From contig NZ_JACCCY010000004.1 of the NCBI RefSeq assembly GCF_013409575.1, forward strand, positions 248,001 to 312,000: a stretch of DNA of 64,000 nucleotides, written 5' to 3'. The translations under genes and the position numbers were made by a program. The DNA comes from Macellibacteroides fermentans. GTDB lineage: Bacteria; Bacteroidota; Bacteroidia; Bacteroidales; Tannerellaceae. The notes beneath the pieces are model-generated. The model worked only from the letters and a program-made list of their open reading frames with translations. It did not search any database and had not been told where the DNA came from. Positions 1-64,000 of the stretch are shown here, one piece after another (position 1 is the first letter of the stretch; each line of letters starts with the position of its first letter).

Positions 1-2208
1 GTTCTGGGAAGGCGGTCGCCGCTCCCTACCTCTCTTAACAAGGAGGTGGTTACCGGATTGCTTCAGGAGGAGTTGGGGTTCAGGGGGCTCACCTTTACAG
101 ATGCTCTGGCAATGAAGGGGGCCTCTGTTGCAAGTAAAGACACCAACTCGTGTGTACTGGCCTTGCTGGCTGGAAACGATGTGCTGCTGGCTCCGGCTAA
201 TCCTGCCAGGGATTTTACAGCCGTGAAGGAGGCTATTGCCAGCGGGGTGCTGGATGTAAGGGATATCGAGTCGAAGTGCATTAAGATTCTTCAATACAAA
301 TACATAGCTGGGCTGTCTAATTACCGGCCGGTGGAGATTGCGGGTCTGCAGAACCGGATCAACACTTCCCATGCCGCCTACCTGGTGAACCGGTTGAATG
401 CCGAGGGACTTACCTTACTGAAGAACGACAACGACATTTTGCCGGTCAGGGCTCTGGCACGCAAAAAGATTGCTGCACTGGCCATTGGCGAAAGCGAAGG
501 AAATCCGTTTCAGACCATGTTGAACCGCTACGATTCGGTGGCCTGTTTCCAAATCTCGCGCACGTCGAGTCCGGCCGAAATAGCTAGGGTGTACAAGCAA
601 CTCAATACCTACGATCTTATTTTATGCAGCGTACATACGGTGCGGATACCGGAGAACGATGCGTTTCGTAAGCTCACGGCTGCCAAGCCGGTTGTGCTCA
701 CTTTCTTTACGCTTCCCTACTATTGTAAAGAATATGCAGCTTCTATAAACAATGCCAAAGGGATGCTTGTAGGATACGAAAATACGGATGCAGCCCAGAC
801 TTATGCAGCCCAGTTGATTTTTGGAGGTATAGCGGGTAAAGGCAAATTATCGGTTACCATACCCGACCTATATTTTGCCGGATCGGGACTCGCCACCGAA
901 CCGGTCCGCCTGGGTTATCAGGAGCCCGAAGCCGCCGGTCTCGACCCGACAAAGCTTGCCGAGATTGACAGTATTGTGCAAGAGGGACTTCGTGCCAAAG
1001 CCTTCCCCGGATGCCAGGTGCTGGTGGCAAAAGACGGACAGGTCATTTACAACAAGTCGTTCGGTTATTATACCTACGACAACCTGCAGCCTGTAACCGA
1101 ACGGGCGGTATACGACCTGGCCTCGTCGTCCAAAGCGGCCGGTACTGTTACCGCGCTTATGAAGGCATATGAGAAGAAGGGCTTCACCCTGAACAGCCGG
1201 TTGGCCGAGTTTGTACCCTCCATGCAGAACTCCAATAAAAAAGACATACGTATCCGCGATCTTCTGTATCACGAATCCGGACTGGTGCCCTCCATTACTT
1301 TTTATACATCGGCCATCGACTCCTCCTCTTTCCGGGGCAGCTTGTACAGCTCTAAGAAAGATGCGGCACACCCCAGACGCTTCGATGCCAATTCATTTGT
1401 AAATACAACCTTCCGGTACCGCTCCGATCTGGTCTCCGATACGTTACGCCCCGGTTTTTCCACCCAGGTGGCACGTAATTTCTACTTGAATAATACCTTT
1501 CGGGATACTATTTTCCGTATAATAGCCCAATCGCCGTTACAGACTCCCGGTAAATACCTTTATAGCTGCATTAACTTCATTTTGTTACAACAGGTGGCCG
1601 AGCAACAGATGCAGATGCCGTTGAATGAAATCCTGGGACGTTATTTCACGGCTCCATTAGGTGCAGGAAACACCCTGTATAATCCGCTTACCCGGATAGA
1701 CAGTCTGTGGGTTGTACCTACGGAAGACGACTTTTTTGTGCGCCGCCAATTGCTCCGGGGCTATGTGCACGATGAGGCTGCCGCATTTATGGGGGGCGTT
1801 TCCGGCAATGCGGGATTGTTTTCCAATGCAAACGATCTGGCCAAGCTGCTGCAGATGTTGCTGAATGAAGGGGTATATGGCGGCGAACGATACCTTCAGC
1901 AGGAGACACTCCGTCTCTTTACCCAGAGTAAGACGCCCAATTCGCACAGGGGATTGGGATACGACAAGCCCTGGCCGGAGAATCCCAGACTTTCTTCCTG
2001 CGGACTACTTGCTCCACGGTCGGTGTATGGACATACCGGTTATACGGGTACCTGTTTCTGGATCGATCCGGATAACCGGCTCATCTACATATTCCTGAGC
2101 AACCGGGTGCATTCCACCCGAGCAAACAACTCACTTGCTGCCATGAATATCCGTACACGTATCCAGGATGCAATCTATAAATCTTTTAATGGGAAAAGTA
2201 AAAAATAA
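1..2208 (+). CDS. GH3 N-acetylglucosaminidase-type domain fused to a serine beta-lactamase-like domain (5' partial)
   Basis: The reading frame is open to the left edge, so the start lies outside the window; GTG at 46 is only an internal codon. The first visible residues match the end of a glycoside hydrolase family 3 (NagZ-like) catalytic domain: LPTSLNKEVVTGLLQEELGF, then FTDAL with the likely nucleophile Asp at codon 100-102. A GH3 C-terminal region follows. From about base 900 a class C beta-lactamase/DD-peptidase-like domain begins, with the SxxK motif (SSSK, codons 1123-1134), a possible YxN-type position reading YSC, and an HTG motif near base 2030. This fusion is a recurrent Bacteroidota architecture and suggests handling of cell-wall muropeptides or GlcNAc glycosides in the envelope. 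The substrate cannot be read from the sequence. The visible part is about 735 residues of an expected total near 1000. Confidence 0.88.
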   Translation, partial: VLGRRSPLPTSLNKEVVTGLLQEELGFRGLTFTDALAMKGASVASKDTNSCVLALLAGNDVLLAPANPARDFTAVKEAIASGVLDVRDIESKCIKILQYKYIAGLSNYRPVEIAGLQNRINTSHAAYLVNRLNAEGLTLLKNDNDILPVRALARKKIAALAIGESEGNPFQTMLNRYDSVACFQISRTSSPAEIARVYKQLNTYDLILCSVHTVRIPENDAFRKLTAAKPVVLTFFTLPYYCKEYAASINNAKGMLVGYENTDAAQTYAAQLIFGGIAGKGKLSVTIPDLYFAGSGLATEPVRLGYQEPEAAGLDPTKLAEIDSIVQEGLRAKAFPGCQVLVAKDGQVIYNKSFGYYTYDNLQPVTERAVYDLASSSKAAGTVTALMKAYEKKGFTLNSRLAEFVPSMQNSNKKDIRIRDLLYHESGLVPSITFYTSAIDSSSFRGSLYSSKKDAAHPRRFDANSFVNTTFRYRSDLVSDTLRPGFSTQVARNFYLNNTFRDTIFRIIAQSPLQTPGKYLYSCINFILLQQVAEQQMQMPLNEILGRYFTAPLGAGNTLYNPLTRIDSLWVVPTEDDFFVRRQLLRGYVHDEAAAFMGGVSGNAGLFSNANDLAKLLQMLLNEGVYGGERYLQQETLRLFTQSKTPNSHRGLGYDKPWPENPRLSSCGLLAPRSVYGHTGYTGTCFWIDPDNRLIYIFLSNRVHSTRANNSLAAMNIRTRIQDAIYKSFNGKSKK

Positions 2209-2212
2209 CTCG

Positions 2213-2220
2213 TACTTTTG
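2213..2220 (+). promoter_or_regulatory. Predicted -7 promoter element (TACTTTTG)
   Basis: TACTTTTG fits the Bacteroidota -7 consensus TAnnTTTG and lies 48 bases before the start codon of the aminotransferase gene at 2269, just after the stop of the preceding gene. No convincing TTTG -33 box is present at the right distance. Confidence 0.5.
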
Positions 2221-2268
2221 TAGCCTGTATTTTTACTCCCGGAATTTTTAATTACAAAATATAAAATT

Positions 2269-3300
2269 ATGCTATTCGGTCACGGTGACGATTATTTTAA
2301 CTCTCAGACAGAAGTGAAGATCAACTTCAGTTCCAATGTCTGGCATGGCGCAAATCTGGAAAAACTAAAAGAGCATCTGAACACACAGTTCGACAAGCTT
2401 TCCCGTTATCCCGAGCCCGATGCTGCCACACTTAAGCGATTATTGGCCCGCCGGCACGAAGTGAATGAAGAAAATGTGGTGGTAACCAATGGCTCTGTCA
2501 GCGCCTTTTACCTTATTGCCCAAGCCTGGAGAGGTGCCAGTTCACTTATTGCAGTTCCCTCTTTTTCTGAATACGAGGATGCTTGTTGTTTGCATGAACA
2601 TAAGGTAAGCTTCTTCTCGACAGGAGACGATCTGCAGGAGGTTTCTTTTGAAGGACAGGATTTCTGCTGGATCTGTAACCCGAACAATCCGGATGGAAAG
2701 ATGATTCATCGTTCGGAATTATTGGCTCTGATAGCCGCAAACCGCAATACTGTCTTTGTGGTGGACCAGGCCTATGTAGCGTTTACTACAGAAGATCTGT
2801 TGAAACCAGCAGATGTCAAGAACAATCCGAACCTGATTATCATACAGTCTATTTCCAAGGCCTATAATATTCCGGGACTTCGAATCGGTTACCTCATTGC
2901 CCAGCCGGATATTACAGAGCGTATCAACAAATACCTGATTCCATGGTCAATCAATGCATTTGCGATCGAAGCGAGTAAGTATATTCTGATTCATCCGGCT
3001 CAGTTTACTTTGCCTGTACGTAAATGGCAGCGTGAAACAGCCGAATTTATTTACCAGCTGAATAAGTTGGATGGGATTGAAGTACTTCCTACGGCGTCCA
3101 CCTTCTTCCTGGTGAGACTGAAGACCGGTGTAGCAGCCGACCTCAAAAACTGGTTGTTGTCTACCTATGGAATCCTGATACGGGATGCTTCGAATTTCCG
3201 TGGACTGGATGAAACATATTTCCGTATCTCTACGCAAACAGCCGACGAGAACAGACAGTTTACAGAAGCACTGGCCGAATGGCTGAGTCTGCAGAAATAA
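2269..3300 (+). CDS. PLP-dependent class I/II aminotransferase (histidinol-phosphate aminotransferase / CobD-like)
   Basis: A 343-residue fold-type I PLP enzyme. The N-terminal half has the substrate/cofactor segment ENVVVTNGSVSAFYL, the NPNNPDGKM segment near residue 140, a conserved Asp-Gln-Ala-Tyr near 165, and the PLP lysine in SISKAYNIPGLRIGY near residue 195. The length fits histidinol-phosphate aminotransferases and L-threonine-O-3-phosphate decarboxylases (CobD/CobC), which are close homologues. No histidine or cobalamin genes are adjacent, so the substrate is open. It has its own predicted promoter and ends in a strong terminator, so it is probably monocistronic. Confidence 0.85.
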   Translation: MLFGHGDDYFNSQTEVKINFSSNVWHGANLEKLKEHLNTQFDKLSRYPEPDAATLKRLLARRHEVNEENVVVTNGSVSAFYLIAQAWRGASSLIAVPSFSEYEDACCLHEHKVSFFSTGDDLQEVSFEGQDFCWICNPNNPDGKMIHRSELLALIAANRNTVFVVDQAYVAFTTEDLLKPADVKNNPNLIIIQSISKAYNIPGLRIGYLIAQPDITERINKYLIPWSINAFAIEASKYILIHPAQFTLPVRKWQRETAEFIYQLNKLDGIEVLPTASTFFLVRLKTGVAADLKNWLLSTYGILIRDASNFRGLDETYFRISTQTADENRQFTEALAEWLSLQK

Positions 3301-3312
3301 GCTGATATATTA

Positions 3313-3358
3313 AAAGAAAAACGGGCTACATTTATGAATGTAACCCGTTTTTCTTTTT
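3313..3358. terminator. Bidirectional intrinsic terminator
   Basis: A long hairpin with arms GAAAAACGGG.TACATT and AATGTA.CCCGTTTTTC around a TATG loop, with T-runs leaving it in both directions. It lies between the converging aminotransferase gene (+) and the small membrane protein gene (-). Confidence 0.85.
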
Positions 3359-3374
3359 TACCAATCTTTAAATC

Positions 3375-3545
3375 CTATTCAACCTTTTTATTAAGGAAGA
3401 TGTGGAACAAAAAGCCTCCGATAATAAGACCTAAGCCAAGTAATAAAGCAGAATTTGATGCAGCTCCTGCGTACATGCATCCAATTAGTACAAGTACGCC
3501 AATCAGGAGTACAATCACTCCCAGTGATTTAATGAATTCATTCAT
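3375..3545 (-). CDS. Small two-helix membrane protein, 56 residues, unknown function
   Basis: The minus strand translates to a 56-residue protein beginning MNEFIKSLGVIVLLIGVLVL and ending LFHIFLNKKVE. It has two hydrophobic helices, about residues 8-26 and 33-51, separated by a short Cys/Met/Tyr turn with small residues (GCMYAGAASN), and a charged C-terminus. This composition is typical of real small membrane proteins. The overlapping plus-strand frame (3334-3564) has no such structure. The gene converges on the shared terminator at 3313-3358. No function is assigned; similar short hydrophobic proteins are common and uncharacterised in Bacteroidales. Confidence 0.75.
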   Translation of the reverse strand: MNEFIKSLGVIVLLIGVLVLIGCMYAGAASNSALLLGLGLIIGGFLFHIFLNKKVE

Positions 3546-3655
3546 GGGTATAGATTTTTTATAATTATTTTCTTTCTAGGTGCAAATAAAGTAATAATAA
3601 AGTTACTGCAAAAATATTTTAGAATAAAAATAGCAAAAGCCCGAAAAATTGCATT

Positions 3656-3663
3656 TATATTTG
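3656..3663 (+). promoter_or_regulatory. Predicted -7 promoter element (TATATTTG) for plsC-like gene
   Basis: TATATTTG matches TAnnTTTG exactly and ends 19 bases before the ATG at 3683. No clear TTTG box occurs 19-21 bases upstream. Confidence 0.5.
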
Positions 3664-3682
3664 GCTTACTAAACGAAACACC

Positions 3683-4420
3683 ATGAAGCGTATCCTATAC
3701 ATCCTCTATACATGGCTCATCTTTGTGCCTGTCTTTTTAGTGCTTACTCTTCTTACAGCCCTTGTTACAATGGCGGGATGCTTCCTTGGAAATGAATCTG
3801 TTTTCTCTTATTGGCCAGGTAGAATCTGGTCACGACTTACCTGTTACCTGGCTCTTTGTCCTGTTACGGTTCGCGGCCGCGAACATATCCCTGCAGGTAA
3901 ATCGTGTGTATTTGTATCCAACCATCAGGGGGCATTCGACATCTTCCTGATTTATGGATTTCTGGGTGTTCCCTTTAAATGGGTGATGAAGGAGGGGATA
4001 GGCAAGATTCCTTTTGTAGGAGCTGCCTGTCGTTCTGCCGGCTTTATTTTTGTGGAGAATAAAAAAGGGGGTGGTTCGGTCCAGGTGATCCGTAAAGCCG
4101 AAAGATACCTGGCAAACGGAACATCCATCGTTATTTTTCCGGAAGGTTCGCGTACATATGATGGTAAGATGATCCGATTCAGAAAAGGAGCCTATCAGCT
4201 GGCTGCCGATCTGAAATTACCATTGGTGCCCATTACCTTAAACGGTCCTTTTGAAATATTACCCATCGGCAGCCTGAACCTGAAGCGCCATCGGATGGAG
4301 CTTATTATTCATCCTCCGGTGTCTACCGAAGGCCTGGTGCCCGATCGTAAAGGCCTTGAGCTGTTGGCCGATCAGACACGCCAAACCATTGCATCCGCTC
4401 TTTGGGAAAAATACAGGTAA
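3683..4420 (+). CDS. plsC: 1-acyl-sn-glycerol-3-phosphate acyltransferase (PlsC family)
   Basis: A 245-residue membrane acyltransferase. A strongly hydrophobic N-terminal helix (residues 5-32) is followed by the catalytic HX4D motif as NHQGAFD near residue 80, a GKIPFVG block, and the phosphate-binding FPEGSR motif near residue 152. The PLTLNG-like block (VPITLNG) completes the family pattern. It would acylate lysophosphatidic acid at sn-2 at the inner membrane during phospholipid synthesis. The gene is preceded by its own -7 element and meets the minus-strand Wzi gene tail to tail with only five bases between the stops. Confidence 0.92.
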   Translation: MKRILYILYTWLIFVPVFLVLTLLTALVTMAGCFLGNESVFSYWPGRIWSRLTCYLALCPVTVRGREHIPAGKSCVFVSNHQGAFDIFLIYGFLGVPFKWVMKEGIGKIPFVGAACRSAGFIFVENKKGGGSVQVIRKAERYLANGTSIVIFPEGSRTYDGKMIRFRKGAYQLAADLKLPLVPITLNGPFEILPIGSLNLKRHRMELIIHPPVSTEGLVPDRKGLELLADQTRQTIASALWEKYR

Positions 4421-4425
4421 AATCC

Positions 4426-5907
4426 TTACCAGTTTTTCAGAATCCCCGTCTTGGTAATTTTGATTCCTACACCCAAGCTACGTCCAAATAGTTCGCGGGC
4501 ATCTCCAGCCACTGTTCCTGTAAATTGCCAGTCTTCAAGTTTAGGATGCTTGTATGTAATATCCAGTAACCCAGATACTCCCTGTTTGATGTCGCGAAAC
4601 GGCCGCGCATGACTTCCGTAGGTGTTCATGGCCGTTGCAAGAAGCCGGTAAGATACTTGTGTTGAAAGTTCGCCCGATATCCCCACATGCCAGTCACTCA
4701 CCCGGTTGTTGGGAAATCCAAGTGATCCGTTTTCGTTGTATTCGGGCGAAGGAATCAGCGGCGAACCTATACCTCTGTTAAAGTAAGAAACTCCTGTGGT
4801 ATATTCGCCGTTGTTGTAATAGCTGTCGCCACCGCCGCCCCGTCCGGGATACTTGTCGTGATCAAATTCAAGGAAATGGAATTGTCCGCTTTGGTTGCGT
4901 GTAACCACATGTTCCACCACCACTTTCTGCACCCATCTACAGGTGTGAAGGTTCACCTCAACGCCCCACAGACCGTCGGTTCCGTTGGCCAGCTCCATCC
5001 CCGATTTATCTTCGAAATACCACTGATGATACGCTCTTGCCGACAGCTTCTGTCCCTGATAGGCCAGCTCCATGTCGTACGATCCGTAATGATTTCCTAA
5101 TACATTAATCTGGTCGGACAAAGTAGCCCCTTCGCCACCCTCGCTGCCGGTAACCACACGAATGAAATCGCGGAAGGATTGGGGTTGTTTCCCAATTTTA
5201 GGGTTACTGGATGTTCCGCCCCACTGTACCCAGTGCTGCAGACCAACGGTTGCTGAAACGGGGAAATTTCCTTTGGTATCTTCCAGACGCAGATAACCGG
5301 ATTTGTGATGCCATAATACATTGTCTACATACGTAGTGCCGGGGCGTACAGTCTGTTTCAGGTAGGCTTCATCGAACGATCGCCCTACGGCAAAATCACC
5401 TTTTATCTGCAGCCAACCCTTTGTGTAAGGAACCAGGGTGAAGTGCGGCATACTCAGGTTAAGCTCCGGAATAGGCCGCGCATTACCCGAATGAACCATG
5501 TCGCCGGAACTTAATGCTTTGTTCCATAAGGAGGTGTGATTCTCTTTGCTGCCGATGGTTAGTCGTAAATTTTTATAGGATACTCCGGCAAAGAATTCCT
5601 GGATCAGTATATTCCGGTAACGGGGTTCTACGGCGGCCAGACTGAGACCGGCCTGCCAGCTCCAATCTTTATTCAAACTTTGATGATGCGTGATACCTGT
5701 AAGTCCATAGCCGTTGCCTGCATCCAGCGGAACAAGTCCGTATCGGTTGCTGGCCAGCCAAAAAGGGGTGTTTGTTCCACTAGCTGCCGATGCAAAAACT
5801 TCGGCTTTCCATGAGGTTGTATTTTCCAGGGTTTCTTCCTGTGCAAAAACCGTCCAGGCAGGAAGGAGTACTGCTGCACAGAGAGCAAACAATTTATATG
5901 TTTTCAT
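4426..5907 (-). CDS. Capsule assembly Wzi-family outer-membrane beta-barrel protein
   Basis: A 493-residue protein with a Sec signal peptide (MKTYKLFALCAAVLLPAWTV, cleaved after VFAQ). A long series of amphipathic, aromatic-rich strands follows, typical of an 18-strand barrel: FWLASNRYGLVPLD near residue 50, SKENHTSLWNKALSSGDM near 118, LQHWVQWGGTS near 225. These are hallmarks of the Bacteroidota Wzi-like family annotated as capsule assembly. The E. coli homologue binds capsule at the cell surface. Here it stands next to a decayed polysaccharide locus rather than in an operon, with its own -7 element at 5933-5940. Confidence 0.85.
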   Translation of the reverse strand: MKTYKLFALCAAVLLPAWTVFAQEETLENTTSWKAEVFASAASGTNTPFWLASNRYGLVPLDAGNGYGLTGITHHQSLNKDWSWQAGLSLAAVEPRYRNILIQEFFAGVSYKNLRLTIGSKENHTSLWNKALSSGDMVHSGNARPIPELNLSMPHFTLVPYTKGWLQIKGDFAVGRSFDEAYLKQTVRPGTTYVDNVLWHHKSGYLRLEDTKGNFPVSATVGLQHWVQWGGTSSNPKIGKQPQSFRDFIRVVTGSEGGEGATLSDQINVLGNHYGSYDMELAYQGQKLSARAYHQWYFEDKSGMELANGTDGLWGVEVNLHTCRWVQKVVVEHVVTRNQSGQFHFLEFDHDKYPGRGGGGDSYYNNGEYTTGVSYFNRGIGSPLIPSPEYNENGSLGFPNNRVSDWHVGISGELSTQVSYRLLATAMNTYGSHARPFRDIKQGVSGLLDITYKHPKLEDWQFTGTVAGDARELFGRSLGVGIKITKTGILKNW

Positions 5908-5932
5908 TGATCTTCATTATTAGTCTGAAGTA

Positions 5933-5940
5933 CAAAGATA
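5933..5940 (-). promoter_or_regulatory. Predicted -7 element (TATCTTTG, minus strand) for the Wzi gene
   Basis: On the minus strand the sequence reads TATCTTTG, an exact TAnnTTTG match, 25 bases before the ATG at 5907. The -33 box is not convincing. Confidence 0.5.
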
Positions 5941-6332
5941 CATTTTATAATGTAATTTAATAAACATCAAGCTTCAATTGCTGTTATATTTATAGATGAG
6001 AGGTTGTTATTCCTTACTGGGGGTGACCATCTTTTTAAGTGTCTTTTTTATTTCTCTATTTAGTATAATTTAAAAATCAGTGAATGCTATTATTCCTTTC
6101 ATTACTTTTTATCTAAAGTAATAATCCCTTGATATTCTATTTTGTTGACGTTTTTTTTTGGTTGACTCGGGAAGAATAATAACGTTGTATTCTACACGCT
6201 GGAACTGTCTGTTCCGCCCTCAGCTCTAATCATTTTATTCAATTATTTCCATTTGAAGTGTTATACATGTATGTATTATCACCAGTGGGTTACCTGTGTT
6301 TAGTACCAACTTAAAATCAAGAAAGAACAAGT
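5941..6332. other. Gene-free AT-rich intergenic region before the CapF-like gene
   Basis: About 390 bases with no plausible reading frame, between the divergent Wzi and CapF-like genes. No upxY/upxZ leader genes, no inverted repeats of an invertible promoter and no exact TAnnTTTG box were found before 6333. The nearest loose match is TACCTGTG at 6291. The region therefore offers no clear promoter for the CapF-like gene. Confidence 0.5.
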
Positions 6333-7466
6333 ATGATTCGTGTAGGCATTACCGGACAGTCCGGATTTATAGGTACTCACCTATACAACACGTTGGGGCT
6401 TTATCCCGGCGAATTTGAACGTATTTTATTTCTCGACGACTTTTTCCACGACGATGCGGCTTTGAGAAAATTTGTCAGGCAATGTGATGTTATAATTCAT
6501 TTATCCGCATTGAACCGTCATTCCTATCCCAAAGTTTTATACGATACGAACATGCGTTTGGTTACTCAGCTGATCGCTTGTATGGATGCCGAGAAAGTGA
6601 CACCCTATGTATTGTTCGCTTCGTCCATTCAGGAAGAAAAGGATAATGCTTTCGGTAAATCAAAGCGGGACGGACGGCTGATGCTGGAAGAATGGGCTGT
6701 TAAACGAGGAGCTTCCTTTACCGGCCTGATAATCCCCAATGTGTTTGGTCCCTTTTCCAGACCATTCAATAATTCTTTTATAGCTACATTCTGTTATCAG
6801 CTTACACATGGTGAAACTCCCCAATTATTGCAAGATTCGGACGTTAAATTGGTGTATGTCGCTAATTTGTGTGAATTGATAATTCAGAAAATCAGAAAAC
6901 AGGCTAAAAAGACAGTTCACTTAGTATCTTGCTATGAAGTCTCATGGGACTTTCAGCATAGAGTGTCTTCCATTCTTAATCTGCTCCAACAATATAGGGA
7001 GCTTTATCTGCATAGGGGGATTATTCCTGAGCTGAACGATCCGAACGACTTTAATATCTTCAATACTTTCTGCAGCTATATTGATTTTAAAAGCCACTAT
7101 CCCGTTAGACTCGAACAGCATCCGGACATGTTGGGAATGCTGGTGGAGACTTCACATATGGGGGTGGGAGGGCAGCTGTCATTCTGTTCTACTTTGCCTG
7201 CTGCCACCCGGGGAAATCATTATCACATCAGAACGTTAAGCCGACTAACCGTCATTAAGGGGCAGGCTCTTGTGAAAATGCGTAAAATAGGAACGAAAGA
7301 GATCCTGGAGTTCAATTTGGATGGGAACACGCCTTCGTATATTGATATTCCTGTCTGGTATGTTCATAACATTACCAATATTGGTAGTGAACCTCTTTAT
7401 ATCCAGCTTTGGCAGAATAAAATCTACCTTGCAGAATTAGACGATACCTTTTATGAGCAGGTCTAG
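6333..7466 (+). CDS. CapF/WbjC-like SDR-cupin protein (UDP-6-deoxy-hexulose reductase family)
   Basis: A 377-residue two-domain protein. The N-terminal SDR domain has the NAD(P) motif GITGQSGFIG at residues 5-14. The C-terminal cupin (about residues 265-377) has the metal-site region RGNHYHIRTLSRLTVI and the PVWYVHNITNIG block. This order and length fit CapF/WbjC, which makes the UDP-N-acetyl-L-fucosamine precursor in capsule pathways. Two oddities stand out. Where the family has a YxxSK catalytic motif, this protein reads FGKSK (Phe for Tyr), and neither partner gene (CapE/WbjB or CapG/WbjD) is in the window. The following gene is a fusion scrap, so this is probably the surviving end of a deleted locus, and activity is doubtful. 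Confidence 0.8.
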   Translation: MIRVGITGQSGFIGTHLYNTLGLYPGEFERILFLDDFFHDDAALRKFVRQCDVIIHLSALNRHSYPKVLYDTNMRLVTQLIACMDAEKVTPYVLFASSIQEEKDNAFGKSKRDGRLMLEEWAVKRGASFTGLIIPNVFGPFSRPFNNSFIATFCYQLTHGETPQLLQDSDVKLVYVANLCELIIQKIRKQAKKTVHLVSCYEVSWDFQHRVSSILNLLQQYRELYLHRGIIPELNDPNDFNIFNTFCSYIDFKSHYPVRLEQHPDMLGMLVETSHMGVGGQLSFCSTLPAATRGNHYHIRTLSRLTVIKGQALVKMRKIGTKEILEFNLDGNTPSYIDIPVWYVHNITNIGSEPLYIQLWQNKIYLAELDDTFYEQV

Positions 7467-7728
7467 AATTTTATGTGTTACCGATAGTCTTCATTCGGGA
7501 AGCTCGCAAAGTCAGCTTGTCGAAATAGCCTTATATCTTTTCAACAGCGGACTCTGTCTGCCTTCCGGTCCCTCACTCACCGATAACGACATTGCCAGGG
7601 TAGCCCGCATCATCCGTCAGACCATTGCTAAGGCAAAAAGGAACAGATATACGATTAGAAATGCTCCGGTAATACCCTATAATCCTCATATGCCCCCTTT
7701 ATATCACAGAAAACAGGGCCGTATTTAA
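7453..7728 (+). pseudogene. Chimeric remnant: glycosyltransferase N-terminus joined to DegT/StrS aminotransferase C-terminus
   Basis: The first 29 residues (SRILCVTDSLHSGSSQSQLV and on) look like the start of a GT4 glycosyltransferase. From about codon 30 the frame reads LFNSGLCLPSGPSLTDNDI followed by ARVARIIRQTI, which is the extreme C-terminus of a DegT/DnrJ/EryC1/StrS aminotransferase. The intact relative at 58007-59143 ends LFDKGLCLPSGPTLTEQDI plus NRVVVAIKSLQS. The join is in frame near base 7540. A deletion that removed the rest of a polysaccharide operon explains this. The last 35 residues match neither family and look like read-through. The frame overlaps the CapF-like gene by 14 bases, as a real downstream cistron would. 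Confidence 0.75.
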
Positions 7729-7788
7729 ACCATTCAAGTCTTTTATTTGCAAAACAAAGGCCGTTTTAACTATAATAGGGAAGGTATG

Positions 7789-8353
7789 TTAAAATCGTAT
7801 TTGCAATACGGAAATACAAACCTCCGTGCCACAATCCTCTTTGCGGTTATCCACGGTAACAGTCAGCTTTTCCTTGTTCATTCCGTTCAGCACATCGGCT
7901 GTCTGGTATAACATCTTCAGGCCCGTACCTGTATTATATAAATTTTGTCCATGTGCCGGATAATATCCTAATCCATTGTCGCTCACGCATACCCTGATAC
8001 CCCCGGTCTGTCTGCTCACGCAAATACGCAATCTTTTCTCCCCCTCTTTCAGCGAAAGACCGTGCTTGATGGCATTCTCCACCAGTATCTGTATAAACAT
8101 AGCCGGCAACAATACCTTTTCGGGGTCAACCGACTCATCCAACATCCATTCAACTTCAAAATCGGGCCCCAGCCTTTTTCGTTCCACATCCAGGTAATAG
8201 CGTACAAAATCGAACTCTTCTTTCAGCGTAACCCCCAGTTTCTTTTGTTTTCAACGAATAAAGCTCGGCATCCGAAATTCCCAAAAAAGCAGCAAGCCTT
8301 TCTGCCGAAACACCCTCCAGTTGATTATAACCACTCTTTCCCTGATTTTTCAT
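7789..8353 (-). pseudogene. Truncated, frameshifted LytS/YehU-type sensor histidine kinase remnant
   Basis: Two minus-strand frames together give the back half of a LytS-family kinase. The upstream frame (8353 to about 8240) reads ...YNQLEGVSAERLAAFLGIS and on to LYSLKTK, the part after the phosphoacceptor box. The downstream frame (about 8240 to 7789) reads KLGVTLKEEFDFVRYYLDVE, then the N-box VENAIKHGLS and the G-box DNGLGYYPAHG...GTGLKM. The frames switch at the AC/GGGGG stretch near 8230-8240, where the downstream frame is closed by TGA. The sensor, membrane region and HFLFN histidine box are missing. No LytTR regulator is next to it. It is a decayed gene. Confidence 0.75.
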
Positions 8354-8582
8354 AGAATTGACATATTAAGGGCCTATTATCAGCTGAACTGTAAAAATAG
8401 TAATTCGAAAAGTAATAAACTATGTTATTTGGTGCGGAATATAGCCGGATAAACCTTCATTTTGCAAGATAGACCTGGTTTTAACAAAACTGAACAATCT
8501 GCATAGAATATTGTTCTTTATCAGATATAAATCCGACTGTATTTTTTAATGCAAAATCATGTTAAATCAAAAAAAATAGCTA

Positions 8583-8590
8583 TATCTTTG
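8583..8590 (+). promoter_or_regulatory. Predicted -7 element (TATCTTTG) for the Wza/Wzc pair
   Basis: TATCTTTG lies 35 bases before the ATG at 8625 and fits TAnnTTTG exactly. The 8354-8582 stretch upstream is AT-rich and holds no gene. The -33 position is weak. Confidence 0.55.
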
Positions 8591-8624
8591 CCTCACATAT
8601 ACTCATATAGAAACACAAACAAAT

Positions 8625-9434
8625 ATGAAAATCCTTAATTTATCACTTTTATCGGCCCTATGTATTTTACTCGCTTCCTGCGGGTCTACTAAGAATATAC
8701 CCTATCTGGTGGATGCCGAACAACTTCCAGAAAAACAATTGAAAGAAACAGCTATGATCTACGAAGCCAAAATCATGCCCAAAGATATTCTTACGGTAAC
8801 GGTAAATACCACCGTACCTGAAGCTGCCGTTCCTTTCAACCTGCCCCTGGCTCCGGCAAATACCGGATCCATCAATACCACCCAGCTCACTTACGGCGCA
8901 GGGTTGCAGAATTATATTGTCGACAATGCAGGGAACATCGAATTTCCGGTTTTGGGAACTCTTCATGTGGCTGGGCTGACTCGCGTACAGGTGCAAAATC
9001 TTATCAAAAGCAAGATATATCCGCAGTTTTTAAAGGAAGAGCCGGTTATCAACGTCCGCTTCCAGAACTATAAGATATCCGTTCTGGGTGAAGTGGCCCG
9101 TCCGGGTTCTTTCACAGCCACCAACGAGCAATGTACCCTTTTTGATGCTCTGGCTATGGCGGGCGACCTTACCATCTACGGTAAACGCGAAAACGTAATG
9201 CTTATCCGTGAGTATGCAGACGGAAGCAAAGCTGTATACCGTATAAACCTGCAAGACAAAGATCTGGTGCTTAATCCTCAGATTTATTACCTGCAGCAGA
9301 ACGATGTGCTGATTATAGAACCCAACAAAACAAAAGCCCGGGCGGCAGGAATAGGTTCGTCCGAGACCTTCACCATATCAATAATATCAACCCTTATATC
9401 GGTGGCCACTCTTATTATCACAGCCACCCGTTAA
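8625..9434 (+). CDS. Polysaccharide export outer-membrane lipoprotein (Wza/BexD family)
   Basis: A 269-residue protein with a lipoprotein signal peptide ending in the lipobox LASC (Cys near residue 20). A poly-export domain (KIMPKDILTVTVNT near residue 50) and an SLBB domain (ISVLGEVARPGSFTATNEQ near residue 143) follow. A hydrophobic C-terminal helix (TISIISTLISVATLIITATR) would cross the outer membrane, as in Wza. It should form the export channel for a surface polysaccharide with the co-oriented Wzc kinase 27 bases downstream. The pair has no local glycan synthesis genes: the preceding locus is decayed, so it may serve a polysaccharide made elsewhere. Confidence 0.9.
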   Translation: MKILNLSLLSALCILLASCGSTKNIPYLVDAEQLPEKQLKETAMIYEAKIMPKDILTVTVNTTVPEAAVPFNLPLAPANTGSINTTQLTYGAGLQNYIVDNAGNIEFPVLGTLHVAGLTRVQVQNLIKSKIYPQFLKEEPVINVRFQNYKISVLGEVARPGSFTATNEQCTLFDALAMAGDLTIYGKRENVMLIREYADGSKAVYRINLQDKDLVLNPQIYYLQQNDVLIIEPNKTKARAAGIGSSETFTISIISTLISVATLIITATR

Positions 9435-9461
9435 TTTATTATCAACCCAAAAGCAATTGGA

Positions 9462-11837
9462 ATGCAACAAGATTTAAACAACGTCTCTGTAGTGCAGGAT
9501 GAGGAACTGGACATCCGGAGTATCATATTTAAATATTTATCTTATTGGCGCTGGTTTATTGTCAGCATTGTATTTTTTACAATCGTAGGTTTTGTCTATC
9601 TTAAACGGCAGAATAATATCTACGAAAACAATGTAATCGTGCTTCTCAAAGACGAGAATACGGCTACCGAAGAGATGCTGCTCCTGCAGGATCTGGGCAT
9701 GAGTGCCGGCAAGAACAATATCGAGAACGAAATCGCCCTCTTTAAATCGCCGGACCTTATCTCCAAAGCCGTAACCTCACTCGAACTGTACACCACCTAC
9801 CGTAAGGTAACCCGCTGGAGTTTTAACGACAACGAACTGTACGGCAATGCCCCCCTTTACATCCGGTGGGAAGACATGGAACCTAAAAAGATTCCTGCAC
9901 CGGTAACTTTTACCTTCACCCCTCAGGGCAAAGGTTTCGAGGTATCCGGTCAATACGAAGAAATACCTTTTCACGGACGAATCGACACCCTTCCGGTTTA
10001 CCTCAAGCTTCCCATGGGGCGCTTCTATGTGAGCCGCAACAACGAGATTGATCCGGCTTATAAACAAGAACCCTATACCTTCGAGGCAACCATCTCTAAT
10101 CCCTCTGTACAAGCCAGACGCTTGTCGGCCGAACTGAAGGTAACCCCGTCCGCCAAGCAATCGTCGGTTCTTACCCTCAGTATACAGAGTGAGATAAAGA
10201 AGAAGGGGCGCGACTTCCTGCAACAGTTGGTCAACTTCTATAACGAAGATGCCACCAACGATAAAAACATGGTAGCCCACAACACAGCCGTTTTCATTGA
10301 AGAGCGTATCAAGGAGATCTCTGTCGAGCTGGGAACCGTAGAAAAGCAGGTGGAAGATTTCCGTCAGCAGAAACAGATCACCGATATTCAGGCAGAGGCC
10401 CAGCTTTACCTGGGGCAGACCGGTCAGAACGAGCAGAAGCGCGTGGAGATAGAAACCCAGCTCAATCTTACCCGCTTTGTTGAAGACTTTATCGCCCGCC
10501 CGGCCAATGCCAACAAGCTTATCCCCAACCTGGGGGTGACCGATGCCGGACTGGTATCCGTAATCAACGAATACAACCAGCTGCTGCTAATGAAAGAGCG
10601 GCTCGAATCATCTTCGTCCGAAAGCAACCCTGCGTTGATCCAGATGAAGCAACAGGTGTCAGGCATGCGTCAGAGTATCCAGGCTTCACTGTCTAACGTG
10701 CGTCATGCTTCCGAAATAGCTCTGCGCGACCTCAACAGACAGAATACTGTAACCAATGCCCGTATCCAGGATATCCCAGCGGTGGAGCGCGAATATAAAG
10801 ACATTTTGCGTCAGCAGGAGGTTAAGAACAACCTCTTTGTATTCCTGCTTCAAAAACGCGAAGAAACCGCCCTTACCCAGGCAGCTGTGGCACCCAAGGC
10901 CAAAATCGTGTCGGAACCCTATTCAAGCGATGTTCCTGTAGCCCCTAAGCGGGCTGTTATACTTCTGGCCTTCTTTTTGGTAGGCTGTGTCCTTCCGGTG
11001 GGAGCCATCTTCGTACGCGACCTCTTCCATACTTCCATCGAAAGCATGGACGACCTGGCACCGCTTAAAGATATTGATGTGATTGGCGATATTCAGGCAA
11101 TCACCACCCCTATGGAAACTGCGCTGGTGGTACAGGCCAACGACGACAGTCCCGTTACCGAACTCTTCCGTACCCTGCGTAACAACCTGCTGTTTATGCT
11201 TAACGAGCCCAATAAGAAGGTGGTGATGGTCACCTCTACAGTTCCCGGCGAAGGAAAAACTTTTGTCAGTATCAATCTGGCACGTAGCCTCTCGTTGATG
11301 GATAAAAAGGTACTGCTTATCGGAGGCGATATCCGCAACCCTAAGCTATCTCACGATTTAGGTATCCCCAAGGTGAATATCGGATTCTCAACCTACCTGG
11401 CAGGTATGGCTCACGGTGTGGACCAAGTGACGGAGGTATTGTACCCCAACTTTCACATTATGCAGGCTGGTCCGGTACCCCCAAATCCCAATGAATTGCT
11501 ATCCAAGCAAACATTGAACGACCTGTTTGACGGACTACGTGAAGAGTACGATTATATCATCATCGACTCGGCGCCGGTAGGTGTGGTGTCAGACTCCTTC
11601 ATGCTCAACCGCGTGGCCGATGTAACCTTGTATGTAATGCGCGAACGTGTAACGCAGAAAGATGCCGTAAACTTTGTAAACAGCATCAAGCGCGACAACC
11701 GCCTTACCGGAGTCACTGTGGTGCTCAATGCCACCACCCCTCAGGGTAAATACGGCAGTTACAAATACGGCTACAAGTACTCGTACCGCTACGGTTACAG
11801 TCAGAAGTACGGTTACGGAAAATCCAAGAAAGCTTAA
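9462..11837 (+). CDS. Wzc-type polysaccharide co-polymerase with BY-kinase domain
   Basis: A 791-residue inner-membrane protein. It has an N-terminal Wzz domain with a helix near residues 30-53, a long periplasmic coiled-coil region with a GNVR-like segment, a second helix near residues 488-510, and a cytoplasmic bacterial tyrosine kinase domain. Walker A is STVPGEGKTF near residue 592, Walker A' IGGDIRNP near 620, and Walker B YDYIIIDSAPVG near 697. The last 30 residues form a tyrosine cluster (repeats of KYG/YSY/RYGY) that is the usual autophosphorylation tail. It would control chain length and export with the Wza lipoprotein just upstream. The gene ends at a perfect terminator. Confidence 0.93.
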   Translation: MQQDLNNVSVVQDEELDIRSIIFKYLSYWRWFIVSIVFFTIVGFVYLKRQNNIYENNVIVLLKDENTATEEMLLLQDLGMSAGKNNIENEIALFKSPDLISKAVTSLELYTTYRKVTRWSFNDNELYGNAPLYIRWEDMEPKKIPAPVTFTFTPQGKGFEVSGQYEEIPFHGRIDTLPVYLKLPMGRFYVSRNNEIDPAYKQEPYTFEATISNPSVQARRLSAELKVTPSAKQSSVLTLSIQSEIKKKGRDFLQQLVNFYNEDATNDKNMVAHNTAVFIEERIKEISVELGTVEKQVEDFRQQKQITDIQAEAQLYLGQTGQNEQKRVEIETQLNLTRFVEDFIARPANANKLIPNLGVTDAGLVSVINEYNQLLLMKERLESSSSESNPALIQMKQQVSGMRQSIQASLSNVRHASEIALRDLNRQNTVTNARIQDIPAVEREYKDILRQQEVKNNLFVFLLQKREETALTQAAVAPKAKIVSEPYSSDVPVAPKRAVILLAFFLVGCVLPVGAIFVRDLFHTSIESMDDLAPLKDIDVIGDIQAITTPMETALVVQANDDSPVTELFRTLRNNLLFMLNEPNKKVVMVTSTVPGEGKTFVSINLARSLSLMDKKVLLIGGDIRNPKLSHDLGIPKVNIGFSTYLAGMAHGVDQVTEVLYPNFHIMQAGPVPPNPNELLSKQTLNDLFDGLREEYDYIIIDSAPVGVVSDSFMLNRVADVTLYVMRERVTQKDAVNFVNSIKRDNRLTGVTVVLNATTPQGKYGSYKYGYKYSYRYGYSQKYGYGKSKKA

Positions 11838-11855
11838 AAGCATATTTCATTCTAT

Positions 11856-11894
11856 AAAGAAAAAGGCAGTTCAAACCGAACTGCCTTTTTCTTT
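11856..11894 (+). terminator. Intrinsic terminator after the Wzc gene
   Basis: A perfect inverted repeat, AAAGAAAAAGGCAGTTC, a five-base loop, and its complement, ending in T5CTTT. It lies 18 bases after the Wzc stop codon. Confidence 0.9.
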
Positions 11895-11907
11895 ATTAAA
11901 TACTCTA

Positions 11908-12002
11908 TAAATGCAAAGCATCCGATTCTCACGAACCGGATGCTCTTTATAACCAAAACCTTAACTATAAAAAATAACACTTATTGTGTTACTGTTTTTC
12001 TA
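11908..12002 (-). ncRNA. RNA cassette copy a: predicted small RNA, orphan copy
   Basis: Minus-strand transcript of about 95 nt predicted from the promoter at 12008-12061. It contains a stem-loop TAACAC-AATAA-GTGTTA, then the invariant linker AGTTAAGGTTTTGGTTA, then the terminator hairpin GCATCCG-(12 nt loop)-CGGATGC followed by TTTGCATTT. The linker and the hairpin loop GTTCGTGAGAAT are shared with copies b-e, but the first stem-loop is different in sequence. No minus-strand gene follows: the RNA ends against the 3' end of the plus-strand Wzc gene. This copy therefore behaves as a free-standing small RNA gene, not a leader. Confidence 0.6.
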
Positions 12003-12007
12003 TGCCC

Positions 12008-12061
12008 CAAATGTATGAAACAATTTAATATTTTCAAACATTTTTTTTATGTTCTTCGACA
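12008..12061 (-). promoter_or_regulatory. Promoter of RNA cassette copy a
   Basis: On the minus strand: TGTCGAAGAACA (12050-12061), 11 bases, TTTG (12035-12038), 19 bases, TACATTTG (12008-12015). The spacings are identical to those of the four other copies. Confidence 0.65.
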
Positions 12062-12076
12062 TGGAATAGATGCTTT

Positions 12077-13354
12077 TTAATAGGAAACAACCTTCTTGTA
12101 TTCCGCTAAAGCCAGTTTATGTCCTAACCAAGCATTCACCACATTCGATTTGGCCTGCGTCCAGCTCAGCTGCGCAGACAGTACATCCACAATGCTGGCT
12201 TTCCCTTCATTATAGGTAAAGGTAACCAGATCCAGATTCTCCTCGGCAAGTCCGATATTCTCACGGGCTGTCCGCACCTGATTCATACTCTCCTGTATTT
12301 TAGCCCGAGCTCCGGCCAGCTCCTCCTTTATCTGATCTATAGCCAGACTCTCCTGCAGCTTTTGCGCCGTTACATACGCTTTATACTGTTTGTCGGTCTG
12401 CCGTCGTTCCCCCCAGTGAAATACCGGAAAACTCAGGTTCAGGCCGGTAATAGCAGCAAACGCGGGATCCAGTCCCAGGTTGGGCGAAGCAGAACCCCAG
12501 CCTCCGGTAACAAACATGGATAACTGAGGATTGAATTTACTAAGGACAGAGCTTCTTAGCGCCTCGCTTTTTCTAATATTAGCCTGTGCACTTTTAAATT
12601 CGGCCCTGCGCCCCAGTACCTCGTCCAATTCCAGAAATGCAGGTAAATCCATCTGTTCATCCATGCCTGCCAGTTCCTCCATCTTTTTTTCCGGATCTTC
12701 ACCCATCAGGGTATGTAACCGGTACATAGATAACGTATGATTTTTCCGGGCTGTAATATACTGCAGTTCCGCCTCTTTTTGGCGCGTTGAGATCATCAGT
12801 AAATCCGTTTTGCTTATCAATCCGTCTTCAAACCGGTCCGATATCACCCGGTGCTGCTCCTCAACGATACGCCGGTATTCCTCTGCCGCATCCAGCAAAG
12901 CCTGCGTAGCCGCCGCCTGCCAGTAAACAGCTTCCGCCTGATATACAATCTGATCCATACTCAGCTCCTCGCTTAACTCAGCCAATAAAAGCTCTTCACT
13001 GGCCACCTTGTTCTGGGCTTTCACAGCTCCTCCCATATACAGCGGCTGACTCAATGTTAGCTGTCCGTAATAGGTATGGTTGTGGTATTCGCCAACGGCT
13101 CCGTCCCATTTGTCCAATTCTTTCAAATCAAGCGTACCTTGTGCACTGAAATCCAGTTTTGGGAGATACCCGGTACGGGCAATCCCTTTGGCAGCCGATG
13201 CTGCTATCTTGCTTTCGTGTGCCTGTTTAAGCACCTGGCTGTAGGCAAGCACCCGCTCCCGGTACATATCGGGAGTGAGTGAAACCTGCCCAATCAATAC
13301 TTGGGTTAAACCCAATACCACACACACGATTATTAATTTCTTTTTCATATTCAT
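12077..13354 (-). CDS. TolC-family outer-membrane efflux protein
   Basis: A 425-residue protein with a signal peptide (MNMKKKLIIVCVVLGLTQVL) and two repeats rich in long helices and coiled coil, as in TolC/OEP. Motif-like segments include LDFSAQGTLDLKELD, QLTLSQPLYMGGAV and, in the second repeat, LNLSFPVFHWGERRQ, with YNEGKASIVDVLSAQLSWTQ near the C-terminus. It would form the outer-membrane duct for the RND pump encoded immediately upstream; its ATG overlaps the pump stop by four bases (13351-13354). It is the last gene of a three-gene efflux operon. Substrates cannot be inferred. Confidence 0.92.
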   Translation of the reverse strand: MNMKKKLIIVCVVLGLTQVLIGQVSLTPDMYRERVLAYSQVLKQAHESKIAASAAKGIARTGYLPKLDFSAQGTLDLKELDKWDGAVGEYHNHTYYGQLTLSQPLYMGGAVKAQNKVASEELLLAELSEELSMDQIVYQAEAVYWQAAATQALLDAAEEYRRIVEEQHRVISDRFEDGLISKTDLLMISTRQKEAELQYITARKNHTLSMYRLHTLMGEDPEKKMEELAGMDEQMDLPAFLELDEVLGRRAEFKSAQANIRKSEALRSSVLSKFNPQLSMFVTGGWGSASPNLGLDPAFAAITGLNLSFPVFHWGERRQTDKQYKAYVTAQKLQESLAIDQIKEELAGARAKIQESMNQVRTARENIGLAEENLDLVTFTYNEGKASIVDVLSAQLSWTQAKSNVVNAWLGHKLALAEYKKVVSY

Positions 13355-16300
13355 TCTTTCGTGTTAGATTCATAAATGTGATGGATCGAGCAATACGCCA
13401 CCGGAAGCACAAATAAAGTCAGCGCCGAAGCCACCAGCAATCCTCCCATGATGGTGGCTGCCATACCCCCGAACATGGCGTCGAACAGCAGAGGCAACAT
13501 ACCCAGAATGGTAGTCCCCGATGCCATGGCTACAGGCACAATACGGCTTGTGGTCGCAATGATCACCGCCTTGTATGGCTCAACCCCCTGTGCAACCTCC
13601 AGACCGATCTGGTCGATCAAAACAATTGAATTCTTGATATTCATCCCAATTAATCCGAGTACCCCCAGAATTGCAAAAAAGTCCAGCGTCTTCCCCATAA
13701 CTACCAGTCCTAACACCACACCGATAAAGATGAGCGGTAGCATCAGTATAATCACTACCGGCTTCCGGTACGTTCTGAACAGCAGCAATAAGGTCACAAA
13801 AATCAGGAAGAAGGTAAGCGGCAGATTGGCTGCCAACGCTTTGTTACTGTCATCCTGACTCTCCTTCTCTCCAAAGTAGCGGATCGAATAACCTTCGGGC
13901 ACTACAATATTCTTGTGAACCGCCTCCATCACCTCGTTAAAGGCCTCGGCCGAGTTCTTCCCCCGTACCGGATCGGCCTGTGCCATCATCAGTTTTTGCC
14001 GGTTGTACACCTTAACCACCGGAAATTCGAATAAAAGATCGAAGGCAGACACCACCTGCTCCAGACTTGTGGTCGTCTTCTGTGTCCCGAACACCGGCAA
14101 CGTACGCATATTATTAATCTTAAACGAATCGATATTGCTTCCCTTAAGTAAAATAGGGATAGAGAGATCTCCCTCGCGGAATTCCCCCAACGGCATACCC
14201 GAAGTCCCTATCTGAATACTCTGCGCCATACTCTGCCTGCTCACCCCCAATGGGAGGGCCCGTGCCTGACTGAATTCCGGTTTCCACACCGGAACCTTGT
14301 TGCCCCACGAATTCCGGATATTCTTCAGGCCCGGATTCCGGTGCATCAGCTCCATGGTACGGTTGGTAAGCGCAACCAACGTATCGGTATTATTCCCTAT
14401 AAATCCTATCTCGATGGTGGCATCCGTGGCGGGCGACAGCTTAAACAGCGTACTCCGTATAATTATATTGGGATAATTCTCCATCATGTACTTCTCGAAA
14501 TTCGCCTCTGTTTTCTGTGTATCATCCGAATCGTGCAATTCAACCAGCACATTGGCAAAGTTCGGTTTAGGACCCACGCTAGTACTGGCCAGATAATAAC
14601 GTAACGGCGAGCTACCCATGGTTACAGACACATGCTTCACTTTCGGGTTCTTCAACAGGTTGGCTTCAACCCGCTGCATATCACGCTCCACCTCCCTGAT
14701 GCCGTATCCATCGGGGAAAAAGGCATCCGCCCTGAAGTAGGGCTTGTCCATCGTGGGGAAAAAATTCTGAGGCAGCAGCCCCATGGCGACCAGCGAAAGC
14801 ACGAAGGCACCCACCACCACGCAAAGAGAAAGCACCCTTCGCCTGATCAGAAAAGCAAGTATTCTTTCAAATTTCTTATACAAAGGACGGTCGTAAGGAT
14901 CCTTACCATCTTTGCTGGGCTGGTCCTTCAATATAAAATTGCCGAACGAGGTGGTCTGAGTAAGAGCAAGCAACCAACTTAATCCCAGCGAAATAGCCAG
15001 TACCACAAACAATGGTTTAACAATCTCGGCCACGGCAGCCGGAGCAAGGTACAACGGCAGGAAAGAACAAACCGCAATAAATGTAGCCCCCAGTAACCCC
15101 CAAACCGGTCCCATAGCACCGTCTATCAGCGCCTTGCGTCGTTCCACACCCCGGGCGATGGCAATCTGTGCATTATCAGTAACCACGATGGCATTGTCAA
15201 CCAACATCCCCATGGCGATAATAAAACCGGCCAGCGACGTACGGTTTAGTCCCACTCCCAGCAGCGACATCACCAGCAAAGTGCCCCCGATAGAGAAAAT
15301 CAGCGACGATCCTATCAGCATTCCCGCCCTGAACCCCATTACCAACATGATAATTACAATCACAATCAGCAGCGACTCAACCAGATTCAGGATAAACCCG
15401 TTGTTGGCCTCTTTGGCTATCACATTCTCAGGGTACAATGTAACCAGTTCGATGCCTGCAGGAATCAGCGACTCAATCTCGGCCAGTTTTGCCTCAACCA
15501 GATCGCCTGTTTTCACCACATCCTTCATCGGATCAGACGATATCCCTATCCCTATGGCCGGTTTACCGTCCACCCGCATCAAGGTTGAAGGCGGATTGAG
15601 GTATCCCTTTTCAATACGGGCAAAATCGCCCAACCGCACCGACTGCCCGTTGGCCGTAGGAATAAGCTGGTTGCTGATGTCGGCAATCGAGGTGTAAGTA
15701 CCATCGGCAACCACCTTCAGCTGTTGCTGATCCGCCACAATTTCTCCTGCGTTTATAATCTGGTTCTGCGACTGCAGCAGCTGCCCCAGCATCTTCGGGT
15801 CCACCCCCATGGAAGCAAGTCTGTTTACCGATATAAACACATTCACCACCTCCGTCTGCACACCAAACAGACTTACCTTGGTAACTCCGTCTACTGTAAC
15901 CACGTGTGTTTTAATCTCCTCCGCCCAATCACGCATCTCCTTGTAGGTAAATCCCTTATCGGCGGTAAGCGCATAGTAGATACCAAATACATCCCCAAAG
16001 TCGTCGTTTACAATAGGAACCGAAGCCCCAGAAGGTAACGAAGGCTGTATGTTAAGAACCTTACGTCTTAATTCATCCCATTTCTGCGGAATAGACGATG
16101 CCGGAAGCGAAGGCAGAAACTCCACATTCACCTTAGACATACCGTACATTGACTCCGACTTAATCTTATATACTCCACTCATACTCTGTACCTCGCGCGA
16201 GATAGGTTCGGTAACAAGCCGTTCCACCTCTTCCGGGGTAGCTCCCGCGAAGCGGGTCATAATCACTGCTGTCTTGATCACGAAAGGTGCATCCTCTTTT

Positions 16301-16401
16301 TTCCCCAGCCTGCCAAACGAAAAAATACCGCCAATAAGCAGAACAGCCAGGAAGAAATAGACCACCTTGGTATTATCCAACGAATATTTTGCCAGATTCA
16401 T
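13351..16401 (-). CDS. RND-family efflux permease (HAE-type, AcrB-like)
   Basis: A 1016-residue inner-membrane transporter of the usual RND length. The first helix (residues 12-30) is followed by a periplasmic porter domain starting near GATPEEVERLV. Helices 2-6 sit near residues 335-470, and the second half repeats the plan with its helix cluster near 860-1005. Transmembrane helix 4 carries GMLVDNAIVVTDNAQ: one of the two AcrB proton-relay aspartates is present and the second is Asn, a variation seen in several RND subfamilies. It pumps small molecules or ions using the proton gradient, with the adaptor and the TolC homologue of the same operon. Confidence 0.93.
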   Translation of the reverse strand: MNLAKYSLDNTKVVYFFLAVLLIGGIFSFGRLGKKEDAPFVIKTAVIMTRFAGATPEEVERLVTEPISREVQSMSGVYKIKSESMYGMSKVNVEFLPSLPASSIPQKWDELRRKVLNIQPSLPSGASVPIVNDDFGDVFGIYYALTADKGFTYKEMRDWAEEIKTHVVTVDGVTKVSLFGVQTEVVNVFISVNRLASMGVDPKMLGQLLQSQNQIINAGEIVADQQQLKVVADGTYTSIADISNQLIPTANGQSVRLGDFARIEKGYLNPPSTLMRVDGKPAIGIGISSDPMKDVVKTGDLVEAKLAEIESLIPAGIELVTLYPENVIAKEANNGFILNLVESLLIVIVIIMLVMGFRAGMLIGSSLIFSIGGTLLVMSLLGVGLNRTSLAGFIIAMGMLVDNAIVVTDNAQIAIARGVERRKALIDGAMGPVWGLLGATFIAVCSFLPLYLAPAAVAEIVKPLFVVLAISLGLSWLLALTQTTSFGNFILKDQPSKDGKDPYDRPLYKKFERILAFLIRRRVLSLCVVVGAFVLSLVAMGLLPQNFFPTMDKPYFRADAFFPDGYGIREVERDMQRVEANLLKNPKVKHVSVTMGSSPLRYYLASTSVGPKPNFANVLVELHDSDDTQKTEANFEKYMMENYPNIIIRSTLFKLSPATDATIEIGFIGNNTDTLVALTNRTMELMHRNPGLKNIRNSWGNKVPVWKPEFSQARALPLGVSRQSMAQSIQIGTSGMPLGEFREGDLSIPILLKGSNIDSFKINNMRTLPVFGTQKTTTSLEQVVSAFDLLFEFPVVKVYNRQKLMMAQADPVRGKNSAEAFNEVMEAVHKNIVVPEGYSIRYFGEKESQDDSNKALAANLPLTFFLIFVTLLLLFRTYRKPVVIILMLPLIFIGVVLGLVVMGKTLDFFAILGVLGLIGMNIKNSIVLIDQIGLEVAQGVEPYKAVIIATTSRIVPVAMASGTTILGMLPLLFDAMFGGMAATIMGGLLVASALTLFVLPVAYCSIHHIYESNTKE

Positions 16402-16413
16402 GCTCTATCCTCC

Positions 16414-17466
16414 CTAATTAACAGGTTTAACCAAACTTCCGTCTACCAGCTGATATACCCCGGCCGATACAATAACCTCTCCGGGAGTCAACCCTTCTGA
16501 TACCAGAAACATGGCATCCCCGGTAGGAGATAGCACCTGCACCTGCCTGCGTTCCACCTTATTATCTTTCACCATCCACACATATCTGTTCTTAGTGGTG
16601 GGATCTTCGAATACAGCCGATAGGGGAATCGCTATACTTCCGCCCGGTATGAATGTCTCTACATTTGCGCTGAACTGAATATTACAGGTAAATCCCGGTT
16701 TAACATCATACACCTTACGGTCGAATGCCGGATCGTCAATCAGTACCGATACCGGAATCCCGGTACCATAGGTAGAGATATCCACAAACTCCTCCAGCGA
16801 AGCATTAAAGACATGCCCCTGAAACGCATCGAACTCCACTTTGAACGACTGCTTGTCGGACTTCAGCAGACTTACATATACGTCCGGCATGGTGAATTTG
16901 ATACGCAATTTGTCAGTATTCACCAACGTTACTACAGAAGCACCCGAAGTAACCCGCTGGTAATTCTCAACCAGCCGCTTCTCGATGGATCCGGCAAACG
17001 GAGCATACAGCTTCGTATCCCGCATGTTGTTAGAAGATAATTCGTAGGCCGACTTACTCCGTTGGTAATTCGCCTCGCTAATCTCATATTCCTGTTTGGA
17101 AATGGCCTGCTTGGCTAAAAGGCGTTTATTCCGTTCCAGCTGCGCACCGGCCGTTTCGAATGTGGCTTTATCAGCTGCATACTGCAAAGCCAGGTCGCGG
17201 GGATCAATCTCGGCAATAAGCTGTCCTTTCTTTACCCGCTCCCCTTCAATTACAGGTAGGTTTATAATCTGCCCGTTTACCCTGAAGGCCAGATTTACAA
17301 AATCCACAGGCTCCACAATCCCCGAAAACTCTTTCCGGATATCGGAATAGGCTTCAACTGTGGCAATTTTAACAGGAATAATACGATCACCGTCTTTTGT
17401 TTTTGTTTGCGAACAAGCCATCAAGGCTGCGACGGATAGGATAGTAAATAAATGTTTTTTGTTCAT
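16414..17466 (-). CDS. RND efflux periplasmic adaptor lipoprotein (MFP/HlyD family)
   Basis: A 350-residue protein with a lipoprotein signal (lipobox LMAC, Cys at residue 18). The order is membrane-fusion typical: beta-barrel start, lipoyl half (NLAFRVNGQIINLPVIEGER near residue 60), a short helical hairpin (residues 90-145), second lipoyl half (KLYAPFAGSIEKRL) and a C-terminal beta-barrel/MP domain. It bridges the inner-membrane pump and the outer-membrane duct. It is first in the operon, 12 bases before the pump start. No recognisable -7 box was found in the short region upstream. Confidence 0.92.
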   Translation of the reverse strand: MNKKHLFTILSVAALMACSQTKTKDGDRIIPVKIATVEAYSDIRKEFSGIVEPVDFVNLAFRVNGQIINLPVIEGERVKKGQLIAEIDPRDLALQYAADKATFETAGAQLERNKRLLAKQAISKQEYEISEANYQRSKSAYELSSNNMRDTKLYAPFAGSIEKRLVENYQRVTSGASVVTLVNTDKLRIKFTMPDVYVSLLKSDKQSFKVEFDAFQGHVFNASLEEFVDISTYGTGIPVSVLIDDPAFDRKVYDVKPGFTCNIQFSANVETFIPGGSIAIPLSAVFEDPTTKNRYVWMVKDNKVERRQVQVLSPTGDAMFLVSEGLTPGEVIVSAGVYQLVDGSLVKPVN

Positions 17467-17560
17467 AGATAAACAATCTTATATGGAAATTAGAAATATT
17501 AGAATGTATACTTAATATAACATTCCCATTATAATAATTGTTTGTAGAAAAGCTTATATC

Positions 17561-17596
17561 AAAAAACAAAAATACCCGGTTCTTTAGAGCCGGGTA
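17561..17596 (-). terminator. Intrinsic terminator after the phosphodiesterase gene
   Basis: On the minus strand, TACCCGG (17590-17596), a ten-base loop and CCGGGTA (17573-17579) are followed by a run of T residues (TTTTTGTTTTTT). It lies about 30 bases after the stop codon at 17627. Confidence 0.85.
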
Positions 17597-17626
17597 CCAG
17601 TATTAAGAAGGATTTCTTCTTCTAGC

Positions 17627-18529
17627 TTATCTGAAAACCTGACTCATAGGTCTTCCTATCCAGACCTGAGGTTGTTGTAACCCAAACAACGCAGCAATGG
17701 TCGAAGCACAGTCAAATTGCATCATACTTTCTTCAAACAAACCGCTTTTACGGATATTCTTGCCAGCAATAATAAAAGGTGTCTCCATCTCCATCATCGA
17801 TTTTCCTCCGTGCCCTTTATCGATGCCACCGTGATCGGAAGTTACTATTATAACCGAATCATCGTAAATGCCCGCATCCTTCATGGCTGCAATGATTTTA
17901 CCGATGTATGCGTCCAGTTCATTTAATTTTGCATAGTAAGCCTCCGTGTTGTGTCCGTCCTGATGTCCAACATGGTCCGGATTGTCAAAGCAAACGGCAG
18001 CCAATACAGGCTTCTTGTCCTTTATATATCTGCAGGCCATGTCACACAGAGCAGTAGGGTTTTTTGTATAATCGGGCGACTGCTCGTAATAATTAAGAGA
18101 CAATGTGTCTACCAGATATTTGATGCCGTCCCATTCATACAGACAGCCTATTTCTGCTTTGGGATCGGCCTTTCTCAGTAACCCGAAAATAGTGGGAAAG
18201 ATATTATTTTCGGTAACAACCCTCGACGGAAGTTCCGGAGTTTTCGACCCCCAATCCGTATACCCGTGCAATTCCGGACCGGCACCCATAAACATGGAAG
18301 CCCAATTCACCGCACTCGACGATGGAAGAACACTCCGCTTCTTCAAGGTATAAGCACCCTCCTGCATCAGCTTCTTAACATGAGGCATATCAGCTTTCTC
18401 CACACTGTAAGAACCCCATCCGTCCAAACCAATCAGAATTACATGGCCTGCTTTCCTGTTGGAAGCAAACACCGCCGATGAGAGCGTAAACAAGGCAATC
18501 ACCATTGCCAGAACAAAACGTTTATTCAT
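17627..18529 (-). CDS. Secreted type I phosphodiesterase / nucleotide pyrophosphatase (alkaline phosphatase superfamily)
   Basis: A 300-residue protein with a Sec signal peptide (cleaved near residue 22). Alkaline phosphatase superfamily metal ligands are visible: the first Asp in IGLDGWG (residue 36), a Ser-rich nucleophile segment LPSSSAVNW near residue 70, DNPDHVGH near 182 and SDHGG...GHGG near 231-242. The length fits bacterial type I phosphodiesterases/alkaline-phosphatase-like hydrolases. The substrate is unknown; nucleotides or phosphodiester-decorated glycans are possible. It has its own -7 element and terminator, so it is probably not co-transcribed with the GH16 gene upstream. Confidence 0.87.
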   Translation of the reverse strand: MNKRFVLAMVIALFTLSSAVFASNRKAGHVILIGLDGWGSYSVEKADMPHVKKLMQEGAYTLKKRSVLPSSSAVNWASMFMGAGPELHGYTDWGSKTPELPSRVVTENNIFPTIFGLLRKADPKAEIGCLYEWDGIKYLVDTLSLNYYEQSPDYTKNPTALCDMACRYIKDKKPVLAAVCFDNPDHVGHQDGHNTEAYYAKLNELDAYIGKIIAAMKDAGIYDDSVIIVTSDHGGIDKGHGGKSMMEMETPFIIAGKNIRKSGLFEESMMQFDCASTIAALFGLQQPQVWIGRPMSQVFR

Positions 18530-18554
18530 TTTTCTGTTATTTAGATTTATCTGT

Positions 18555-18562
18555 CAAATGTA
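18555..18562 (-). promoter_or_regulatory. Predicted -7 element (TACATTTG, minus strand) for the phosphodiesterase gene
   Basis: Exact TAnnTTTG match 25 bases before the ATG at 18529, in the gap after the GH16 stop codon. The -33 region is GC-rich and does not show TTTG. Confidence 0.5.
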
Positions 18563-18602
18563 ATAATAAATGCGTTATAAGTTGGGAGGGTGTTAATATA
18601 GT

Positions 18603-19907
18603 TCAGGTTCTTTTTTTTATCATGACTTGATCTACTATAATATTTTGTTTGCTATTGTTTATTAAGATTACTTTAACGGTAGTTTTGTGGCCTTTATAAT
18701 CATTCTCTGTTTTAAATGGTAATGTAAACGACTCAAAAAATGGTTTTATATTATATATAGCATCAAAATAGCCAACAACCTTGCTACTAACAGGTTTTAA
18801 ATTTTCTACTCGAATCTTAAGATTGCCGGTATTACATGCCTGAAAATGTACATTGTAATTTTGAGTATGATCTAAATAAACCAATTGATATATGGAGTCT
18901 CCAGGAGCAATGCTTACTCCTTGCTTTCCGGAAATAACCTTTTCTTTTTCAATACCAGCTGAGCCTTCCCAGGGGAACAGTGAGTTACCGTACTCAAAAT
19001 CACCATTTGGTAATTCGTTATTCTTTTCAAGATCCCATTGATAAAAACGGATATAATCTACCTCCATACTTGCCTTGCCTCCTTTTGCATAAATCCCCAG
19101 GTAAAGATTCATCATATGATTAGGCGATTTAATGTCAGAGGGATCCCACCATTCTTTAACCAACTTTCCATCAATATAAAATTTGAGCCCTGCAGGCGTC
19201 CATAACATACCATGGGTGATCCACTTATTTTGAAAATCTCCCGGCACAATATGATGTCCTATATTTTTTTTAAAAGTACCATCGGCAGCTACGTTTCCGT
19301 GTAAAACTATTTCTGTATTCAGGTATTCACAAAGATCAATTTCAAATACTTGCCCTGAAGGACGTATTCCTTCTACATCAATAGCATGATTCCCTTTCTC
19401 TATGAAGTACTTAAGATCTGGTCCCGGAGAGTCAAGCCAAAAAGCACCATTAACCATTTTTGCATCTTTTGATGCGTTTCTACGGATACGAGCCTCAATG
19501 TAACCACCAACAAAGTTGGCAGATAAACAGGTATCTCTATTCCAATCGTATGTTTGTATAGAAGATATTTTTCGTCCGGAAGGCCAATAAGCTTTTTCGG
19601 GGAACAGTTCATTCGTATATAAAACAAGAGTAGAGTCCGTAAAAAACATTGCAGGCATAGGCAGATTATTCTCTTTAAATGCCTCATAATTTGTTTTATC
19701 AATAAAATCCCATGTCGAATAATATTGAGTACTCCACTGGTTTGTATCTAACCTGCCCTCATTAAATTCGTCGTGCCAAACTAATTTCAATCCATCTGGC
19801 ACATCTTTTTCAAGCTTTAGGCCGCAGTTGGAAATCGATGCAGGCTGACTTATACATTCAATAAATTTTCCGAATATTAAAAGGAATATAAAAAGTAGTC
19901 TGTGCAT
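18603..19907 (-). CDS. Glycoside hydrolase family 16 enzyme with C-terminal carbohydrate-binding-like domain
   Basis: A 434-residue secreted protein with a hydrophobic signal peptide at residues 1-20. The GH16 jelly-roll fold is shown by LVWHDEFNEGRLDTNQW near residue 43 and the catalytic ExDxxE motif as EIDLCE at residues 189-194. A strand near residue 285 reads MEVDYIRFYQWD. After about residue 305 a second beta-sandwich begins (LPNGDFEYGNSLFPWEG), like CBM4/CBM-type modules. GH16 enzymes cut beta-glucans or galactans internally. The exact target cannot be read here. It follows SusD in the locus, separated by a large hairpin. Confidence 0.88.
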   Translation of the reverse strand: MHRLLFIFLLIFGKFIECISQPASISNCGLKLEKDVPDGLKLVWHDEFNEGRLDTNQWSTQYYSTWDFIDKTNYEAFKENNLPMPAMFFTDSTLVLYTNELFPEKAYWPSGRKISSIQTYDWNRDTCLSANFVGGYIEARIRRNASKDAKMVNGAFWLDSPGPDLKYFIEKGNHAIDVEGIRPSGQVFEIDLCEYLNTEIVLHGNVAADGTFKKNIGHHIVPGDFQNKWITHGMLWTPAGLKFYIDGKLVKEWWDPSDIKSPNHMMNLYLGIYAKGGKASMEVDYIRFYQWDLEKNNELPNGDFEYGNSLFPWEGSAGIEKEKVISGKQGVSIAPGDSIYQLVYLDHTQNYNVHFQACNTGNLKIRVENLKPVSSKVVGYFDAIYNIKPFFESFTLPFKTENDYKGHKTTVKVILINNSKQNIIVDQVMIKKRT

Positions 19908-19922
19908 TATTTAAAGTTTATA

Positions 19923-19979
19923 AACAGGTCCCGCATATAAAAAACCAGCATATATGCCAGCAGAAGTGCGAGACCTGTT
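19923..19979 (-). other. Long intergenic hairpin between susD and the GH16 gene
   Basis: Arms AACAGGTC-c-CGCA and TGCG-a-GACCTGTT enclose a smaller hairpin around GCATATATGC. On the minus strand a T6 run follows the inner hairpin. It could attenuate read-through from susCD into the hydrolase gene or protect the upstream mRNA end. Confidence 0.55.
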
Positions 19980-19990
19980 AGCTGTTATTA

Positions 19991-21475
19991 TTAGTAGCCT
20001 GTATTCTGTATGATAATTCCCTTTCCTTCGTTAATTACACTTTGAGGTATAGGAAATAAAACATATTCGGGTTTGGTGGTTAATGATCCCCTATCCTTAG
20101 CGTATTGAATATACTTGCCATGACGAATCAAGTCGGACCGTCTAACCCCTTCAAACCAGAACTCGTGACCTCTTTCAAGCAATAATTTGTCCAAAAAATC
20201 ATCAACAGATACAAACTGACTAGATGAATAAGCCTGCAAACCTGCACGAATACGAACACGATTGAGTAAACTAACAGCTTCTTGTGTAACAGCATTTCCA
20301 TTACGCACAATAGCTTCGGAAAGTAATGTAATTACATCTGCGTATCGGTAGATTACCCAGTCAACCTGGCTTTCTTCTCCGGTTGCAATAGGATCTTCGC
20401 CGTACTTTACAGGAATAGCTCCTAGAAAAAGAACATTGTATTTATCCTTGTTAGCCTGATTATACCGGATTCCATCCGATCCTGTAAAATCGCCAACCAA
20501 CACATCGAAACGGTTATCTTCTTTTTCAAAAGTGTTGTAAAACTCCCAAGGAACACGATAGCCATTCCATTTTTGAATACTCAGATTTTTAGTAGGGTAT
20601 TGACTAGGTAGAGCATGTGCCAGCCAAAGTTGCTGATTTACACTCCTATCGGATTGGCATGCCCAAATAATCTCTGCATTTTTCTCATTTTCTAACGTAA
20701 AGATATCCTTATAACTGCTTTGTACCAAATCATATCCATATTCACTTTTGGTAAGCTCTCGCCCTATCTTTTCCGCTTTGTCCCATTGCTTCTCATGCAT
20801 ATAGAGTTTCATCAACACTGTATAGGCTAGTCCTTTTGTGAAACGACCATAATTTTGAGAATTTCTATCATAATTTGCAGGTAATACTTTAGCCGCTTCA
20901 AGTAATTCCATTTCAATAAATTTGACCATCTCTTCTTTTGTTGGTCGTGGAATTATTTTATCCTCCAGAGGATTTTTCAATTCATCAAGGGTGGCTACAG
21001 GAATCGGACCATACCAATCATATAGTAAATATGCAAGCCATCCTCTTCCACAATGTAGTTCCGCAAGGAAAATATTTTTCTTGTCCTCAGCCATTTCTAT
21101 TTGCGAAACTCTTTCCATCGTGAGTGTCATTTTGCTGATGTCGCGAACATGATTGATATAAAATCTCCCTACGTAAGAATGATCAGGTGTCCATGCATGA
21201 TCTGTAAGAGGTTCCCAAACAGTTCCACCCCATTGACAATCAGCTAAATCAGTCGTCATATCACCGATGATCTGAACTCCGGATGCAGTACTAAAAATAC
21301 CACTATACCAATTAGATCTGAAGGGGGAATAGGCAGCAGATGTAACCAATGCATCAGCATCAACATCATTTACAGGAAATATTCCCGGATTAATTACATC
21401 ATACATTTCCGATTCAAGATTCATACAAGAACTCATTGAACAGACTAATAAGAGAGAATATAATAACTTTTTCAT
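19991..21475 (-). CDS. SusD/RagB-family surface glycan-binding lipoprotein
   Basis: A 494-residue lipoprotein (signal and lipobox MSSC, Cys near residue 17). The N-terminal SusD-like region contains tetratricopeptide-type helices: HCGRGWLAYLLYDWYGPIPV near residue 142 and GLAYTVLMKLYMHEKQWDKA near 207. The SusD C-terminal region includes DVITLLSEAIVRNG and LLNRVRIRAG, and it ends in RHGKYIQYAKDRG...LFPIPQSVINE. SusD proteins cap the SusC transporter at the outer membrane and present oligosaccharides. It starts 24 bases after the susC stop, so the two form one transcript. The ligand is presumably the glycan cut by the GH16 enzyme. Confidence 0.95.
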   Translation of the reverse strand: MKKLLYSLLLVCSMSSCMNLESEMYDVINPGIFPVNDVDADALVTSAAYSPFRSNWYSGIFSTASGVQIIGDMTTDLADCQWGGTVWEPLTDHAWTPDHSYVGRFYINHVRDISKMTLTMERVSQIEMAEDKKNIFLAELHCGRGWLAYLLYDWYGPIPVATLDELKNPLEDKIIPRPTKEEMVKFIEMELLEAAKVLPANYDRNSQNYGRFTKGLAYTVLMKLYMHEKQWDKAEKIGRELTKSEYGYDLVQSSYKDIFTLENEKNAEIIWACQSDRSVNQQLWLAHALPSQYPTKNLSIQKWNGYRVPWEFYNTFEKEDNRFDVLVGDFTGSDGIRYNQANKDKYNVLFLGAIPVKYGEDPIATGEESQVDWVIYRYADVITLLSEAIVRNGNAVTQEAVSLLNRVRIRAGLQAYSSSQFVSVDDFLDKLLLERGHEFWFEGVRRSDLIRHGKYIQYAKDRGSLTTKPEYVLFPIPQSVINEGKGIIIQNTGY

Positions 21476-21499
21476 AAAAAATCAATTAATAAGTTTTTG

Positions 21500-24400
21500 T
21501 CAGAAAGTAATATCAATTCCCAAACTGTAACTTCTTACATTTGGATATGCGTATGAATTTGTATCTGTTTCAGGATCCAACCCTTTATATGGTGTAATTG
21601 TGAATGGATTGTAAACATCTGCAAATACTCGTAAATTGGACAATATTCCGTTGCGTTTTAGTGGAATGTTATATCCAAGTGTAATGTTCCTCATTCGTAA
21701 GAACCATATCTTTTTGAAGTAATAATCACCTGTTCCATAAGAACTTTTATTCTGGAAGTACCCTGGAAGGTTACCGTTTGTGTTTTCGGAACTCCATACA
21801 TCGTGTATTGCGGTTGTTTGGTTGTAACCTCTTCGTAGATCAGGAACCAGACCAATCCAGTTTGTTTGATAGCTACCTGATGATAATTTATCAAATTGAC
21901 CGTATACATACAGGTTCAGATCAAAATTCTTGTATGTGAAAGTATTATTGAACCCAAATAAGTACCCAGGATCAGAAGATCCATAAAACACTTTGTCTGC
22001 ATCATCTAATTTACCATCAGGGACACCGGATTTCATTGGTTTACCCGAATTATCAACCATAATTTTTCCATTGTTGTCCAACTTGAATCCATCAATATCC
22101 TTAATTTTTACCTGACCGGGAAGTGCACCAGGCATATGTTTAATTTGCTCATTTATTTGAACTAGTCCGTCAGACAAATATCCATACCAACCACGCATTG
22201 GGGCATTGTATATTGAATAGGCTGAGGGTTTCCAGCTAGGGTCACGTTCTTTCCATTTGTCTCTGTATAAAGAGAAGGTAAGATCGGATGACCAACTAAA
22301 ATCTTTTGTTTCAACATTTCGAGTGTTTATTGTAAGTTCGAAACCCTGACTTTGGGTTTTCCCTACATTAGCTGCTATACGGTCAATTTCATGATAGGAT
22401 AATAGCGGTCTTTCATTTAGTAAATCGGAAACTACTTTGTTGAAATATTCGGCAGTCAGATTTATACGATTATTTATAAAACCCAGATCTACTCCAATAT
22501 TCCATTCTCTGGTTGTCTCCCATTTGAGGTTTGGATTTCCCATTTGCGATAAGTATACACCCTTATGTTCAGTGTCGCCAAAAGCATTGTTATTACCAAC
22601 GCCGTAATAGCTGATTGCCCGGTTTCCAATATTCGAGTTACCGGTTTCTCCATAACTTATTCTAAGTTTACCATTGGATAATACATTTTTTGCCTTTTCC
22701 ATAAATCCTTCTTCAAGGAAACGCCAACCTAAAGCAACAGAAGGAAAGTATCCCCACCGGTTGTTTTCCGATAAATTAGATGCTCCATCAGCTCGGAATG
22801 TAGCTGTAACAAGGTATTTACTCTGAAAAGAATAATTTAAGCGACTAAAGAACGAAGCCATCCTGTTTCGGGTAGCCCATGAGCCAACATTTGGTTTTGG
22901 AGCAGCCCCAGCTCCCAAATTATTAAAGAGGAACCCATCAATAAGAAAATTGTTGTTTCCGGCACTTAAACCTTCATTGTCGAAAATCTGATATGAATAA
23001 CCTCCCAGTGCACTAAACGAATGTCCATTTGATTCAAATAGATAATTGGCTGTTAATTCAGTAAGATAATCGGATTTGTCTCCCTGCGAAACAGAGGCCT
23101 TTCCTCCCTCTTTAAATCCATATAATGTCGTTTTTGGCAAATAAGTCTTTCTTTTTTGATAATTACGGTCCAGTCCGAAATTAGCTTTGATTTTTAGATT
23201 TTTAATTGGTTCCGCTTCGATAAATACTGTGGCTAAAACCCTTTCCTTAATTGTTTTGTCGGTAATTTCTAAAAGTGAGACTGGGTTTGGCAAAAATGCT
23301 GCGGCATCATTGAGAACATAATTTCCATTTTCATCTTTGATCGGAATTAACGGATTAAACTGAGCAGCAGACACCATGATTCCGGCATATTCATTGCCCC
23401 CATCTCCTAATGACACATTATCATAGTTATTTCTCGACAGCGTAAGATTAATACCCGATTTGATATACTTACTTAATTTCTGATCCAAATTGATTCGGCC
23501 TGAAAATCTCTCCATCCCATTGTTTTTTACAATACCCTCTTGTTTGAAATAATTACCAGAAACAAGATATTGTGTATACTCATTTCCTCCATTCATCGAA
23601 ATATTATGCTGGGTCTGATATCCCATCCGGGTAATCTCATCAAACCATTTTGTATTGTGGACAGGATTATTGATTTCATCATTCGAATACCTGGGTGAAA
23701 AAGGGGTAGATATTTCCGCTTCTGTTTTGCTGCCATATGGATATACTTTGTTATTGAGCTTCCAATCTTCTTTCAGATAAGTATTCGTATACTGCATAAA
23801 CTCTTTGGCATCAAGTAAGTCATACGATTTCGCAATTTCCTGGACAGATGCACTACCAGAATATTTCACTTTGGGAGCTCCGCTTTTACCTCTTTTGGTC
23901 GTAACAATAATTACACCATTGCCGGCTCTTGCACCATAGATTGCTGTAGAGCTGGCATCTTTCAAAACTTCAATAGATTCTATATCATTAGGATTTATGG
24001 ATGCAAGGATGTTGTCCTTTTTCCCATCACTGTAGCGATTTCCACTGTCCAGATTTCCCGGATCTGAGACAGGAAATCCATCGATGATAATTAATGGATC
24101 GTTACCTGCTTTATCGGATGAAGCTGCCCCACGGATTCGAAATTCAGTTCCCCCTCCTGGTTGAGCACTAACCGTGTTAACTTGTAAACCGGCTGCTTTT
24201 CCAGCCATTGCCTGACCGATTGAAGAGATTGTAGTAATTCGGGTATCATCCATTTTAACAGAAGAAATTGCTCCGGTTAAATCACTTTTCTTTTGTACGC
24301 CATAACCAATCACTACTACTTCATCCAGCGTTTTGGTATCCTCCTGCAATTTTATTGTAATTGAATTACGCCCGGACACGCTAACCTCCTGCGAATTAAA

Positions 24401-24889
24401 GCCGATATAGGAGATCAGCAATGTAGAGTTTTCGGCCACTTCCAGTTTGAAATTACCGTCTATATCGGTAATCGTACCGTTGGCAGCCATTCCTTTTTCG
24501 ATTACATTGGCTCCAATCACAGGTACTCCGCCGGCATCCGTAACAACACCTGATATTTTTTTCTGTTTTTGCGGCACATTGTTTACGTTACTAGCTTTCT
24601 TTACAACGATGTTCTTTCCCTTTATCTCGTAACTTACATCCTGGCCGGATAGAATTTGTTTAACTACGGCATCCACTGGCTGGTCGGATGCTTCAATACT
24701 TATCTTTTTGCTGGTGTTCACATCACCCGATGAAAAAACAAACGAGTAACCGTTTTTTTCTTTCAGGGTTTCCATGGCCTGCTTAACTGTTGTGCTTTTT
24801 ATATGCAGACTTACGTTTTGTGAAAAAATCAATGAGTTCAGGCAAAACAAAGCCAGGGTCACACAGATGACCTTTTTCTTTATTTTCAT
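21500..24889 (-). CDS. SusC/RagA TonB-dependent outer-membrane transporter with STN signalling domain
   Basis: A 1129-residue SusC homologue. After the signal peptide (residues 1-23) comes an STN secretin/TonB short domain (about 28-90), then a carboxypeptidase-like beta-sandwich (about 110-185, GVVTDAGGVPVIGANV). The TonB box region (DEVVVIGYG), the plug (about 200-330 with IRGAASSD and ASSTAIYGARAGNGVIIVTT) and the barrel follow, ending in an aromatic-rich strand with final Phe. The STN domain is characteristic of SusC proteins that signal across the envelope to a FecR anti-sigma factor, and such a pair lies immediately upstream. It imports oligosaccharides with SusD. Confidence 0.96.
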   Translation of the reverse strand: MKIKKKVICVTLALFCLNSLIFSQNVSLHIKSTTVKQAMETLKEKNGYSFVFSSGDVNTSKKISIEASDQPVDAVVKQILSGQDVSYEIKGKNIVVKKASNVNNVPQKQKKISGVVTDAGGVPVIGANVIEKGMAANGTITDIDGNFKLEVAENSTLLISYIGFNSQEVSVSGRNSITIKLQEDTKTLDEVVVIGYGVQKKSDLTGAISSVKMDDTRITTISSIGQAMAGKAAGLQVNTVSAQPGGGTEFRIRGAASSDKAGNDPLIIIDGFPVSDPGNLDSGNRYSDGKKDNILASINPNDIESIEVLKDASSTAIYGARAGNGVIIVTTKRGKSGAPKVKYSGSASVQEIAKSYDLLDAKEFMQYTNTYLKEDWKLNNKVYPYGSKTEAEISTPFSPRYSNDEINNPVHNTKWFDEITRMGYQTQHNISMNGGNEYTQYLVSGNYFKQEGIVKNNGMERFSGRINLDQKLSKYIKSGINLTLSRNNYDNVSLGDGGNEYAGIMVSAAQFNPLIPIKDENGNYVLNDAAAFLPNPVSLLEITDKTIKERVLATVFIEAEPIKNLKIKANFGLDRNYQKRKTYLPKTTLYGFKEGGKASVSQGDKSDYLTELTANYLFESNGHSFSALGGYSYQIFDNEGLSAGNNNFLIDGFLFNNLGAGAAPKPNVGSWATRNRMASFFSRLNYSFQSKYLVTATFRADGASNLSENNRWGYFPSVALGWRFLEEGFMEKAKNVLSNGKLRISYGETGNSNIGNRAISYYGVGNNNAFGDTEHKGVYLSQMGNPNLKWETTREWNIGVDLGFINNRINLTAEYFNKVVSDLLNERPLLSYHEIDRIAANVGKTQSQGFELTINTRNVETKDFSWSSDLTFSLYRDKWKERDPSWKPSAYSIYNAPMRGWYGYLSDGLVQINEQIKHMPGALPGQVKIKDIDGFKLDNNGKIMVDNSGKPMKSGVPDGKLDDADKVFYGSSDPGYLFGFNNTFTYKNFDLNLYVYGQFDKLSSGSYQTNWIGLVPDLRRGYNQTTAIHDVWSSENTNGNLPGYFQNKSSYGTGDYYFKKIWFLRMRNITLGYNIPLKRNGILSNLRVFADVYNPFTITPYKGLDPETDTNSYAYPNVRSYSLGIDITF

Positions 24890-24950
24890 AAATTAATGAA
24901 ATTTAGTTGAATAAAATCTTTAATAAATTCATTCCTGAAAGTTGAATCTT

Positions 24951-25037
24951 TATCTTTGTGGTTCCTTCAGGATTTGTGTAGCGCATGTCCGGAGAATTTG
25001 TAACCGGGAGATGAGTCAGATCTCCCGGTTCTTTTTT
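24951..25037 (+). ncRNA. Predicted antisense/divergent small RNA in the susC-fecR gap
   Basis: In the 205-base gap the plus strand, opposite to all neighbouring genes, has an exact -7 element TATCTTTG (24951-24958). About 45 bases further on comes a perfect hairpin AACCGGGAGAT / ATCTCCCGGTT (25002-25030) followed by CTTTTTT. The expected RNA is about 70 nt, from near 24965 to 25037. It would be antisense to the susC 5' leader. Cis-antisense RNAs at this place in sigma/anti-sigma-controlled utilisation loci are known in Bacteroides (DonS type). No good -33 box is seen, and the T-run orientation is the main support. Confidence 0.55.
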
Positions 25038-25094
25038 AGGGACACGAAGCAGTTTTTTTTAGGTTAACCAGTCTCTTTTTCTTCCATGTCCTCT

Positions 25095-26111
25095 CTACTT
25101 TAAAGTTATTACTATGTTGCGTTCACGTTTGCTATATGCAATTTTATCTGTCGAAGCCAGAATATTCAATATTTCGTCAATTGTTTGTTCTTTACGTACA
25201 AAGTTTCCGTAAAAACGATAATTGTTCAGCGTATCGTCGGCTATTTGTATATTTACATTGTAAGCACGTTCAAGCTCTTTGGCAATGTCGGGTAATAATT
25301 TCTCATCAAAAAAGAGATACCCTTTAGTCCATTCAGTAGCATACCCCGTTTTACCGCGAACCAACTGAGTTTTACCATTTCTCTTGTTCAGTACAATCTT
25401 CTCATCGGGTAGGAGAGGAAGCGTCTCTTCTCTATTTAAATGATTGATCATACTAACTTTCCCTTCCAGAAGACTAACCACGGCCTCGGCATCATCATCG
25501 TAGTTACGGAGGTTAAATGTCGTTCCCAATACCTCAACCGACAGTTCGCGGGCCTGAATCCTGAAAGGAAGATCTTTATTTTTAGTCACCTCAAAGTAAC
25601 CCTCACCCGAAAGTTGTAAATTACGGTTATCCACACCGAATCCCTGCGAATAGATAATCTTTGATCCTGCATTCAGATGTACGCGCGTTCCGTCTGGCAG
25701 TCTAAGGATGCTGTTCGAACCCATCGGAACCTCCACCACCATATCCTGAAAACGGTTTCGCATTACGTTTCCCCCCTGCCAATAAGCAGAATATGTAACA
25801 AGCAGCAATAAAGCCACCACAGCTGCAGTATAGGCATATTTTTTCAAGATAAGCTTTCGCTCTTTCGATTGTTTTTGCTCCCTCACGCGGTTTAGAAATT
25901 TCTGAAAACCTTTATCGCTGTCAAAGGATGATGTATCTTTTGCACTTATAGAGGCAAGCCATATTTCTCTCCTTGTGTGAAAATAACGTTCGTTTTCGGC
26001 AGACGCATCAATCCACCTTTCCAGTTCCCGTTGCTCCTCTTCGTTTAGTCTGTGAGACAGGTATTCGGAAATAAGGTCATCCATACGTGTATTTTCTTCA
26101 GTTTGCTTCAT
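25095..26111 (-). CDS. FecR-family anti-sigma factor
   Basis: A 338-residue single-pass inner-membrane protein. The cytoplasmic N-terminal part (residues 1-88) has the LSHRLNEEEQRELERWI-type segment. A transmembrane helix follows at about 90-108 (YAAVVALLLLVTYSAYWQ region). The periplasmic FecR domain has GSNSILRLPDGTRVHLNAGS near residue 132, GEGYFEVTKNKDLPF near 167 and LLEGKVSM near 215, then a DUF4974-like C-terminal segment from about 265. It would hold the adjacent ECF sigma factor inactive until the SusC STN domain signals substrate import. Confidence 0.95.
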   Translation of the reverse strand: MKQTEENTRMDDLISEYLSHRLNEEEQRELERWIDASAENERYFHTRREIWLASISAKDTSSFDSDKGFQKFLNRVREQKQSKERKLILKKYAYTAAVVALLLLVTYSAYWQGGNVMRNRFQDMVVEVPMGSNSILRLPDGTRVHLNAGSKIIYSQGFGVDNRNLQLSGEGYFEVTKNKDLPFRIQARELSVEVLGTTFNLRNYDDDAEAVVSLLEGKVSMINHLNREETLPLLPDEKIVLNKRNGKTQLVRGKTGYATEWTKGYLFFDEKLLPDIAKELERAYNVNIQIADDTLNNYRFYGNFVRKEQTIDEILNILASTDKIAYSKRERNIVITLK

Positions 26112-26178
26112 AATTTTTGCCGCTTATTAATATAGACAGTTTAATAAAAGGGAGAGGGTAGTGGACCTCTGCTTTTTT

Positions 26179-26778
26179 TTAATTTATTTGCCGGAATGCA
26201 ATAAGAAGGAGTAAAAGATACTTTGAAAGATCTGCGTTAAGACGAGACAGTGCCATTTTCATGTGATACTTTACCGTATTGACCGATATACCCAGTTCAC
26301 GGGCAATGCATTCATAGGTCTTTTCCTCGAATCGACTTTTGATAAATACGGCGCGGCATTCATCGGGCAACCGGTTAATCGCCTGCCGGATCTCCTCTTC
26401 CAGCTCTTTCTCCAACAAAGATGCCAGTGGATAAGCATCGCTAAACAAGTTGGGATGCATTATGGAATCACCGTTCTCCTCTATAGTAGTGAAGCCCTCT
26501 TCCCATTGTTCCCGCTTAATATTGAGGTAATTGATACAACGGTTTCTTACTGCTCTTACCAGATAGCTTCGGATGGATATATTGATTTCCAGCGTTTCCC
26601 TTATTTCCCACACATGAAATAAGGTATCACCAACAATATTTTCGGCCATAAAAACATCACGAACAAACTCATTTGCCATTTTACAGAGCAATACATAGTG
26701 TTCGTCATACAAATATTTGTATGCTTTCTCATCACCCTGCTTTAGTAGGTCAACAATTATTTGTTCTTGTTTTTTCAT
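26179..26778 (-). CDS. RNA polymerase ECF sigma-70 factor (FecI/RpoE-like)
   Basis: A 199-residue ECF sigma factor with region 2 (YKYLYDEHYVLLCKMANEFV near residue 18, VWEIRETLEINISIRSYLV near 56) and region 4 (INRLPDECRAVFIKSRFEE near 138 and the helix-turn-helix ECIARELGISVNTVKYHMKM near 161). It directs transcription of the SusC/SusD/GH16 genes once released by FecR. The gene precedes fecR by 67 bases. Two -7-like TATATTTG boxes lie just before its ATG, at 26783-26790 and 26801-26808. The second overlaps the first repeat of the array next to the VirE-type gene. Confidence 0.94.
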   Translation of the reverse strand: MKKQEQIIVDLLKQGDEKAYKYLYDEHYVLLCKMANEFVRDVFMAENIVGDTLFHVWEIRETLEINISIRSYLVRAVRNRCINYLNIKREQWEEGFTTIEENGDSIMHPNLFSDAYPLASLLEKELEEEIRQAINRLPDECRAVFIKSRFEEKTYECIARELGISVNTVKYHMKMALSRLNADLSKYLLLLLIAFRQIN

Positions 26779-26805
26779 CGCGCAAATATAGATTTATTTA
26801 CAAAT

Positions 26806-26962
26806 ATATCCTTCACATCCTTCACTTATTTATGTAATGCGTTGTTTATGAGAAGGATATCTCCTTTGTTGCCGGAAATATCCTTCACTTTTTGGGGAAT
26901 ATCCTTCACTTTTGAAACGATATCCTTCACTTTGGACGAAATATCCTTCACTTTTCCTTCAC
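26806..26962. repeat. Left iteron-like array, 21-bp period (ATATCCTTCACTTT)
   Basis: Four perfect copies of ATATCCTTCACTTT start at 26878, 26899, 26920 and 26941, exactly 21 bases apart. Shorter copies lie at 26806-26816, 26817-26827 and 26954-26962. The last perfect copy runs into the 3' end of the VirE-type gene (stop at 26948). The same 14-mer occurs on the opposite strand in the array at 29098-29256, so the two arrays form inverted flanks of that gene. Confidence 0.9.
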
Positions 26963-29029
26963 AAGGTATACATTGCCGCTGTTGGTGTGTTTGCGGGCTA
27001 TCTGGTTTCGGAGCAGCAACCGGCCGAATAATCCGGCGGAGGTGTTGCTGAAGGTTGCCCCGCTCAGCTCGCTTACCCGTTCCAGAATTTCGGTGGCCGA
27101 CAACCACTTGCCGCCTTCCGTTTCGTTACCGGCTTCGTAAAAACGAAGGAAATATTGCTCCTCCAGCGGCACGCGCTGAAACTCACGGTTGCTCTCCATG
27201 GTGGCCCGTTCCTCTTCCGCCGTAAACCAGAATCGCTCCCCTTTACGCACCGCTTCCATGGCCTGAGCATATAGCTGGTCGTAATCCACATCCTGCACCG
27301 GCTTCACATAGCCCGTCACCTCAACCCCGATAAACCGGCGGCTGCCCGACGGATCGGTCAGCGTATCCATCGTGTTACACGTGGCGATAAAGGAAGCAAC
27401 CCTGTTCAGTCTTCGTACCCCCTTTTCGTGGGGCATACGCACCTTCACCTCGGGCAGCTGGATAATGCTTTTCAAGTAACTCTGCTGCGAGGCACGCAAG
27501 GAATCAAACTCATCCAGATTGATCAGGATATACCGGCTCAGGTTCAGCGTAGCCTCCTTCCGATTGCTTAGGTCGGTCGTCTCGATGTAGAAATCCTGCA
27601 ATACAGGCGGCAAAAGCTTCCGGCACCACGACGACTTACCAGCACCCTGGAAACCTACAAGTAAAGGCAATGTACTGTTGGCATGTAATTTATCCAACTG
27701 CTTCCAGTGCGCCACCATACTCAGGAACCAGGTATAAAACAGATCCGGCCAGGCCCCGTTATCCGTTGGCACACACCGAGCCAGCGGTCTGATCCGGTCC
27801 ACGCCATCCCAGGCAGGCAACCGGTCCAGGTATTCATCCACCGGATTATACTCCGGAATCCGGTCCGACTGCACAAACCGTTTAACATCCCGGTCCCATA
27901 CCTTCAGTCCCTCCAGTAAAGCCTTTTGCGTAATGGAATTCATCACCTCCGGCGTAACCGGACGGAAATCAAAATAGTAACTCCTGCGCTCCCGGAACTC
28001 CACCGCTTCGGTCAGCATATTTCGCCGGAACATAAACCGCCGGGCCAGAAACTCCTCCAGCCAGATCACATTCTTCTGCTCCTGCGGCATGGCAGGCTTC
28101 ACCCCGAAACCCTCCTTGCGCGATAACTTATACACATTGCCCACCACTGTACGCAATTCCATCTCAGCTTCCGAAAGCCAGGGGTAGAGTAATGCCCACC
28201 GAATCACATCCTCCTCCGGAATGCCGGCACCCCAGCAGAAACGTGCCAGCCTCGTAAAGAAAAGAGAGGCATCCGCACCATCATCCGCCGGCGAACCACA
28301 AAACAGAATGGTCTGCTGCAAAGCCGAATCAAACAAACCCGAAACCAAGCGGCTTCGTTCTTGTCCCGGTTTCATCCGCAGCAACGCATTCATATTGATG
28401 ACCGGATTATCTGCAACATTCACCTCCCCTTTAGGCATACCCAATGGCTGTTCCAGAACTAAAGGAACCGCCTGCGGATTGTAATATAAATCCGGATCCC
28501 ACGACATGCGGCAGCCCCTGGCCGGATCGGGTTTCTTCAAGGAAACTTCACACCGAAGCTGTGCTTCGTAGTGCGAAGCCGCCAACTTATAGGCATGGGC
28601 ATGAAATAAATTCACCTGCAGCGGATCGGAGGGCAACGAACCATCGGGTAGGGTGAACGACACCAGCACTTTAACGCTTCGTCCGCTTACACCCACAAAA
28701 GCCGCCAGCGTAGCCAGCGAATCCGCGGCAGCAGACCGGATCTCCTGTGCCTCCTTCAACCCCGACAAGGAATTGAACTCCAGCAATACCACACCATTGT
28801 ATTGTTTTATTTCGGGTGAACCCCCTTTTTCGTCCAGCAAGGCGCCAAACACCGCCACTGGAATTTTATCCATACCTACTACATCGCCAACCAGGAGGCG
28901 ACTTCCCATATTCTCTCTCACAAAGGCGACCGGAAGTCCGGCCGTTCTCGTTTTCATTGACTCAAGCAGTGTACACAGCTCCATCACTTTCCGTGATCTG
29001 CCGTCGCCACTGATGCGGGTTACTTTCAT
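26948..29029 (-). CDS. BT4734/VirE-family primase-helicase-like protein
   Basis: A 693-residue protein with the layout of the Bacteroidales VirE family. A BT4734-like N-terminal domain (about residues 45-200) is followed by a helical VirE-N-like middle. The VirE P-loop ATPase has Walker A GFQGAGKSSW near residue 457, Walker B ILINLDEFDSL near 490, a sensor-like SFIATCNTMDTL near 550 and an arginine finger-like GSRRFIGVEV near 565. A winged-helix-like C-terminus (WLSATEILERVSEL) would bind DNA. Such proteins resemble replication initiators of mobile elements. Repeat arrays flank the gene on both sides in inverted orientation. Its real role is unknown; these genes are frequent beside Bacteroidales polysaccharide loci. 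Confidence 0.85.
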   Translation of the reverse strand: MKVTRISGDGRSRKVMELCTLLESMKTRTAGLPVAFVRENMGSRLLVGDVVGMDKIPVAVFGALLDEKGGSPEIKQYNGVVLLEFNSLSGLKEAQEIRSAAADSLATLAAFVGVSGRSVKVLVSFTLPDGSLPSDPLQVNLFHAHAYKLAASHYEAQLRCEVSLKKPDPARGCRMSWDPDLYYNPQAVPLVLEQPLGMPKGEVNVADNPVINMNALLRMKPGQERSRLVSGLFDSALQQTILFCGSPADDGADASLFFTRLARFCWGAGIPEEDVIRWALLYPWLSEAEMELRTVVGNVYKLSRKEGFGVKPAMPQEQKNVIWLEEFLARRFMFRRNMLTEAVEFRERRSYYFDFRPVTPEVMNSITQKALLEGLKVWDRDVKRFVQSDRIPEYNPVDEYLDRLPAWDGVDRIRPLARCVPTDNGAWPDLFYTWFLSMVAHWKQLDKLHANSTLPLLVGFQGAGKSSWCRKLLPPVLQDFYIETTDLSNRKEATLNLSRYILINLDEFDSLRASQQSYLKSIIQLPEVKVRMPHEKGVRRLNRVASFIATCNTMDTLTDPSGSRRFIGVEVTGYVKPVQDVDYDQLYAQAMEAVRKGERFWFTAEEERATMESNREFQRVPLEEQYFLRFYEAGNETEGGKWLSATEILERVSELSGATFSNTSAGLFGRLLLRNQIARKHTNSGNVYLVKEK

Positions 29030-29097
29030 TCAGTTTCGATTTAATTAAAGATATAAAGATAACTTATAGATTTCATTCCTGCAAATAAAACACCCCT

Positions 29098-29256
29098 AAA
29101 GTGAAGGATAATCGGCCCAATGAACCCCAAAGTGAAGGATATTTCTCTGAAAGTGAAGGATAATCGATGAAAAGTGAAGGATATTTGATTTGCGGATTCC
29201 GATAACAATCTGACTAATAGAGCGCTGCATTAAAAAGTGAAGGAAGTGAAGGATAT
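29098..29256. repeat. Right iteron-like array (AAAGTGAAGGATAT), inverted relative to the left array
   Basis: Copies of AAAGTGAAGGATAT/AA start at 29098, 29129, 29150 and 29171, and a compound copy spans 29234-29256. The middle three are exactly 21 bases apart; the first is 31 bases away (three helical turns). The array lies upstream of the VirE-type gene start (29029), so it also covers that gene's presumed promoter. It is outside any reading frame. Confidence 0.88.
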
Positions 29257-29331
29257 TTTCGCGAAATAAGATTTAGAAACAGACATCGAATATCTTTACG
29301 AGTAATAATATTCCGAAATATAGAAAATAAT

Positions 29332-29362
29332 TTTGTAATTTGGGATTTACGTGCTACATTTG
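29332..29362 (+). promoter_or_regulatory. Promoter of higBA
   Basis: A complete Bacteroidota promoter: TTTG (29332-29335), exactly 19 bases, TACATTTG (29355-29362), 23 bases before the HigB ATG. The remaining gap from 29030 holds only the right repeat array. Confidence 0.75.
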
Positions 29363-29385
29363 CATAAAACAATCTAATCTATGAT

Positions 29386-29679
29386 ATGAGAATCGTCTCC
29401 CGAAGTACATTAGTTCTTTTTTATAAAAAGCATGCAGATGCAGAAACTGCTATTGAAGAATGGATAAAAAAGACAGAGAAGGCAGATTGGTCATGTGCTG
29501 CAGACGTTAAACGGACATTTAACTCGGTTGATAGTGTAGGCAATCAGCATTACGTTTTTAATATAAAAGGGAACGATTACAGGCTTGTTGCGGTTATTAA
29601 ATTTCAGATTAAAATGGTGTATATCCGTTTTATAGGCAAACATAAAGAATACGATCAAATAGACAGCACCAATATATAA
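29386..29679 (+). CDS. higB: HigB-type mRNA interferase toxin
   Basis: A 97-residue RelE-superfamily protein of the HigB type. Features are RIVSRSTLVLFYKKHADAE at the start, KADWSCAADVKRTFNSVDSV in the middle, then FNIKGNDYRLVAVIKF and YIRFIGKHKEYDQID at the end, the last carrying the usual His/Tyr region. HigB toxins cut mRNA on the ribosome. The toxin gene comes first and the antitoxin starts four bases later, the order normal for higBA. It has a well-formed promoter at 29332-29362. The pair sits between the VirE-type unit and the large polysaccharide cluster, where it may help keep the region. Confidence 0.92.
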   Translation: MRIVSRSTLVLFYKKHADAETAIEEWIKKTEKADWSCAADVKRTFNSVDSVGNQHYVFNIKGNDYRLVAVIKFQIKMVYIRFIGKHKEYDQIDSTNI

Positions 29680-29683
29680 TACA

Positions 29684-30049
29684 ATGGCAAAGATAACTTC
29701 TGAAATAGCTTACAAAGCGACAATGGAAAGAATAGAAGAACTTCTTCCCCTTGTAGATGATTCTACTCCGATGGATGATAGAAATCTTATTGAACTTGAG
29801 CTGCTTTCTAATCTTGTGGCTGATTATGAGGAAGAACATTATCCTGTTAAAACTCCCACTTTATTGGAGGTAATTAAACTTCGTATGTATGAAATGAATC
29901 TCACTCAGAATAAACTTTCCCAATTATTAAATGTATCACCCTCCCGTATAAGTGAATATCTTTCCGGAAAGAGTGAACCCACTTTAAAGATTGCCCGCGA
30001 GATTAGTAAAAAGTTAAATATAGATCCGGATATTGTATTAGGGGTTTAA
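29684..30049 (+). CDS. higA: HigA-type antitoxin (XRE helix-turn-helix)
   Basis: A 121-residue antitoxin. The N-terminal half (residues 1-60) is acidic and helical, and would wrap the toxin. The C-terminal XRE-family domain has LLEVIKLRMYEMNLTQNKLS, then the recognition helix NVSPSRISEYLSGKSEPTLK near residue 88. It should neutralise HigB and repress the operon promoter. Translation is probably coupled to higB. No toxin-typical truncation is seen, so the pair appears intact. Confidence 0.92.
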   Translation: MAKITSEIAYKATMERIEELLPLVDDSTPMDDRNLIELELLSNLVADYEEEHYPVKTPTLLEVIKLRMYEMNLTQNKLSQLLNVSPSRISEYLSGKSEPTLKIAREISKKLNIDPDIVLGV

Positions 30050-30124
30050 ATTATATTTCAACAAGCAATACTTGCTGTTCCGGAACTCAGTACATTTTGC
30101 TTCAAAGGCAGGTACATTTTACAC

Positions 30125-30229
30125 AAAAAGTATATACTTTTTATCACCAAAGATATATCTTTCAATCACCAAAGATATATCTTTGAGAAACCATTCCTAT
30201 ATCTTTGAACTTTCAAACATATAGGAATG
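30125..30229. repeat. Cluster of AT-rich palindromes
   Basis: Four palindromes in 105 bases between the convergent higA and wzz genes: an 18-bp perfect one (AAAAAGTATATACTTTTT, 30125-30142), AAAGATATATCTTT (30149-30162), CAAAGATATATCTTTG (30170-30185), and a near-perfect hairpin at 30192-30229 with arms CATTCCTATATcTTTGAA and its complement. The second and third share an ATCACC lead 22 bases apart. TATCTTTG -7-like motifs occur inside them. Confidence 0.8.
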
Positions 30230-30230
30230 A

Positions 30231-30276
30231 AAACCGGCCCGGTAACTTTCGATTCAGAAAGCTACCGGGCCGGTTT
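30231..30276. terminator. Large bidirectional hairpin terminator
   Basis: Perfect 14-bp arms AAACCGGCCCGGTA (30231-30244) and TACCGGGCCGGTTT (30263-30276), with an inner CTTTC/GAAAG stem. It lies 28 bases after the stop of the minus-strand wzz gene, and its A- and T-rich edges suit both directions. Confidence 0.75.
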
Positions 30277-30304
30277 ATATATAGCTAATCAGTTTATCAG
30301 AAGA

Positions 30305-31408
30305 TTAAGACCTTTTGAATTGTTTTACCAGGTCTTTTATAAATAAGATCCACCCCACACTTCCCACAAAGGCCAGGAAAACAAAACCAATTAAGATTAT
30401 CGGCTTCTGGGGTGAGGTAGGGCGTAAGGGGACCGATGCCGGCTGTACAACGGTATAAACCGGTGTTACCTCCTGCACCTTGGCTTTGGCAAGTTGCAGC
30501 TGTTGTGAAATCTGGTTGTACAAACCATAAGCCAACGTAGCCTCGTTTTGCAAACGTTCCAACCGGGTCTGGTAACCTGTCATCACAATATCCAAATTTG
30601 AATCGGCAAAGTTGGCATACTTTTGCTGTGCCTCATAATAATTCTGTTGTGCCTCCTTGTACAATTTCTCTGTATATTCCAGATCCTGTTTAGCCTTATT
30701 GGTCCGGTATCGGGTAATGTAATCCTGCAGATTCTGCATTACCGTATCCGTAAGAGTGGCCGAAACCAAGGGATCCTGCATGGTTACGCTGATTGATATC
30801 ATCCCGTTTTTCTTATCTACACTCGTCACGATACGATCGCTTATTCCTTTTGCTATCTCAGCCTGTTCTTGTGTAAGCCGGAAAACATCAGGCTTGTCTG
30901 CAGTTGCGCCCTGGGGTTTATCCTTAAATAAGGATACTGCCCAACCTACAGCCTTAAACGGAGCCGATGTGATAATTCCCCACCAGGGAGTCCGTTGGTG
31001 CTTGTCCATGTATTCAAATAATCCCATAGCTTTTTCATCTGAAATGGGCTTTATTTTTACCGGAAACAGATCCACCAGAAAAGGAGTAGACTTCACAATA
31101 TCGGGATAAATTTCGGGAGATAGAGCTTCATCCCCGGATACAGCACCTATATTTATCCCAGCCATACTAGCCAATGCACCTAAATTTCCGGCACCCCCTT
31201 TTGCCTTCGCTTCAGGAGCCAGAACAACAGTCGTTGTATATTCTTTAGGAATACTAAAGGCAACAATCAGACCCAATACAACGGCCACACCACAAGCTTT
31301 GAAAATCAGTTTTTTTCCGTTCCAAACCTTATGAGCCAATTCTAACAGATCAATTTCCTGTTCCTCAATTTTCTTAAGTTTTGTTTGCTGTTTGTCTATT
31401 TCGTTCAT
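30305..31408 (-). CDS. Wzz-type chain length determinant protein
   Basis: A 367-residue polysaccharide co-polymerase without a kinase domain. It has a cytoplasmic N-terminus, transmembrane helix 1 near residues 38-55, a Wzz domain (SIPKEYTTTVVLAPEAKAKG), a periplasmic coiled coil (about 225-310), a proline-rich PLRPTSPQKP segment near 330, and helix 2 near 340-357. This Wzz plan sets O-antigen or capsule chain length in Wzy-dependent systems. It starts 15 bases after the multi-SLBB export gene stop and closes the large polysaccharide cluster. It ends near the hairpin at 30231-30276. Confidence 0.92.
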   Translation of the reverse strand: MNEIDKQQTKLKKIEEQEIDLLELAHKVWNGKKLIFKACGVAVVLGLIVAFSIPKEYTTTVVLAPEAKAKGGAGNLGALASMAGINIGAVSGDEALSPEIYPDIVKSTPFLVDLFPVKIKPISDEKAMGLFEYMDKHQRTPWWGIITSAPFKAVGWAVSLFKDKPQGATADKPDVFRLTQEQAEIAKGISDRIVTSVDKKNGMISISVTMQDPLVSATLTDTVMQNLQDYITRYRTNKAKQDLEYTEKLYKEAQQNYYEAQQKYANFADSNLDIVMTGYQTRLERLQNEATLAYGLYNQISQQLQLAKAKVQEVTPVYTVVQPASVPLRPTSPQKPIILIGFVFLAFVGSVGWILFIKDLVKQFKRS

Positions 31409-31423
31409 ACAGATTCTTTTTTT

Positions 31424-33841
31424 TTATTTGGTAAGAGTCAACAAGGTAGCAACAATAGCACCCAAAGAAGCAATAGAAGAGCTCAGACCGATAATTTCAC
31501 CCAACGACATACCTTTCTTGTCGGGTTTGGTCGGCACCACAATCTCACAGCCCGGCTGGATGTATTTGGAAGAACCGCCCTTTAACTGAGCCACGGTTCC
31601 ATTCATATAAACCACATAAGCTTTTCTCTTATTGGCACGTTGACCGTAGCCTCCCGCCTGGTCGATGTAATAACTCAAACGTTTTCCTTTCACATAAGGA
31701 ACCGTATTGGGAAACATTACCGTTCCATTTATTTTCACCGTATTCACGTATTGTGGAATAATCAGCTCATCGCCCTCGCGTACCACCAGGTCGTAATCCG
31801 ATCCCGGTGCAGCCAATGCTTTTTCCAATTGAATCCCCACCTGATATACACTGTCCACTTCCAGCTTATTTATATCGATGGAATCTTTTTCAGAACCATT
31901 CTTTGCAATCTGCAACGTCTTCTGCTGTCTTGCTATCTCTTCGTCACTCATCCGGCGGAGCAGACGGGCCCCCAACGGATAGGCTTCCGGAGTTAAACCA
32001 CCCGCCTTGCGAACCAGGTCGCTCAATCGCTCATTCTTTTGTGTTACGGCATGGCGTCCACCAAAAACAACCTCTCCTGTTACCTTAACGTTTTGTTGAA
32101 CCTGGTAACCCGGACTCCTGCGTACATAAACTTCATCAAAGGGTTCCAGTACAAAGCCGGGAGTACCGTCCACCACCAATCCGTCCTTTAGTGAAAAAGA
32201 AAAGGACTGACCTATATCCCTGCTCACCTTCATACTTTTAGGATCCTTAATGCGTCGGGCAATGTCTACCCTAACTGTTGAGGCCGACTCCATCAATCCA
32301 CCAGCCTGAATCACAAGGTCTTCCAGTTTGGTGTTTTTTGCATATGGATAGATACCCGGACGGGCAATCTCTCCGTGAATGATAAACACTCCGGCCTCCT
32401 GTAGATCATGAATACTCGGAATATATAGCATATCGTTTTTTTGTAGGGGAATATCAGCTGTTTCACCCTTCAATAACCCTTTCAAATCAATCGGAATAAT
32501 CTCAAACGTAAGGTCTTCGTGTTGTCTGCGCAGTTCGGCACGGTTCAGAAAGGCATCTCCCGTAATCCCCTCAGCCTTCTCAATCAATGTCTTAACACTG
32601 TGAACCGCATCGCTCAATTCATACAATCCTTCACGATACACGGCCCCTTTAATCTCCAGCTTGTTTTCGAAGCGATCCAATACAGCACCCACCACAACCG
32701 AGTCGCCATCCGCCAGTTTAAACGAACCGAAATCCTTATCATCTACATTGTAGATCTGGCGTTCACGTCCGCTTTTGCGCATCAACCGGATGGTTTTATT
32801 GTAGGCATCCCCCGTAAAACCACCAGCATAATGCAACAGAGTGGCCGCACTCTCACTCGATTTCATCTCGTAGAACATCGGACGTTTCACATTGCCCGAA
32901 ATATTAACCAGGCAATCGTAAGGAGGAACTATAATCACATCCCCATCCATCAGGCGAATGTCATCGTTGAATTTACCTTTCAGAATATAATCGTACACAT
33001 CCAGTCCGGCCACCTGCTTGCCGTTGCGCATCACCTGTACATTACGTAAACTACCAATCTCATTAACCCCTCCGGCAGAATACAACGCATGGAAAACCGA
33101 CGAAAAAGCCGATAGAGTATAGGTTCCCGGCACAGAAACTTCTCCCATGATGTTGATCTGGATGGAGCGGATCTGACCTAAAGTAAGCTTTATTTTAGAA
33201 GAGGTACCACCCAGCACACCCGAATAGATACTGCTGAATTTCCGTTGGATGTAAGCATTAGCCTCATTCACGGTAAGTCCGTTGAGATATACCGGTCCAA
33301 GGTTCTTCACGTTGATATTACCATCCGGCGAAATTTTCTCGGTAAAGGTATTCTGAGAAGCGCCCCAGATATCAATAATCACCTGGTCGCCAGGTCCCAA
33401 CATGTAATTGGAAGGAGTCGCTATATTGATATTGGGTTCGAAGGTCAGATTCTTATTGGTAAATACATCCCGACCAAAAATCTTAGGAACCGTATCCTTG
33501 TAGTTAAAGAAAGAGGAAATATCATCCACATCCTCCATTCCATTGTTTTTGTCTTCAAGTGTGGGGATTGCCGAATTATTGGTACGGTTCCGATTGATTG
33601 CCGCAGCCGATTCACTTTCTTTTCCTTTACCCTGTGCAGATTCATATTTCTTTTTAATACGTTCCACCTGTTCAGGAGTTACCCCTTTGGTGCGAAGTTC
33701 AATAGCCATCTGATTCTGGCTTTTACCTGCAGCCTGAGCTTGTTTTACATATTGGATCACCTGATCGTCGGTCATACTCTGGGCGAAAAGCGTGCCCGAA
33801 TAAACGGATAGACATAGGATCAATGTAATGATTTTACGCAT
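31424..33841 (-). CDS. Multi-SLBB polysaccharide export outer-membrane protein
   Basis: Taken from the internal ATG at 33839-33841, which gives a normal signal peptide (MRKIITLILCLSVYSGTLFA) and 805 residues; an upstream ATG at 33880 would add an unlikely 13-residue tail. A poly-export domain (YMLGPGDQVIIDIWGAS near residue 145) is followed by about six SLBB repeats (for example IMGEVSVPGTYTLS, ISGNVKRPMFYEM, IHGEIARPGIYPYA, VTGEVVFGGRHAV, INGTVMFPNTVPYV). The protein ends in a hydrophobic helix (IIGLSSSIASLGAIVATLLT). It is the likely export channel for the WecA-initiated polysaccharide, with Wzz encoded next. Promoter at 33878-33885. Confidence 0.92.
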   Translation of the reverse strand: MRKIITLILCLSVYSGTLFAQSMTDDQVIQYVKQAQAAGKSQNQMAIELRTKGVTPEQVERIKKKYESAQGKGKESESAAAINRNRTNNSAIPTLEDKNNGMEDVDDISSFFNYKDTVPKIFGRDVFTNKNLTFEPNINIATPSNYMLGPGDQVIIDIWGASQNTFTEKISPDGNINVKNLGPVYLNGLTVNEANAYIQRKFSSIYSGVLGGTSSKIKLTLGQIRSIQINIMGEVSVPGTYTLSAFSSVFHALYSAGGVNEIGSLRNVQVMRNGKQVAGLDVYDYILKGKFNDDIRLMDGDVIIVPPYDCLVNISGNVKRPMFYEMKSSESAATLLHYAGGFTGDAYNKTIRLMRKSGRERQIYNVDDKDFGSFKLADGDSVVVGAVLDRFENKLEIKGAVYREGLYELSDAVHSVKTLIEKAEGITGDAFLNRAELRRQHEDLTFEIIPIDLKGLLKGETADIPLQKNDMLYIPSIHDLQEAGVFIIHGEIARPGIYPYAKNTKLEDLVIQAGGLMESASTVRVDIARRIKDPKSMKVSRDIGQSFSFSLKDGLVVDGTPGFVLEPFDEVYVRRSPGYQVQQNVKVTGEVVFGGRHAVTQKNERLSDLVRKAGGLTPEAYPLGARLLRRMSDEEIARQQKTLQIAKNGSEKDSIDINKLEVDSVYQVGIQLEKALAAPGSDYDLVVREGDELIIPQYVNTVKINGTVMFPNTVPYVKGKRLSYYIDQAGGYGQRANKRKAYVVYMNGTVAQLKGGSSKYIQPGCEIVVPTKPDKKGMSLGEIIGLSSSIASLGAIVATLLTLTK

Positions 33842-33877
33842 AACTATTGGTTGTTGTTGTTTTCTGAGTTGTAAATA

Positions 33878-33885
33878 CAAAAGTA
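33878..33885 (-). promoter_or_regulatory. Predicted -7 element (TACTTTTG) before the SLBB export gene
   Basis: On the minus strand TACTTTTG lies 37 bases before the chosen ATG at 33841, in the gap after the SDR gene. It suggests that export and Wzz genes can be expressed separately from the synthesis genes. Confidence 0.5.
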
Positions 33886-33905
33886 ATTAATTTACGCCTT
33901 GAATA

Positions 33906-34802
33906 TCAATAAATTTTGAAATTCTCTAGAACATTTAATGGTTCCCATCCTAATTCTTTTCGCGCTTTTTCATTAGAAAATGTGAGTGATTTCGTTATTT
34001 TATCAAGCTTGAATGAATTGATAGGAGCATTTTTGCCAACCAGATCACCCATACAGGCAATTAGCTTAGCAATGAAGTATGGGATTGATTTCGGATGAGG
34101 TTTCCCTAGTTGCGAGGCAATAAGTGTCTCTAACTCATGAAATGATGGATGAGCTGTATCACATGCATTATATATTCCTCCTTTTTCTGCTAAAAGAGGA
34201 ACCAGATTTGCTATATCCTGAACCATCAGTACACTCTTTTTTGCTTTTCCTCCTGATATACTTAAATATTTGCCGGTTTTGATCCCTTTGATCATAGCCC
34301 CCAGATTCCCAGGAGGATTTGGTCCGGAAATGAGTGAAGGTCTTAAAATACCTAACTTTACACCATGTTTCTTACACCATACGTCAAGAAACTCTTCTGT
34401 TTGTATCTTGCTTAATGCATAGGGAGAACTACCCGTTAAAGGATGTTCTTCCGTAATTAACTCCCCAAACTCCAGTCCATATACCGCAACAGAACTAACA
34501 AAAATAAATGAATCCGGAACTCCCACCTCCTCAAGTGCTTTGCATAGATTTTTTGTTCCTTGCAGGTTTACTGAGAAGAAATCTTTTACTTCTTCTTCAG
34601 TTTTTGGAATAGAATGGGCCTTTCCTGCAGCATGAAGAACAACATTATATCTGTTTTTTAATTCAGGGATATTTTCGGATATATTTACATTATAATCATC
34701 AATGTCCATTAATCCCAAAGTACTTACCTGATAATATTTTGAAAGCAGAGGAAGCGTGTTCTTTCCTAAAAACCCCGATGCCCCTGTAAATAATAGTGTC
34801 AT
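33906..34802 (-). CDS. NAD-dependent sugar epimerase/dehydratase (extended SDR)
   Basis: A 298-residue SDR with the cofactor motif FTGASGFLGKNTL at residue 5 and a VLHAAGKAHSIP segment near 55. The catalytic Ser/Tyr/Lys are intact: FIFVSSVAVYG near 100 and GSSPYALSK near 126. Proteins of this kind are often paired with WecA-like transferases in Bacteroides polysaccharide loci, where they probably make a UDP-sugar such as UDP-QuiNAc or UDP-FucNAc for the initiating step. Whether it could stand in for the missing RfbD reductase is not decidable here. Its start overlaps the preceding glycosyltransferase stop by four bases. Confidence 0.87.
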   Translation of the reverse strand: MTLLFTGASGFLGKNTLPLLSKYYQVSTLGLMDIDDYNVNISENIPELKNRYNVVLHAAGKAHSIPKTEEEVKDFFSVNLQGTKNLCKALEEVGVPDSFIFVSSVAVYGLEFGELITEEHPLTGSSPYALSKIQTEEFLDVWCKKHGVKLGILRPSLISGPNPPGNLGAMIKGIKTGKYLSISGGKAKKSVLMVQDIANLVPLLAEKGGIYNACDTAHPSFHELETLIASQLGKPHPKSIPYFIAKLIACMGDLVGKNAPINSFKLDKITKSLTFSNEKARKELGWEPLNVLENFKIY

Positions 34803-35629
34803 ATATTATTATTTTTATATTTTAGCTTGGTTGCTTTATTGATCCTGGTTCGTTCGTTATCAAAAACCCATCCCCACTTGTTTAAATAATATATAGCAGC
34901 CTTTATATGAATCCATAATAATCGAAGATTCTTATGAGACCCCTTTTCAAAATCATGGATAATAGTAACTTTCGGATAATAAAGGGTCTTATATTTTTGA
35001 TAAATCCGTCTGTTTAAGTCGGTATCTTCACCATACATAAAAATCCCTTCATCAAATAAACCTATATCTTCAATTGTTGATTTACGTAAAAACATGAAAC
35101 AACCTGATAGATAAGGTACATTCATTATTGTATTATAGTCAGCAAATCGCATTTCAAAATTGTAATCAATTTTACTTTTTATAGATTTTAAGGGGATAAA
35201 CATTCTTACAATCCAATCGATTGGAGTTGGTAACAGTTTGCATAAATATTGAAGACTACCATTCGGGTAGGTAACTTTCGGCATTATGTTACCCACTGTC
35301 AGGTCTTGTTCCATATAGTTGTACAAAGTTTCGAGTGTTCCCTTTCCAAATCGGATATCCGGGTTTAGTACAAGATGGTATTTCCCCATTAAATGTCTTG
35401 ATCTTAAAATTGTATTATGTCCGGCTCCAAAACCTTTATTACAATTCATAAATATATAATCAACCCCAGGGATACTACATAATTTCTTAAGTTCGTTCGT
35501 AGGAGAATTATCGACAATATATAATTTTACGTTTAAAGAGGTATCTAAAAAACTATTGATAGCCCGCGAAAGAACAACTGGATTGTTCTTATATGTCACA
35601 ATACAGCCTGTAATATCGTATTCAATCAT
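34799..35629 (-). CDS. GT2-family glycosyltransferase (rhamnosyltransferase-like)
   Basis: A 276-residue GT-A enzyme. The N-terminal nucleotide-binding part includes CIVTYKNNP and YIVDNSPTNEL. The NKGFGAGHN block sits near residue 65, the NPDI motif in place of DxD near 92, SGCFMFLRKSTIEDIG near 178 and the acidic GEDTDLNRRIYQK near 203. This pattern is common in WbbL/rhamnosyl-type transferases, consistent with dTDP-sugar genes in the same cluster. It transfers a sugar to the lipid-linked repeat unit at the inner membrane face. Confidence 0.88.
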   Translation of the reverse strand: MIEYDITGCIVTYKNNPVVLSRAINSFLDTSLNVKLYIVDNSPTNELKKLCSIPGVDYIFMNCNKGFGAGHNTILRSRHLMGKYHLVLNPDIRFGKGTLETLYNYMEQDLTVGNIMPKVTYPNGSLQYLCKLLPTPIDWIVRMFIPLKSIKSKIDYNFEMRFADYNTIMNVPYLSGCFMFLRKSTIEDIGLFDEGIFMYGEDTDLNRRIYQKYKTLYYPKVTIIHDFEKGSHKNLRLLWIHIKAAIYYLNKWGWVFDNERTRINKATKLKYKNNNI

Positions 35630-35635
35630 AAAATG

Positions 35636-36556
35636 CTATAATGAAATTGGATTTATTTTATTTGGAAAGCTTACATTGAATCTCATATCTCCTTTTTTAA
35701 GATAACTCCATTGACTGTAGCAATTATCCCACTTATTTTTTTTCTTATATTTAAATACAGATCCATTTTCTAAAACGATTGCCAGCGAATAACCTAATTT
35801 TAAGGCAATTTCAGACATTCTGATTTCTCCTTTTCTAATAAGCAAAAGTTTGTGAGTGATATTTTTACCAGGAAATAATTGACTATTATTCCTTACAATC
35901 TCTTTCATTACATCAATGGTTGTTAATATAAAAAAGCTTTGAATATGAGGTCTGAAATTATTCCTGATCAAAGATTGGTAGCATTTGGTACAATAGGAAG
36001 TCCCCATCATTGCAACGTCCGGATTCTTTTCCATATAGTCAATATAACCATCAATAAAGTTCTCACAATTCGTGTTTACAGAGCTGTTTGATAAGATAAT
36101 GTATTTATTTTCAGAGTCTTTTATGCTTTCAATAAAAGAACTATAGCCGGAAAAATCATACCCGCTGTTTGATACCGGAATTACGGAATTAACATAAGGA
36201 GTTATTTCGTTCAGATGTTTGAATTTTTCAATCTCGGAAACAGACAATGTTATATTAAGTCTATGCTTCCCCGTATAGTTTTTCAGAAATTCAAGCCAGG
36301 GTTTAAGACCACAATTAAACTCTCTACCGGATTTGTGTTTCTTTACCCGGTTTAAATTATAACCACCCCATTCGTGAACCAAAACATCGATTGTGTCGCT
36401 TGTAACAGACAATCTTTCTTTGCCAGTATTTGTATTTATGTTTAAGTTTGAGACCCATTTTTTCAGAATCTCCTTTAACATTAAAAAAGGTAATAATAAA
36501 AATTCAAGACAAATAATTGAATAGAATTTTAATGAATCCTTTGATTTCCTTTTCAT
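35636..36556 (-). CDS. Putative glycosyltransferase, distantly RgpF/rhamnan-synthesis-like
   Basis: A 306-residue protein with an N-terminal hydrophobic stretch (residues 12-28). The middle carries SNSGYDFSGYSSFIESIKDS followed by YIILSNSSVN, resembling the D-x-G-x-Y and NDS-type motifs of RgpF/rhamnan synthesis F proteins. The match is weak and no DxD is clear. A segment near 190-240 (MMGTSYCTKCYQ, IQSFFILTTIDVM) fits the same family. It lies between two GT2 genes with gaps of 3-6 bases, so it should act in the same repeat-unit assembly. Function is an inference from context and partial motifs. Confidence 0.6.
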   Translation of the reverse strand: MKRKSKDSLKFYSIICLEFLLLPFLMLKEILKKWVSNLNINTNTGKERLSVTSDTIDVLVHEWGGYNLNRVKKHKSGREFNCGLKPWLEFLKNYTGKHRLNITLSVSEIEKFKHLNEITPYVNSVIPVSNSGYDFSGYSSFIESIKDSENKYIILSNSSVNTNCENFIDGYIDYMEKNPDVAMMGTSYCTKCYQSLIRNNFRPHIQSFFILTTIDVMKEIVRNNSQLFPGKNITHKLLLIRKGEIRMSEIALKLGYSLAIVLENGSVFKYKKKNKWDNCYSQWSYLKKGDMRFNVSFPNKINPISL

Positions 36557-36559
36557 CCT

Positions 36560-37396
36560 TCAAAAATTCCTTTTTATAGTATATAATACCTTGTAATAGT
36601 AATATTTAGTAACAGGACCATAATTAATGAATTTATGGAATGGGAATAATTCCTGATGTCCTTTTAATGTACTAAATATATGAATCAACTTTTTAATAAA
36701 ATACATTGAAGATATTTCCCTTGCACCAACGACATTTGATAAATGTTGACGATATAGAATCGTTGGAGTTTCGATAGTCGCAATTATTCCATTTTTTGCA
36801 GTGTTGATCGTGACCCACCAATCGTGCATAGGCGCAACGTCAGGCATAGGAAGTGATACATTTTTTGCATGATTATTGAAAATCATAGTACAACCAGTTG
36901 CACAGTTAAATACTCCCAGGTAGTTTACGTTATTGAGTACATCCGGTTTAATCTTAGACCTTTTCCAAAATGATTCATGAATATGATTCAGATTTTCATC
37001 AGTAACTATCAAGTCGGTATGCACTACGACCGGACGATTTGGGTTAGCCGTTTCTTCCGATTTTATTTTGTTTAACGATATTTCAATTTTGTTTTCCAAC
37101 CACACATCGTCTTGATCGCTAAACATATAATAATCAGCTTGTACAGACTCTAGTAAAGTCATAAACCGTCGTTTAGCCCCCAGGTTCTGTGTGCCGGTAT
37201 CTACTTTTACTATATTAGTATAGTTAATTGCATAATAATCTATTATTGTTTTTGTAGAATCTGTAGAACCATCATCTCCGATATATAGAGTCCAATTTAA
37301 ATAAGTCTGTTTAAGTATTGATTCAATCTGATTTTTCAGATATTTCTCTCCATTGTATGTAGCCATAACAATAGCTACCGAGCTCTCACTTGTCAT
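36560..37396 (-). CDS. GT2-family glycosyltransferase
   Basis: A 278-residue GT-A enzyme with VAIVMATYNGEKYLKNQIES at the start, IGDDGSTDST near residue 38 and the catalytic-region motif MFSDQDDVWLENKI near 92. The double acidic DQDD motif and the MHDWWVTI block near residue 195 are usual in rhamnosyl-type transferases of polysaccharide clusters. The gene overlaps the next upstream GT4 gene by 11 bases and is followed after three bases by the RgpF-like gene, so it belongs to the same transcript. Confidence 0.9.
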   Translation of the reverse strand: MTSESSVAIVMATYNGEKYLKNQIESILKQTYLNWTLYIGDDGSTDSTKTIIDYYAINYTNIVKVDTGTQNLGAKRRFMTLLESVQADYYMFSDQDDVWLENKIEISLNKIKSEETANPNRPVVVHTDLIVTDENLNHIHESFWKRSKIKPDVLNNVNYLGVFNCATGCTMIFNNHAKNVSLPMPDVAPMHDWWVTINTAKNGIIATIETPTILYRQHLSNVVGAREISSMYFIKKLIHIFSTLKGHQELFPFHKFINYGPVTKYYYYKVLYTIKRNF

Positions 37397-38504
37397 AGAT
37401 AATTTTATAAACTGAATTTTTGAATGAATTTGTCAGATTCATTTCCTTATACTTTCTGTATGCATTCCTGCCGATTGATTCCCGAAGAGGTTGATCTTCA
37501 AGAATCAATTTCATTTTTTCGAATAATTCTGTTTTACTGCAAGGGTCTATTAATAAACATTCAGTATTGTCTGTCAGAATATCGGCCACACCACTTTCTT
37601 TGGTAATAATGGCAGGAATCTGAAGCGAGATGGCTTCGATTATTACCATACCCCACGATTCATTATAAGAAGGTTGTACCAACACGTCTATTGAAGAATA
37701 GAAAGAAGAAACATCACTGTTGAAATCCTTTATTTCTACATATTGTGAGATATCCAATTGTTTAACCGTCTCTTGTATTTCACTTAACAACGGACCACTT
37801 CCAAAAATTATCAACCTGGTTTTCTTTTCAGAGTATCTTACAATCTTTTCAAAACACTCAATTAATGTAATCAGATTTTTAGATTCAACGAGTGTTCCAA
37901 TATATCCGTAGGTAAAAATATCCGCCTGATGCTTGGTGTAGCCAACAATCTCTTTAGTTGGTGGATTGATAATCGTATAATTCTCAATCTTGCAATTTAG
38001 TTCTTCCTCCCAGCCTGCTAATGCTTTACGAGAAGTAAAAACCATTTTAAACCGGTTATTCAAAAACATTGCTCTATATAGAAATTGAAACGAAGAAGGA
38101 ATAACAGACGTGTTCCTGTTAGGTTGTTCATGGATATGCCAAACAACCTTTCGCCCCGAAATCCAGGCAGCTACAGCCCCGGCAATATTGGCGCTTGTAT
38201 TTACATATACAAGGCCGATGTTTTTCTTTTTTATAATTGAACAAATAAATAAAATGCTGTATAGATTGTAAATCAGACAGCATATTGATTTCACGGTCTT
38301 GTTCCCGATACTTTTAAACGGAAGAATATACTGTTTAAGAATACGCCCTTTTGTAATCTGTTTACTAAAATTATTTGTTTTGGAATAAGGTATCACCAGA
38401 TACTGATTATCAATATCTTTTTTCTCGATTCCGTTAATTGTTGAAATAAGTACACTTTCAGAACCGGTTGCCAGACTAGAATGACTTATATATAAGATGT
38501 TCAT
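37386..38504 (-). CDS. GT4-family glycosyltransferase
   Basis: A 372-residue GT-B enzyme. The N-terminal domain begins with ILYISHSSLATGSESVLIST and carries VVWHIHEQPNRN near residue 122. The C-terminal domain has TYGYIGTLVESKNL near 202, the LIIFGSGPLLSE block near 238, and VLVQPSYNESWGMVIIEAIS near 275, where the ExxxxxxxE pair binds the nucleotide sugar. It is a retaining transferase acting in repeat-unit assembly. It starts six bases after the EpsG-type polymerase gene ends. Confidence 0.9.
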   Translation of the reverse strand: MNILYISHSSLATGSESVLISTINGIEKKDIDNQYLVIPYSKTNNFSKQITKGRILKQYILPFKSIGNKTVKSICCLIYNLYSILFICSIIKKKNIGLVYVNTSANIAGAVAAWISGRKVVWHIHEQPNRNTSVIPSSFQFLYRAMFLNNRFKMVFTSRKALAGWEEELNCKIENYTIINPPTKEIVGYTKHQADIFTYGYIGTLVESKNLITLIECFEKIVRYSEKKTRLIIFGSGPLLSEIQETVKQLDISQYVEIKDFNSDVSSFYSSIDVLVQPSYNESWGMVIIEAISLQIPAIITKESGVADILTDNTECLLIDPCSKTELFEKMKLILEDQPLRESIGRNAYRKYKEMNLTNSFKNSVYKIIYDK

Positions 38505-38510
38505 TTTGTA

Positions 38511-39689
38511 TTATTTATTTTCTTCAAAATCTTTATCGTTTATCTCAAGTCTTTCTTTACCTGTACTCTTTATATCAAACATTTTATAGATAATATAATT
38601 TTGATATGGATTGTATGCAGAGCCTCCGGTTCTCTCTAAAAAGATGTTTCTTGAAGTGGAGAATGAAAAGAGGGTAACGAAAATAAAGATTAGGATCTTA
38701 TTTTTGTAGGTTTCGAATGCTATAAACAAATTCGGTAACAGAATTAATTCAGAAAGAGCGAAATATAATCTAAAGCGATTACTGATATCTACAATCTCAA
38801 AAAATACGGAATATACAAAAGCGTATAATAAAAAAAGGTTGAAAAATATGTTATAATATTTGCTTCCATCATTTTTGCTTCTGGTCAGCATTAATAATGT
38901 AAAAATAATGATATTGATAATAAATCCAATAGAAATGCCTCTTCCAACCAGAGCAGACTCAGCTGTATAGGTTGTTATTTTTGTTGCTACAGGCCCCAGA
39001 AAGAAAGGAAGAACCAGATTTAATGTTGCTTCCATCCACTTAATGTTAAGTAGAAACACTAGATTAATTGAAATAAAGAAAATAATTACTTTATTGCTGG
39101 AGAATCTTTTGTTTATAATCCAATACAGAGGGAGTAAAAGCAGTGCGGTTAAATGGAAAAACGAAGCAGTAACAATTAAAGCAATATACTTAAGCAAGTT
39201 TCTATTTTGAATAAAACGGATTGAAAAAAAGAATATCATTACAGATATTGCTTGTCTTATCGTAACGAAGTCTAAAAAGAAATACAAAACAGAATAGTAA
39301 ATAAGAATACTTGTTTGAGGATAAGTAGAGTAAACAGAGAGGTTTTTAAATAGTAATGTTAAGCATCCGAATGATACAATAAAAAACAACAGCTGAACAT
39401 TGGAAGAGAAAAATTTGGTAATAGAAATCAGAAGCCTGAATCCAATTTCTATCTGATGATTTGCGAATACATGCCCATTCCCTTTGATCACTTCATTTAT
39501 TGGCTCTATGATATCAAATACTTCAGCGTAAGATTGCCAGTCGCCCCCTGTTTCATATCTTAATCCGGCCAGAACAACGAGAATATAATAACTTGCAATA
39601 TAAAGTGTTTTCTTCAGCTTATCATTGGAAGTAAACACTTCATTATACGAAAAAAGCAATAATATCAGGAAAATAAGCAAATAGAGCAT
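38511..39689 (-). CDS. EpsG-family polysaccharide polymerase (Wzy-like)
   Basis: A 392-residue, mostly hydrophobic protein with about ten predicted helices. The family signature LRYETGGDWQSYAEVFDII occurs near residue 43 in the first periplasmic loop, and a DFVTIRQAISVMIFFFSIRF helix near 140 is typical of EpsG. It should join lipid-linked repeat units into polymer at the outer face of the inner membrane, with the Wzx flippase of the same cluster. Base composition is very AT-rich, as usual for horizontally exchanged glycan genes. Confidence 0.88.
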   Translation of the reverse strand: MLYLLIFLILLLFSYNEVFTSNDKLKKTLYIASYYILVVLAGLRYETGGDWQSYAEVFDIIEPINEVIKGNGHVFANHQIEIGFRLLISITKFFSSNVQLLFFIVSFGCLTLLFKNLSVYSTYPQTSILIYYSVLYFFLDFVTIRQAISVMIFFFSIRFIQNRNLLKYIALIVTASFFHLTALLLLPLYWIINKRFSSNKVIIFFISINLVFLLNIKWMEATLNLVLPFFLGPVATKITTYTAESALVGRGISIGFIINIIIFTLLMLTRSKNDGSKYYNIFFNLFLLYAFVYSVFFEIVDISNRFRLYFALSELILLPNLFIAFETYKNKILIFIFVTLFSFSTSRNIFLERTGGSAYNPYQNYIIYKMFDIKSTGKERLEINDKDFEENK

Positions 39690-39696
39690 ATCCTGT

Positions 39697-40428
39697 TTAT
39701 CTTTTCTTGATTAGCTTCATATACATAAAGTATAGACAATACTTCGGTATCCATATATATTTCTTCTCAAGAGCCCTGACTTTGAAATTCTCTTTCATTG
39801 CAAGAATAATATTCTTGTTAGAAATCCCATCTTCTGCCTCGAAATTTGAAATACAACAATTTATCTTGTGGAAAACAGCTCCGGATAAATATAAGTTGTA
39901 GAAAAATTTATAATCTGCGGCTACTTTATAGCTTTCATCGAACAATGCCACTTTTAACAAAGACGATTTTACTAAAGTTGCCGGATGGAATATAGGCATA
40001 TATTTACTGAACGAAGAAAGATCATTATCGCTTTCCTGACAAACCTCCTTATCGGCGTATTGCATGTTAACATTACCATACAAAACATCAATAGCCTTAT
40101 CCGGTATGTTTTTTACAACAGTTTCTATTGCGTCGTTTGAATACAAAGAATCTCCGGAGTTGATAAATAAAATCCATTCTCCTGTTGCCAATCTAACACC
40201 TTTGTTCATCGCATTGTAGATCCCTTTATCTGGTTCACTTACAATTTTGGAAATACGGTCGGCATATTTTTCTATAATGTTAAGCGTTCCATCCGTACTG
40301 GCACCATCTATAACGATATACTCTATATTTTTGTATGACTGAGACAGAACACTTTTTAATGTTGTTTCGATACAACTTACGTTATTGTACACAATTGTAA
40401 TCACAGTTACAATATCGTTCTTTTTCAT
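39697..40428 (-). CDS. GT2-family glycosyltransferase (WcaA-like)
   Basis: A 243-residue GT-A enzyme with VTVITIVYNNVSCIETTLKS at the start and EYIVIDGASTDGTL near residue 34. The characteristic SEPDKGIYNAMNKGVRLATG block sits near 64, ILFINSGDSLYSND near 87, and FHPATLVKSSLL near 145. This is the common family that adds hexose or amino sugar to lipid-linked oligosaccharides. It lies directly upstream of the polymerase gene with a seven-base gap. Confidence 0.9.
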   Translation of the reverse strand: MKKNDIVTVITIVYNNVSCIETTLKSVLSQSYKNIEYIVIDGASTDGTLNIIEKYADRISKIVSEPDKGIYNAMNKGVRLATGEWILFINSGDSLYSNDAIETVVKNIPDKAIDVLYGNVNMQYADKEVCQESDNDLSSFSKYMPIFHPATLVKSSLLKVALFDESYKVAADYKFFYNLYLSGAVFHKINCCISNFEAEDGISNKNIILAMKENFKVRALEKKYIWIPKYCLYFMYMKLIKKR

Positions 40429-41169
40429 TTATCGCTTGTATTTGTATCTAAAATAATTAATAACACTCTTTTTGAGCGTATATAGATTGTTTTTCAAAAT
40501 ATTGTCGCATTTATATTCTATCCCGGTACTGCCGGAATATCCTACAAATTGGGGAAATACCGGAATCGGGATAAAAATATTACCAGACGAAATCCAGTTT
40601 TTAATTGAACTAACCAATAAATGCTCAAAATAGTAGCCAGACGAATCATTTATCTGGTTCATATTGGGAATAAAAAAGGTTGAATAAAAATCAAAACTAG
40701 CAATGATTACCCTTGATTCGGCAATATGTTCGTCTATTACGTCAACCGAAACGCCATTTTTTCTGCCCGCATACAAGAGGTTTGTTATTCCCAGAATGTT
40801 GTTTAAATTCCGAAGAATCAATCTTCCGGTAATTTTTACGATATAATCAGCCTCTTTAATAAAAGAAGAATGCTCCAGGGCATATTTAATAATTTCAGCC
40901 TCACCGTATCCTTTGCCCAATTCCCGTGAGAAGGTATTGCCGGCAAAGGAAAGACACTCCAATCTGTTTTCCGCTATGTATTGTTTATAAGAAGAACTTA
41001 TATCATATAATGTGTTTTCGACAAATACAATTTTTAAATGGCTGTTTTGTAAATAAAAATCCAAAGCTTCAGTATATTGTCTGGTCCGAACTGCAATGTC
41101 CTGAATGGCAGTATAGCTCATCCCATTCGGATTTATACAAGCAGTAAGTAGTATTACAGTCTTATTCAT
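40429..41169 (-). CDS. Protein of unknown function in polysaccharide cluster, probable glycosyltransferase
   Basis: A 246-residue protein abutting the GT2 gene without a gap. Visible blocks are VILLTACINPNGMSYTAIQD at the start, a segment near residue 84 (RELGKGYGEAEIIKYALEHS) and EADYIVKITGRLILRNLN near 106. The YIVKITGR block resembles the sugar-phosphate-near strand of small capsule glycosyltransferases found beside Wzx genes, but no DxD is evident. There are no membrane segments. Context points to sugar transfer or modification of the repeat unit; the family was not recognised with certainty. Confidence 0.6.
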   Translation of the reverse strand: MNKTVILLTACINPNGMSYTAIQDIAVRTRQYTEALDFYLQNSHLKIVFVENTLYDISSSYKQYIAENRLECLSFAGNTFSRELGKGYGEAEIIKYALEHSSFIKEADYIVKITGRLILRNLNNILGITNLLYAGRKNGVSVDVIDEHIAESRVIIASFDFYSTFFIPNMNQINDSSGYYFEHLLVSSIKNWISSGNIFIPIPVFPQFVGYSGSTGIEYKCDNILKNNLYTLKKSVINYFRYKYKR

Positions 41170-41170
41170 A

Positions 41171-42514
41171 TCATTTATTCCAGATTCCTTTTGCTGTTCC
41201 GTTTAAAATGCGGTTGCATTGCAATGGCATCCATATATAATTAAGTAACATAATTAAACACATTGAAATTATAACGCCATTTGAACCTAAAATTTTACCA
41301 AGGATTATAGATAGAGAGATATGTATAACAACCTCTATAGCTGTCAAATAGAATTGAAGCGTAATCTTCCCAAACCCATTGATAATATTACAATATATCC
41401 CATTTTTCATACTAAGTAAGAAGTATACGAAAAGCAGAGAGGTTGTAACAGGGTCGATTTTAATATCTTTTCCCAACCATAATTCATACACGTACGGAGC
41501 AGCAAGCACCAGGATAATAGATATAAAAAAGAAAAGGAGCCATATCTTATTCAGCTTATTTATAATATTTTTAATCCACAAAATATCACCTTTGGTGTAT
41601 GCATCAGCTGAGGCTACCCATATTGGTGAAATGATAATTGTAAATATCATTTGAATTATTCCTGCATATTTAAATGCAATATTATAATACGTAACATCCG
41701 AATTGCCTACTATATGTGCAATGACAAAATTATTAGTCTGATACAACATAATGGCCGTAAGTTGGATGAGGAGAAATTTGGCCCCCAGACTAAACATTCT
41801 TTTTACTAACGTTTTATCATACAGTTTAAAACTTGGAGCAAGATGTCTGCTGGTCTTAAAAAAAATCAGAGCAGTACTTATCGCAATTACTACTACAGGA
41901 GATATTGAAATGCATATTCCATATATAAGTAGTGTAGCTTGATTATCTATTCTGGAGACCGCAAATACCAGTATAAAAGCCAGTAGCTGTCCAAAGGTAG
42001 ATATGATACCTGTAAGCGAAGGCATCTGGAGAGAATCCAGTATTGTACATATCAGATTTAGCCATAATTGAATGAAAAAAAAGCAGACAACACAGGTCAC
42101 CAATACTTTTAATTCTCCTCTCATTGAAATTGGAGAGTTAAGAAAAACATCCCAATTGATATAGTTACTTACAATAATAAAAACAACAATATTAATGCAA
42201 GTAATAATACCCATGGAAAGATAGGCTGTACTGATTGCTTTTCTTGCACCGTTCAGGTCGTTATTAGCAAAGCAACTTGCTAATTGGTTTTTTAGCCCGT
42301 TCCCTAAACCGATGTCAAAAAAGCTCATCCACGACAGTACAGAAGTAAGGGTAAGCCATATTCCATACCGTTCAGTATTTAAGTTGGAAAGTAATAAAGG
42401 GACGAAAGCAAGAGAAATAAGAATGCTAATCCCTTTTACTCCCAAAGAAACTATTACATTCTTTTTGGCTTTGGCAGTACGGGGACTTGAACTTGATAGA
42501 AGTCTCTTAAACAT
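41171..42514 (-). CDS. Wzx-type polysaccharide flippase (MOP superfamily)
   Basis: A 447-residue protein with about 12-14 hydrophobic helices across its length. The amphipathic start (SPRTAKAKKNVIVSLGVKGI) and SFFDIGLGNGLKNQLASCFA near residue 68 are hallmarks of Wzx/RfbX proteins. It moves the undecaprenyl-linked repeat unit to the periplasmic face. It starts directly at the stop of rfbB and leads into the transferase genes, so one transcript probably runs from rfbA to the SDR gene. Confidence 0.92.
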   Translation of the reverse strand: MFKRLLSSSSPRTAKAKKNVIVSLGVKGISILISLAFVPLLLSNLNTERYGIWLTLTSVLSWMSFFDIGLGNGLKNQLASCFANNDLNGARKAISTAYLSMGIITCINIVVFIIVSNYINWDVFLNSPISMRGELKVLVTCVVCFFFIQLWLNLICTILDSLQMPSLTGIISTFGQLLAFILVFAVSRIDNQATLLIYGICISISPVVVIAISTALIFFKTSRHLAPSFKLYDKTLVKRMFSLGAKFLLIQLTAIMLYQTNNFVIAHIVGNSDVTYYNIAFKYAGIIQMIFTIIISPIWVASADAYTKGDILWIKNIINKLNKIWLLFFFISIILVLAAPYVYELWLGKDIKIDPVTTSLLFVYFLLSMKNGIYCNIINGFGKITLQFYLTAIEVVIHISLSIILGKILGSNGVIISMCLIMLLNYIWMPLQCNRILNGTAKGIWNK

Positions 42515-43573
42515 TTATAAGCTCACTTTATACATGCTTTTATAATAATCTTCATACTCTCCGGAGGTGATATTGTCCATCCATGCCTGATTATCCAGGT
42601 ACCATCTAACTGTCTTTTCAATACCTTCCTCGAACTGCAGGCTAGGTTCCCAGCCCAGTTCATTTTTCAGTTTATTTGAATCGATTGCATAACGAAGGTC
42701 GTGCCCGGCACGGTCGGTCACGTAGGTGATAAGCGCTTCCGAAGTTCCCTCTTCGCGTCCCAGCAAGCGGTCTACTGTGCGGATGATAACCTTTATCAGA
42801 TCAATATTTTTCCATTCATTAAAGCCACCGATATTGTATGTATCTGCAATTTTGCCTTTATGAAAAATAACATCAATTGCCCGGGCATGATCTTCCACAT
42901 ATAACCAGTCCCGCACGTTTTCTCCTTTTCCGTAAACAGGAAGAGGCTTATTGTTGCGGATGTTGTTAATAAACAATGGAATCAATTTTTCAGGGAATTG
43001 ATACGGACCGTAATTGTTGGAGCAATTGGTAACCAATGTAGGCATTCCATAGGTGTCATGGAAAGCTCTCACGAAATGGTCGCTCGATGCTTTTGAAGCA
43101 GAGTAGGGTGAGTGCGGATCGTATTTGGTCGTTTCCAGAAAGAACCCTTCATTACTTAAAGAGCCATATACCTCGTCGGTCGAAATATGATAAAACATCT
43201 TATCTTCCCACACCCCGTTCCAGTATTGTCTGGCAGCCTGCAGCAACGACAAGGTACCCATAACATTGGTCTGCGCGAATGTAAACGGATCCTTTATGCT
43301 GCGATCAACATGACTCTCAGCTGCCAGGTGAATAATACCATTCACCTCATATTTTTCAAGCACATTGCAAATCGTTTCAAAATCGCAGATATCCGCTTTT
43401 ACAAATGTATAGTTCGGTCTGCCTTCAATATCTTTCAAGTTGGCCAGATTTCCGGCATAGGTAAGCTTATCCAGATTGATGATGTGATAATCAGGATACT
43501 TGTTAACGAACAAACGAACCACATGCGAACCAATAAAACCGGCACCACCGGTAATTAATATATTTTTATTCAT
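42515..43573 (-). CDS. rfbB: dTDP-glucose 4,6-dehydratase
   Basis: The start is placed at the ATG 43571-43573, giving [20 protein letters not shown], the standard beginning; a longer frame from 43594 would add seven residues absent from the family. The ATG overlaps the rfbC stop codon (8 bases). The NAD motif is GGAGFIG, the catalytic region HISTDEVYGSL near residue 128 and HSPYSASKASSDH near 155. It converts dTDP-glucose to dTDP-4-keto-6-deoxyglucose. About 352 residues, normal length. Confidence 0.95.
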   Translation of the reverse strand: MNKNILITGGAGFIGSHVVRLFVNKYPDYHIINLDKLTYAGNLANLKDIEGRPNYTFVKADICDFETICNVLEKYEVNGIIHLAAESHVDRSIKDPFTFAQTNVMGTLSLLQAARQYWNGVWEDKMFYHISTDEVYGSLSNEGFFLETTKYDPHSPYSASKASSDHFVRAFHDTYGMPTLVTNCSNNYGPYQFPEKLIPLFINNIRNNKPLPVYGKGENVRDWLYVEDHARAIDVIFHKGKIADTYNIGGFNEWKNIDLIKVIIRTVDRLLGREEGTSEALITYVTDRAGHDLRYAIDSNKLKNELGWEPSLQFEEGIEKTVRWYLDNQAWMDNITSGEYEDYYKSMYKVSL

Positions 43574-44138
43574 AAAGATTTTCATTAAAATCAAACAAGT
43601 AATCAGAATCGGCCAAGAACGGATGTTTTTTGTCTTTTTCAGACAACATCACAACAGACGGATCAATTTTCCAGTCAATCCCGATTGCCGGGTCGTTCCA
43701 GGCTATAGCCCCTTCTTCCTGCGGAGCATACAGATTGTCGCATTTGTATTGGAAAACAGCTATTTCGCTCAGCACCACAAATCCGTGGGCAAATCCACGA
43801 GGCACAAACAGCTGACGCTTGTTTTCGTCTGTCAGCTCCACGGCCACATGTTTGCCAAACGTTGGCGAACCTTTACGGATATCCACAGCCACATCCAGCA
43901 CCTTACCGAACACCACCCGTACCAATTTAGACTGCGCATATTTTCCTTTCTGGAAATGCAGTCCCCTTAATACTCCATAGCTTGATTTCGATTCGTTATC
44001 CTGTACAAAGGTTGTTTTACATACCTCCTCTTCAAAACGTGCGGAAGAAAAAGATTCGAAAAAGTAACCGCGTTCGTCACCAAAAACTTTGGGTTCAATA
44101 ATTACAACCCCATCTATCTTTGTTTTAATTACGTTCAT
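43566..44138 (-). CDS. rfbC: dTDP-4-dehydrorhamnose 3,5-epimerase
   Basis: A 190-residue cupin-fold enzyme of normal length. Diagnostic segments are [20 protein letters not shown] near residue 18, [20 protein letters not shown] near 56 with the catalytic His, and [12 protein letters not shown] near 118. It epimerises dTDP-4-keto-6-deoxyglucose toward the L-rhamnose precursor. The reductase RfbD, normally beside it, is not in this cluster. It overlaps rfbA by four bases. Confidence 0.95.
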
Positions 44139-45010
44139 TCCTTTATCAATTTAAGCAGGTACTGTCCGTACTGATTTTTTATCATCGGTTGGGCTAGTTC
44201 CCTTAACTTATCATCATTAATCCAACCTTTGCGGTAGGCAATCTCTTCCAGACAGGCTACTTTGAGGCCTTGTCTTTTTTCAATTACTTCTACAAAAGTA
44301 CTTGCTTCGCTTAGTGAATCGTGTGTCCCAGTGTCCAGCCAGGCGAATCCCCGACCCAAAAGTTGTACTTTAAGCTCTCCGTCTTTCAGAAATTCCTGGT
44401 TTACGGTGGTGATTTCCAATTCACCTCTGGCGCTTGGCTTGATGTTCTTAGCCACTTCCACCACCTTGTTGGGGTAGAAGTAGAGCCCTACCACTGCATA
44501 ATTAGACTTAGGTTGAGCCGGTTTCTCTTCAATGCTGAGTACATTTCCAGCTTTATCGAATTCGGCTACTCCGTAACGTTCCGGATCATTAACGTAATAT
44601 CCGAATACGGTAGCCTTATTCTCCTTTTCTGCATTTTGTACGGCTTCACTCAACATTTTGCTGAAGCTTTGTCCGTAAAATATATTATCGCCCAATACCA
44701 AGCAGGCGTTGTCGTTCCCGATAAATGATTCGCCAATGATAAAAGCCTGTGCTAATCCGTCGGGACTGGGTTGCTCGGCATATTCGAATTGTACACCGTA
44801 TTCACTTCCATCTCCTAATAATCGACGGAAGCCGGGCAGATCTTGTGGTGTGGAGATTATCAGTATCTCCCGGATCCCAGCCAGCATTAATACCGAGATA
44901 GGGTAAAAGATCATTGGTTTGTCATACACCGGCAGCAGTTGTTTGCTAACTCCTTTGGTGATAGGGTAGAGGCGTGTGCCGGATCCTCCGGCAAGAACGA
45001 TACCTTTCAT
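44135..45010 (-). CDS. rfbA: Glucose-1-phosphate thymidylyltransferase
   Basis: A 291-residue nucleotidyltransferase with the signature [20 protein letters not shown] at the start and [15 protein letters not shown] near residue 23. VLGDNIFYG lies near 108 and [15 protein letters not shown] near 222. The first step of dTDP-sugar synthesis. It is the first gene of the dTDP-sugar/transferase transcript; the 189-base gap upstream, to the WecA-like gene, has no exact -7 box, with GACCTTTG as the nearest. Confidence 0.95.
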
Positions 45011-45199
45011 TATTATATCTTGATTGTTAGTTACTTGTTTGATCTATTTACTTCACCTTACCCATGCCAAAGGTTCGTCACTCCCATTTGGAGCAACCTT
45101 GCCGGATCTAAGATGTCGTTTCAATTAAAGTGCAAAGGTCTGACTTATTTCCCATCTTTCATAGGAAAAAGTGTCGTTTAAATCTAAATAAAGTCTCTT

Positions 45200-46186
45200 T
45201 TAAGAGTGGCTTTGCTTAGCTTCCATTGCTTTTACATGGATTTTGAAATATTTGCGCATGAAGATTACGTAGGCTATACTAAGTACGGCTATTACACAGG
45301 CAAAATAGAGCCAGCGGAAATCCGTAAATATAAAATAACCAGCTATAATCAGAGCCTGAACCGCCGCATAGATGGAAGATACCAGAACGTGGGGCATCTT
45401 CAGCTCGTTAGCCATCAATTGATAGGCATGTTTGCGGTGCGCTTCAAGTATATTCTCTTTCAGCATAATCCTATGCACAATAGTCAGAATCGTATCGACT
45501 CCGTAAACGGCAAGAACAATCAGGTAGCTGGGATCTTTGGTAACCAGAATCAGTTTACCCAGGGCAAACAAAATAATAAAGGCAATACCTACAGAACCCA
45601 CATCTCCGGCAAAACATTTGGCATTCTTGCGGAAGTTAAAAAATATGAATACGGCCAGCGAAATCAGCACCGTACCCAGGTAAGCAGAGTCGATAAAGTG
45701 TACGATCTGCGTGTTTATATATTCGAGCACCAGGATAATTACAAAGCTGTAAACCCCTGTAAGCCCATTAATTCCATCCATAAAGTTATAGGCATTGATA
45801 ATACCCGTGCAGAAAATCAATCCGGCAAGGATATACCATAACGGAGTGCCCGAAAACAGCCCCCATTCCTGAAACATCAGCATCATAGCTGCAAAATGAA
45901 ACACAAGACGTATCTTGCTCGGGATAGGTCTGATATCGTCCAGAAAGCTGATTCCTGCAATGAGAGTCAGTCCTGCGAAGTACCAATGATAGGGCACATT
46001 AAACCAGATGCTATACAAAAGTACACCAAAGTAAAATACAACACCACCCCCCAATAACGTAATACGTTCGTGAGAGCTACGCTTGTTAGGTTTGTCGATA
46101 ATATTAAGTCGGTCGGCCACTTTAAAGTAGGCAAGCTCCGAGAAAAATAATAAACCAAAAATCTTGTAAATTAAATTCCACTCCAT
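45200..46186 (-). CDS. WecA/MraY-type undecaprenyl-phosphate sugar-1-phosphate transferase
   Basis: A 328-residue polytopic membrane protein. The family motifs are in order: IDKPNKRSSHERIT-type segment near residue 31, ISFLDDIRPIPSKIRL near 83 with the Asp pair, NAYNFMDGINGLTG near 138, the CFAGDVGSVGIAF block near 193, and HRKHAYQLMANE near 260. It loads the first sugar phosphate (GlcNAc or a derivative) on undecaprenyl phosphate and therefore starts the repeat unit assembled by the downstream cluster. It is distinct from the PglC-like initiator at 59794. Confidence 0.93.
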   Translation of the reverse strand: MEWNLIYKIFGLLFFSELAYFKVADRLNIIDKPNKRSSHERITLLGGGVVFYFGVLLYSIWFNVPYHWYFAGLTLIAGISFLDDIRPIPSKIRLVFHFAAMMLMFQEWGLFSGTPLWYILAGLIFCTGIINAYNFMDGINGLTGVYSFVIILVLEYINTQIVHFIDSAYLGTVLISLAVFIFFNFRKNAKCFAGDVGSVGIAFIILFALGKLILVTKDPSYLIVLAVYGVDTILTIVHRIMLKENILEAHRKHAYQLMANELKMPHVLVSSIYAAVQALIIAGYFIFTDFRWLYFACVIAVLSIAYVIFMRKYFKIHVKAMEAKQSHS

Positions 46187-46373
46187 GGTTAAAAATCAAA
46201 TTAGCTTAGTTTAACTCTCTTTTTAAAAATGTAACAGTTGTTTAGATAAAATAAACATACTGTTTATCCTTAATAGATTAGATTTAGATAAATAAAGCTG
46301 CAAAGGTGCGATAATTTTTTTTGCCGACCTTATAAAAAGCCGACAAAAAAGGATATTTTAGATAATTTATGAA

Positions 46374-48314
46374 TCAGCGTGATACAGGCTGCTTAATATC
46401 CAGCTTTTCGAATTCGGAATTCTGACTGATAAACTCCGGAACGATCTGCTTCATCTGCAGTACCGTATCAAGCACCAGGCCTTGACGGGCCACTTGCGTT
46501 AACGAATCAATCCGGGGTTCAATCTCCTGGTAGTTATACTCACGTACTTTAGCTACCCTGATTTTTTCGTGTGGGGTAGGGAGGGTATTCTCTTCGTTAC
46601 TCAACAGTTCTTCGTATAATTTTTCGCCGGGACGCAGACCTGTATAAGAAATCTGTATATCCACATCGGGCTCGAAGCCGGCCAGTTCGATCATCCGTCG
46701 GGCCAGGTCGGCTATCTTTACAGGTTCGCCCATCTCAAAGATAAAGATCTCGCCACCCTTGCCCATGGTACCCGCCTCCAGCACCAGCCGGCACGCCTCG
46801 GGGATGGTCATAAAGTAGCGTATGATGTCCGGATGAGTCACCGTAATGGGTCCACCCTTCTCAATCTGTTCGCGGAAGCGCGGAATCACCGAACCGTTGC
46901 TCCCCAGCACATTGCCAAAGCGCGTGGTGATAAACTTCGTTACACCCGGATGGGTACCGTTCTTGATGGCCGTAGCCAGACTCTGCACATATATTTCGGC
47001 CAACCGCTTGCTGCAGCCCATCACATTGGTGGGATTCACGGCCTTGTCCGTCGATACCATCACAAACCGTTCCACCCCGTACTTCACGGCATGGTCCGCC
47101 ATGTTGCGCGTACCCCGCACATTCACCCGTATGGCCTCGCAGGGATTGCTCTCCATCAACGGCACATGCTTGTAGGCTGCCGCATGGAATACCACCTGAG
47201 GAAGGTATCTTTCAAAAACTGCATTCACCCGTGATTCACTGCGCACATCCCCGATAACCGGCTGGAACTTCAGTTCCGGAAACTTCTCTTCCAATTCAAG
47301 ACGTAAGTTATGCATGGGCGTCTCCGCCGAGTCAAACAACACCAGCTTGCGGATGCGGAAGCGTGCCAGCTGCCGGCAGATCTCGCTCCCGATGGAGCCC
47401 GCCGCACCAGACACCAGCACCACTTTGCCCTCCAGACTATCGGCAATCTCCTGCAGGTTGATCTTAATCTCGTCGCGGCCCAGTAAGTCCTCGATACGAA
47501 CCGGACGGATGGACCGTTTAACGCCGCCATCCACCAAATCCTCCATGGGAGGCATCACCAACGTACGCAGGTTCAGCTTCTCGCAGTGACGGATCAAACG
47601 GTTCTGTTCCTCTTTGGCCTCTTTGGGATTGGTAAACAATATCCCGTCCAGGTTATTTCTTTTAATCAGGCTGGCAAGCCCGGTCTTGTCTTCCACATAA
47701 TAAACCGGCAGTCCACCGATGCTCATCTGTTTCCCTTTTGAACCATAAATAATATACCCCATTACCTTATACATGTTAAGGTAAGCCTGGGTGTTCAGGT
47801 ATACAGACGATATGCTCTGAGGGGTGGTGCCATAAATAAGCAAATTCCGTTGCTGCTTATTGTTGGTGGAAAGAATGAAATTATACAAGTTTATCAGGAT
47901 CACCCGCAGCGACAGCATCAAACCTCCGGTAGCCAGCGAATCAATAAAGAAGCAGAGAATCAAGAATTTGATAGGCTTGGGATCCCCGAAAAAGTAGATC
48001 AGGATGATAAGCAAAACCGACTTAACGAAGGAAGCCGACCCCAGACGCCACAACTCCTGCAGCGTAGAATGGCGAACCACCCCCCGGTAGGGACGGAAAA
48101 CCAGAAAAGCTGCGACGCTTGCTACGCCGGAGAAGAATGCCATGCGTACAAATACACCTAAATCTACATGAATGCCGATGGCATACTGAAGCAGGATGAT
48201 GGTAAAAAGGGATACAGTAACGGAGGTCGCCAGGTCGGCACCAAATACAATCCAACGGCTCAGGTATTTGAGTTGGGCCAGATTATTAAGTCTTTCTTGA
48301 ACAATTCTTTTCAT
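46374..48314 (-). CDS. FlaA1/WbpM/CapD-type NDP-sugar 4,6-dehydratase, copy 1
   Basis: Start taken at the ATG 48312-48314 (MKRIVQERLNNLAQLKYLSR), shared with copy 2; upstream extensions differ between the copies. The 646-residue protein has four N-terminal membrane helices (about residues 20-145), a CoA-binding-like nucleotide domain and the SDR domain. The latter carries VSGAAGSIGSEICRQLARF near 290, VSTDKAVNPTNVMGCSK near 410 (Met replaces the usual Tyr, normal in this family) and TRFGNVLGSNGSVIPRF near 450. It probably converts UDP-GlcNAc to the 4-keto-6-deoxy sugar. It follows RNA cassette b and is almost identical to 55933-57882. Confidence 0.92.
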   Translation of the reverse strand: MKRIVQERLNNLAQLKYLSRWIVFGADLATSVTVSLFTIILLQYAIGIHVDLGVFVRMAFFSGVASVAAFLVFRPYRGVVRHSTLQELWRLGSASFVKSVLLIILIYFFGDPKPIKFLILCFFIDSLATGGLMLSLRVILINLYNFILSTNNKQQRNLLIYGTTPQSISSVYLNTQAYLNMYKVMGYIIYGSKGKQMSIGGLPVYYVEDKTGLASLIKRNNLDGILFTNPKEAKEEQNRLIRHCEKLNLRTLVMPPMEDLVDGGVKRSIRPVRIEDLLGRDEIKINLQEIADSLEGKVVLVSGAAGSIGSEICRQLARFRIRKLVLFDSAETPMHNLRLELEEKFPELKFQPVIGDVRSESRVNAVFERYLPQVVFHAAAYKHVPLMESNPCEAIRVNVRGTRNMADHAVKYGVERFVMVSTDKAVNPTNVMGCSKRLAEIYVQSLATAIKNGTHPGVTKFITTRFGNVLGSNGSVIPRFREQIEKGGPITVTHPDIIRYFMTIPEACRLVLEAGTMGKGGEIFIFEMGEPVKIADLARRMIELAGFEPDVDIQISYTGLRPGEKLYEELLSNEENTLPTPHEKIRVAKVREYNYQEIEPRIDSLTQVARQGLVLDTVLQMKQIVPEFISQNSEFEKLDIKQPVSR

Positions 48315-48423
48315 TAAGTCTTTCGTAAAATGGGAAAACCAGCAATTACAATTTACAGAATTAAATAGATTCACTCGGCAAAGTTATGACAATTCCTGCG
48401 ACTAAAAAATTATTATTGGGTAT

Positions 48424-48525
48424 AAAAGCAAAATATCCGATTCTCACGAACCGGATACCTTTTTTTTAACCAAAACCTTAACTTAAATATAAGAGAAAGG
48501 CACCGTAGTACCGTGTCTTATATCG
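48424..48525 (-). ncRNA. RNA cassette copy b: small RNA or leader before dehydratase copy 1
   Basis: Minus-strand transcript of about 100 nt. A composite stem ATAAGA/TCTTAT encloses GGTAC-TACG-GTGCC, followed by the linker AGTTAAGGTTTTGGTTA and the hairpin GTATCCG-(12 nt)-CGGATAT with TTTTGCTTTT. It ends about 110 bases before the start of the dehydratase gene. The inner stem keeps pairing through a G-U pair where copies c-e have an A-U pair. Confidence 0.62.
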
Positions 48526-48530
48526 TATTG

Positions 48531-48584
48531 CAAATATAAGGCACTTTTTTTAACCACCAAATATATTTTATATGTTCTATAACA
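48531..48584 (-). promoter_or_regulatory. Promoter of RNA cassette copy b
   Basis: Minus strand: TGTTATAGAACA (48573-48584), 11 bases, TTTG (48558-48561), 19 bases, TATATTTG (48531-48538). The same geometry is found at the four other cassettes. Confidence 0.72.
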
Positions 48585-48650
48585 TATTTTAATGTAATTC
48601 AACCTGATTATCGTCAATATGTATATATTCGTGACGATATTCTGATTTCA

Positions 48651-49298
48651 TTACCGCATAATATTCAGTATCGTAGCAATGGCCATCAGCATGGTTGAGA
48701 AGAATGAAAACTTAGACCAGTTGATGTCTGCAGGCTCCTTTACGTAAACGGTATCACCGGCGTATAGCACCGGCAGTTTCTGTACCCGGTGCTTCGGGTT
48801 CATGTAATCCTTCAGCCGGATCTCCTCCATGGACTGATCCGCCCGTACAATCACAATCTGTTTCCCCTTCTTTATATTCTTGATGCCACCCGCCATGCTC
48901 AGGGCCGAAAGCAGGTCCACCCCCTCGAAAACCTGAAACTGTCCCGGCTTGTTTACATACCCCAACACATTCAGCATCTGGTTCTGAATCTTGCGGATGT
49001 AGATAGACACCACCGGATTCACCACATACTTCTCCACGCTCTTTTCCACCGATGCGGTAAGCGCTTCGCTGCTCATCCCCGCCGCCTTTATACCACCGAT
49101 CCCCGGATACTGGATATACCCGTCGGGCAGCACCGTAATGCCGCTCAACGAAAACTCCGGATGCTCCATCACAACGATATCCAGCACATCCCCCCGGTTA
49201 ATCACATAACTCCCGTTCTGCCCTGTTGCCGAATTAACAACCAAGAACAGACACCAAAGTACCAAACCCGCAACACACCTCACATTCATATAGCACAT
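48651..49298 (-). CDS. Small SLBB polysaccharide export protein with C-terminal membrane helix
   Basis: A 215-residue secreted protein with a signal peptide (about residues 4-26, ending SATGQ) and no lipobox. It has a poly-export domain (YVINRGDVLDIVVMEHPEFS near residue 30), an SLBB domain (LNVLGYVNKPGQFQVFEG near 113) and a C-terminal hydrophobic helix (FFSTMLMAIATILNIMR). This resembles a short Wza-type exporter. The start may be the first or the fourth codon (Met). It is the last gene of a three-gene operon with the SLBB-LCP and LysM-kinase genes, 26 bases after the former. Confidence 0.85.
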   Translation of the reverse strand: MCYMNVRCVAGLVLWCLFLVVNSATGQNGSYVINRGDVLDIVVMEHPEFSLSGITVLPDGYIQYPGIGGIKAAGMSSEALTASVEKSVEKYVVNPVVSIYIRKIQNQMLNVLGYVNKPGQFQVFEGVDLLSALSMAGGIKNIKKGKQIVIVRADQSMEEIRLKDYMNPKHRVQKLPVLYAGDTVYVKEPADINWSKFSFFSTMLMAIATILNIMR

Positions 49299-49324
49299 TT
49301 ATTTTGTTAGACTCCAATCAAACC

Positions 49325-50506
49325 CTAATACACCCGTTGCTTCCTGTTTCCGGGAGCCACCAGATACGAGCGGATCTCCCGTTTAAGCAGCGACCGGTAC
49401 CCCGGAATATCCGGATAAAAGAACAACCGGTCCCCCTCCGCACTGTAATACCCCGGCAACGTACCGAAGGATAATTCGGGCACGGCAAGCATATTCCGGT
49501 ACAGAGACAACACAAACTTCCGGTCCATGTTGGTCTGGAAGAGCTCCCCGATACGGGCTATCAACTTCAGCTGATCCTCCGTATCCAGTTGGCCGAAAGC
49601 ACTGCGCATGGCACGCAACATACCCTGCTGGCGGTGCCGTCTGGCATCGTAAGCCACTTCCAGTCCCCGTACATCCAACCCCCTGGCATCCTGCCTGTCC
49701 AGAAACCGTATAAACTCCCAGGCCCCGAAGCCATCCAACCTGCCTTTTCCCGGCTTCACCCCAACCCCCTGGGCATAGGTACCGTCCAGGTTACAGTCAA
49801 CACCCCCCAGCCGGTCAATCAGACTGATAAACCGGGAGCGGTCCTGTATCAGGAAATAATCTATTTTCTGATTGAGGGAAGCCTCTACGACACGGAGCGT
49901 AGGACGAATATCCAAGGTAAAGAACAGATCCATCAGTCGGTAATCCTCTGCAAGGAAACGGGTACTGAAGGGAATATGGGTACACTGAATCCGGTTGAGC
50001 TCCGGATAGAAAGTTATCAACACATATACAGCAGGCAACCCCACATATAAAATAGAAACATGCTGCAGCTCCCGGTCCTCCTTCCCAAGGAAGAGCGAGT
50101 CGCCCGCCAAGGCCACCTCCTTATTCATCAACCCCTCCGGCACCACCGGCAACCGTACTGCGGCTCCGCCATTGCCCCGAAAGGGAATTATATATACCGA
50201 ATCATTGCGCACCGTCCGTTCCGCATCCACCCTAAAGAAATCTGCACCGGGCTTGAGTCCCCCGGCCCTGCGGATCAGCATCCCCAGGTCGGAACCCCGC
50301 TCCATGGAATACACCGCCGGACGATTCACCGCACCGCATACCGCCACCCGGATCGCCACCCTCTCACGGTTGTCCGCAAACAAAGGCAGCACCACCCAGT
50401 ACACCAGCCCCGTCAGCACCAGTACACCCAGCACCACCCAAAAGGCAATCTTCCTGCGGCGGAACACCTTGGGAGAAACCCCGTTGCTAGCAGGCATCCC
50501 CTTCAT
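49325..50506 (-). CDS. SLBB-LCP fusion protein (LytR-CpsA-Psr family, Gram-negative variant)
   Basis: A 393-residue inner-membrane-anchored protein. One helix (residues 20-43) precedes an SLBB domain (VAVCGAVNRPAVYSMERGSD, residues 54-73, to about 108). An LCP domain spans roughly 150-300: IDYFLIQDRSRFISLIDRLG at 215-234, GRLDGFGAWEFIRFLDR near 255, RRHRQQGMLRAM at 289-300. LCP enzymes transfer undecaprenyl-linked polymers to the wall in Gram-positives. The usual PRDT-type motif is replaced by IPFSTRF (about residues 178-184), so catalysis may be altered. It overlaps the LysM-kinase gene by four bases. Confidence 0.8.
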   Translation of the reverse strand: MKGMPASNGVSPKVFRRRKIAFWVVLGVLVLTGLVYWVVLPLFADNRERVAIRVAVCGAVNRPAVYSMERGSDLGMLIRRAGGLKPGADFFRVDAERTVRNDSVYIIPFRGNGGAAVRLPVVPEGLMNKEVALAGDSLFLGKEDRELQHVSILYVGLPAVYVLITFYPELNRIQCTHIPFSTRFLAEDYRLMDLFFTLDIRPTLRVVEASLNQKIDYFLIQDRSRFISLIDRLGGVDCNLDGTYAQGVGVKPGKGRLDGFGAWEFIRFLDRQDARGLDVRGLEVAYDARRHRQQGMLRAMRSAFGQLDTEDQLKLIARIGELFQTNMDRKFVLSLYRNMLAVPELSFGTLPGYYSAEGDRLFFYPDIPGYRSLLKREIRSYLVAPGNRKQRVY

Positions 50507-53184
50507 CCGTTAGCAGCCAATTTATCCAACGCATCCACCCCCTCGAAGTTACCCGCCAGAATCTCCCGCTGAAGTTTGGCAGCACGGGCGACCGACTCCT
50601 TATCGGCCGCATCAATCCGGTATCGGTCCGGCATCGGAATCCGCAGCGAAGCACCCGCAGGCACCCGGTTGGGATCCTTTATCACATCCCGGTTGGCTAT
50701 ATACACATACACCCAGAATACCTTATCCCCATAGTACGAAAGAGACAGCAAGGTAAGTCGGGTTCCCGCTTCCACCACCACTGTATCCAGCCACTGAGGG
50801 GCAACACTATCGGCATTCAAAGTACCGGCAACCAAAGCCGTATCAGGAACAGCGGCAGGCGCCGGCACCCGAACCTCCGGAACCACCTCCGTCTGCCGGG
50901 CGGTAAACCTTTTACCTGCCGTAACATATCCCAGCCAGCCGGCAATGGCCAACGCCTGGAAGGCAAGGAAGAAATACATCCATTTCCGGAGACGGAATTT
51001 CCGGAAAAGCGGTACCCGCACCGGCTGCATCTCCGGCACCAACGCACCGGAAGCCCCGTCCGCCTCCCCATCGGGATAATAGCGGTACCTTTCGGCATGA
51101 TATCCCGTATATTTGTTCAGCACATTCCCTTTCACCCCGTTGATGATGGCCCCCAGCACCGGCAGGTTGTGCGACTGCAGCAACCCCTTCAGCTTATCCA
51201 GCGCCACCCGCGAGGTAACCTCCAGGCGCACCATCAGGATAATCCCGTCCATGTGCTCCATAACACCCACCACCTCGGGCACGAACAACGCCGCCGGCGT
51301 GTCCACAATCACCACGTCGAACCGTTGGCGCACCTCCTGCAGGAAGGCAGTCAGCGCCGGATCATCATACAACAAATCCCTGCGCTCCTTTACGGTACCC
51401 GCCGCTGTAAACCAAAGCGAAGGCACCCGCGTTTCCTGCAGCACCCCCTCCAGATTACAACCTCCGGCAAGCAAATCACTCAGTCCCCGGCTGTCCGTAC
51501 GCTGCAACATCCCGCTCAGCTTAGGCGCAAAAAAATCCATATCCACCAGCAGCACCCGCAACTTCTTGTAGGCCAGCGCCCGTGCCAGCTCCAGGCTTAT
51601 CAGCGACTTGCCCTCCTGGCGTACCGAACTGCATACGGCCAACACCCTTTTATCCTTATATTTTATGGCCTGCCTCAGGTTCACCACCACACTGCTCAAG
51701 TCGCTCCAACCCGCATACCCACCGGCAGCCGGCTCCTTCAGTCCCCGGTCGCCAAAGGCATCCGGTTTTCGGTGCCCGAACGACCCCAGCACAGGCCACG
51801 TATAGAAACACTCAAAATCCCCCGTCACCATCAGCCGGTTATCCAGCATATCATACAAGAAGACCAACCCAGCGGCCACGGCCAGCCCCGCCATCAACCC
51901 CACGGCAATAAAAAAGACAATCCCCTTGTTGGCAGGCAGGGCAGGCACATCCGGCTCGTCCACCATTACAAAACGGCTCAAACTGCCCGACGAAGCACTC
52001 TGCGCCTCAATCAAATTCAGGTTCAGCTGCTTGATCGTCATAAACACCATCTCGCGGTTGCGCAACACCTGCTGCTGATTCTCATCGTTGGCATCCGGCA
52101 ACGTCCTATGCTCCAGATCCCCAATCACCCTTTCCAGCGAAGCCACGTGCGTCTCTTCACTCACCTCCGCAATCTGCAGCTCCATCAACTTGCTCATCAG
52201 CTGCGTCTTCAGCGGATTCTCCATCAGGCTCTTAATCTGCATCCGGTTCTCCAGACTATCCCGCAACATCACGTTGAGCTGCTTTATATTACTGCGTATC
52301 GCCTTCACCGAAGGATGATCCTCCCGGTTTTTGGTCAGCGCCCGTGCCAGATCCACCTCCAGGTTCATCAGCTGCACCTTTAACGGCTCTGTGAAAGCCG
52401 ACTCGTTCACAATCGTGCCGTCCAGATTCTTCAGGGCACTCTCCGTACGCTGGCGCGATGCCTTGAGGGTACTCAACGCAATCTGCGCCTTCATCAGATC
52501 CATGCGGAACGACTCCAGGTTCGCCTGCAACCTGTCCACATCCAGCATCCCTCCCGAGCTGGTAGCCGCCATAGACAACACCTGCTTGTCAAGCACATTC
52601 AGTTTCTCGTTATTATCGGCAATCTGTTTGGTAAGAAAATCGATCAGCCGCTGCGAATTACTCTGCTGATGCTTCAGCAGCAACTCATTGAGCGACTCCA
52701 TGTAGGCCGACATAATCAGCGGAATCTCCGCCGGGTGGGCAGAAGTTATCCCCACTTTGAAGATCGGCACCCGGTCCTCCCTCTTTTTATCCAGAATATC
52801 CACTTTGATAGCCCCTTTCAGCTGGTCGGCCGTAAGCGGCAGCCCCGTACGCTGCAAGGTAAGCCGGGCAATCTCCGTACTCTGCATGTTGCTGAGCCAG
52901 AAATTCTTGTCGAAATCCGACTTCACCACCGGCACATTCTTTTCAGACATATACTCGTGCACTGTTTCGTTGTAGAATACCTCGTAATCAGACTTGTACA
53001 ACTTGGGCTGTTTCACAGCAAACACCACCACCGCCATAAAAACCAACACAAAACCGCATAAAAAAACCCACTTGTGTATAAGTAACACCTGCAGGTAACG
53101 AACAATCAGATGAACCAGGTTCTCTTCTGGCTCATTGGAAGGTACGGAATTAGAATTAAAATTTAAATCAGAATTAGGATGCAT
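50503..53184 (-). CDS. Wzc-like BY-kinase with third membrane helix and C-terminal LysM domain
   Basis: An 893-residue protein. Residues 1-450 form a Wzc/Wzz unit with helices at 36-57 and 421-444 and a long periplasmic coiled coil. The kinase domain follows: Walker A SSVRQEGKS (519-527), Walker A' LLVDMDFFAPK (545-555), Walker B VVIVDTP (624-630), and a short tyrosine cluster at 692-703. The chain then continues, unlike Wzc: a third helix (735-755), a proline-rich linker, and a LysM-like domain at about 800-850 (YYGDKVFWVYVYIANRDVI, then DPNRVPAGASLRIP). The tail would be periplasmic and bind peptidoglycan or glycan. First gene of the operon, preceded by cassette c. Unusually GC-rich codon use. 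Confidence 0.9.
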   Translation of the reverse strand: MHPNSDLNFNSNSVPSNEPEENLVHLIVRYLQVLLIHKWVFLCGFVLVFMAVVVFAVKQPKLYKSDYEVFYNETVHEYMSEKNVPVVKSDFDKNFWLSNMQSTEIARLTLQRTGLPLTADQLKGAIKVDILDKKREDRVPIFKVGITSAHPAEIPLIMSAYMESLNELLLKHQQSNSQRLIDFLTKQIADNNEKLNVLDKQVLSMAATSSGGMLDVDRLQANLESFRMDLMKAQIALSTLKASRQRTESALKNLDGTIVNESAFTEPLKVQLMNLEVDLARALTKNREDHPSVKAIRSNIKQLNVMLRDSLENRMQIKSLMENPLKTQLMSKLMELQIAEVSEETHVASLERVIGDLEHRTLPDANDENQQQVLRNREMVFMTIKQLNLNLIEAQSASSGSLSRFVMVDEPDVPALPANKGIVFFIAVGLMAGLAVAAGLVFLYDMLDNRLMVTGDFECFYTWPVLGSFGHRKPDAFGDRGLKEPAAGGYAGWSDLSSVVVNLRQAIKYKDKRVLAVCSSVRQEGKSLISLELARALAYKKLRVLLVDMDFFAPKLSGMLQRTDSRGLSDLLAGGCNLEGVLQETRVPSLWFTAAGTVKERRDLLYDDPALTAFLQEVRQRFDVVIVDTPAALFVPEVVGVMEHMDGIILMVRLEVTSRVALDKLKGLLQSHNLPVLGAIINGVKGNVLNKYTGYHAERYRYYPDGEADGASGALVPEMQPVRVPLFRKFRLRKWMYFFLAFQALAIAGWLGYVTAGKRFTARQTEVVPEVRVPAPAAVPDTALVAGTLNADSVAPQWLDTVVVEAGTRLTLLSLSYYGDKVFWVYVYIANRDVIKDPNRVPAGASLRIPMPDRYRIDAADKESVARAAKLQREILAGNFEGVDALDKLAANG

Positions 53185-53317
53185 GGTTCACTGGCTGCTA
53201 AAAAAATGTCAACTGGATATGGAAATCGCCGACAAATATAATCAAATTATTAAACAATAAAGACTTAAATGTGAAAAAATAAAACTAAAATGTTAAAAAT
53301 GAAGGCCCATAGGGTAT

Positions 53318-53417
53318 AAAAGCAAAATATCCGACTCTCACGAACCGGATATCTCTATTTTAACCAAAACCTTAACTAACATAAGAGAAAGGTACTGTAG
53401 TACCGTGTCTTATATCG
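53318..53417 (-). ncRNA. RNA cassette copy c: small RNA or leader before the LysM-kinase operon
   Basis: Minus-strand transcript of about 100 nt. A composite stem (ATAAGA/TCTTAT around GGTAC-TACA-GTACC) is followed by the linker AGTTAAGGTTTTGGTTA and the hairpin ATATCCG-(12 nt)-CGGATAT with TTTTGCTTTT. The hairpin ends about 135 bases before the kinase gene start at 53184. Homology to copies d and e extends upstream to about 53505, covering nearly the whole gap. Confidence 0.65.
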
Positions 53418-53422
53418 TACTG

Positions 53423-53476
53423 CAAATATACGCCCCTTTTCCAGACTACCAAACTAATTTTACATGTTCTATAACA
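53423..53476 (-). promoter_or_regulatory. Promoter of RNA cassette copy c
   Basis: Minus strand: TGTTATAGAACA (53465-53476), 11 bases, TTTG (53450-53453), 19 bases, TATATTTG (53423-53430). Confidence 0.75.
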
Positions 53477-53519
53477 GTTTATTTATTAGTTCGATTGCTT
53501 GTTTAGCACGATAATTATC

Positions 53520-54476
53520 TTATTTGTCTGACTCTTCTTTAAAGCTATTAAAGGTATCCAGTAATCCCTTTCTGGCATTAACAGGAAGGGATTCTATATC
53601 TAAAGCCCTTTTTATCTTCGAGTTGTTCACCACATAGGTATCCGTCGGCTTTTTAAAGCGAACCCTGTTAAGAGGCAGGCAGAAAAGATCGCCAATTACC
53701 GCTACACTTCGTATAAAATATTTTGGTAAGCGCCATATCCGGGCTTTTCGTCCCTGCGATTCGCAAATAACCTCAATCAACTCGTTGGTAGAAATGGTCT
53801 GGTCGTCGCCAATATGATAAATACCCGAAGCCACGTGGCCCGACACCAATCCCTCAATAATAAACGAAAGATTGTCCATGCTTGTAAACGACCGTTTGTT
53901 CCCGAACGCCCCCAACGGCCAGGGAATCCCCTTGTTAACCATGTTATACAGTAAATAAAGATACCCCTTGTTACCCGGACCGTGAATCAAACAGGGACGT
54001 AAAATATACACCCGCTTCCACGACTCGTCATCCATATTAAACTTTCCCATAATGTACCTTTCTTCCTTCAGCTTGGTTTCTCCAAAGGCCTCCACCGGCC
54101 AGGGAATCGCCTCCTCGTCCAGCACCTCGTCGCCCACCGAATTGGCAACAGCCTTAACCGAACTGAAAAAGATAAACTTTTTTGAATCAGAAGCCAGAAA
54201 GTAATTGAACACCCGTTGGGTAAGCGTAAGATTTACGGTAAAGTCGGGCTTCCGGATACAGCGAACCGCCACATCAGGCGTAACAGCAGCCAGGTGGATA
54301 ATCACATCCATGGCCGGAATCCGATTCTCATTCAAATCATTCCAGCTATACGTCTTTGCCAGTCCCGGTTTGTGTTGCGCCACAATATCGACTCCGTAAA
54401 CAGTATGTTTGGCACACAGTGCCTTCACCAGATTGGAGCCCACAAATCCATGAACTCCCGTTATAAGTATATTCAT
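53520..54476 (-). CDS. NAD-dependent epimerase/dehydratase family protein (extended SDR)
   Basis: A 318-residue SDR with the cofactor motif ITGVHGFVGSNLV at residue 5, DVIIHLAAVTPDV near 58 and FIFFSSVKAVA near 100. The position of the catalytic YxxxK reads FGETK (near residue 132), with Phe for Tyr, so classical proton transfer is doubtful. Later segments (RPCLIHGPGNKGYLYLLYNM, YHIGDDQTISTNELIEVI) are normal for sugar epimerases. It is bracketed by RNA cassettes d (upstream) and c (downstream), so it appears to be a single-gene unit. Confidence 0.85.
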   Translation of the reverse strand: MNILITGVHGFVGSNLVKALCAKHTVYGVDIVAQHKPGLAKTYSWNDLNENRIPAMDVIIHLAAVTPDVAVRCIRKPDFTVNLTLTQRVFNYFLASDSKKFIFFSSVKAVANSVGDEVLDEEAIPWPVEAFGETKLKEERYIMGKFNMDDESWKRVYILRPCLIHGPGNKGYLYLLYNMVNKGIPWPLGAFGNKRSFTSMDNLSFIIEGLVSGHVASGIYHIGDDQTISTNELIEVICESQGRKARIWRLPKYFIRSVAVIGDLFCLPLNRVRFKKPTDTYVVNNSKIKRALDIESLPVNARKGLLDTFNSFKEESDK

Positions 54477-54521
54477 TTTTAAAGTATCAGAGCGGTTTTA
54501 TAAAAAGTTGATAGACATCTT

Positions 54522-54624
54522 AAAAGCAAAATATCCGACTCTCACGAACCGGATATCTCTATTTTAACCAAAACCTTAACTTAGAATATAAGAGAAAGGT
54601 ACTGTAGTACCGTGTCTTATATCG
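54522..54624 (-). ncRNA. RNA cassette copy d: small RNA or leader before the SDR gene
   Basis: Minus-strand transcript of about 103 nt with the same elements as copy c: ATAAGA/TCTTAT stem around GGTAC-TACA-GTACC, the linker AGTTAAGGTTTTGGTTA, hairpin ATATCCG/CGGATAT and TTTTGCTTTT. It ends about 45 bases before the SDR start at 54476. The spacer between the two structures differs in sequence from copies c and e. Confidence 0.65.
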
Positions 54625-54629
54625 TATTG

Positions 54630-54683
54630 CAAATATACGCCCCTTTTCCAGACTACCAAACTTATCTTAGATGTTCTATAACA
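54630..54683 (-). promoter_or_regulatory. Promoter of RNA cassette copy d
   Basis: Minus strand: TGTTATAGAACA (54672-54683), 11 bases, TTTG (54657-54660), 19 bases, TATATTTG (54630-54637). Confidence 0.75.
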
Positions 54684-54726
54684 CTTTATTTATTAGTTCG
54701 TTTGGTTGTTTATGTGGGATATAATC

Positions 54727-55521
54727 TTAACGGGCTGCCATTTGCGAAAACTCCTTGATGCGTTGTTCTTCGGTGAGTTTGCATATTAACAGGGTATTGT
54801 CTTTTTCGGCGATGATGTAGCCATCGAGGCCCTGAATTACCACCATCTTGTTTTCGGGGGTATGCACCATGCAGTTGGTGCTTTCAATAAGATGGATGTT
54901 TGGTCCGATGGCAGCATTGTTGGACGCATCCTTTTCGGTACGTTCGTGTAACGAACCCCAGGTACCCAGATCGCTCCACCCGAAATCTGCCGGAAACACA
55001 TACATATCTTTGGCCTTCTCCATAATGGCATAGTCAACCGAGATACTCTTACACTTGGGAAACAACTCATCGATAACCATCTGTTCTCCGTCCGCACGTT
55101 CCATACAAAGATACCCGCATTCCAATAATAATTAGGCTGCGCAATATACCACTGTATCCATCACCACATGGTCGGCAGGCGTAACCACCAGATTCGCTTT
55201 GGGATACCGCATGGCAATCTTCCAGGCCACATACGCAATGCACGGAGCCGTATTACGCATACAAGGCTCCAGCAGAATATTCTCCTTCGGAATCTCGGGC
55301 AGCTGCTCGCGTACCAGCGAGGCAAAACTCTTGGAAGTAACCACCCAGATATGCTCCGGCGGACAAACCCCTTTAAACCGATCGGCAGTGAGCTGAATCA
55401 AGGTACGTCCACACCCCAATACATCGATAAACTGTTTAGGCCTTTCAGGCGTACTCATGGGCCAGAACCGGCTGCCAATCCCCCCGGCCATTATAACAAT
55501 GTGATTTGTATTTGATTTCAT
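54727..55521 (-). pseudogene. manC: Mannose-1-phosphate guanylyltransferase, ruined by internal deletions and frameshifts
   Basis: The start is intact: NHIVIMAGGIGSRFWPMSTP near residue 7 and PKQFIDVLG, then NTAPCIAYVAWKI and VTPADHVVMDTV, after which the frame stops at 55132. A second frame resumes with WNAGIFVWNV, and a third with EQMVIDELFPKCKSISVDYA and FGWSDLGTWGSLHE to the end at 54727. Compared with the family (about 350 residues), roughly 100 residues before WNAGIF and about 35 after it are missing. The product, GDP-mannose, cannot be made by these fragments. Cassette e precedes the gene, so its promoter has outlived its function. Confidence 0.85.
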
Positions 55522-55571
55522 CGGATCAAAATTATAGAAAGAATTATTGTGTGATTTATTATTTATGTCTT

Positions 55572-55671
55572 AAAACGCAAAATATCCGACTCTCACGAAC
55601 CGGATATCTCTTCTTTAACCAAAACCTTAACTATATAAGAGAAAGGTACTCTAGTACCGTGTCTTATATCG
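55572..55671 (-). ncRNA. RNA cassette copy e: small RNA or leader before the manC remnant
   Basis: Minus-strand transcript of about 100 nt: ATAAGA/TCTTAT stem around GGTAC-TAGA-GTACC, the linker AGTTAAGGTTTTGGTTA, hairpin ATATCCG/CGGATAT, then TTTTGCGTTTT. It ends about 50 bases before the manC start. The RNA part is well conserved although the gene it precedes is broken. Confidence 0.65.
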
Positions 55672-55676
55672 TACTG

Positions 55677-55730
55677 CAAATATACGGTAGTTTTCCATAC
55701 TACCAAACTTATTATACATGTTCTATAACA
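55677..55730 (-). promoter_or_regulatory. Promoter of RNA cassette copy e
   Basis: Minus strand: TGTTATAGAACA (55719-55730), 11 bases, TTTG (55704-55707), 19 bases, TATATTTG (55677-55684). The remaining gap to 55932 holds no gene. Confidence 0.75.
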
Positions 55731-55932
55731 GTTTATTTATTAGTTTGATTGGTTGTTTAATCAGATAAATATCCTATCGACTCTTCAATAAGCAGGAAGT
55801 TCAGGAATAAGTGACTACTTTAAATCACTTCTTTAGCTATGAACAGAATACAGAACCATAGGTATTTACTAGGATTTGACTTCATTAATAAATAGATGTC
55901 TTGTAATATCCTATCTAACTATTTACTTGTAT

Positions 55933-57882
55933 TTAACACACTTTGGAAGTCGATACCTGTTTTATATCCAGTTTTTCAAATTCTGAATTCTGGCTGAGAA
56001 ATTCCGGGACGATTTGTTTCATTTGGATTACCGTATCCAGCACTTTACCTTGACGGGCTACTTGTGTCAAAGAATCAATCATTGGTTCAATCTCCTGGTA
56101 GTTGTACTCACGTACCTTGGCTACTCTGATTTTTTCGTGTGGGGTAGGGAGGGTATTCTCTTCGTTACTTAATAGTTCTTCGTATAATTTTTCACCGGGA
56201 CGCAGACCTGTAAAAGCAATCTGGATATCCACATCGGGCTCGAAGCCGGCCAGTTCGATCATCCGTCGGGCCAGGTCGGCTATCTTTACAGGTTCGCCCA
56301 TTTCAAAGATAAAGATCTCGCCACCCTTGCCCATGGTACCCGCCTCCAGCACCAGCCGGCACGCCTCGGGGATGGTCATAAAGTAGCGTATGATGTCCGG
56401 ATGGGTCACAGTAATAGGTCCACCCTTCTCAATCTGTTCGCGGAAGCGCGGAATCACCGAACCGTTGCTCCCCAGCACATTGCCAAAGCGTGTGGTGATA
56501 AACTTCGTTACACCCGGATGGGTACCGTTCTTGATGGCCGTAGCCAGACTCTGCACATATATTTCGGCCAACCGCTTGCTGCATCCCATTACATTGGTGG
56601 GATTTACGGCCTTGTCTGTCGATACCATCACAAACCGCTCCACCCCGTACTTCACGGCATGGTCCGCCATGTTGCGCGTTCCCCGCACATTCACCCGTAT
56701 GGCCTCGCAGGGATTGCTCTCCATCAACGGCACATGCTTGTAGGCAGCCGCATGGAATACCACCTGGGGAAGGTATCTTTCAAAAACTGCATTCACCCGT
56801 GATTCACTGCGCACATCCCCGATAACCGGCTGGAACTTCAGTTCCGGAAACTTCTCCTCCAGTTCCAGTCGAAGGTTATGCATGGGCGTCTCCGCCGAGT
56901 CAAACAACACCAGCTTGCGGATGCGGAAGCGTGCCAGCTGACGGCATATCTCGCTCCCGATGGAGCCCGCCGCACCAGACACCAGCACCACTTTGCCCTC
57001 CAGACTATCGGCAATCTCCTGCAGGTTGATCTTAATCTCGTCGCGGCCCAGTAAGTCCTCGATACGAACCGGACGGATGGACCGTTTAACGCCGCCATCC
57101 ACCAAATCCTCCATGGGAGGCATCACCAACGTACGCAGGTTCAGCTTCTCGCAGTGACGGATCAAACGGTTTTGTTCCTCTTTGGCCTCTTTGGGATTGG
57201 TAAATAAAATCCCGTCCAGGTTATTTCTTTTAATCAGGCTGGCAAGCCCGGTCATATCTTCAACATAAAAAACCGGCAATCCGCCGATGCTCATCTGTTT
57301 CCCCTTCGAACCATAAATGATGTAACCCATGGCCTTATACATGTTAAGGTAAGCCTGGGTGTTAAGGTATACAGAAGATATACTTTGAGGGGTTGTACCA
57401 TAAATAAGCAAATTCCGTTGCTGCTTATTGTTGGTGGAAAGTATGAAATTATACAGGTTTATCAGGATCACCCGCAGCGATAACATCAACACACCGGTAG
57501 CCAGCGAATCGATAAAGAAGCAGAGAATCCAGAACTTGATAGGTTTGGGAGCTCCGAAAAAGTAGATCAGGGTGATAAGCAAAACCGACTTCACGCATGA
57601 AGCCGAGCCCAGACGCCACAACTCCTGCAGCGTAGAATGGCGAACCACTCCCCGGTAGGGACGGAAAACCATAAAAGCAGCGACGCTTGCTACGCCGGAG
57701 AAGAATGCCATGCGTACAAATACACCTAAATCCACAAATATGCCGATGGCATATTGAAGCAGGATGATGGTAAAAAGGGATACGGTAACGGAGGTAGCCA
57801 GGTCGGCTCCAAACACAATCCAACGGCTCAGGTATTTGAGTTGGGCCAGATTATTAAGTCTTTCTTGAACAATTCTTTTCAT
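55933..57882 (-). CDS. FlaA1/WbpM/PglF-type NDP-sugar 4,6-dehydratase, copy 2
   Basis: Start taken at ATG 57880-57882, as in copy 1. The architecture is the same: four membrane helices, nucleotide-binding domain, SDR domain with GAAGSIGSE and NVMGCSK. The stretch from about residue 205 to 575 is identical in protein sequence to copy 1, while the N-terminal membrane part and the last 60 residues differ at scattered positions and the C-terminus is different. Upstream genes in the same orientation (aminotransferase, acetyltransferase, PglC, PglA types) suggest that this copy supplies the 4-keto intermediate for a bacillosamine-like sugar. No RNA cassette lies directly upstream of it. Confidence 0.92.
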   Translation of the reverse strand: MKRIVQERLNNLAQLKYLSRWIVFGADLATSVTVSLFTIILLQYAIGIFVDLGVFVRMAFFSGVASVAAFMVFRPYRGVVRHSTLQELWRLGSASCVKSVLLITLIYFFGAPKPIKFWILCFFIDSLATGVLMLSLRVILINLYNFILSTNNKQQRNLLIYGTTPQSISSVYLNTQAYLNMYKAMGYIIYGSKGKQMSIGGLPVFYVEDMTGLASLIKRNNLDGILFTNPKEAKEEQNRLIRHCEKLNLRTLVMPPMEDLVDGGVKRSIRPVRIEDLLGRDEIKINLQEIADSLEGKVVLVSGAAGSIGSEICRQLARFRIRKLVLFDSAETPMHNLRLELEEKFPELKFQPVIGDVRSESRVNAVFERYLPQVVFHAAAYKHVPLMESNPCEAIRVNVRGTRNMADHAVKYGVERFVMVSTDKAVNPTNVMGCSKRLAEIYVQSLATAIKNGTHPGVTKFITTRFGNVLGSNGSVIPRFREQIEKGGPITVTHPDIIRYFMTIPEACRLVLEAGTMGKGGEIFIFEMGEPVKIADLARRMIELAGFEPDVDIQIAFTGLRPGEKLYEELLSNEENTLPTPHEKIRVAKVREYNYQEIEPMIDSLTQVARQGKVLDTVIQMKQIVPEFLSQNSEFEKLDIKQVSTSKVC

Positions 57883-58006
57883 TAAGTCATTTGTAAAAGG
57901 AAAATTCAGCAAAATATATGTCAACCGATAAAAATATATTTCAAAATTTAAAATCTATGACATCTATTTTTATTAATTAATTGGTTTTAATAAATTCTAT
58001 ATTAAA

Positions 58007-59143
58007 TTATGATTGTAGCGATTTGATTGCAACAACCACCCGGTTTATATCCTGTTCGGTAAGGGTAGGACCCGAAGGCAGGCAAAGACCTTTATCAAAC
58101 AGACCGGCAGCGGTACCGTTTCCGTAGAAAGGAGCATCCTTAAATACCGGTTGCATATGCATTGGTTTCCATAATGGGCGGGTTTCAATGTTTTCCTTTT
58201 CCAGATGCAATCTGATATCTTCGCGGGTACATCCGGCAACGGCGGGATCCACCAGAATACAGGTAAGCCAGTGATTTGAATTAAACTGGTCAGAAGGATT
58301 GGTAAGCAGCGAAATACCATTCACCTCTTTTAGCAATGAGGCATACAAGGCATGATTAGCACGTCTTTTAGCAATATGGTCATCTACGATGGTCATCTGC
58401 CCCCTGCCGATACCGGCACAAATATTACTCATGCGGTAGTTGTACCCAATGTGCGTGTGTTGGTAATGCGGCGCATTATCACGGGCCTGTGTAGCATAAA
58501 ACATGGTCTTTTGGGCCTGTTCCGGCGTACGGCAAACCAATGCACCCCCACCCGAAGTGGTGATCATCTTATTTCCGTTGAACGACAAAACTCCAAAATC
58601 TCCAAAAGTACCACACCTGCGCCCTTTATATTCCGAACCTAATGCCTCGGCAGCATCCTCCAGCACCGGAATCCCATAGGTATTGGCTACCGCCATAATC
58701 TCGTCCATCTTGGCCGGCATCCCATACAAATGCACCGGAATAATAGCCTTAGGCAGTTTACCTGTCTTTGCCAGACGATCTGTAATCGCCTCTTCCAGCA
58801 GAGCCGGATCCATATTCCAGGTATCCTTTTCGCTATCTATATATACAGGCGTTGCATGCTGGTACGCGATGGGATTGGCAGACGCAGCAAAGGTAAACGA
58901 CTGACAAATCACCTCGTCGCCCGGCCCAACACCCAGTTGGATCAACCCCAAATGCAAAGCCGCAGTTCCGGCACTTAAAGCCACTACATGACGGTCGTGA
59001 CCAACAAACCCCTCCAGATCCTTTTCGAACCCATCCACATTAGGACCCAACGGAACCACCCAGTTGGTATCAAATGCCTCTTTTATAAAGTCTTGCTCAC
59101 GTCCAGACATGTGAGCAAGCGAAAGCCAAATTTTGTTATTCAT
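58007..59143 (-). CDS. DegT/DnrJ/EryC1/StrS-family aminotransferase (PglE-like)
   Basis: Start taken at ATG 59141-59143 (MNNKIWLSLAHMSGREQDFI), where family members begin; the frame is open 24 codons further. The 378-residue PLP enzyme has VVALSAGTAALHLGLIQLGV near residue 55, VLEDAAEALGSEYKGR near 153 and the PLP lysine in SFNGNKMITTSGGGAL near 182. The C-terminus is GLCLPSGPTLTEQDI. The N-terminus and motifs fit PglE/LegC-type enzymes that aminate UDP-4-keto-6-deoxy-GlcNAc. It starts 13 bases after the acetyltransferase gene ends. Confidence 0.9.
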   Translation of the reverse strand: MNNKIWLSLAHMSGREQDFIKEAFDTNWVVPLGPNVDGFEKDLEGFVGHDRHVVALSAGTAALHLGLIQLGVGPGDEVICQSFTFAASANPIAYQHATPVYIDSEKDTWNMDPALLEEAITDRLAKTGKLPKAIIPVHLYGMPAKMDEIMAVANTYGIPVLEDAAEALGSEYKGRRCGTFGDFGVLSFNGNKMITTSGGGALVCRTPEQAQKTMFYATQARDNAPHYQHTHIGYNYRMSNICAGIGRGQMTIVDDHIAKRRANHALYASLLKEVNGISLLTNPSDQFNSNHWLTCILVDPAVAGCTREDIRLHLEKENIETRPLWKPMHMQPVFKDAPFYGNGTAAGLFDKGLCLPSGPTLTEQDINRVVVAIKSLQS

Positions 59144-59156
59144 TGTATTTAATTTG

Positions 59157-59792
59157 CTATTTATACTTAATAACTTTTGCAGGATTACCTGCAACCACTG
59201 CATTTGCCGGAACATCTCTGATTACTACTGATCCAGCCCCCACTAATGAGTCTTCTCCCAACTCCTTTACTCCAGTCATTAAGGTCGCACCAATGCCAAC
59301 GAAGCTATTCTTTTTCAAATTGATATTTGCACCAAAATTCACTCCAGTTGATACAAAAGTCCCTTCTTCCAGAACACAATGATGCGCAATCTTAGCTCCC
59401 ATACTTATCATAGTATAATCATTTAATTGAGTATACGGCATTATTATAGAATCAGCTAAAATATAAACTCCATTTCCCAAAGTTACGTGTGGAGCAATGT
59501 TCGCAGAATGATGAATGAAATTAGGGGTTTCGTAACCTAAATCATTTGCATAAGATAGAAATTTTACTCTTATAGGGTTATTACCAATAGGGCAATAAAC
59601 TGCTTCAATCTCATGGGTTTCTTTTAAGGATTCCAATAAACTTATTCCACCTAATACAGGGATTCCATTAATTTCTTTATTCCACAGTGAGGTGTCGTCA
59701 TCTAGGAAAGCAACGATATCAATCCCTGCTTCGGTTAAGTACGCCTGATAGACTTCTCCATATGTACCTGCACCAATTATTATACTTTTCAT
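59157..59792 (-). CDS. PglD/NeuD-type sugar acetyltransferase
   Basis: Start taken at the ATG 59790-59792 (MKSIIIGAGTYGEVYQAYLT), one base after the upstream stop; a longer frame would overlap that gene by 14 bases. The 211-residue protein has an N-terminal nucleotide-sugar-binding fold with FLDDDTSLWNKEINGIPVLG near residue 34. A left-handed beta-helix of hexapeptide repeats follows from about 90 (NIAPHVTLGNGVYILADSII), with the active-site-like AKIAHHCVLEEG near 138. It should N-acetylate the 4-amino group of the UDP sugar from the adjacent aminotransferase. Confidence 0.88.
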   Translation of the reverse strand: MKSIIIGAGTYGEVYQAYLTEAGIDIVAFLDDDTSLWNKEINGIPVLGGISLLESLKETHEIEAVYCPIGNNPIRVKFLSYANDLGYETPNFIHHSANIAPHVTLGNGVYILADSIIMPYTQLNDYTMISMGAKIAHHCVLEEGTFVSTGVNFGANINLKKNSFVGIGATLMTGVKELGEDSLVGAGSVVIRDVPANAVVAGNPAKVIKYK

Positions 59793-59793
59793 T

Positions 59794-60402
59794 TTAGTTC
59801 TTTCCATTAAATTTATACATTGTTACCTCTTTTGTCTGATTGATGTTTTCAGACTTTATCACTTTTAAAATAGTTAAAAGAATAATCTTTATGTCTAATT
59901 TAAATGACATGTTTTCTACATACCAGATGTCCAGTTCAAATTTCTGTGTCCAACTTATTGCGTTTCGTCCATTAATTTGAGCCCACCCCGTAATTCCAGG
60001 TCTAACGTTATGCCTTTTTTTCTGATCGTTACTATATAGGGGTAGGTAGTCAATAAGTAAGGGTCTGGGACCTATTAAACTCATATCACCTTTTAATACA
60101 TTAATAAGTTGAGGTAATTCATCAATAGAAGTTTTTCTAATAAACTTCCCAACAGGAGTTATTCTTTTGTCATTTGGTAAAAGATTTCCTTCATTGTCCC
60201 GTACTTCAGTCATTGATTTAAACTTAATTACATTAAATATCTTTTCATTCATACCTGGGCGACTTTGAAAAAAAATGACTCCTGCTCCTTTGTTTGCAAA
60301 TAGGAGGATCAAACTAACAACTAAAAGCAATGGAGATAATATTATTAGTGCAATTAGCGAGATTGCAAAATCAATAAATCGTTTAATGATTAATGGGTAC
60401 AT
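59794..60402 (-). CDS. PglC-type initiating phosphoglycosyl transferase
   Basis: A 202-residue monotopic transferase. One N-terminal re-entrant hydrophobic segment (about 10-34) is followed by FQSRPGMNEKIFNVIKFKSM near residue 49. FIRKTSIDELPQLINVLKGD near 88 contains the DE catalytic pair. SLIGPRPLLIDYL near 112 and RPGITGWAQINGRN near 136 complete the signature. It moves a sugar phosphate from UDP to undecaprenyl phosphate and so starts a second repeat unit in this window, beside the WecA-like enzyme at 45200. It overlaps the GT4 gene by 13 bases. Confidence 0.93.
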   Translation of the reverse strand: MYPLIIKRFIDFAISLIALIILSPLLLVVSLILLFANKGAGVIFFQSRPGMNEKIFNVIKFKSMTEVRDNEGNLLPNDKRITPVGKFIRKTSIDELPQLINVLKGDMSLIGPRPLLIDYLPLYSNDQKKRHNVRPGITGWAQINGRNAISWTQKFELDIWYVENMSFKLDIKIILLTILKVIKSENINQTKEVTMYKFNGKN

Positions 60403-61547
60403 TTTATTTGATCAGTTTTGGTTAATATTTCACTATAAAAATTAATTAAGCATTTTCTTACAAAACCTTGTTCGTATCGAGATGCAACCATTTGGCGAGC
60501 TTTTTTAGAGAGGGTTGCAACAAAATCAGGTTCTTTAGTAAATCTTTTCATCGCAAAATATAGAGAATCAGTATCATGAGGAGGAATGATTACACCATTA
60601 ATACCTTCTTGAATAATTTCCCGACTTCCATTTATATCTGTTACAATAGATGGAAGCCCTAAAGCTCCAGCTTCTATTACTACATTTGGAAACCCTTCGC
60701 GATAGCTAGGAAATACCAATGCATCACATGAAGCAAGCCAGTGACGAACATCATTTTGCCTTCCTACGGTTATTATACGATTATTAACCTCAATTTCGTG
60801 TCTAGTTTTATCAGATATAGGATTAAAACCATCTTCATATGGGCCAACTAAAATAAGCCAAATTTTATCATTTTCTTTAGATAAGCGAGAGAAAGCTTCG
60901 ATTAGCTCATTAATACCTTTGTCTTTTACGATTCTTCCAATGAAAATAAAAGAAAATGATTCTGGATTTCTAATAGTATTTGCTTTTTCCATAACTTCAG
61001 GAGAACGATCATAATGTTTTAAATCAATTCCTCTGACGTTTCCATACCCCAATACCTTAATATTTTTTCTTGTAATTCCATGGTTCAATAAATCATTTTT
61101 TACACCTTCTCCCTCTGGGATTATGTGAGTAGCACACGCACAAGTCAACCAATCTGTAAGCATAAGGATTTTTTTTGATAAACCTTTTGCTGTTGGAAAA
61201 ACTAATCCAGTAAATGTATGAATTCGTACAGGAACACGACAAACCCAAGATGCTAACATACAAAGTAATCCGGCCTTTGGAGTCATAGAGTGAACTATGT
61301 AAGGTTTTTCTTTATAAAATGTTCTAATAAGTAATAATAATGAATTAATATCTTTAAAAGGAGATATACGTCTTTCCATGGGTATTGAAATAGTTCTTAT
61401 TCCTTCACGAATACCAACTTTATCAAGACTTTCTCCGGGAGATGATAATCCAATAACCTCATATTCTTGAGATAGGTCTTTTAATAATCCTTTACAAAAA
61501 GTATCCAAAGAACTTGGAACTGTAGTACTACGAATAATTTTTATCAT
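60390..61547 (-). CDS. GT4-family glycosyltransferase (PglA-like)
   Basis: A 385-residue GT-B enzyme beginning MIKIIRSTTVPSSLDTFCKG. The N-terminal domain has HSMTPKAGLLCMLASW near residue 86 and VRIHTFTGLVFPTAKG near 104. The C-terminal domain has FIFIGRIVKDKGINELIEAF near 205 and VFPSYREGFPNVVIEAGALG near 276, with the E-x7-E pair. PglA and related enzymes add the second sugar to undecaprenyl-diphosphate-bacillosamine, and this gene is placed directly before the PglC-type gene. It is the first gene of the small operon. Confidence 0.9.
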   Translation of the reverse strand: MIKIIRSTTVPSSLDTFCKGLLKDLSQEYEVIGLSSPGESLDKVGIREGIRTISIPMERRISPFKDINSLLLLIRTFYKEKPYIVHSMTPKAGLLCMLASWVCRVPVRIHTFTGLVFPTAKGLSKKILMLTDWLTCACATHIIPEGEGVKNDLLNHGITRKNIKVLGYGNVRGIDLKHYDRSPEVMEKANTIRNPESFSFIFIGRIVKDKGINELIEAFSRLSKENDKIWLILVGPYEDGFNPISDKTRHEIEVNNRIITVGRQNDVRHWLASCDALVFPSYREGFPNVVIEAGALGLPSIVTDINGSREIIQEGINGVIIPPHDTDSLYFAMKRFTKEPDFVATLSKKARQMVASRYEQGFVRKCLINFYSEILTKTDQIKCTH

Positions 61548-61998
61548 TGTTGGATCAGTTTGTATTTATTTAAAAATGGAGATAGTTTCTATTTAAAACT
61601 ATTTATTTGTGTCAATTATTTTATTTGTATATTTTGCCTGATATATATCAGGCAAATAGCTGTATGATGCATTTGTGATTTATTCATGATAATGATTTAA
61701 CTCAAGGCAAAATATTTTTTACTTGCTATACGAATTTTAATTGCCAAAATTATTTTGTAATTAATCTAAAGCGAGATATATCTCTGAGTGACAATTTGTT
61801 GAATCCAAGTTAAGCATATGACTTTTAAACCTTGAATATTAACTAATGCATTTTGCTAAGTCTGCTTAGTTTTGAATGAGTTAGAGTGATATGCTTTATA
61901 GCAGGAGTTATTCGGTTTGACTTAAATAATAAGCACTGAAATATATTCCTGATTACTAATTATAAATTATAGATAGAATTAATGATATTATTACGATT
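61548..61998. other. Gene-free AT-rich gap in the second polysaccharide cluster
   Basis: About 450 bases without a credible reading frame. It holds an 18-bp perfect palindrome GCCTGATATATATCAGGC (61636-61653) and GAGATATATCTC (61773-61784). The former could serve as a weak hairpin terminator for the GT2 gene at 61999 on the minus strand. No cassette copy or remnant gene was recognised. Confidence 0.5.
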
Positions 61999-62919
61999 CT
62001 AATCTAGATAAAAACCATATGACTTCTTTGTGCAGACTCTTTTTACAAGATAACATACATATTTACAACATTCTCCAAAAGTTACTTTGTTTTCTTTTAA
62101 GATTCTAAATAAATCTTTGTATTCCTTAAATTTTAAGGCAACTCGTGCTCTATCTAAGGCTATTACAGCAAGTACACGATGTTGGTCATAAGGCGTAAGT
62201 TGATTTATCCTTTCCTTCATTTTATAAATGTAATGAGTTGCTACATCTTCAACAAATTCATAAGTTCGTTTTATTGTTCTAACTTCCCAATGAATTGTCA
62301 GCAAATCCTCATTTATATATGCCACTTTGTAGTTTTCAAATGCTCGCGTCATAAATTCAATATCTTGATTTCGTTTGAAAGATTCGTCATATCCCCCAAT
62401 CTCATCAATCACTTTCTTCCTAAGCAGAATATTTGAACCAGAGCCCACATAAAACGTACGCATCAGAGCGCGAAGGTATATATCTCCACTTTGGTTCGTG
62501 GTGGATCTCTGAATACTACCATCTTTCATAAGGGTATGGTATGCTGTATAGCAAGCACCCCATGAGTCATCTAAGGACTCCAAACATTCAACTTGTTTCT
62601 GAATTTTATTGGGTGAGATTTCATCATCATCATCCAGAAATGTTATATATTTACCACTTGAAATACGCCAACCTGTATTACGTGCTGCAGAACCATTTCT
62701 GTTTTTGTCATGCTTCAAATATATAACATTATGGTTGTTTTTAAATTGAGACATCACCTCTTCTGTAGCCTCTCGTTCTGGAAATTTTGGATTGTTGTCA
62801 TCTACTACGAAAATTTCAATATTATCATAAGTTTGCTTTAATACGCTATTTACAGCGCGGAATATCATATCCGGACGTTTATATGTAGGGATAATTACTG
62901 AGACTAGAGGATTATTCAT
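61999..62919 (-). CDS. GT2-family glycosyltransferase
   Basis: A 306-residue GT-A enzyme: VSVIIPTYKRPDMIFRAVNS at the start, IEIFVVDDNNPKFPERE near residue 34, RNGSAARNTGWRISSGKYIT near 73, and the catalytic-region FLDDDDEISPNKI near 94. GSGSNILLRKKVIDEIGGYD near 156 and RNQDIEFMTRAF near 182 complete the family pattern. The C-terminal 90 residues are basic and helical. It starts inside the end of the polymerase gene (8-base overlap), so both share a transcript. Confidence 0.9.
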   Translation of the reverse strand: MNNPLVSVIIPTYKRPDMIFRAVNSVLKQTYDNIEIFVVDDNNPKFPEREATEEVMSQFKNNHNVIYLKHDKNRNGSAARNTGWRISSGKYITFLDDDDEISPNKIQKQVECLESLDDSWGACYTAYHTLMKDGSIQRSTTNQSGDIYLRALMRTFYVGSGSNILLRKKVIDEIGGYDESFKRNQDIEFMTRAFENYKVAYINEDLLTIHWEVRTIKRTYEFVEDVATHYIYKMKERINQLTPYDQHRVLAVIALDRARVALKFKEYKDLFRILKENKVTFGECCKYVCYLVKRVCTKKSYGFYLD

Positions 62920-64000
62920 CGTAATGTTTGTTAGCAGGCCATAAAAAATTTAACAAAGGAGCAATATAAAAAGCTGTGAATACTATTGTGAATGAGAAAA
63001 CAGGATTTAAAAACCCCAATATTATAAATAAGATAAGAGAATAATTATTGTTTGATATTTTTTTTGCTGCATTTATTAAAAATGACACAAGTAATAATGC
63101 AAATATTCCGTAGATTGCAAAAATATCAAACCATTGCGCATGTGAGCCTATCCCGATTTTTTCCATTTCGAAATAATCATAATGAACGCTTGGACCTACT
63201 CCAAATATAGGATTGTCTAAAAAGGTCATAATGGAACTCATAGTCAATTTAATTCTTGACGTAAAATCCCCATCATCATCTCCTCCCGAAGTACTGTTAA
63301 TTATATTATTGATTTCTGTCAATCTTCTACCAACTACATTAGAATCCTGATTAAGAAAATAATTGGCTATATGCGGTAATAACTGAATAAAGGAAAATAG
63401 CACTATAACTCCAAATAGCAATACAAGTGCTCTATTCTTTGCAGAAATTTTTTTCATTGCAACAAGCAAATAACCAAAGAAAATTATCATAAGAGCTGTG
63501 GTGTAAAGTGACCTCAATACAAGTAAAGTTCCTGCTGCAATAACTATATATATTGCACACTTATATAATTTTTCTCCTATCCTTTGGGATCCATACAAAA
63601 GAAAAGGACATAATAAAGACATAGAATATGGCAATGCATAACCTCCACCGACCACTATTGTATCATCCTTTTCCTCGGAAATTAATAATCTTAGAGCCAT
63701 CGGATTCTCGTTAAGTAGCAACAGTGACTTATAGCAGTAATACATCATAATACCTATTGTTATGAAGAAAAACAGTTTTTCTATTTTGACATATTTCGCA
63801 TTATTACCAATTATCTCTTGTTTTACAGGTAGGAGAATACATGCCAAAAATGTCGTGAACAGAGAAATACATGTATTAATGTCGAAACCACTTGTTAGCA
63901 ACACGTAAAAAAGAAAGAGATATAATAGAGCAGAATGCTTATTAAGAAAGCTTCTTTTTACATATTTTGTAAAAAAAAACGTCAACAAGATAAGGTATGC
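62912..64000 (-). CDS. O-antigen polymerase/ligase-like membrane protein (Wzy type, 5' partial)
   Basis: The frame is open to the right edge (codons before the TTG at 63988 continue A-Y-L-I), so the N-terminus is cut off. At least 362 residues with about ten hydrophobic helices are visible. A large periplasmic loop near residues 205-260 contains TSGGDDDGDFTSRIKLTMSS and ending FGVGPSVHYDYFEMEKIGIG, similar to the ligase/polymerase loop with G-x-G-P and H-x-Q-W-like residues (GSHAQWFDIFAIYGI near 270). It is the likely polymerase of the PglC-initiated repeat unit. Confidence 0.85.
   Translation of the reverse strand, partial: AYLILLTFFFTKYVKRSFLNKHSALLYLFLFYVLLTSGFDINTCISLFTTFLACILLPVKQEIIGNNAKYVKIEKLFFFITIGIMMYYCYKSLLLLNENPMALRLLISEEKDDTIVVGGGYALPYSMSLLCPFLLYGSQRIGEKLYKCAIYIVIAAGTLLVLRSLYTTALMIIFFGYLLVAMKKISAKNRALVLLFGVIVLFSFIQLLPHIANYFLNQDSNVVGRRLTEINNIINSTSGGDDDGDFTSRIKLTMSSIMTFLDNPIFGVGPSVHYDYFEMEKIGIGSHAQWFDIFAIYGIFALLLVSFLINAAKKISNNNYSLILFIILGFLNPVFSFTIVFTAFYIAPLLNFLWPANKHYDE

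Follow-up and report, generated by a model that had tools for sequence, protein, structure and literature searches.

Iteron origins of plasmids and of phage-satellite islands are made of direct repeats at two-turn spacing beside the gene of a helicase-initiator, and REP sequences flank the RAYT gene. In the available portion of the RAYT/REPIN account, the repeat is dispersed in intergenic regions as singlets and inverted doublets, and several unlike families occur, each tied to its own gene (PMC3116915). The available part of the description of BrickBuilt, in Porphyromonas gingivalis, presents it in 19 intergenic copies with 23-nt tandem repeats inside an inverted-repeat element (PMC4596501). 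The BT4734/BF3469 family was placed in the AEP superfamily, whose catalytic motif I is defined as hhhDhD/E in the excerpt consulted (PMC5862659). A 2010 table, itself part of a longer source, listed 72 members of PF08800 in gut genomes and 1 elsewhere (PMC2880560). No mention of flanking repeats was found in the available parts of the published accounts of the BT4734/BF3469 family, and the open-licence literature yielded neither a published function for BT4734/VirE genes nor a published report of a VirE gene paired with a system of dispersed ends.

The window, i.e. the whole stretch of 64,000 nucleotides analysed here, contains a VirE-type gene enclosed by two inverted arrays of short sites (Table 1). 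Both sides follow the same order in mirror image: an end motif (family consensus about TTTYGCRAAA), a doubled 9-mer hereafter called compound, a spacer of about 50 bp, the phased single sites and the gene. One compound terminates each array. At 10.5 bp per turn, distances of 21, 31 and 63 bp correspond to 2.0, 2.95 and 6.0 helical turns, and 9 bases to 0.86. The preliminary description had reported four exact 14-mers at 21-base steps on the 3' side, and complementary copies at steps of 31, 21 and 21 followed by a compound on the 5' side. Both arrays were recovered, two of the four 5'-side copies carrying one mismatch; the matching compound of the 3' side and the degenerate inverted copy at 26847 are additional to that description. 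The extent of the unit is putative and was deduced from the ends common to sister species and to dispersed copies.

Table 1. Coordinates in the window of the VirE unit, its component sites and the adjoining gene pair
Feature	Position	Strand	Detail
ECF sigma/FecR pair	25095-26778		One side of the VirE unit
Whole unit (putative extent): inverted end, array, VirE, array, inverted end	26796-29266		About 2.47 kb
Left unit end: end motif ATTTACAAAT and compound ATATCCTTCACATCCTTCACTTA	26796-26828	+	Two copies 9 bp apart in the compound; compound proper 26806-26828
Degenerate inverted 14-mer copy	26847-26860	-	3 mismatches; possible hairpin arm
Array on the 3' side: ATATCCTTCACTTT, four exact copies at 26878, 26899, 26920, 26941	26878-26954	+	21-bp steps; last copy (26941) overlaps the 3' end of the VirE gene
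VirE gene, 693 aa: BT4734-like_N (degenerate AEP primase domain), VapE-like AAA+ ATPase, DUF3874	26948-29029	-	Pfam
5'-side inverted array: exact 14-mers at 29129, 29171; 1-mismatch copies (TTATCC...) at 29098, 29150	29098-29184	-	Steps 31, 21, 21
Right unit end: compound ATATCCTTCACTTCCTTCACTTT (reverse strand) and end motif TTTCGCGAAA	29234-29266	-	Compound proper 29234-29256

When up to 3 mismatches were tolerated, the 14-mer matched the window 33 times, against 10.5 times (sd 3.2) in shuffled sequences, and 0 of 100 shuffles reached 33. Chance repeats were ruled out by these shuffles and by the reversed-pattern control on the genome given below. A coding signal was ruled out as well, all the sites lying outside the gene save the last 3'-side copy. 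The reading as an RNA element was dropped because no Rfam match was found at the arrays.

Pfam matches of the window protein were limited to BT4734-like_N (119 bits, curated cut-off 22.4), VapE-like (102 bits, curated cut-off 25), DUF3874 and DUF5906, with no tyrosine (HUH, Y1) transposase among them. The VirE-type identity first proposed from the sequence was thereby confirmed. Searching the PDB sequences retrieved the VapE-type entry 7pds with an E-value of 3e-12; an AlphaFold model built from 6 sequences was too poor to be used (pLDDT 39.9). Walker A, Walker B and the arginine finger, which read GFQGAGKSS, LINLDEFD and GSRRF in the window protein, are intact there and in nearly all its homologues. 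Primase motif I reads VVLLEFN and departs from the hhhDhD/E definition by the loss of the second acidic residue. This acid is missing in nearly all window-like sequences, the exceptions being L091 (LVEVDN) and L092 (LVEADG); among remote homologues motif I reads LCDFD in L110 and LILDIDKL in L111, the most distant one. Given this loss, the protein is unlikely to serve in primer synthesis.

The state of motif I bears on the possibility that the arrays are iterons of an integrated small replicon, plasmid or phage satellite, with VirE as its initiator-helicase. Direct phased iterons would suit an initiator, and distant VirE relatives were detected by tblastn in 278 phage and 51 plasmid records, all below 60% identity. 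According to the excerpt consulted, both VapE-type helicases and primases of the BT4734 type are components of the modules by which mobile elements replicate (PMC5862659). However, the one-gene unit contains no integrase, relaxase or other replicon gene, the 21-bp array occurs in no contig of the viral collection, and the gene-less inverted pairs described below are left unexplained. Moreover, motif I is degenerate in nearly all the window-like subfamily and the primase domain is absent from the related unit of another genus (G049, see below). We thus consider a replication origin improbable. The initial iteron-like reading was half right: its phased arrays and unit ends stand, and its replication origin is not supported, in view of the degenerate motif I and the missing primase domain of G049. 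A phage origin was rejected, no viral contig carrying the 21-bp array and a single weak VirE relative being found among viral contigs.

The six nearest genes scanned encode VirE, ECF sigma, FecR, HigB, an HTH antitoxin and Wzz. On the side of the unit opposite to the ECF sigma/FecR pair lie a HigB-type toxin gene and an HTH antitoxin gene (29386-30049), followed by a capsule locus starting with Wzz; one sister species (G001) has a 354-aa gene in place of this toxin-antitoxin pair. Between Wzz and the gene of the HTH antitoxin, at 30127-30209, runs a second array, AAAGATATATCTTT, with steps of about 22 bp. When no more than one mismatch was allowed, the palindromic core of this array, TCAAAGATATATCTTTGA, was located at 5 positions of the window's genome (G000), 3 of G001 and 3 of another sister species, G002. 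A further VirE-like protein may recognise this array.

The arrays are not special to the VirE gene. The search of G000 (3.94 Mb, 10 contigs) revealed a family dispersed over the whole genome: the exact 14-mer was found 21 times (reversed pattern, 0) and the compound core, with at most one mismatch, 11 times (reversed pattern, 0). Two of the 11 compounds flank VirE, and the other nine belong to solo arrays that are intergenic and have no VirE-type gene. When solo and VirE arrays are aligned inward from the same outer end motif, the end motif, the compound and the phased sites are common to all, while the outer flanks beyond the end motif are unrelated. The arrays lie between large ORFs, except C2:806k, which is overlapped by a putative 152-aa ORF, and the genes beside the solo arrays present no common theme. 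The VirE-flanking compounds form the only facing pair within 89 kb, and the second of the two BT4734-like_N genes of G000 (L031) is without such an array. A private operator of the VirE gene alone is ruled out by the nine solo arrays. Extending the compound search (at most one mismatch) to 147 relatives gave matches in 14 of them, with more than one copy only in the genus (11 in G000, 6 in G001 and 9 in G002) and in G079 (4 copies).

Some other features were observed around these sites. In G079 the compound pairs point apart, 126-145 bp from start to start, and are without phased single sites (L081 7859-8002, L082 4012-4174). Another kind of palindromic repeat, about 150 bp long, was observed close to four solo arrays (L023 8016-8185, L029 7591-7750, L030 8113-8312 and L068 8241-8410). 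The solo array C2:368k is located upstream of an 847-aa gene (L024 7545-10088) whose product starts in the manner of Cas9 (MNKILGLDLGTNSIGWAVV).

We compared the locus with the sister species of the genus. The absence of arrays around orthologues was to count against the preliminary description, and in G001, the closest case, both arrays flank a VirE gene 87% identical to that of the window (L084/L069), which adjoins the same Wza/Wzz capsule genes. In G002, which is about 95% identical in DNA to G001 over shared loci, no VirE gene of this kind was found in an assembly 92% complete. The G002 genome contains an internally deleted unit of about 360 bp, in which the last VirE codons, GENVYMVKEKVKDY, are kept between both inverted arrays, and a second gene-less inverted pair is common to G001 and G002. 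Since these ends are met again in a sister species and in copies without the gene, the existence of a discrete unit bounded by the arrays, initially estimated at about 2.45 kb, is borne out. The iteron sequence also varies within the genus. The CACTTT variant is found in G000, both at the VirE flanks (8) and in the solos (25). CACCTT prevails at the G001 VirE flanks (5) and in the deleted unit of G002 (5), and in the solos of G002 it is counted 11 times against 5 for CACTTT; the G001 solos, with one of each, are too few to tell. The VirE-flank and the dispersed sites have changed in concert between G000 and G001/G002.

The array C2:806k of G000 is conserved at the orthologous site of G002 (C99), in DNA 81% identical; at one site the array has collapsed in G001 relative to G002, and C3:583k of G000 corresponds to a collapsed remnant in both G001 and G002. 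Seven of the nine G000 solo arrays were queried by their flanks for empty sites within the genus. Two sites gave no trace of an array in G001, with flanks too diverged to place the ends, so that insertion and deletion are indistinguishable there; the other five gave one collapsed remnant and four cases without usable synteny. Of the two remaining arrays, one has an orthologous array in G002 and the other a nearby array in opposite orientation. Some arrays are old, and array differences at other sites can be losses.

A more amplified form was detected in G049, a genome of another genus of the same family. In its 2.4-kb unit, bounded by terminal inverted repeats of about 110 bp, an HU-HIG gene accompanies the gene of a 413-aa VapE/DUF3874 protein that lacks the primase domain. 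The end pattern, searched in 10 genomes, has 62 occurrences in G049, against 0 for the reversed control; G031 has two and the eight other sister species none, a species-specific amplification. The G049 ends form 20 facing pairs, 19 of which are gene-less, the last one being the 2414-bp unit enclosing HU-HIG and VapE; 22 ends are single, many of them near contig ends. The gene-less pairs measure 69-446 bp, mostly 341-394 bp. When the copies are aligned, the outer flanks are unrelated on one side, and the other side often carries a second array with 22-bp steps. This second tandem array, CTCCCGTCCGGGATAAAT, has a terminal inverted copy and adjoins one side of most gene-less copies (L156-L164).

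DDE transposases move any DNA between matching ends, so a host IS transposase might recognise these ends and carry the VirE unit as one of its cargoes. BrickBuilt, the Porphyromonas miniature element whose tandem repeats are 23 nt long, has IS5-family-like ends in the available part of its description (PMC4596501). However, the genes enclosed by the 20 facing pairs of G049 and the 11 compounds of G000 are VapE or VirE only, with or without HU, and the only gene-bearing unit with G049 ends encodes HU-HIG and VapE/DUF3874, not a transposase. We also looked for target-site duplications of 4-9 nt in 12 G049 copies: at most 1 of the 12 showed one at any offset, shuffled pairing giving a mean of 0.86. 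A DDE transposase is argued against because no target duplication was found. Furthermore, the ends differ between VirE lineages but track the gene. All this makes the unit very unlikely to be the passenger of such an enzyme.

The G049 copies must also be weighed against the possibility that VirE, together with HU at the loci that have it, acts as a DNA-binding regulator, a nucleoid protein or a defence protein. The arrays beside the gene would then be its autoregulatory operators and the solo arrays further operators elsewhere, spread by ordinary recombination and not by VirE itself. In agreement with a regulon, the arrays are intergenic, two of them lie directly at the start and end of the VirE gene, solo arrays can persist at orthologous sites, the sites changed in concert with those of VirE, and the HU-HIG partners are DNA-binding proteins. 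Operators would hardly account for the presence of 62 ends in G049 and none in eight sister species. Facing gene-less pairs of near-constant size and the internally deleted unit look like miniature transposable elements, and the genes beside solo arrays lack a common theme. We consider that operators are an unlikely explanation. With regard to the HU partners, a 2017 study reportedly linked the expanded HU proteins of Bacteroidetes to mobile elements.

We then turned to distant VirE genes. At 40-50% identity they are accompanied by other repeats arranged in a comparable way: the palindrome TACACCCGGGTGTACA, five times at 23-bp steps, in L135; ATAGGTAGTACTACCTAT at 23-bp steps with inverted AAACTAATTCA outside in L124 and L126; ATTTGCCATTTGCAAT on both sides of the gene in L118 and L121; ATCTGTCATCTGCCAC in L127; and TATGATGGTATGATAG outside HU and VirE in L122, L125 and L130. 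The end sequences are unlike between VirE lineages, yet they track the gene. No recognisable array was found at several homologues, e.g. L094, L134, L136 and L137. G081 contains a gene-less copy bearing both VirE arrays of an HU-VirE unit as well as the one located upstream of HU. The intergenic interval that holds this copy measures about 690 bp, and its counterpart between the same two genes of G153 about 115 bp, the native sequence being unalignable and no junction nameable.

Several procedures were compared to evaluate this layout. Exact 9-mer counting was too strict, giving a clear result only for the window and L069, with L127 (4) and L118 (3) just above shuffles. Counting repeats on 48 loci with shuffles as the sole control over-called, the excess being moderate against matched intergenic controls: 21 of 44 VirE flanks were positive against 14 of 62 other intergenic stretches (p = 0.006), some of the control matches lying, by their coordinates, one gene away, upstream of HU. 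We therefore relied on an inverted-match test comparing the 450 bp downstream of VirE with the 1600 bp upstream. It was applied to the 35 of the 48 loci where the alignment covered 600 residues or more at no less than 35% identity and a stop codon was present; several of these loci belong to close species and are non-independent. An inverted match scoring at least 14 between the two sides was obtained at 11 of the 35 loci, against 3 of 35 for direct matches and 4 of 140 for mispaired loci, some of which have related motifs.

Taken together, we lean slightly towards a single-gene element accompanied by miniature gene-less derivatives, which would spread through the action of the VapE-type ATPase on paired ends. 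Several observations speak against it: no movement was observed, the 12 G049 copies gave no target-site duplication, some arrays are old and differences at others can be losses, several VirE homologues are without recognisable array, and plain repeat counting separated VirE flanks from neighbouring intergenic DNA only moderately. Two inverted ends, each made of a doubled site and helically phased single sites, enclose the ATPase gene, and the VirE protein would bind these sites, probably via its C-terminal DUF3874 or its decayed primase domain. ATPase oligomers could align on the sites phased at 21 bp and bring the two ends together or melt them. With the help of host replication and recombination, copies of the ends, most of them lacking the gene, would then arise at new intergenic sites. 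The gene itself would act as a slowly inherited master copy, from which solo arrays and gene-less inverted pairs would derive as miniature forms, as REPINs do in relation to RAYT. More tentatively, and with real doubt, we propose that VapE-type AAA+ ATPases, alone or with an HU-HIG protein, spread short DNA carrying their own inverted, helically phased binding sites. We know of no helicase or primase of this kind that moves DNA. If the ATPase does drive the spread, DNA would move here although no known transposase, recombinase or HUH nuclease takes part, and a function would be assigned to the BT4734 family, which is large in gut Bacteroidales. If it is not the driver, the loci would still represent a large set of protein-DNA recognition pairs that diversify fast. 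Genes of the BT4734/VirE type are common in gut Bacteroidales, and once they are connected with defined DNA sites and with miniature copies that were amplified, their role can be tested.

The locus can finally be compared with known systems. As in iteron origins, direct repeats at two-turn spacing stand beside a helicase-type gene, but here there are two inverted sets, dispersed gene-less copies, no other replicon gene and a degenerate primase. The window protein resembles the BT4734/BF3469 family (AEP primase and VirE helicase) by its matches to PF08800, PF05272, PF12990 and PADLOC PrimPol, and deviates from the family definition in motif I, which lacks the second acidic residue. The terminal inverted repeats of G049, about 110 bp long, recall a MITE of a DDE transposase; unlike such a MITE, they come without a target-site duplication of fixed length and with a gene-bearing partner devoid of transposase. 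BrickBuilt, as far as its description was available (PMC4596501), is the nearest described element: it belongs to the same phylum, is intergenic and has helically sized tandem repeats within an inverted-repeat element. The same portion of text gives it IS5-family-like ends and names no gene-bearing copy, whereas a gene-bearing unit with the same ends is known here. As for RAYT/REPIN, in the portion of the account available, VirE is likewise a single-copy gene flanked by inverted copies of a short dispersed repeat, and, as with REPINs, the inverted doublets of G049 exceed chance (19 gene-less pairs, reversed control 0). The RAYT is a tyrosine HUH transposase and the REPIN has one palindrome, whereas the gene is here a VapE-type AAA+ ATPase with a decayed primase domain and the ends are phased 14-mer arrays with a doubled 9-mer. 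The copy number in G000, about ten, is low for a RAYT/REPIN system. This low number, the old conserved arrays and the stable position of the gene resemble RAYT/REPIN dynamics (PMC3116915) more than those of an active insertion sequence. What is new in the system is that a VapE gene, with no transposase, is coupled to a family of miniature DNA with inverted repeats.

Follow-up and report, generated by a model that had tools for sequence, protein, structure and literature searches.

The window analysed here, a 64,000-nucleotide stretch of Macellibacteroides fermentans DNA, raises the question of what its five short, similarly built units represent: small-RNA genes, leaders of the genes that follow them, or duplicated spacers. 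The reading that we favour, at a probability of roughly 0.7, is that they are paralogous small-RNA genes of ~100 nt with a Cur-like box upstream and a core that would act in trans, and that their family is not FopS.

Architecture of the five units

The five copies described in a first-pass annotation were recovered, all on the minus strand, when their positions in the window were rechecked. Each runs in the order promoter, 5' stem-loop, exact 17-mer, terminator hairpin, parts whose presence and spacing can be read directly from the DNA. The 17-mer AGTTAAGGTTTTGGTTA had been called invariant, and exact matches were found at 11950, 48467, 53361, 54565 and 55616. Allowing 3 mismatches returned no further site in the window; the shuffle mean was 0.29, and five sites were reached in 0 of 100 shuffles. 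The promoter pattern TTTG-N19-TAnnTTTG was present in 5/5 copies, and the terminator hairpin core TCCGGTTCGTGAGARTCGGA occurred exactly in the same five units as the 17-mer (shuffle mean 0.00). The units also fold better than dinucleotide shuffles, with 0, 0, 1, 2 and 3 of 200 shuffles as good. To that description we add an inverted repeat upstream of each promoter, listed below as the Cur-like site.

11908..12003, minus: copy 1, predicted small RNA of ~96 nt, promoter to U-rich tail (fold z -5.76 for 11908-12010; 5' segment 0/300 shuffles)
12050..12061, minus: copy 1, Cur-like site TGTCGAAGAACA, 46 bp upstream of -7 box (16-mer, 11/14 consensus positions)
12035..12038, minus: copy 1, -33 box TTTG (N19 to -7 box)
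12008..12015, minus: copy 1, -7 box TACATTTG
11950..11966, minus: copy 1, 17-mer core, exact match
11921..11940, minus: copy 1, terminator hairpin core, GTGA loop
48424..48525, minus: copy 2, predicted small RNA of ~102 nt (fold against shuffles, promoter layout)
48573..48584, minus: copy 2, Cur-like site TGTTATAGAACA (16-mer TATGTTATAGAACATA, 14/14 fixed positions)
48558..48561, minus: copy 2, -33 box TTTG
48531..48538, minus: copy 2, -7 box TATATTTG
48467..48483, minus: copy 2, 17-mer core, exact match
48430..48461, minus: copy 2, terminator hairpin, 14 pairs, GTGA loop
53318..53417, minus: copy 3, predicted small RNA of ~100 nt (fold against shuffles, promoter layout)
53465..53476, minus: copy 3, Cur-like site TGTTATAGAACA (11/14)
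53450..53453, minus: copy 3, -33 box TTTG
53423..53430, minus: copy 3, -7 box TATATTTG
53378..53416, minus: copy 3, two-tier 5' hairpin (0/300 shuffles as stable; copies 2, 4 and 5 have an almost identical one)
53361..53377, minus: copy 3, 17-mer core, exact match
53324..53355, minus: copy 3, terminator hairpin, 14 pairs, GTGA loop
54522..54624, minus: copy 4, predicted small RNA of ~103 nt (fold against shuffles, promoter layout)
54672..54683, minus: copy 4, Cur-like site TGTTATAGAACA (11/14)
54657..54660, minus: copy 4, -33 box TTTG
54630..54637, minus: copy 4, -7 box TATATTTG
54565..54581, minus: copy 4, 17-mer core, exact match
54534..54553, minus: copy 4, terminator hairpin core, GTGA loop
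55572..55671, minus: copy 5, predicted small RNA of ~100 nt (fold against shuffles, promoter layout)
55719..55730, minus: copy 5, Cur-like site TGTTATAGAACA (11/14)
55704..55707, minus: copy 5, -33 box TTTG
55677..55684, minus: copy 5, -7 box TATATTTG
55616..55632, minus: copy 5, 17-mer core, exact match
55585..55604, minus: copy 5, terminator hairpin core, GTGA loop

Copies 2-5 are close paralogues, near-identical inside the unit; upstream of it the likeness continues for some 40-60 bases among copies 3-5, not in copy 2. Copy 1 (11908) keeps the 17-mer, terminator and promoter layout, with a 5' hairpin different from that of copies 2-5. On one side it is bordered by the end of a gene for an outer-membrane efflux protein (12077-13354) and on the other by a Wzz/kinase gene that converges on it (9462-11837); copies 2-5 are located inside a capsule-type cluster. 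The assignment of the units to polysaccharide loci stands for the five window copies and for locus L102; it does not extend to the neighbours tested of L007, L016 (all but one neighbour) and L019. The window contains no tRNA genes.

Cur (BT4338) is a Crp-type master regulator of Bacteroides that governs carbohydrate use. Its site consensus is wwwTATGTTnTAnAACATAwww, with 14 fixed positions that we scored (PMC3878776, PMC6989115). In 10 of 11 window-type copies, the distance from a Cur-like site matching 10-14 of these to the -7 box downstream is exactly 46 bp, and in the eleventh it is 45 bp (12/14); for this spacing count the -7 box was picked by hand in L007, L080 and L016. Measured against this Bacteroides BT4338 consensus, copy 2 is perfect and copies 1, 3, 4 and 5 score 11/14; a score of at least 10/14 is found at 65 of 63984 window positions. 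L089 of G036, the twelfth copy to score more than 68 bits, carries a 13/14 site and no clear -7 box. The units may therefore be controlled by Cur.

Spread of the core and the miaB-linked copy

The core, sought in other genomes as the first-pass annotation had proposed, was present: exact 17-mers were found in 73 of 123 Tannerellaceae genomes and in 15 of the 16 genera of the host's family, with 0 reversed-control matches in all 123 genomes. Outside this family, 4 of 388 genomes of the order contained the 17-mer and 6 the reversed control; all 4 out-of-family matches are divergent from miaB and share the same longer block. Of 29 loci taken singly from as many genomes (L050-L078), 25 have a divergent miaB gene; so do 36 of all 55 loci, a set that includes P. 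gulae and P. loveana as well as regions of our own choosing. Among 29 further genomes, 4 carry AGTTAAGGTTTAGGTTA, or its variant with T as the last letter, upstream of miaB. The miaB-linked copy occurs in Porphyromonas also.

Little beyond the core is kept between miaB-type and window-type copies, with the 5' stem, terminator and promoter all differing. Within the M. fermentans genome, a sixth exact copy of the 17-mer and three units with a variant core were found elsewhere than in the window. The miaB-linked copy, present in several Bacteroidales families, is the probable founder of the RNA family, and judged from these sequences the window copies are part of a lineage-specific expansion.

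For 9 of the 11 window-type copies, no more than 8 of 300 shuffles fold as well as the 5' hairpin; the remaining two give 14/300 (L019) and 64/300 (L007). In L079 and L016 the inner 5' stem is kept with changed letters, as CCGGA/UCCGG and CCGAA/UUCGG. The hairpin seems to be missing in some relatives (L051, L072, L084, L086, L089 and L094).

Comparison with FopS and other RNAs

To our knowledge, FopS is the worked-out multi-copy sRNA family of Bacteroidales. It consists of paralogous sRNAs of Bacteroides thetaiotaomicron (RF04319), and a possible additional transcriptional regulator was left unknown by its authors (PMC11697453). Membership of FopS, raised earlier without a comparison, was tested with the Rfam model, a seed search and SusC pairing and was rejected on all three. 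RF04319 has 12 matches in the M. fermentans genome, all elsewhere than in the window; L041-L043 of this genome pass the gathering score, and 0 matches in the window do so. The FopS R1' seed GTGTTTTTCATAGTATTAGATTTAAGGTTAACAAA was found at 9 genome places (up to 3 mismatches to 32 letters), all in C1-C3 and none in the window (C4). Against the starts of 30 of the 40 SusC genes over the cut-off, FopS seeds paired better than 200/200 shuffles, whereas the 17-mer gave no excess pairing, with 192/200 shuffles as good. Local alignments of the core to two FopS copies were equalled by 33-209 of 1000 shuffles (L001, 118 and 43; L053, 66 and 33; copy 3, 126 and 196; copy 1, 209 and 198) and do not support homology.

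Membership of FopS, with action on SusC translation together with RbpB, is therefore very unlikely for these units, although the two may share an RNA-binding protein. Both are multi-copy, use the TTTG/TAnnTTTG promoter type, have a terminator hairpin and contain the word TTAAGGTT, and the genome encodes three RRM_1 proteins. As the sequences themselves establish, FopS has another seed and occupies other loci of the same genome; its single-stranded 5' end carries the seed, whereas a 5' hairpin is predicted before the core in the five window copies. In 7 of the 9 FopS copies looked at in this genome, TGTT-N4-AACA is present upstream.

The proposed comparison with Rfam 15 returned no gathering-score family in the window, nor any for L001, L007, L016 or L019, and miaB regions L189-L200 had no match at E up to 0.05. 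BTnc231 (RF04180), a Bacteroides sRNA whose consensus has a GUGA-loop terminator like that of the window units, was rejected as a candidate: its gathering score is 80.4, far above the 21.4 bits obtained for copy 5 and the 28.1 bits for L007. GibS (RF04182), another Bacteroides sRNA, gave no match in 53200-55800 even at E up to 10. MasB, an sRNA of B. thetaiotaomicron for which activation by Cur has been shown (PMC10994844), is likewise ~100 nt in length, the window units having a Cur-like box only; set apart by its description, not by sequence, it differs in being narrowly conserved and in targeting the mRNA of a TPR protein. Action of Cur by way of sRNAs has already been suggested in print (PMC10294740): B. 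thetaiotaomicron sRNAs such as BTnc140, BTnc195 and BTnc364 lie near BT4338 binding sites, and these three had no effect on Roc in the test made there. We liken them to the present units by description only. Among open-licence PMC papers, 6 matched the 17-mer, its RNA form, complement or sub-words; the full 17-mer was in none of them, and their titles concern animals, humans or plants. In open-licence literature on FopS, GibS, BT4338, Cur together with sRNA, Porphyromonas sRNA and Parabacteroides capsule sRNA, we recognised no title for this RNA among the matches listed. The family is apparently undescribed, like FopS in style and unlike it in sequence.

Alternative readings and proposed role

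The units had been described as self-contained, either a small-RNA family or a repeated attenuator; the sequences favour the former, and the case against an attenuator is weakest for copies 4 and 5. That they are cis-acting leaders, each a promoter plus attenuator of the following polysaccharide gene, appears improbable to us. Copies 2, 3, 4 and 5 do share the strand of the next gene, with 49, 133, 45 and 50 bases separating them from the start codon as called, and among 11 other loci with called neighbours a same-strand gene also follows L001, L007, L019 and L082 (in L102 it is beyond the locus end). Copy 1, however, and six of these loci (L079, L080, L081, L088, L089 and L016) face a convergent gene, and leaders therefore cannot explain those units. 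Moreover, the best and centroid folds, the two kinds computed, contained no alternative that undoes the terminator, and copy 2 is followed by a second -7-like box, TAACTTTG, at 48379-48386, with an ATG at 48314, so that the next gene may have its own promoter.

It is about equally improbable that the units are duplicated spacers with no role but that of terminators or insulators, their 17-mer having been kept by recent copying. The near-identity of copies 2-5, extending upstream in copies 3-5, would fit such an origin, as would the GTGA-loop terminator at 16 places (up to 2 mismatches), the core being missing from 8 of these; against it, surroundings that differ between genera enclose an unchanged 17-mer, and the spacing of promoter and Cur-like site is fixed. 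Least credible of all is a core that encodes a short peptide. Short frames with VKVLV can be drawn in L001 and copy 3, but TAA directly precedes the frame in copies 2 and 4 and no ATG is there in copy 5, and we rejected the reading on these grounds; third codon positions are also invariant, though an exact-match search favours invariance.

A small-RNA family thus remains our preferred reading, in which each ~100-nt RNA would start at its own TTTG/TAnnTTTG promoter and consist of the 5' hairpin, the 17-nt stretch AGUUAAGGUUUUGGUUA and the terminator hairpin. We infer that the units are transcribed and act in trans, AGUUAAGGUUUUGGUUA being the putative working part, either by pairing to mRNAs or as the binding site of an RRM-type RNA-binding protein. 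One point against this explanation is that minimum-energy folds of a unit together with its flanks often show part of the 17-mer in pairs. Searches for targets gave no convincing gene start: the complement of 13 core letters (up to 1 mismatch) occurs at 12 places, against 31 for a reversed control. Of the 12, seven are family RNA genes, and L117, next to L045, is a FopS promoter; near L114 and L118 there is no ATG frame longer than 60 aa, and L113 and L116 have only 76- and 70-aa frames inside longer open frames. Duplex energies of the 17-mer with 44 window gene starts (46 ORFs of our choosing, less two at the edges) gave no signal, with 93/100 shuffles as good. The best start, at -13.5 kcal/mol, was reached by 46/100 shuffles, and the site that precedes gene 59794-60402 by 23 bases (-12.4 kcal/mol) was not the best.

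Because the Cur-like box stands at a fixed place upstream of the promoter, the units should respond to carbohydrate supply and might be switched with it. A wider scenario, which we put forward tentatively and consider possible rather than probable, is that a miaB-side sRNA of several Bacteroidales families was duplicated in this lineage, the duplicates coming under the control of Cur and being inserted among capsule genes. Alongside FopS they would make up a second RNA arm that has a seed and targets of its own and through which carbohydrate shortage would reset the surface polysaccharide, both arms answering to Cur.

If the small-RNA reading is true, this would be a second multi-copy sRNA family in Bacteroidales, with a conserved copy beside miaB, Porphyromonas included, and its short, fixed core would make target capture straightforward. 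The Cur-like boxes in this family and in FopS suggest a common regulator, and an RNA link from carbohydrate sensing to capsule clusters.

Composition and surroundings of the five units

The five units of the window are composed of the same parts:

11908-12061, minus strand, copy 1: repeat, promoter, hairpin, core, terminator
48424-48584, minus strand, copy 2: repeat, promoter, hairpin, core, terminator
53318-53476, minus strand, copy 3: repeat, promoter, hairpin, core, terminator
54522-54683, minus strand, copy 4: repeat, promoter, hairpin, core, terminator
55572-55730, minus strand, copy 5: repeat, promoter, hairpin, core, terminator

In each unit, an inverted repeat is followed by a TTTG-N19-TAnnTTTG promoter, a 5' hairpin, the 17-mer AGTTAAGGTTTTGGTTA (the core) and a terminator hairpin topped by a GTGA loop. 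The 17-mer was found five times compared with a shuffle mean of 0.29, with five copies reached in 0 of 100 shuffles, and the five-copy minus-strand family of promoter, stem-loop, invariant 17-mer and terminator described in the first-pass annotation is real. Copies 2-5 are closely related to one another, and copy 1 has the core, terminator and layout in common with them.

Copies 2-5 are intergenic within a cluster of capsule type, which comprises export and chain-length type genes, nucleotide-sugar enzymes and a pair of Polysacc_synt_2 genes that we take to be CapD-like. The neighbours of copy 1 are an outer-membrane efflux protein gene, whose end lies next to the unit, and a convergent Wzz/kinase gene. 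The Polysacc_synt_2 genes (46374-48374 and 55933-57924; Pfam scores of 401.5 and 402.1) flank copies 2-5, and this near-equal pair may represent a duplicated cluster segment. Two adjoining short frames between copies 5 and 4 (54727-55521) look as if they were one broken gene, with 55132-55521 matching a nucleotidyl transferase over its first part and 54727-55125 matching a ManC-type beta-helix end under the Pfam cut-off.

Further copies and the miaB-linked form

A sixth exact 17-mer in the M. fermentans genome (L001, G000:C3:297848) differs from the window copies in both 5' stem and terminator. Three extra units combine a variant core with a terminator of the window type: L019 (2 mismatches), L016 (3) and L007 (5), the last counted as a unit on its layout and model score. 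Matches above 68 bits to R1, a covariance model of core and terminator built from 11 units (alignment A4), numbered 8 in M. fermentans, 2 in the relative G027 and 1 in G036 (next match, 58.9 bits); 10 of these 11 sat in the model's own alignment and therefore match by construction, the exception being L089 of G036. The alignment also included L102, from the metagenome assembly 'Bacteroides sp. STD2_73', yet outside the 123 genomes of the host's family. The units built like copies 1-5 (window-type) are best read as a lineage-specific expansion of a small-RNA family. In the genome, 16 sites carry the GTGA-loop terminator hairpin, and eight of them (L013, L014, L015, L017, L018 and L020-L022) lack the RNA core.

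The core is present in other genomes: the exact 17-mer was detected in 73 of the 123 family genomes and 15 of 16 genera, compared with 0 of 123 for the reversed control, and was absent from one genus, g15 (0/41 genomes). Four g15 genomes gave weak R1 matches (best E, 7.2e-5), and FopS is present in this genus. Of 29 loci taken singly from their genomes (L050-L078), 25 have divergent miaB beside the exact 17-mer; for all 55 loci the count is 36, with 25 of the 55 selected otherwise and L100 and L101 duplicating L089 and L088. The miaB-linked copies, the probable founder form of the family, including those of Porphyromonas gulae (L099) and P. loveana (L103), share a longer block, TTTTTCATAGTTAAGGTTTTGGTTA. 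Among 388 genomes of other families in the order, the exact 17-mer occurred in 4, not above the reversed control (6/388); all 4 are divergent from miaB and have the longer block. We also inspected the 900 bases upstream of miaB in 29 further genomes (the best-matching 30 of 60 searched for MiaB, less M. fermentans itself), in which the near form AGTTAAGGTTTAGGTTA, or the same with a final T, was present in 4 and no near form in 25; exact-match search overstates how invariant the 17-mer is. In some relatives (L051, L072, L084, L094, L156 and L157) a -7 box lies ~17 bases upstream of the core, and the predicted RNA would begin nearly at the 17-mer, without the 5' hairpin.

Relation to FopS

FopS, the small-RNA family of Rfam RF04319 (described in PMC11697453), was named in the first-pass annotation as an example of multi-copy small RNAs; membership of the units in it was not borne out. 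RF04319 had no match at gathering score in the 64-kb window; elsewhere in the genome it gave 12 matches at E ≤0.001 (two among them listed by place), the three scanned copies L041-L043 pass the gathering score, and FopS was found in 122 of 123 family genomes. As a positive control, FopS seeds were paired with 30 SusC start regions (30 genes used of 40 above cut-off, each open frame being taken to start at its first ATG) and beat all 200 shuffles (z of -7.5 and -8.4). The 17-mer showed no excess pairing with the same starts (z of +1.66; 192 of 200 shuffles equally good), and the units were rejected as FopS members on both grounds. The longer miaB-type block gave z of -2.6 (2/200 shuffles equally good), perhaps through its UUUCAU pairing with start codons. 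For 44 window gene starts, neither the 17-mer (93/100 shuffles) nor the FopS seed (9/100) showed standout pairing.

Cur-like boxes and proposed function

Cur (BT4338), the Crp-type carbohydrate master regulator of Bacteroides, has the consensus wwwTATGTTnTAnAACATAwww (PMC3878776, PMC6989115). In 10 of 11 window-type copies, a Cur-like site (10-14 of the 14 fixed positions matched) is found upstream of the -7 box at a distance of exactly 46 bp; in L016 the distance is 45 bp (12/14). For L007, L080 and L016 the -7 box was picked by hand. Copies 2-5 do not count independently of one another or of L102; together with copy 1, L079/L016, L080, L007 and L019 they give about six groups. L089 has a 13/14 site but lacks a clear -7 box. 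Among the remaining copies of the scored list, none had at least 10/14 at 46 bp, and sites of 10 or 11/14 occurred at other distances in a few (for example, L067 and L099). Sites of at least 10/14 are not uncommon, being present in 221 of 2000 125-base stretches of the window. One position among 63984 in the window reaches at least 12/14.

FopS promoters of other genomes (L218-L237, one copy from each of 20 genomes, taken from the best-scoring RF04319 matches) have near-perfect Cur-consensus sites, matching 12 or 13 of the 14 positions in 19 of 20, with the site 20-24 bp upstream of the -7 box, over the -33 position, in 17 of 20. The FopS copies of M. fermentans itself (L041-L049) contain TGTT-N4-AACA in 7 of 9 (54 bp in five cases, 53 in one and 21 in one). 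A possible unknown regulator of FopS is mentioned in PMC11697453, action of Cur through small RNAs has been proposed (PMC10294740), and MasB provides a precedent for a Cur-activated small RNA (PMC10994844).

Cur would change levels of the RNA, up or down, under sugar shortage, and the 17-mer between its two hairpins would pair with mRNAs or be bound by one of the three RRM proteins encoded in the genome; the target search found no mRNA target for the 17-mer. No prior description of this RNA was recognised among the open-licence literature matches listed, and on this basis the family is apparently undescribed.

At the sequence level, the units possess a separate promoter, terminator, kept core and box. 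Of the two readings in the first-pass annotation, the small-RNA one stands as the better: the units are best read as a small-RNA family outside Rfam 15, distinct from FopS and ordinary in kind. Alongside a possible role in trans, the cluster units, with their predicted strong terminators, may reduce read-through from one cluster gene into the next.

Follow-up and report, generated by a model that had tools for sequence, protein, structure and literature searches.

Co-polymerases of the PCP-2a type, such as Wzc, Etk and BceF, have an N-terminal membrane hairpin, a periplasmic helical arm, a P-loop kinase and a tyrosine cluster, and go together with an OPX gene. The closest solved LysM domain, that of Kbp, is not known to serve as a wall anchor. 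In Escherichia coli Wzc, the free Y-tail governs both the assembly of octamers and the contact with Wza (PMC12881504). Gram-positive capsule loci carry LCP proteins (Cps2A, TagT/U/V) beside a co-polymerase kinase, and a 2025 review notes that it is not known exactly how Gram-negative bacteria retain their capsules (PMC12220298). A literature search for fusions of a tyrosine kinase, BY-kinase or Wzc with LysM or another peptidoglycan-binding domain, with subscription papers mostly outside its coverage, found no matching title or abstract. Here we describe a protein of Macellibacteroides fermentans that shares all of the PCP-2a elements listed above, OPX gene included, and continues through an additional membrane helix into a C-terminal LysM domain.

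Architecture of the LysM kinase

The protein, of 893 residues, is encoded on the minus strand from 53184 down to 50503 of the window, by which we mean the whole 64-kb stretch of DNA analyzed here; the plus-strand reading of 50503-53184 is broken by stops. Its features are the following.

50503..53184, minus strand: whole ORF, divergent BY-kinase/PCP-2a (Wzc-like) protein with C-terminal transmembrane helix and LysM, 893 aa
53014..53070, minus strand: first transmembrane helix, residues 39-57 (hydropathy 2.89)
51931..53007, minus strand: periplasmic Wzz-like and helical-arm region, about residues 60-418 (TIGR03007 at 139-468; the full-length model, of low confidence, shows long helices)
51844..51930, minus strand: second transmembrane helix, residues 419-447 (hydropathy and full-length model)
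51100..51666, minus strand: cytoplasmic BY-kinase-like domain, residues 507-695 (TIGR01007, PDB matches, motifs)
51076..51111, minus strand: internal tyrosine cluster, residues 692-703 (sequence)
50920..50982, minus strand: third transmembrane helix, about residues 735-755 (marginal hydropathy in this protein, strong hydropathy in most of its homologues; preceded by basic residues; helix 730-762 in the model)
50794..50919, minus strand: Pro/Ala-rich linker, residues 756-797 (sequence; low pLDDT in the full-length model)
50635..50793, minus strand: LysM domain, residues 798-850 (profile, PDB, AlphaFold and Foldseek evidence)
50506..50634, minus strand: C-terminal helical extension, residues 851-893 (its beginning is conserved in HU-LysM proteins)

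The full-length AlphaFold model, built with nine sequences, is of low confidence (mean pLDDT 50) and served only as a consistency check on helix positions. NCBIfam profiles identify a chain-length-determinant region (TIGR03007, residues 139-468) and a BY-kinase domain at residues 507-695 (TIGR01007, E=9.7e-29), the latter at 100.4 bits, slightly below the curated cut-off of 108.05 bits. Sequence matches in the PDB are BceF, VpsO, Wzc, Etk and CapB, with E-values down to 1.2e-15, and the P-loop kinase domain is homologous to those of Wzc, Etk and BceF. Its Walker A (CSSVRQEGKS), Walker A' (VLLVDMDFF) and Walker B (VVIVDTPAA) motifs retain the Walker A Lys-Ser, the A' DxD and the Walker B Asp (GKS 525-527, D548, D550 and D628), all kept family-wide, GKS/GKT variation aside. 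In contrast to Wzc, Etk and BceF, neither the Arg of Walker A' (DxDxR) nor the second Pro of Walker B (DxPP) was found, the protein reading DMDFF and DTPAA, nor was there an E-x2-R-x2-R, the oligomerization motif of BY-kinase/PCP-2a proteins, ahead of the P-loop, where the sequence is WSDLSSVVVNLRQAIKYKDKR. The Walker A' and B changes are present in 14 of 14 family members, LysM-bearing or not, and are thus a family feature and no consequence of the fusion. With several catalytic residues deviating and the oligomerization motif missing, tyrosine kinase activity may be altered, as far as sequence can tell.

Five tyrosines fall within residues 692-703, so that the cluster is short and internal, as the initial annotation had it, with the extra helix and the LysM behind it; this again sets the protein apart from Wzc, Etk and BceF. 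An ordinary Wzc is encoded elsewhere in the window (9462-11837, plus strand), and it does have the conventional layout ascribed to it, with Wzz, GNVR and kinase domains, a tail with ten tyrosines, and no third transmembrane helix. In this second protein LLIGGD replaces the DxD of Walker A' (VLLIGGDIRNPKL), and Walker B reads DSAPV.

The additional helix that had been read from the sequence was found at about residues 735-755, just behind the basic stretch RKFRLRK. The hydropathy of this helix is marginal in the LysM kinase, where no window of 19 residues reached 1.6, whereas six homologues with a third helix have values of 1.8-3.1 and carry five or six Lys/Arg residues just upstream versus two to four downstream. 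Under the positive-inside rule this bias in the homologues argues for a periplasmic C-terminus, and the predicted topology places the LysM in the periplasm, in line with the original proposal. The linker, 42 residues long here and poorly conserved among homologues in sequence and length, would extend up to about 140 angstroms when fully stretched, enough to reach the peptidoglycan.

By profile and predicted fold, the C-terminal domain at residues 798-850 is a genuine LysM. The Pfam LysM profile did not match the single LysM kinase sequence, and a family profile and the fold were used instead. With the C-terminal fragment as query, NCBIfam PRK11198 (LysM protein) matched residues 802-851 (E=1.5e-5), and a profile built from 23 module homologues retrieved the Kbp LysM first from the PDB (E=1e-7), followed by other LysM proteins. 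The AlphaFold model of the domain (pLDDT 91) has a beta-alpha-alpha-beta arrangement plus an additional C-terminal helix; Foldseek ranked LysM domains at the top (probability 1.00, best E=8e-4), and its matches include those of phage and injection-system baseplate proteins. Profile searches (PRK11198, Kbp) and structure prediction thus agree on the LysM-like fold that had been suspected, and the limits originally given for the third helix and the LysM proved accurate. The resemblance to Kbp/YgaU and the baseplate LysM domains is one of fold and profile; identity is only 27-33%, and the protein contexts are different.

Distribution and origin of the LysM-helix module

A search for BY-kinase plus LysM architectures recovered the fusion in three further Bacteroidales genomes (L004, L036, L043+L062), which brings the full kinase-TM-LysM architecture to four genomes, M. 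fermentans included. The order of kinase, short tyrosine cluster, transmembrane helix and LysM recurs in a congener (55% identity, single contig), in a Paludibacter MAG (L036) and in a MAG of an uncultured member of the Bacteroidales, in which two contigs with an exact 32-residue overlap each carry part of the gene (L043+L062). Three genomes encode kinases in which the third helix is followed by a short stub in the periplasm and LysM is absent (L040 4071-6350, L041 2997-5324, L042 8048-10375); the LCP gene starts directly after each, and they provide natural LysM-less controls. Six genomes encode kinases without any extension (L037-L039, L046-L049). In the kinase tree, the root of which is unsure, the forms with LysM or TM are separate from the extension-less forms, and the stub forms fall among those with LysM, which suggests that the module was gained and that LysM was later lost in the stub forms. 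The family is rare, occurring in 4 of 393 sampled Bacteroidales genomes, in 2 of 125 in a family-level sample and, in a phylum sample of 395, in the M. fermentans genome only; since these searches were samples with few candidates scored per genome, rarity is approximate. Four frames of ~1,000 aa with LysM in family f148 were considered as candidates for more fusions; two of them were inspected and proved to be unrelated proteins that look secreted.

A second M. fermentans protein (G000:C1) is 48% identical to the LysM kinase over residues 778-877 of the latter. It belongs with 19 relatives to a set in which an HU-family DNA-binding domain stands at the N-terminus in 20 of 20 members (Pfam), and Pfam calls LysM in 5 of the 20. 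These conserved HU-TM-LysM proteins of Bacteroidales (G000:C1, L002) resemble the LysM kinase in carrying a homologous C-terminal LysM-helix module after a predicted transmembrane helix and linker, but have the HU-type domain at the N-terminus where the LysM kinase has its kinase. Across the two families the module shows 15 invariant columns in 23 rows. Comparison of the third-helix region with the TM region of the HU-LysM proteins gave a best E-value of 0.18, which is not significant, and transfer is therefore supported for the LysM-helix module only. For this module, the sequences make a domain transfer between the kinase and HU-TM-LysM families likely, and the simplest reading would be that the 3' end of an HU-TM-LysM gene was taken up by a kinase gene. 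In the module tree a single clade is not rejected (p-AU 0.49) and appears in 34% of bootstrap trees, with 88 columns that cannot tell one capture from several.

The presence of a separate HU-LysM gene in the same genome is the one observation that would favor an artefact, either two genes fused by frameshift or assembly error, a danger raised in the initial annotation, or a chance LysM-like stretch. Against this stand the repetition of the architecture in four genomes, including the single-contig congener and the Paludibacter MAG, and the modest identity of the module to the genome's own HU-LysM gene, which is not that of a misassembled copy, as well as the agreement of AlphaFold and Foldseek on the fold. 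We regard the probability of an artefact as negligible.

HU-TM-LysM genes were observed in L002 (1495-2976, minus strand) and also in L052, L053 and L056-L061, near a MoxR-type ATPase gene in L002, L052 and L061. It is possible that their products link DNA and cell wall. A protein with an HU-type N-terminus and a C-terminal LysM is also encoded at L066 999-2702 (plus strand), in a genome from a different class of the same phylum; HU-LysM proteins are thus not confined to Bacteroidales. We found no literature on HU + LysM or HU-CCDC81 + SPOR combinations.

Neighboring SLBB-LCP and Wza-like genes

Two conserved neighbors lie downstream of the kinase.

49325..50506, minus strand: partner gene, TM + SLBB + LCP (LytR-CpsA-Psr) (Pfam LCP E=3.3e-8, SLBB E=1.4e-7)
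48651..49298, minus strand: Wza-like (OPX) gene (Pfam Poly_export E=3.3e-19)

The start of the SLBB-LCP gene overlaps the kinase stop by four bases. The order kinase, SLBB-LCP, Wza-like is seen at all eight loci with enough sequence, namely the window, L033 (congener), L036, L037, L038, L040, L041 and L042; an SLBB-LCP gene also lies downstream of the kinase in L046-L048 and L062, and at L049, a second copy in genome G393, no LCP gene was found within 1.4 kb downstream. The neighbor's LCP domain scores 34.3 bits in Pfam versus a cut-off of 24.6. The canonical LCP motif is IPRDT; in the neighbor the catalytic Asp (a Mg ligand) and the IPRDT Arg were not found, most of an 11-member alignment reading VGLPAVY and HIPHSA or HIPFST, and later Arg residues (YIRF, RNQRQ) are mostly kept. 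The role of the Arg and Asp residues of LCP proteins is taken from PMC7831098. As in the Gram-positive capsule loci, the LCP gene stands beside a co-polymerase kinase; unlike Cps2A and TagT/U/V, the M. fermentans LCP adjoins an OPX gene in Gram-negative order, carries SLBB, and is without the IPRDT Arg and first Asp. The product of 49325-50506 is a Gram-negative protein with a ComEA-like SLBB domain fused to an LCP with altered catalytic motifs.

The window holds three co-polymerase/OPX sets: an ordinary Wzc with OPX (8625-11837, plus strand), a multi-SLBB OPX with Wzz (30305-33880, minus strand) and the LysM kinase triad (48651-53184, minus strand). From gene names assigned by reading, we take the surroundings to be a Wzx/Wzy-type cluster with flippase, glycosyltransferases, polymerase, a WecA-like transferase and dTDP-rhamnose-type genes. 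A WbpM/FlaA1-like epimerase gene occurs twice (46374-48374 and 55933-57924, minus strand; 94.1% identical over 1,957 bases), the copies flanking the triad, and a third stretch, 54521-54683, is a repeat at 88%; duplication or recombination is possible. A mannose-1-phosphate guanylyltransferase-like gene (54727-55521, minus strand) is broken into two short ORFs, apparently lacks its middle part, and is probably a remnant.

Possible roles of a LysM with predicted periplasmic location

The reading we prefer, to which we give about an even chance, is that the LysM protein is an inner-membrane co-polymerase of Wzx/Wzy-type polysaccharide export whose ring subunits grip the sacculus. Two helices would bracket the periplasmic helical arm, the cytoplasmic BY-kinase-like domain with its short tyrosine cluster would come next, and the third helix would bring the chain back to the periplasm, where the flexible linker presents the LysM. 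Each subunit of the ring would then hold the sacculus, so that the channel across the envelope is fixed in place in the wall, and the tyrosine cluster, tethered at both ends, would still control assembly by phosphorylation, with less freedom than a loose tail. This is supported by the LysM fold and profile, the charge bias, the recurrence in L004, L036 and L043+L062, the module held in common with HU-TM-LysM proteins, the gene triad, and the kept P-loop Lys/Ser and Walker Asp. Counting against it are the kinases of L040-L042, whose third helix without LysM indicates that LysM is dispensable in some relatives, the Kbp LysM, which is not known as a wall anchor, and the absence of the A' Arg, the Walker B second Pro and E-x2-R-x2-R.

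The closest fold and profile matches also include phage or injection-system baseplate LysM domains, and we know of no action on peptidoglycan by the LysM of Kbp or of several of these baseplate proteins. Together with the conserved SLBB-LCP and OPX partners nearby, this would fit a LysM-type domain that docks to a partner protein (SLBB-LCP or the Wza-like OPX) or to the exported polymer and not to peptidoglycan. However, the SLBB-LCP and OPX genes are kept beside LysM-less kinases, so docking to them needs no LysM, and we consider docking possible though rather unlikely. The unbroken chain from kinase through tyrosine cluster and third helix to LysM would also allow a sensor, in which the state of the wall alters kinase activity or ring assembly and times export to wall growth; yet no signalling linker is evident, the linker is poorly conserved, and kinase activity itself is putative, which makes a sensor improbable. 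The wall-gripping co-polymerase could be taken further, to a Gram-negative exporter anchored in peptidoglycan by the LysM kinase ring, with SLBB-LCP ending the polymer or transferring it near or onto the wall. We hold this to be distinctly improbable; if true, it would be a capsule system coupled to the wall, a type that has until now been described for Gram-positive bacteria.

Little is known of how Gram-negative cells hold in the wall an export channel that spans the envelope, and of how they retain polysaccharide, and a co-polymerase with its own LysM suggests a direct, testable wall link for a Gram-negative polysaccharide exporter. Sister kinases, some with the module and some lacking it, are natural controls, and a tyrosine cluster confined between the kinase and the membrane offers a test of the need for a free Wzc Y-tail. 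The architecture of the LysM kinase is both real and rare, and its LysM may anchor the exporter in the wall.
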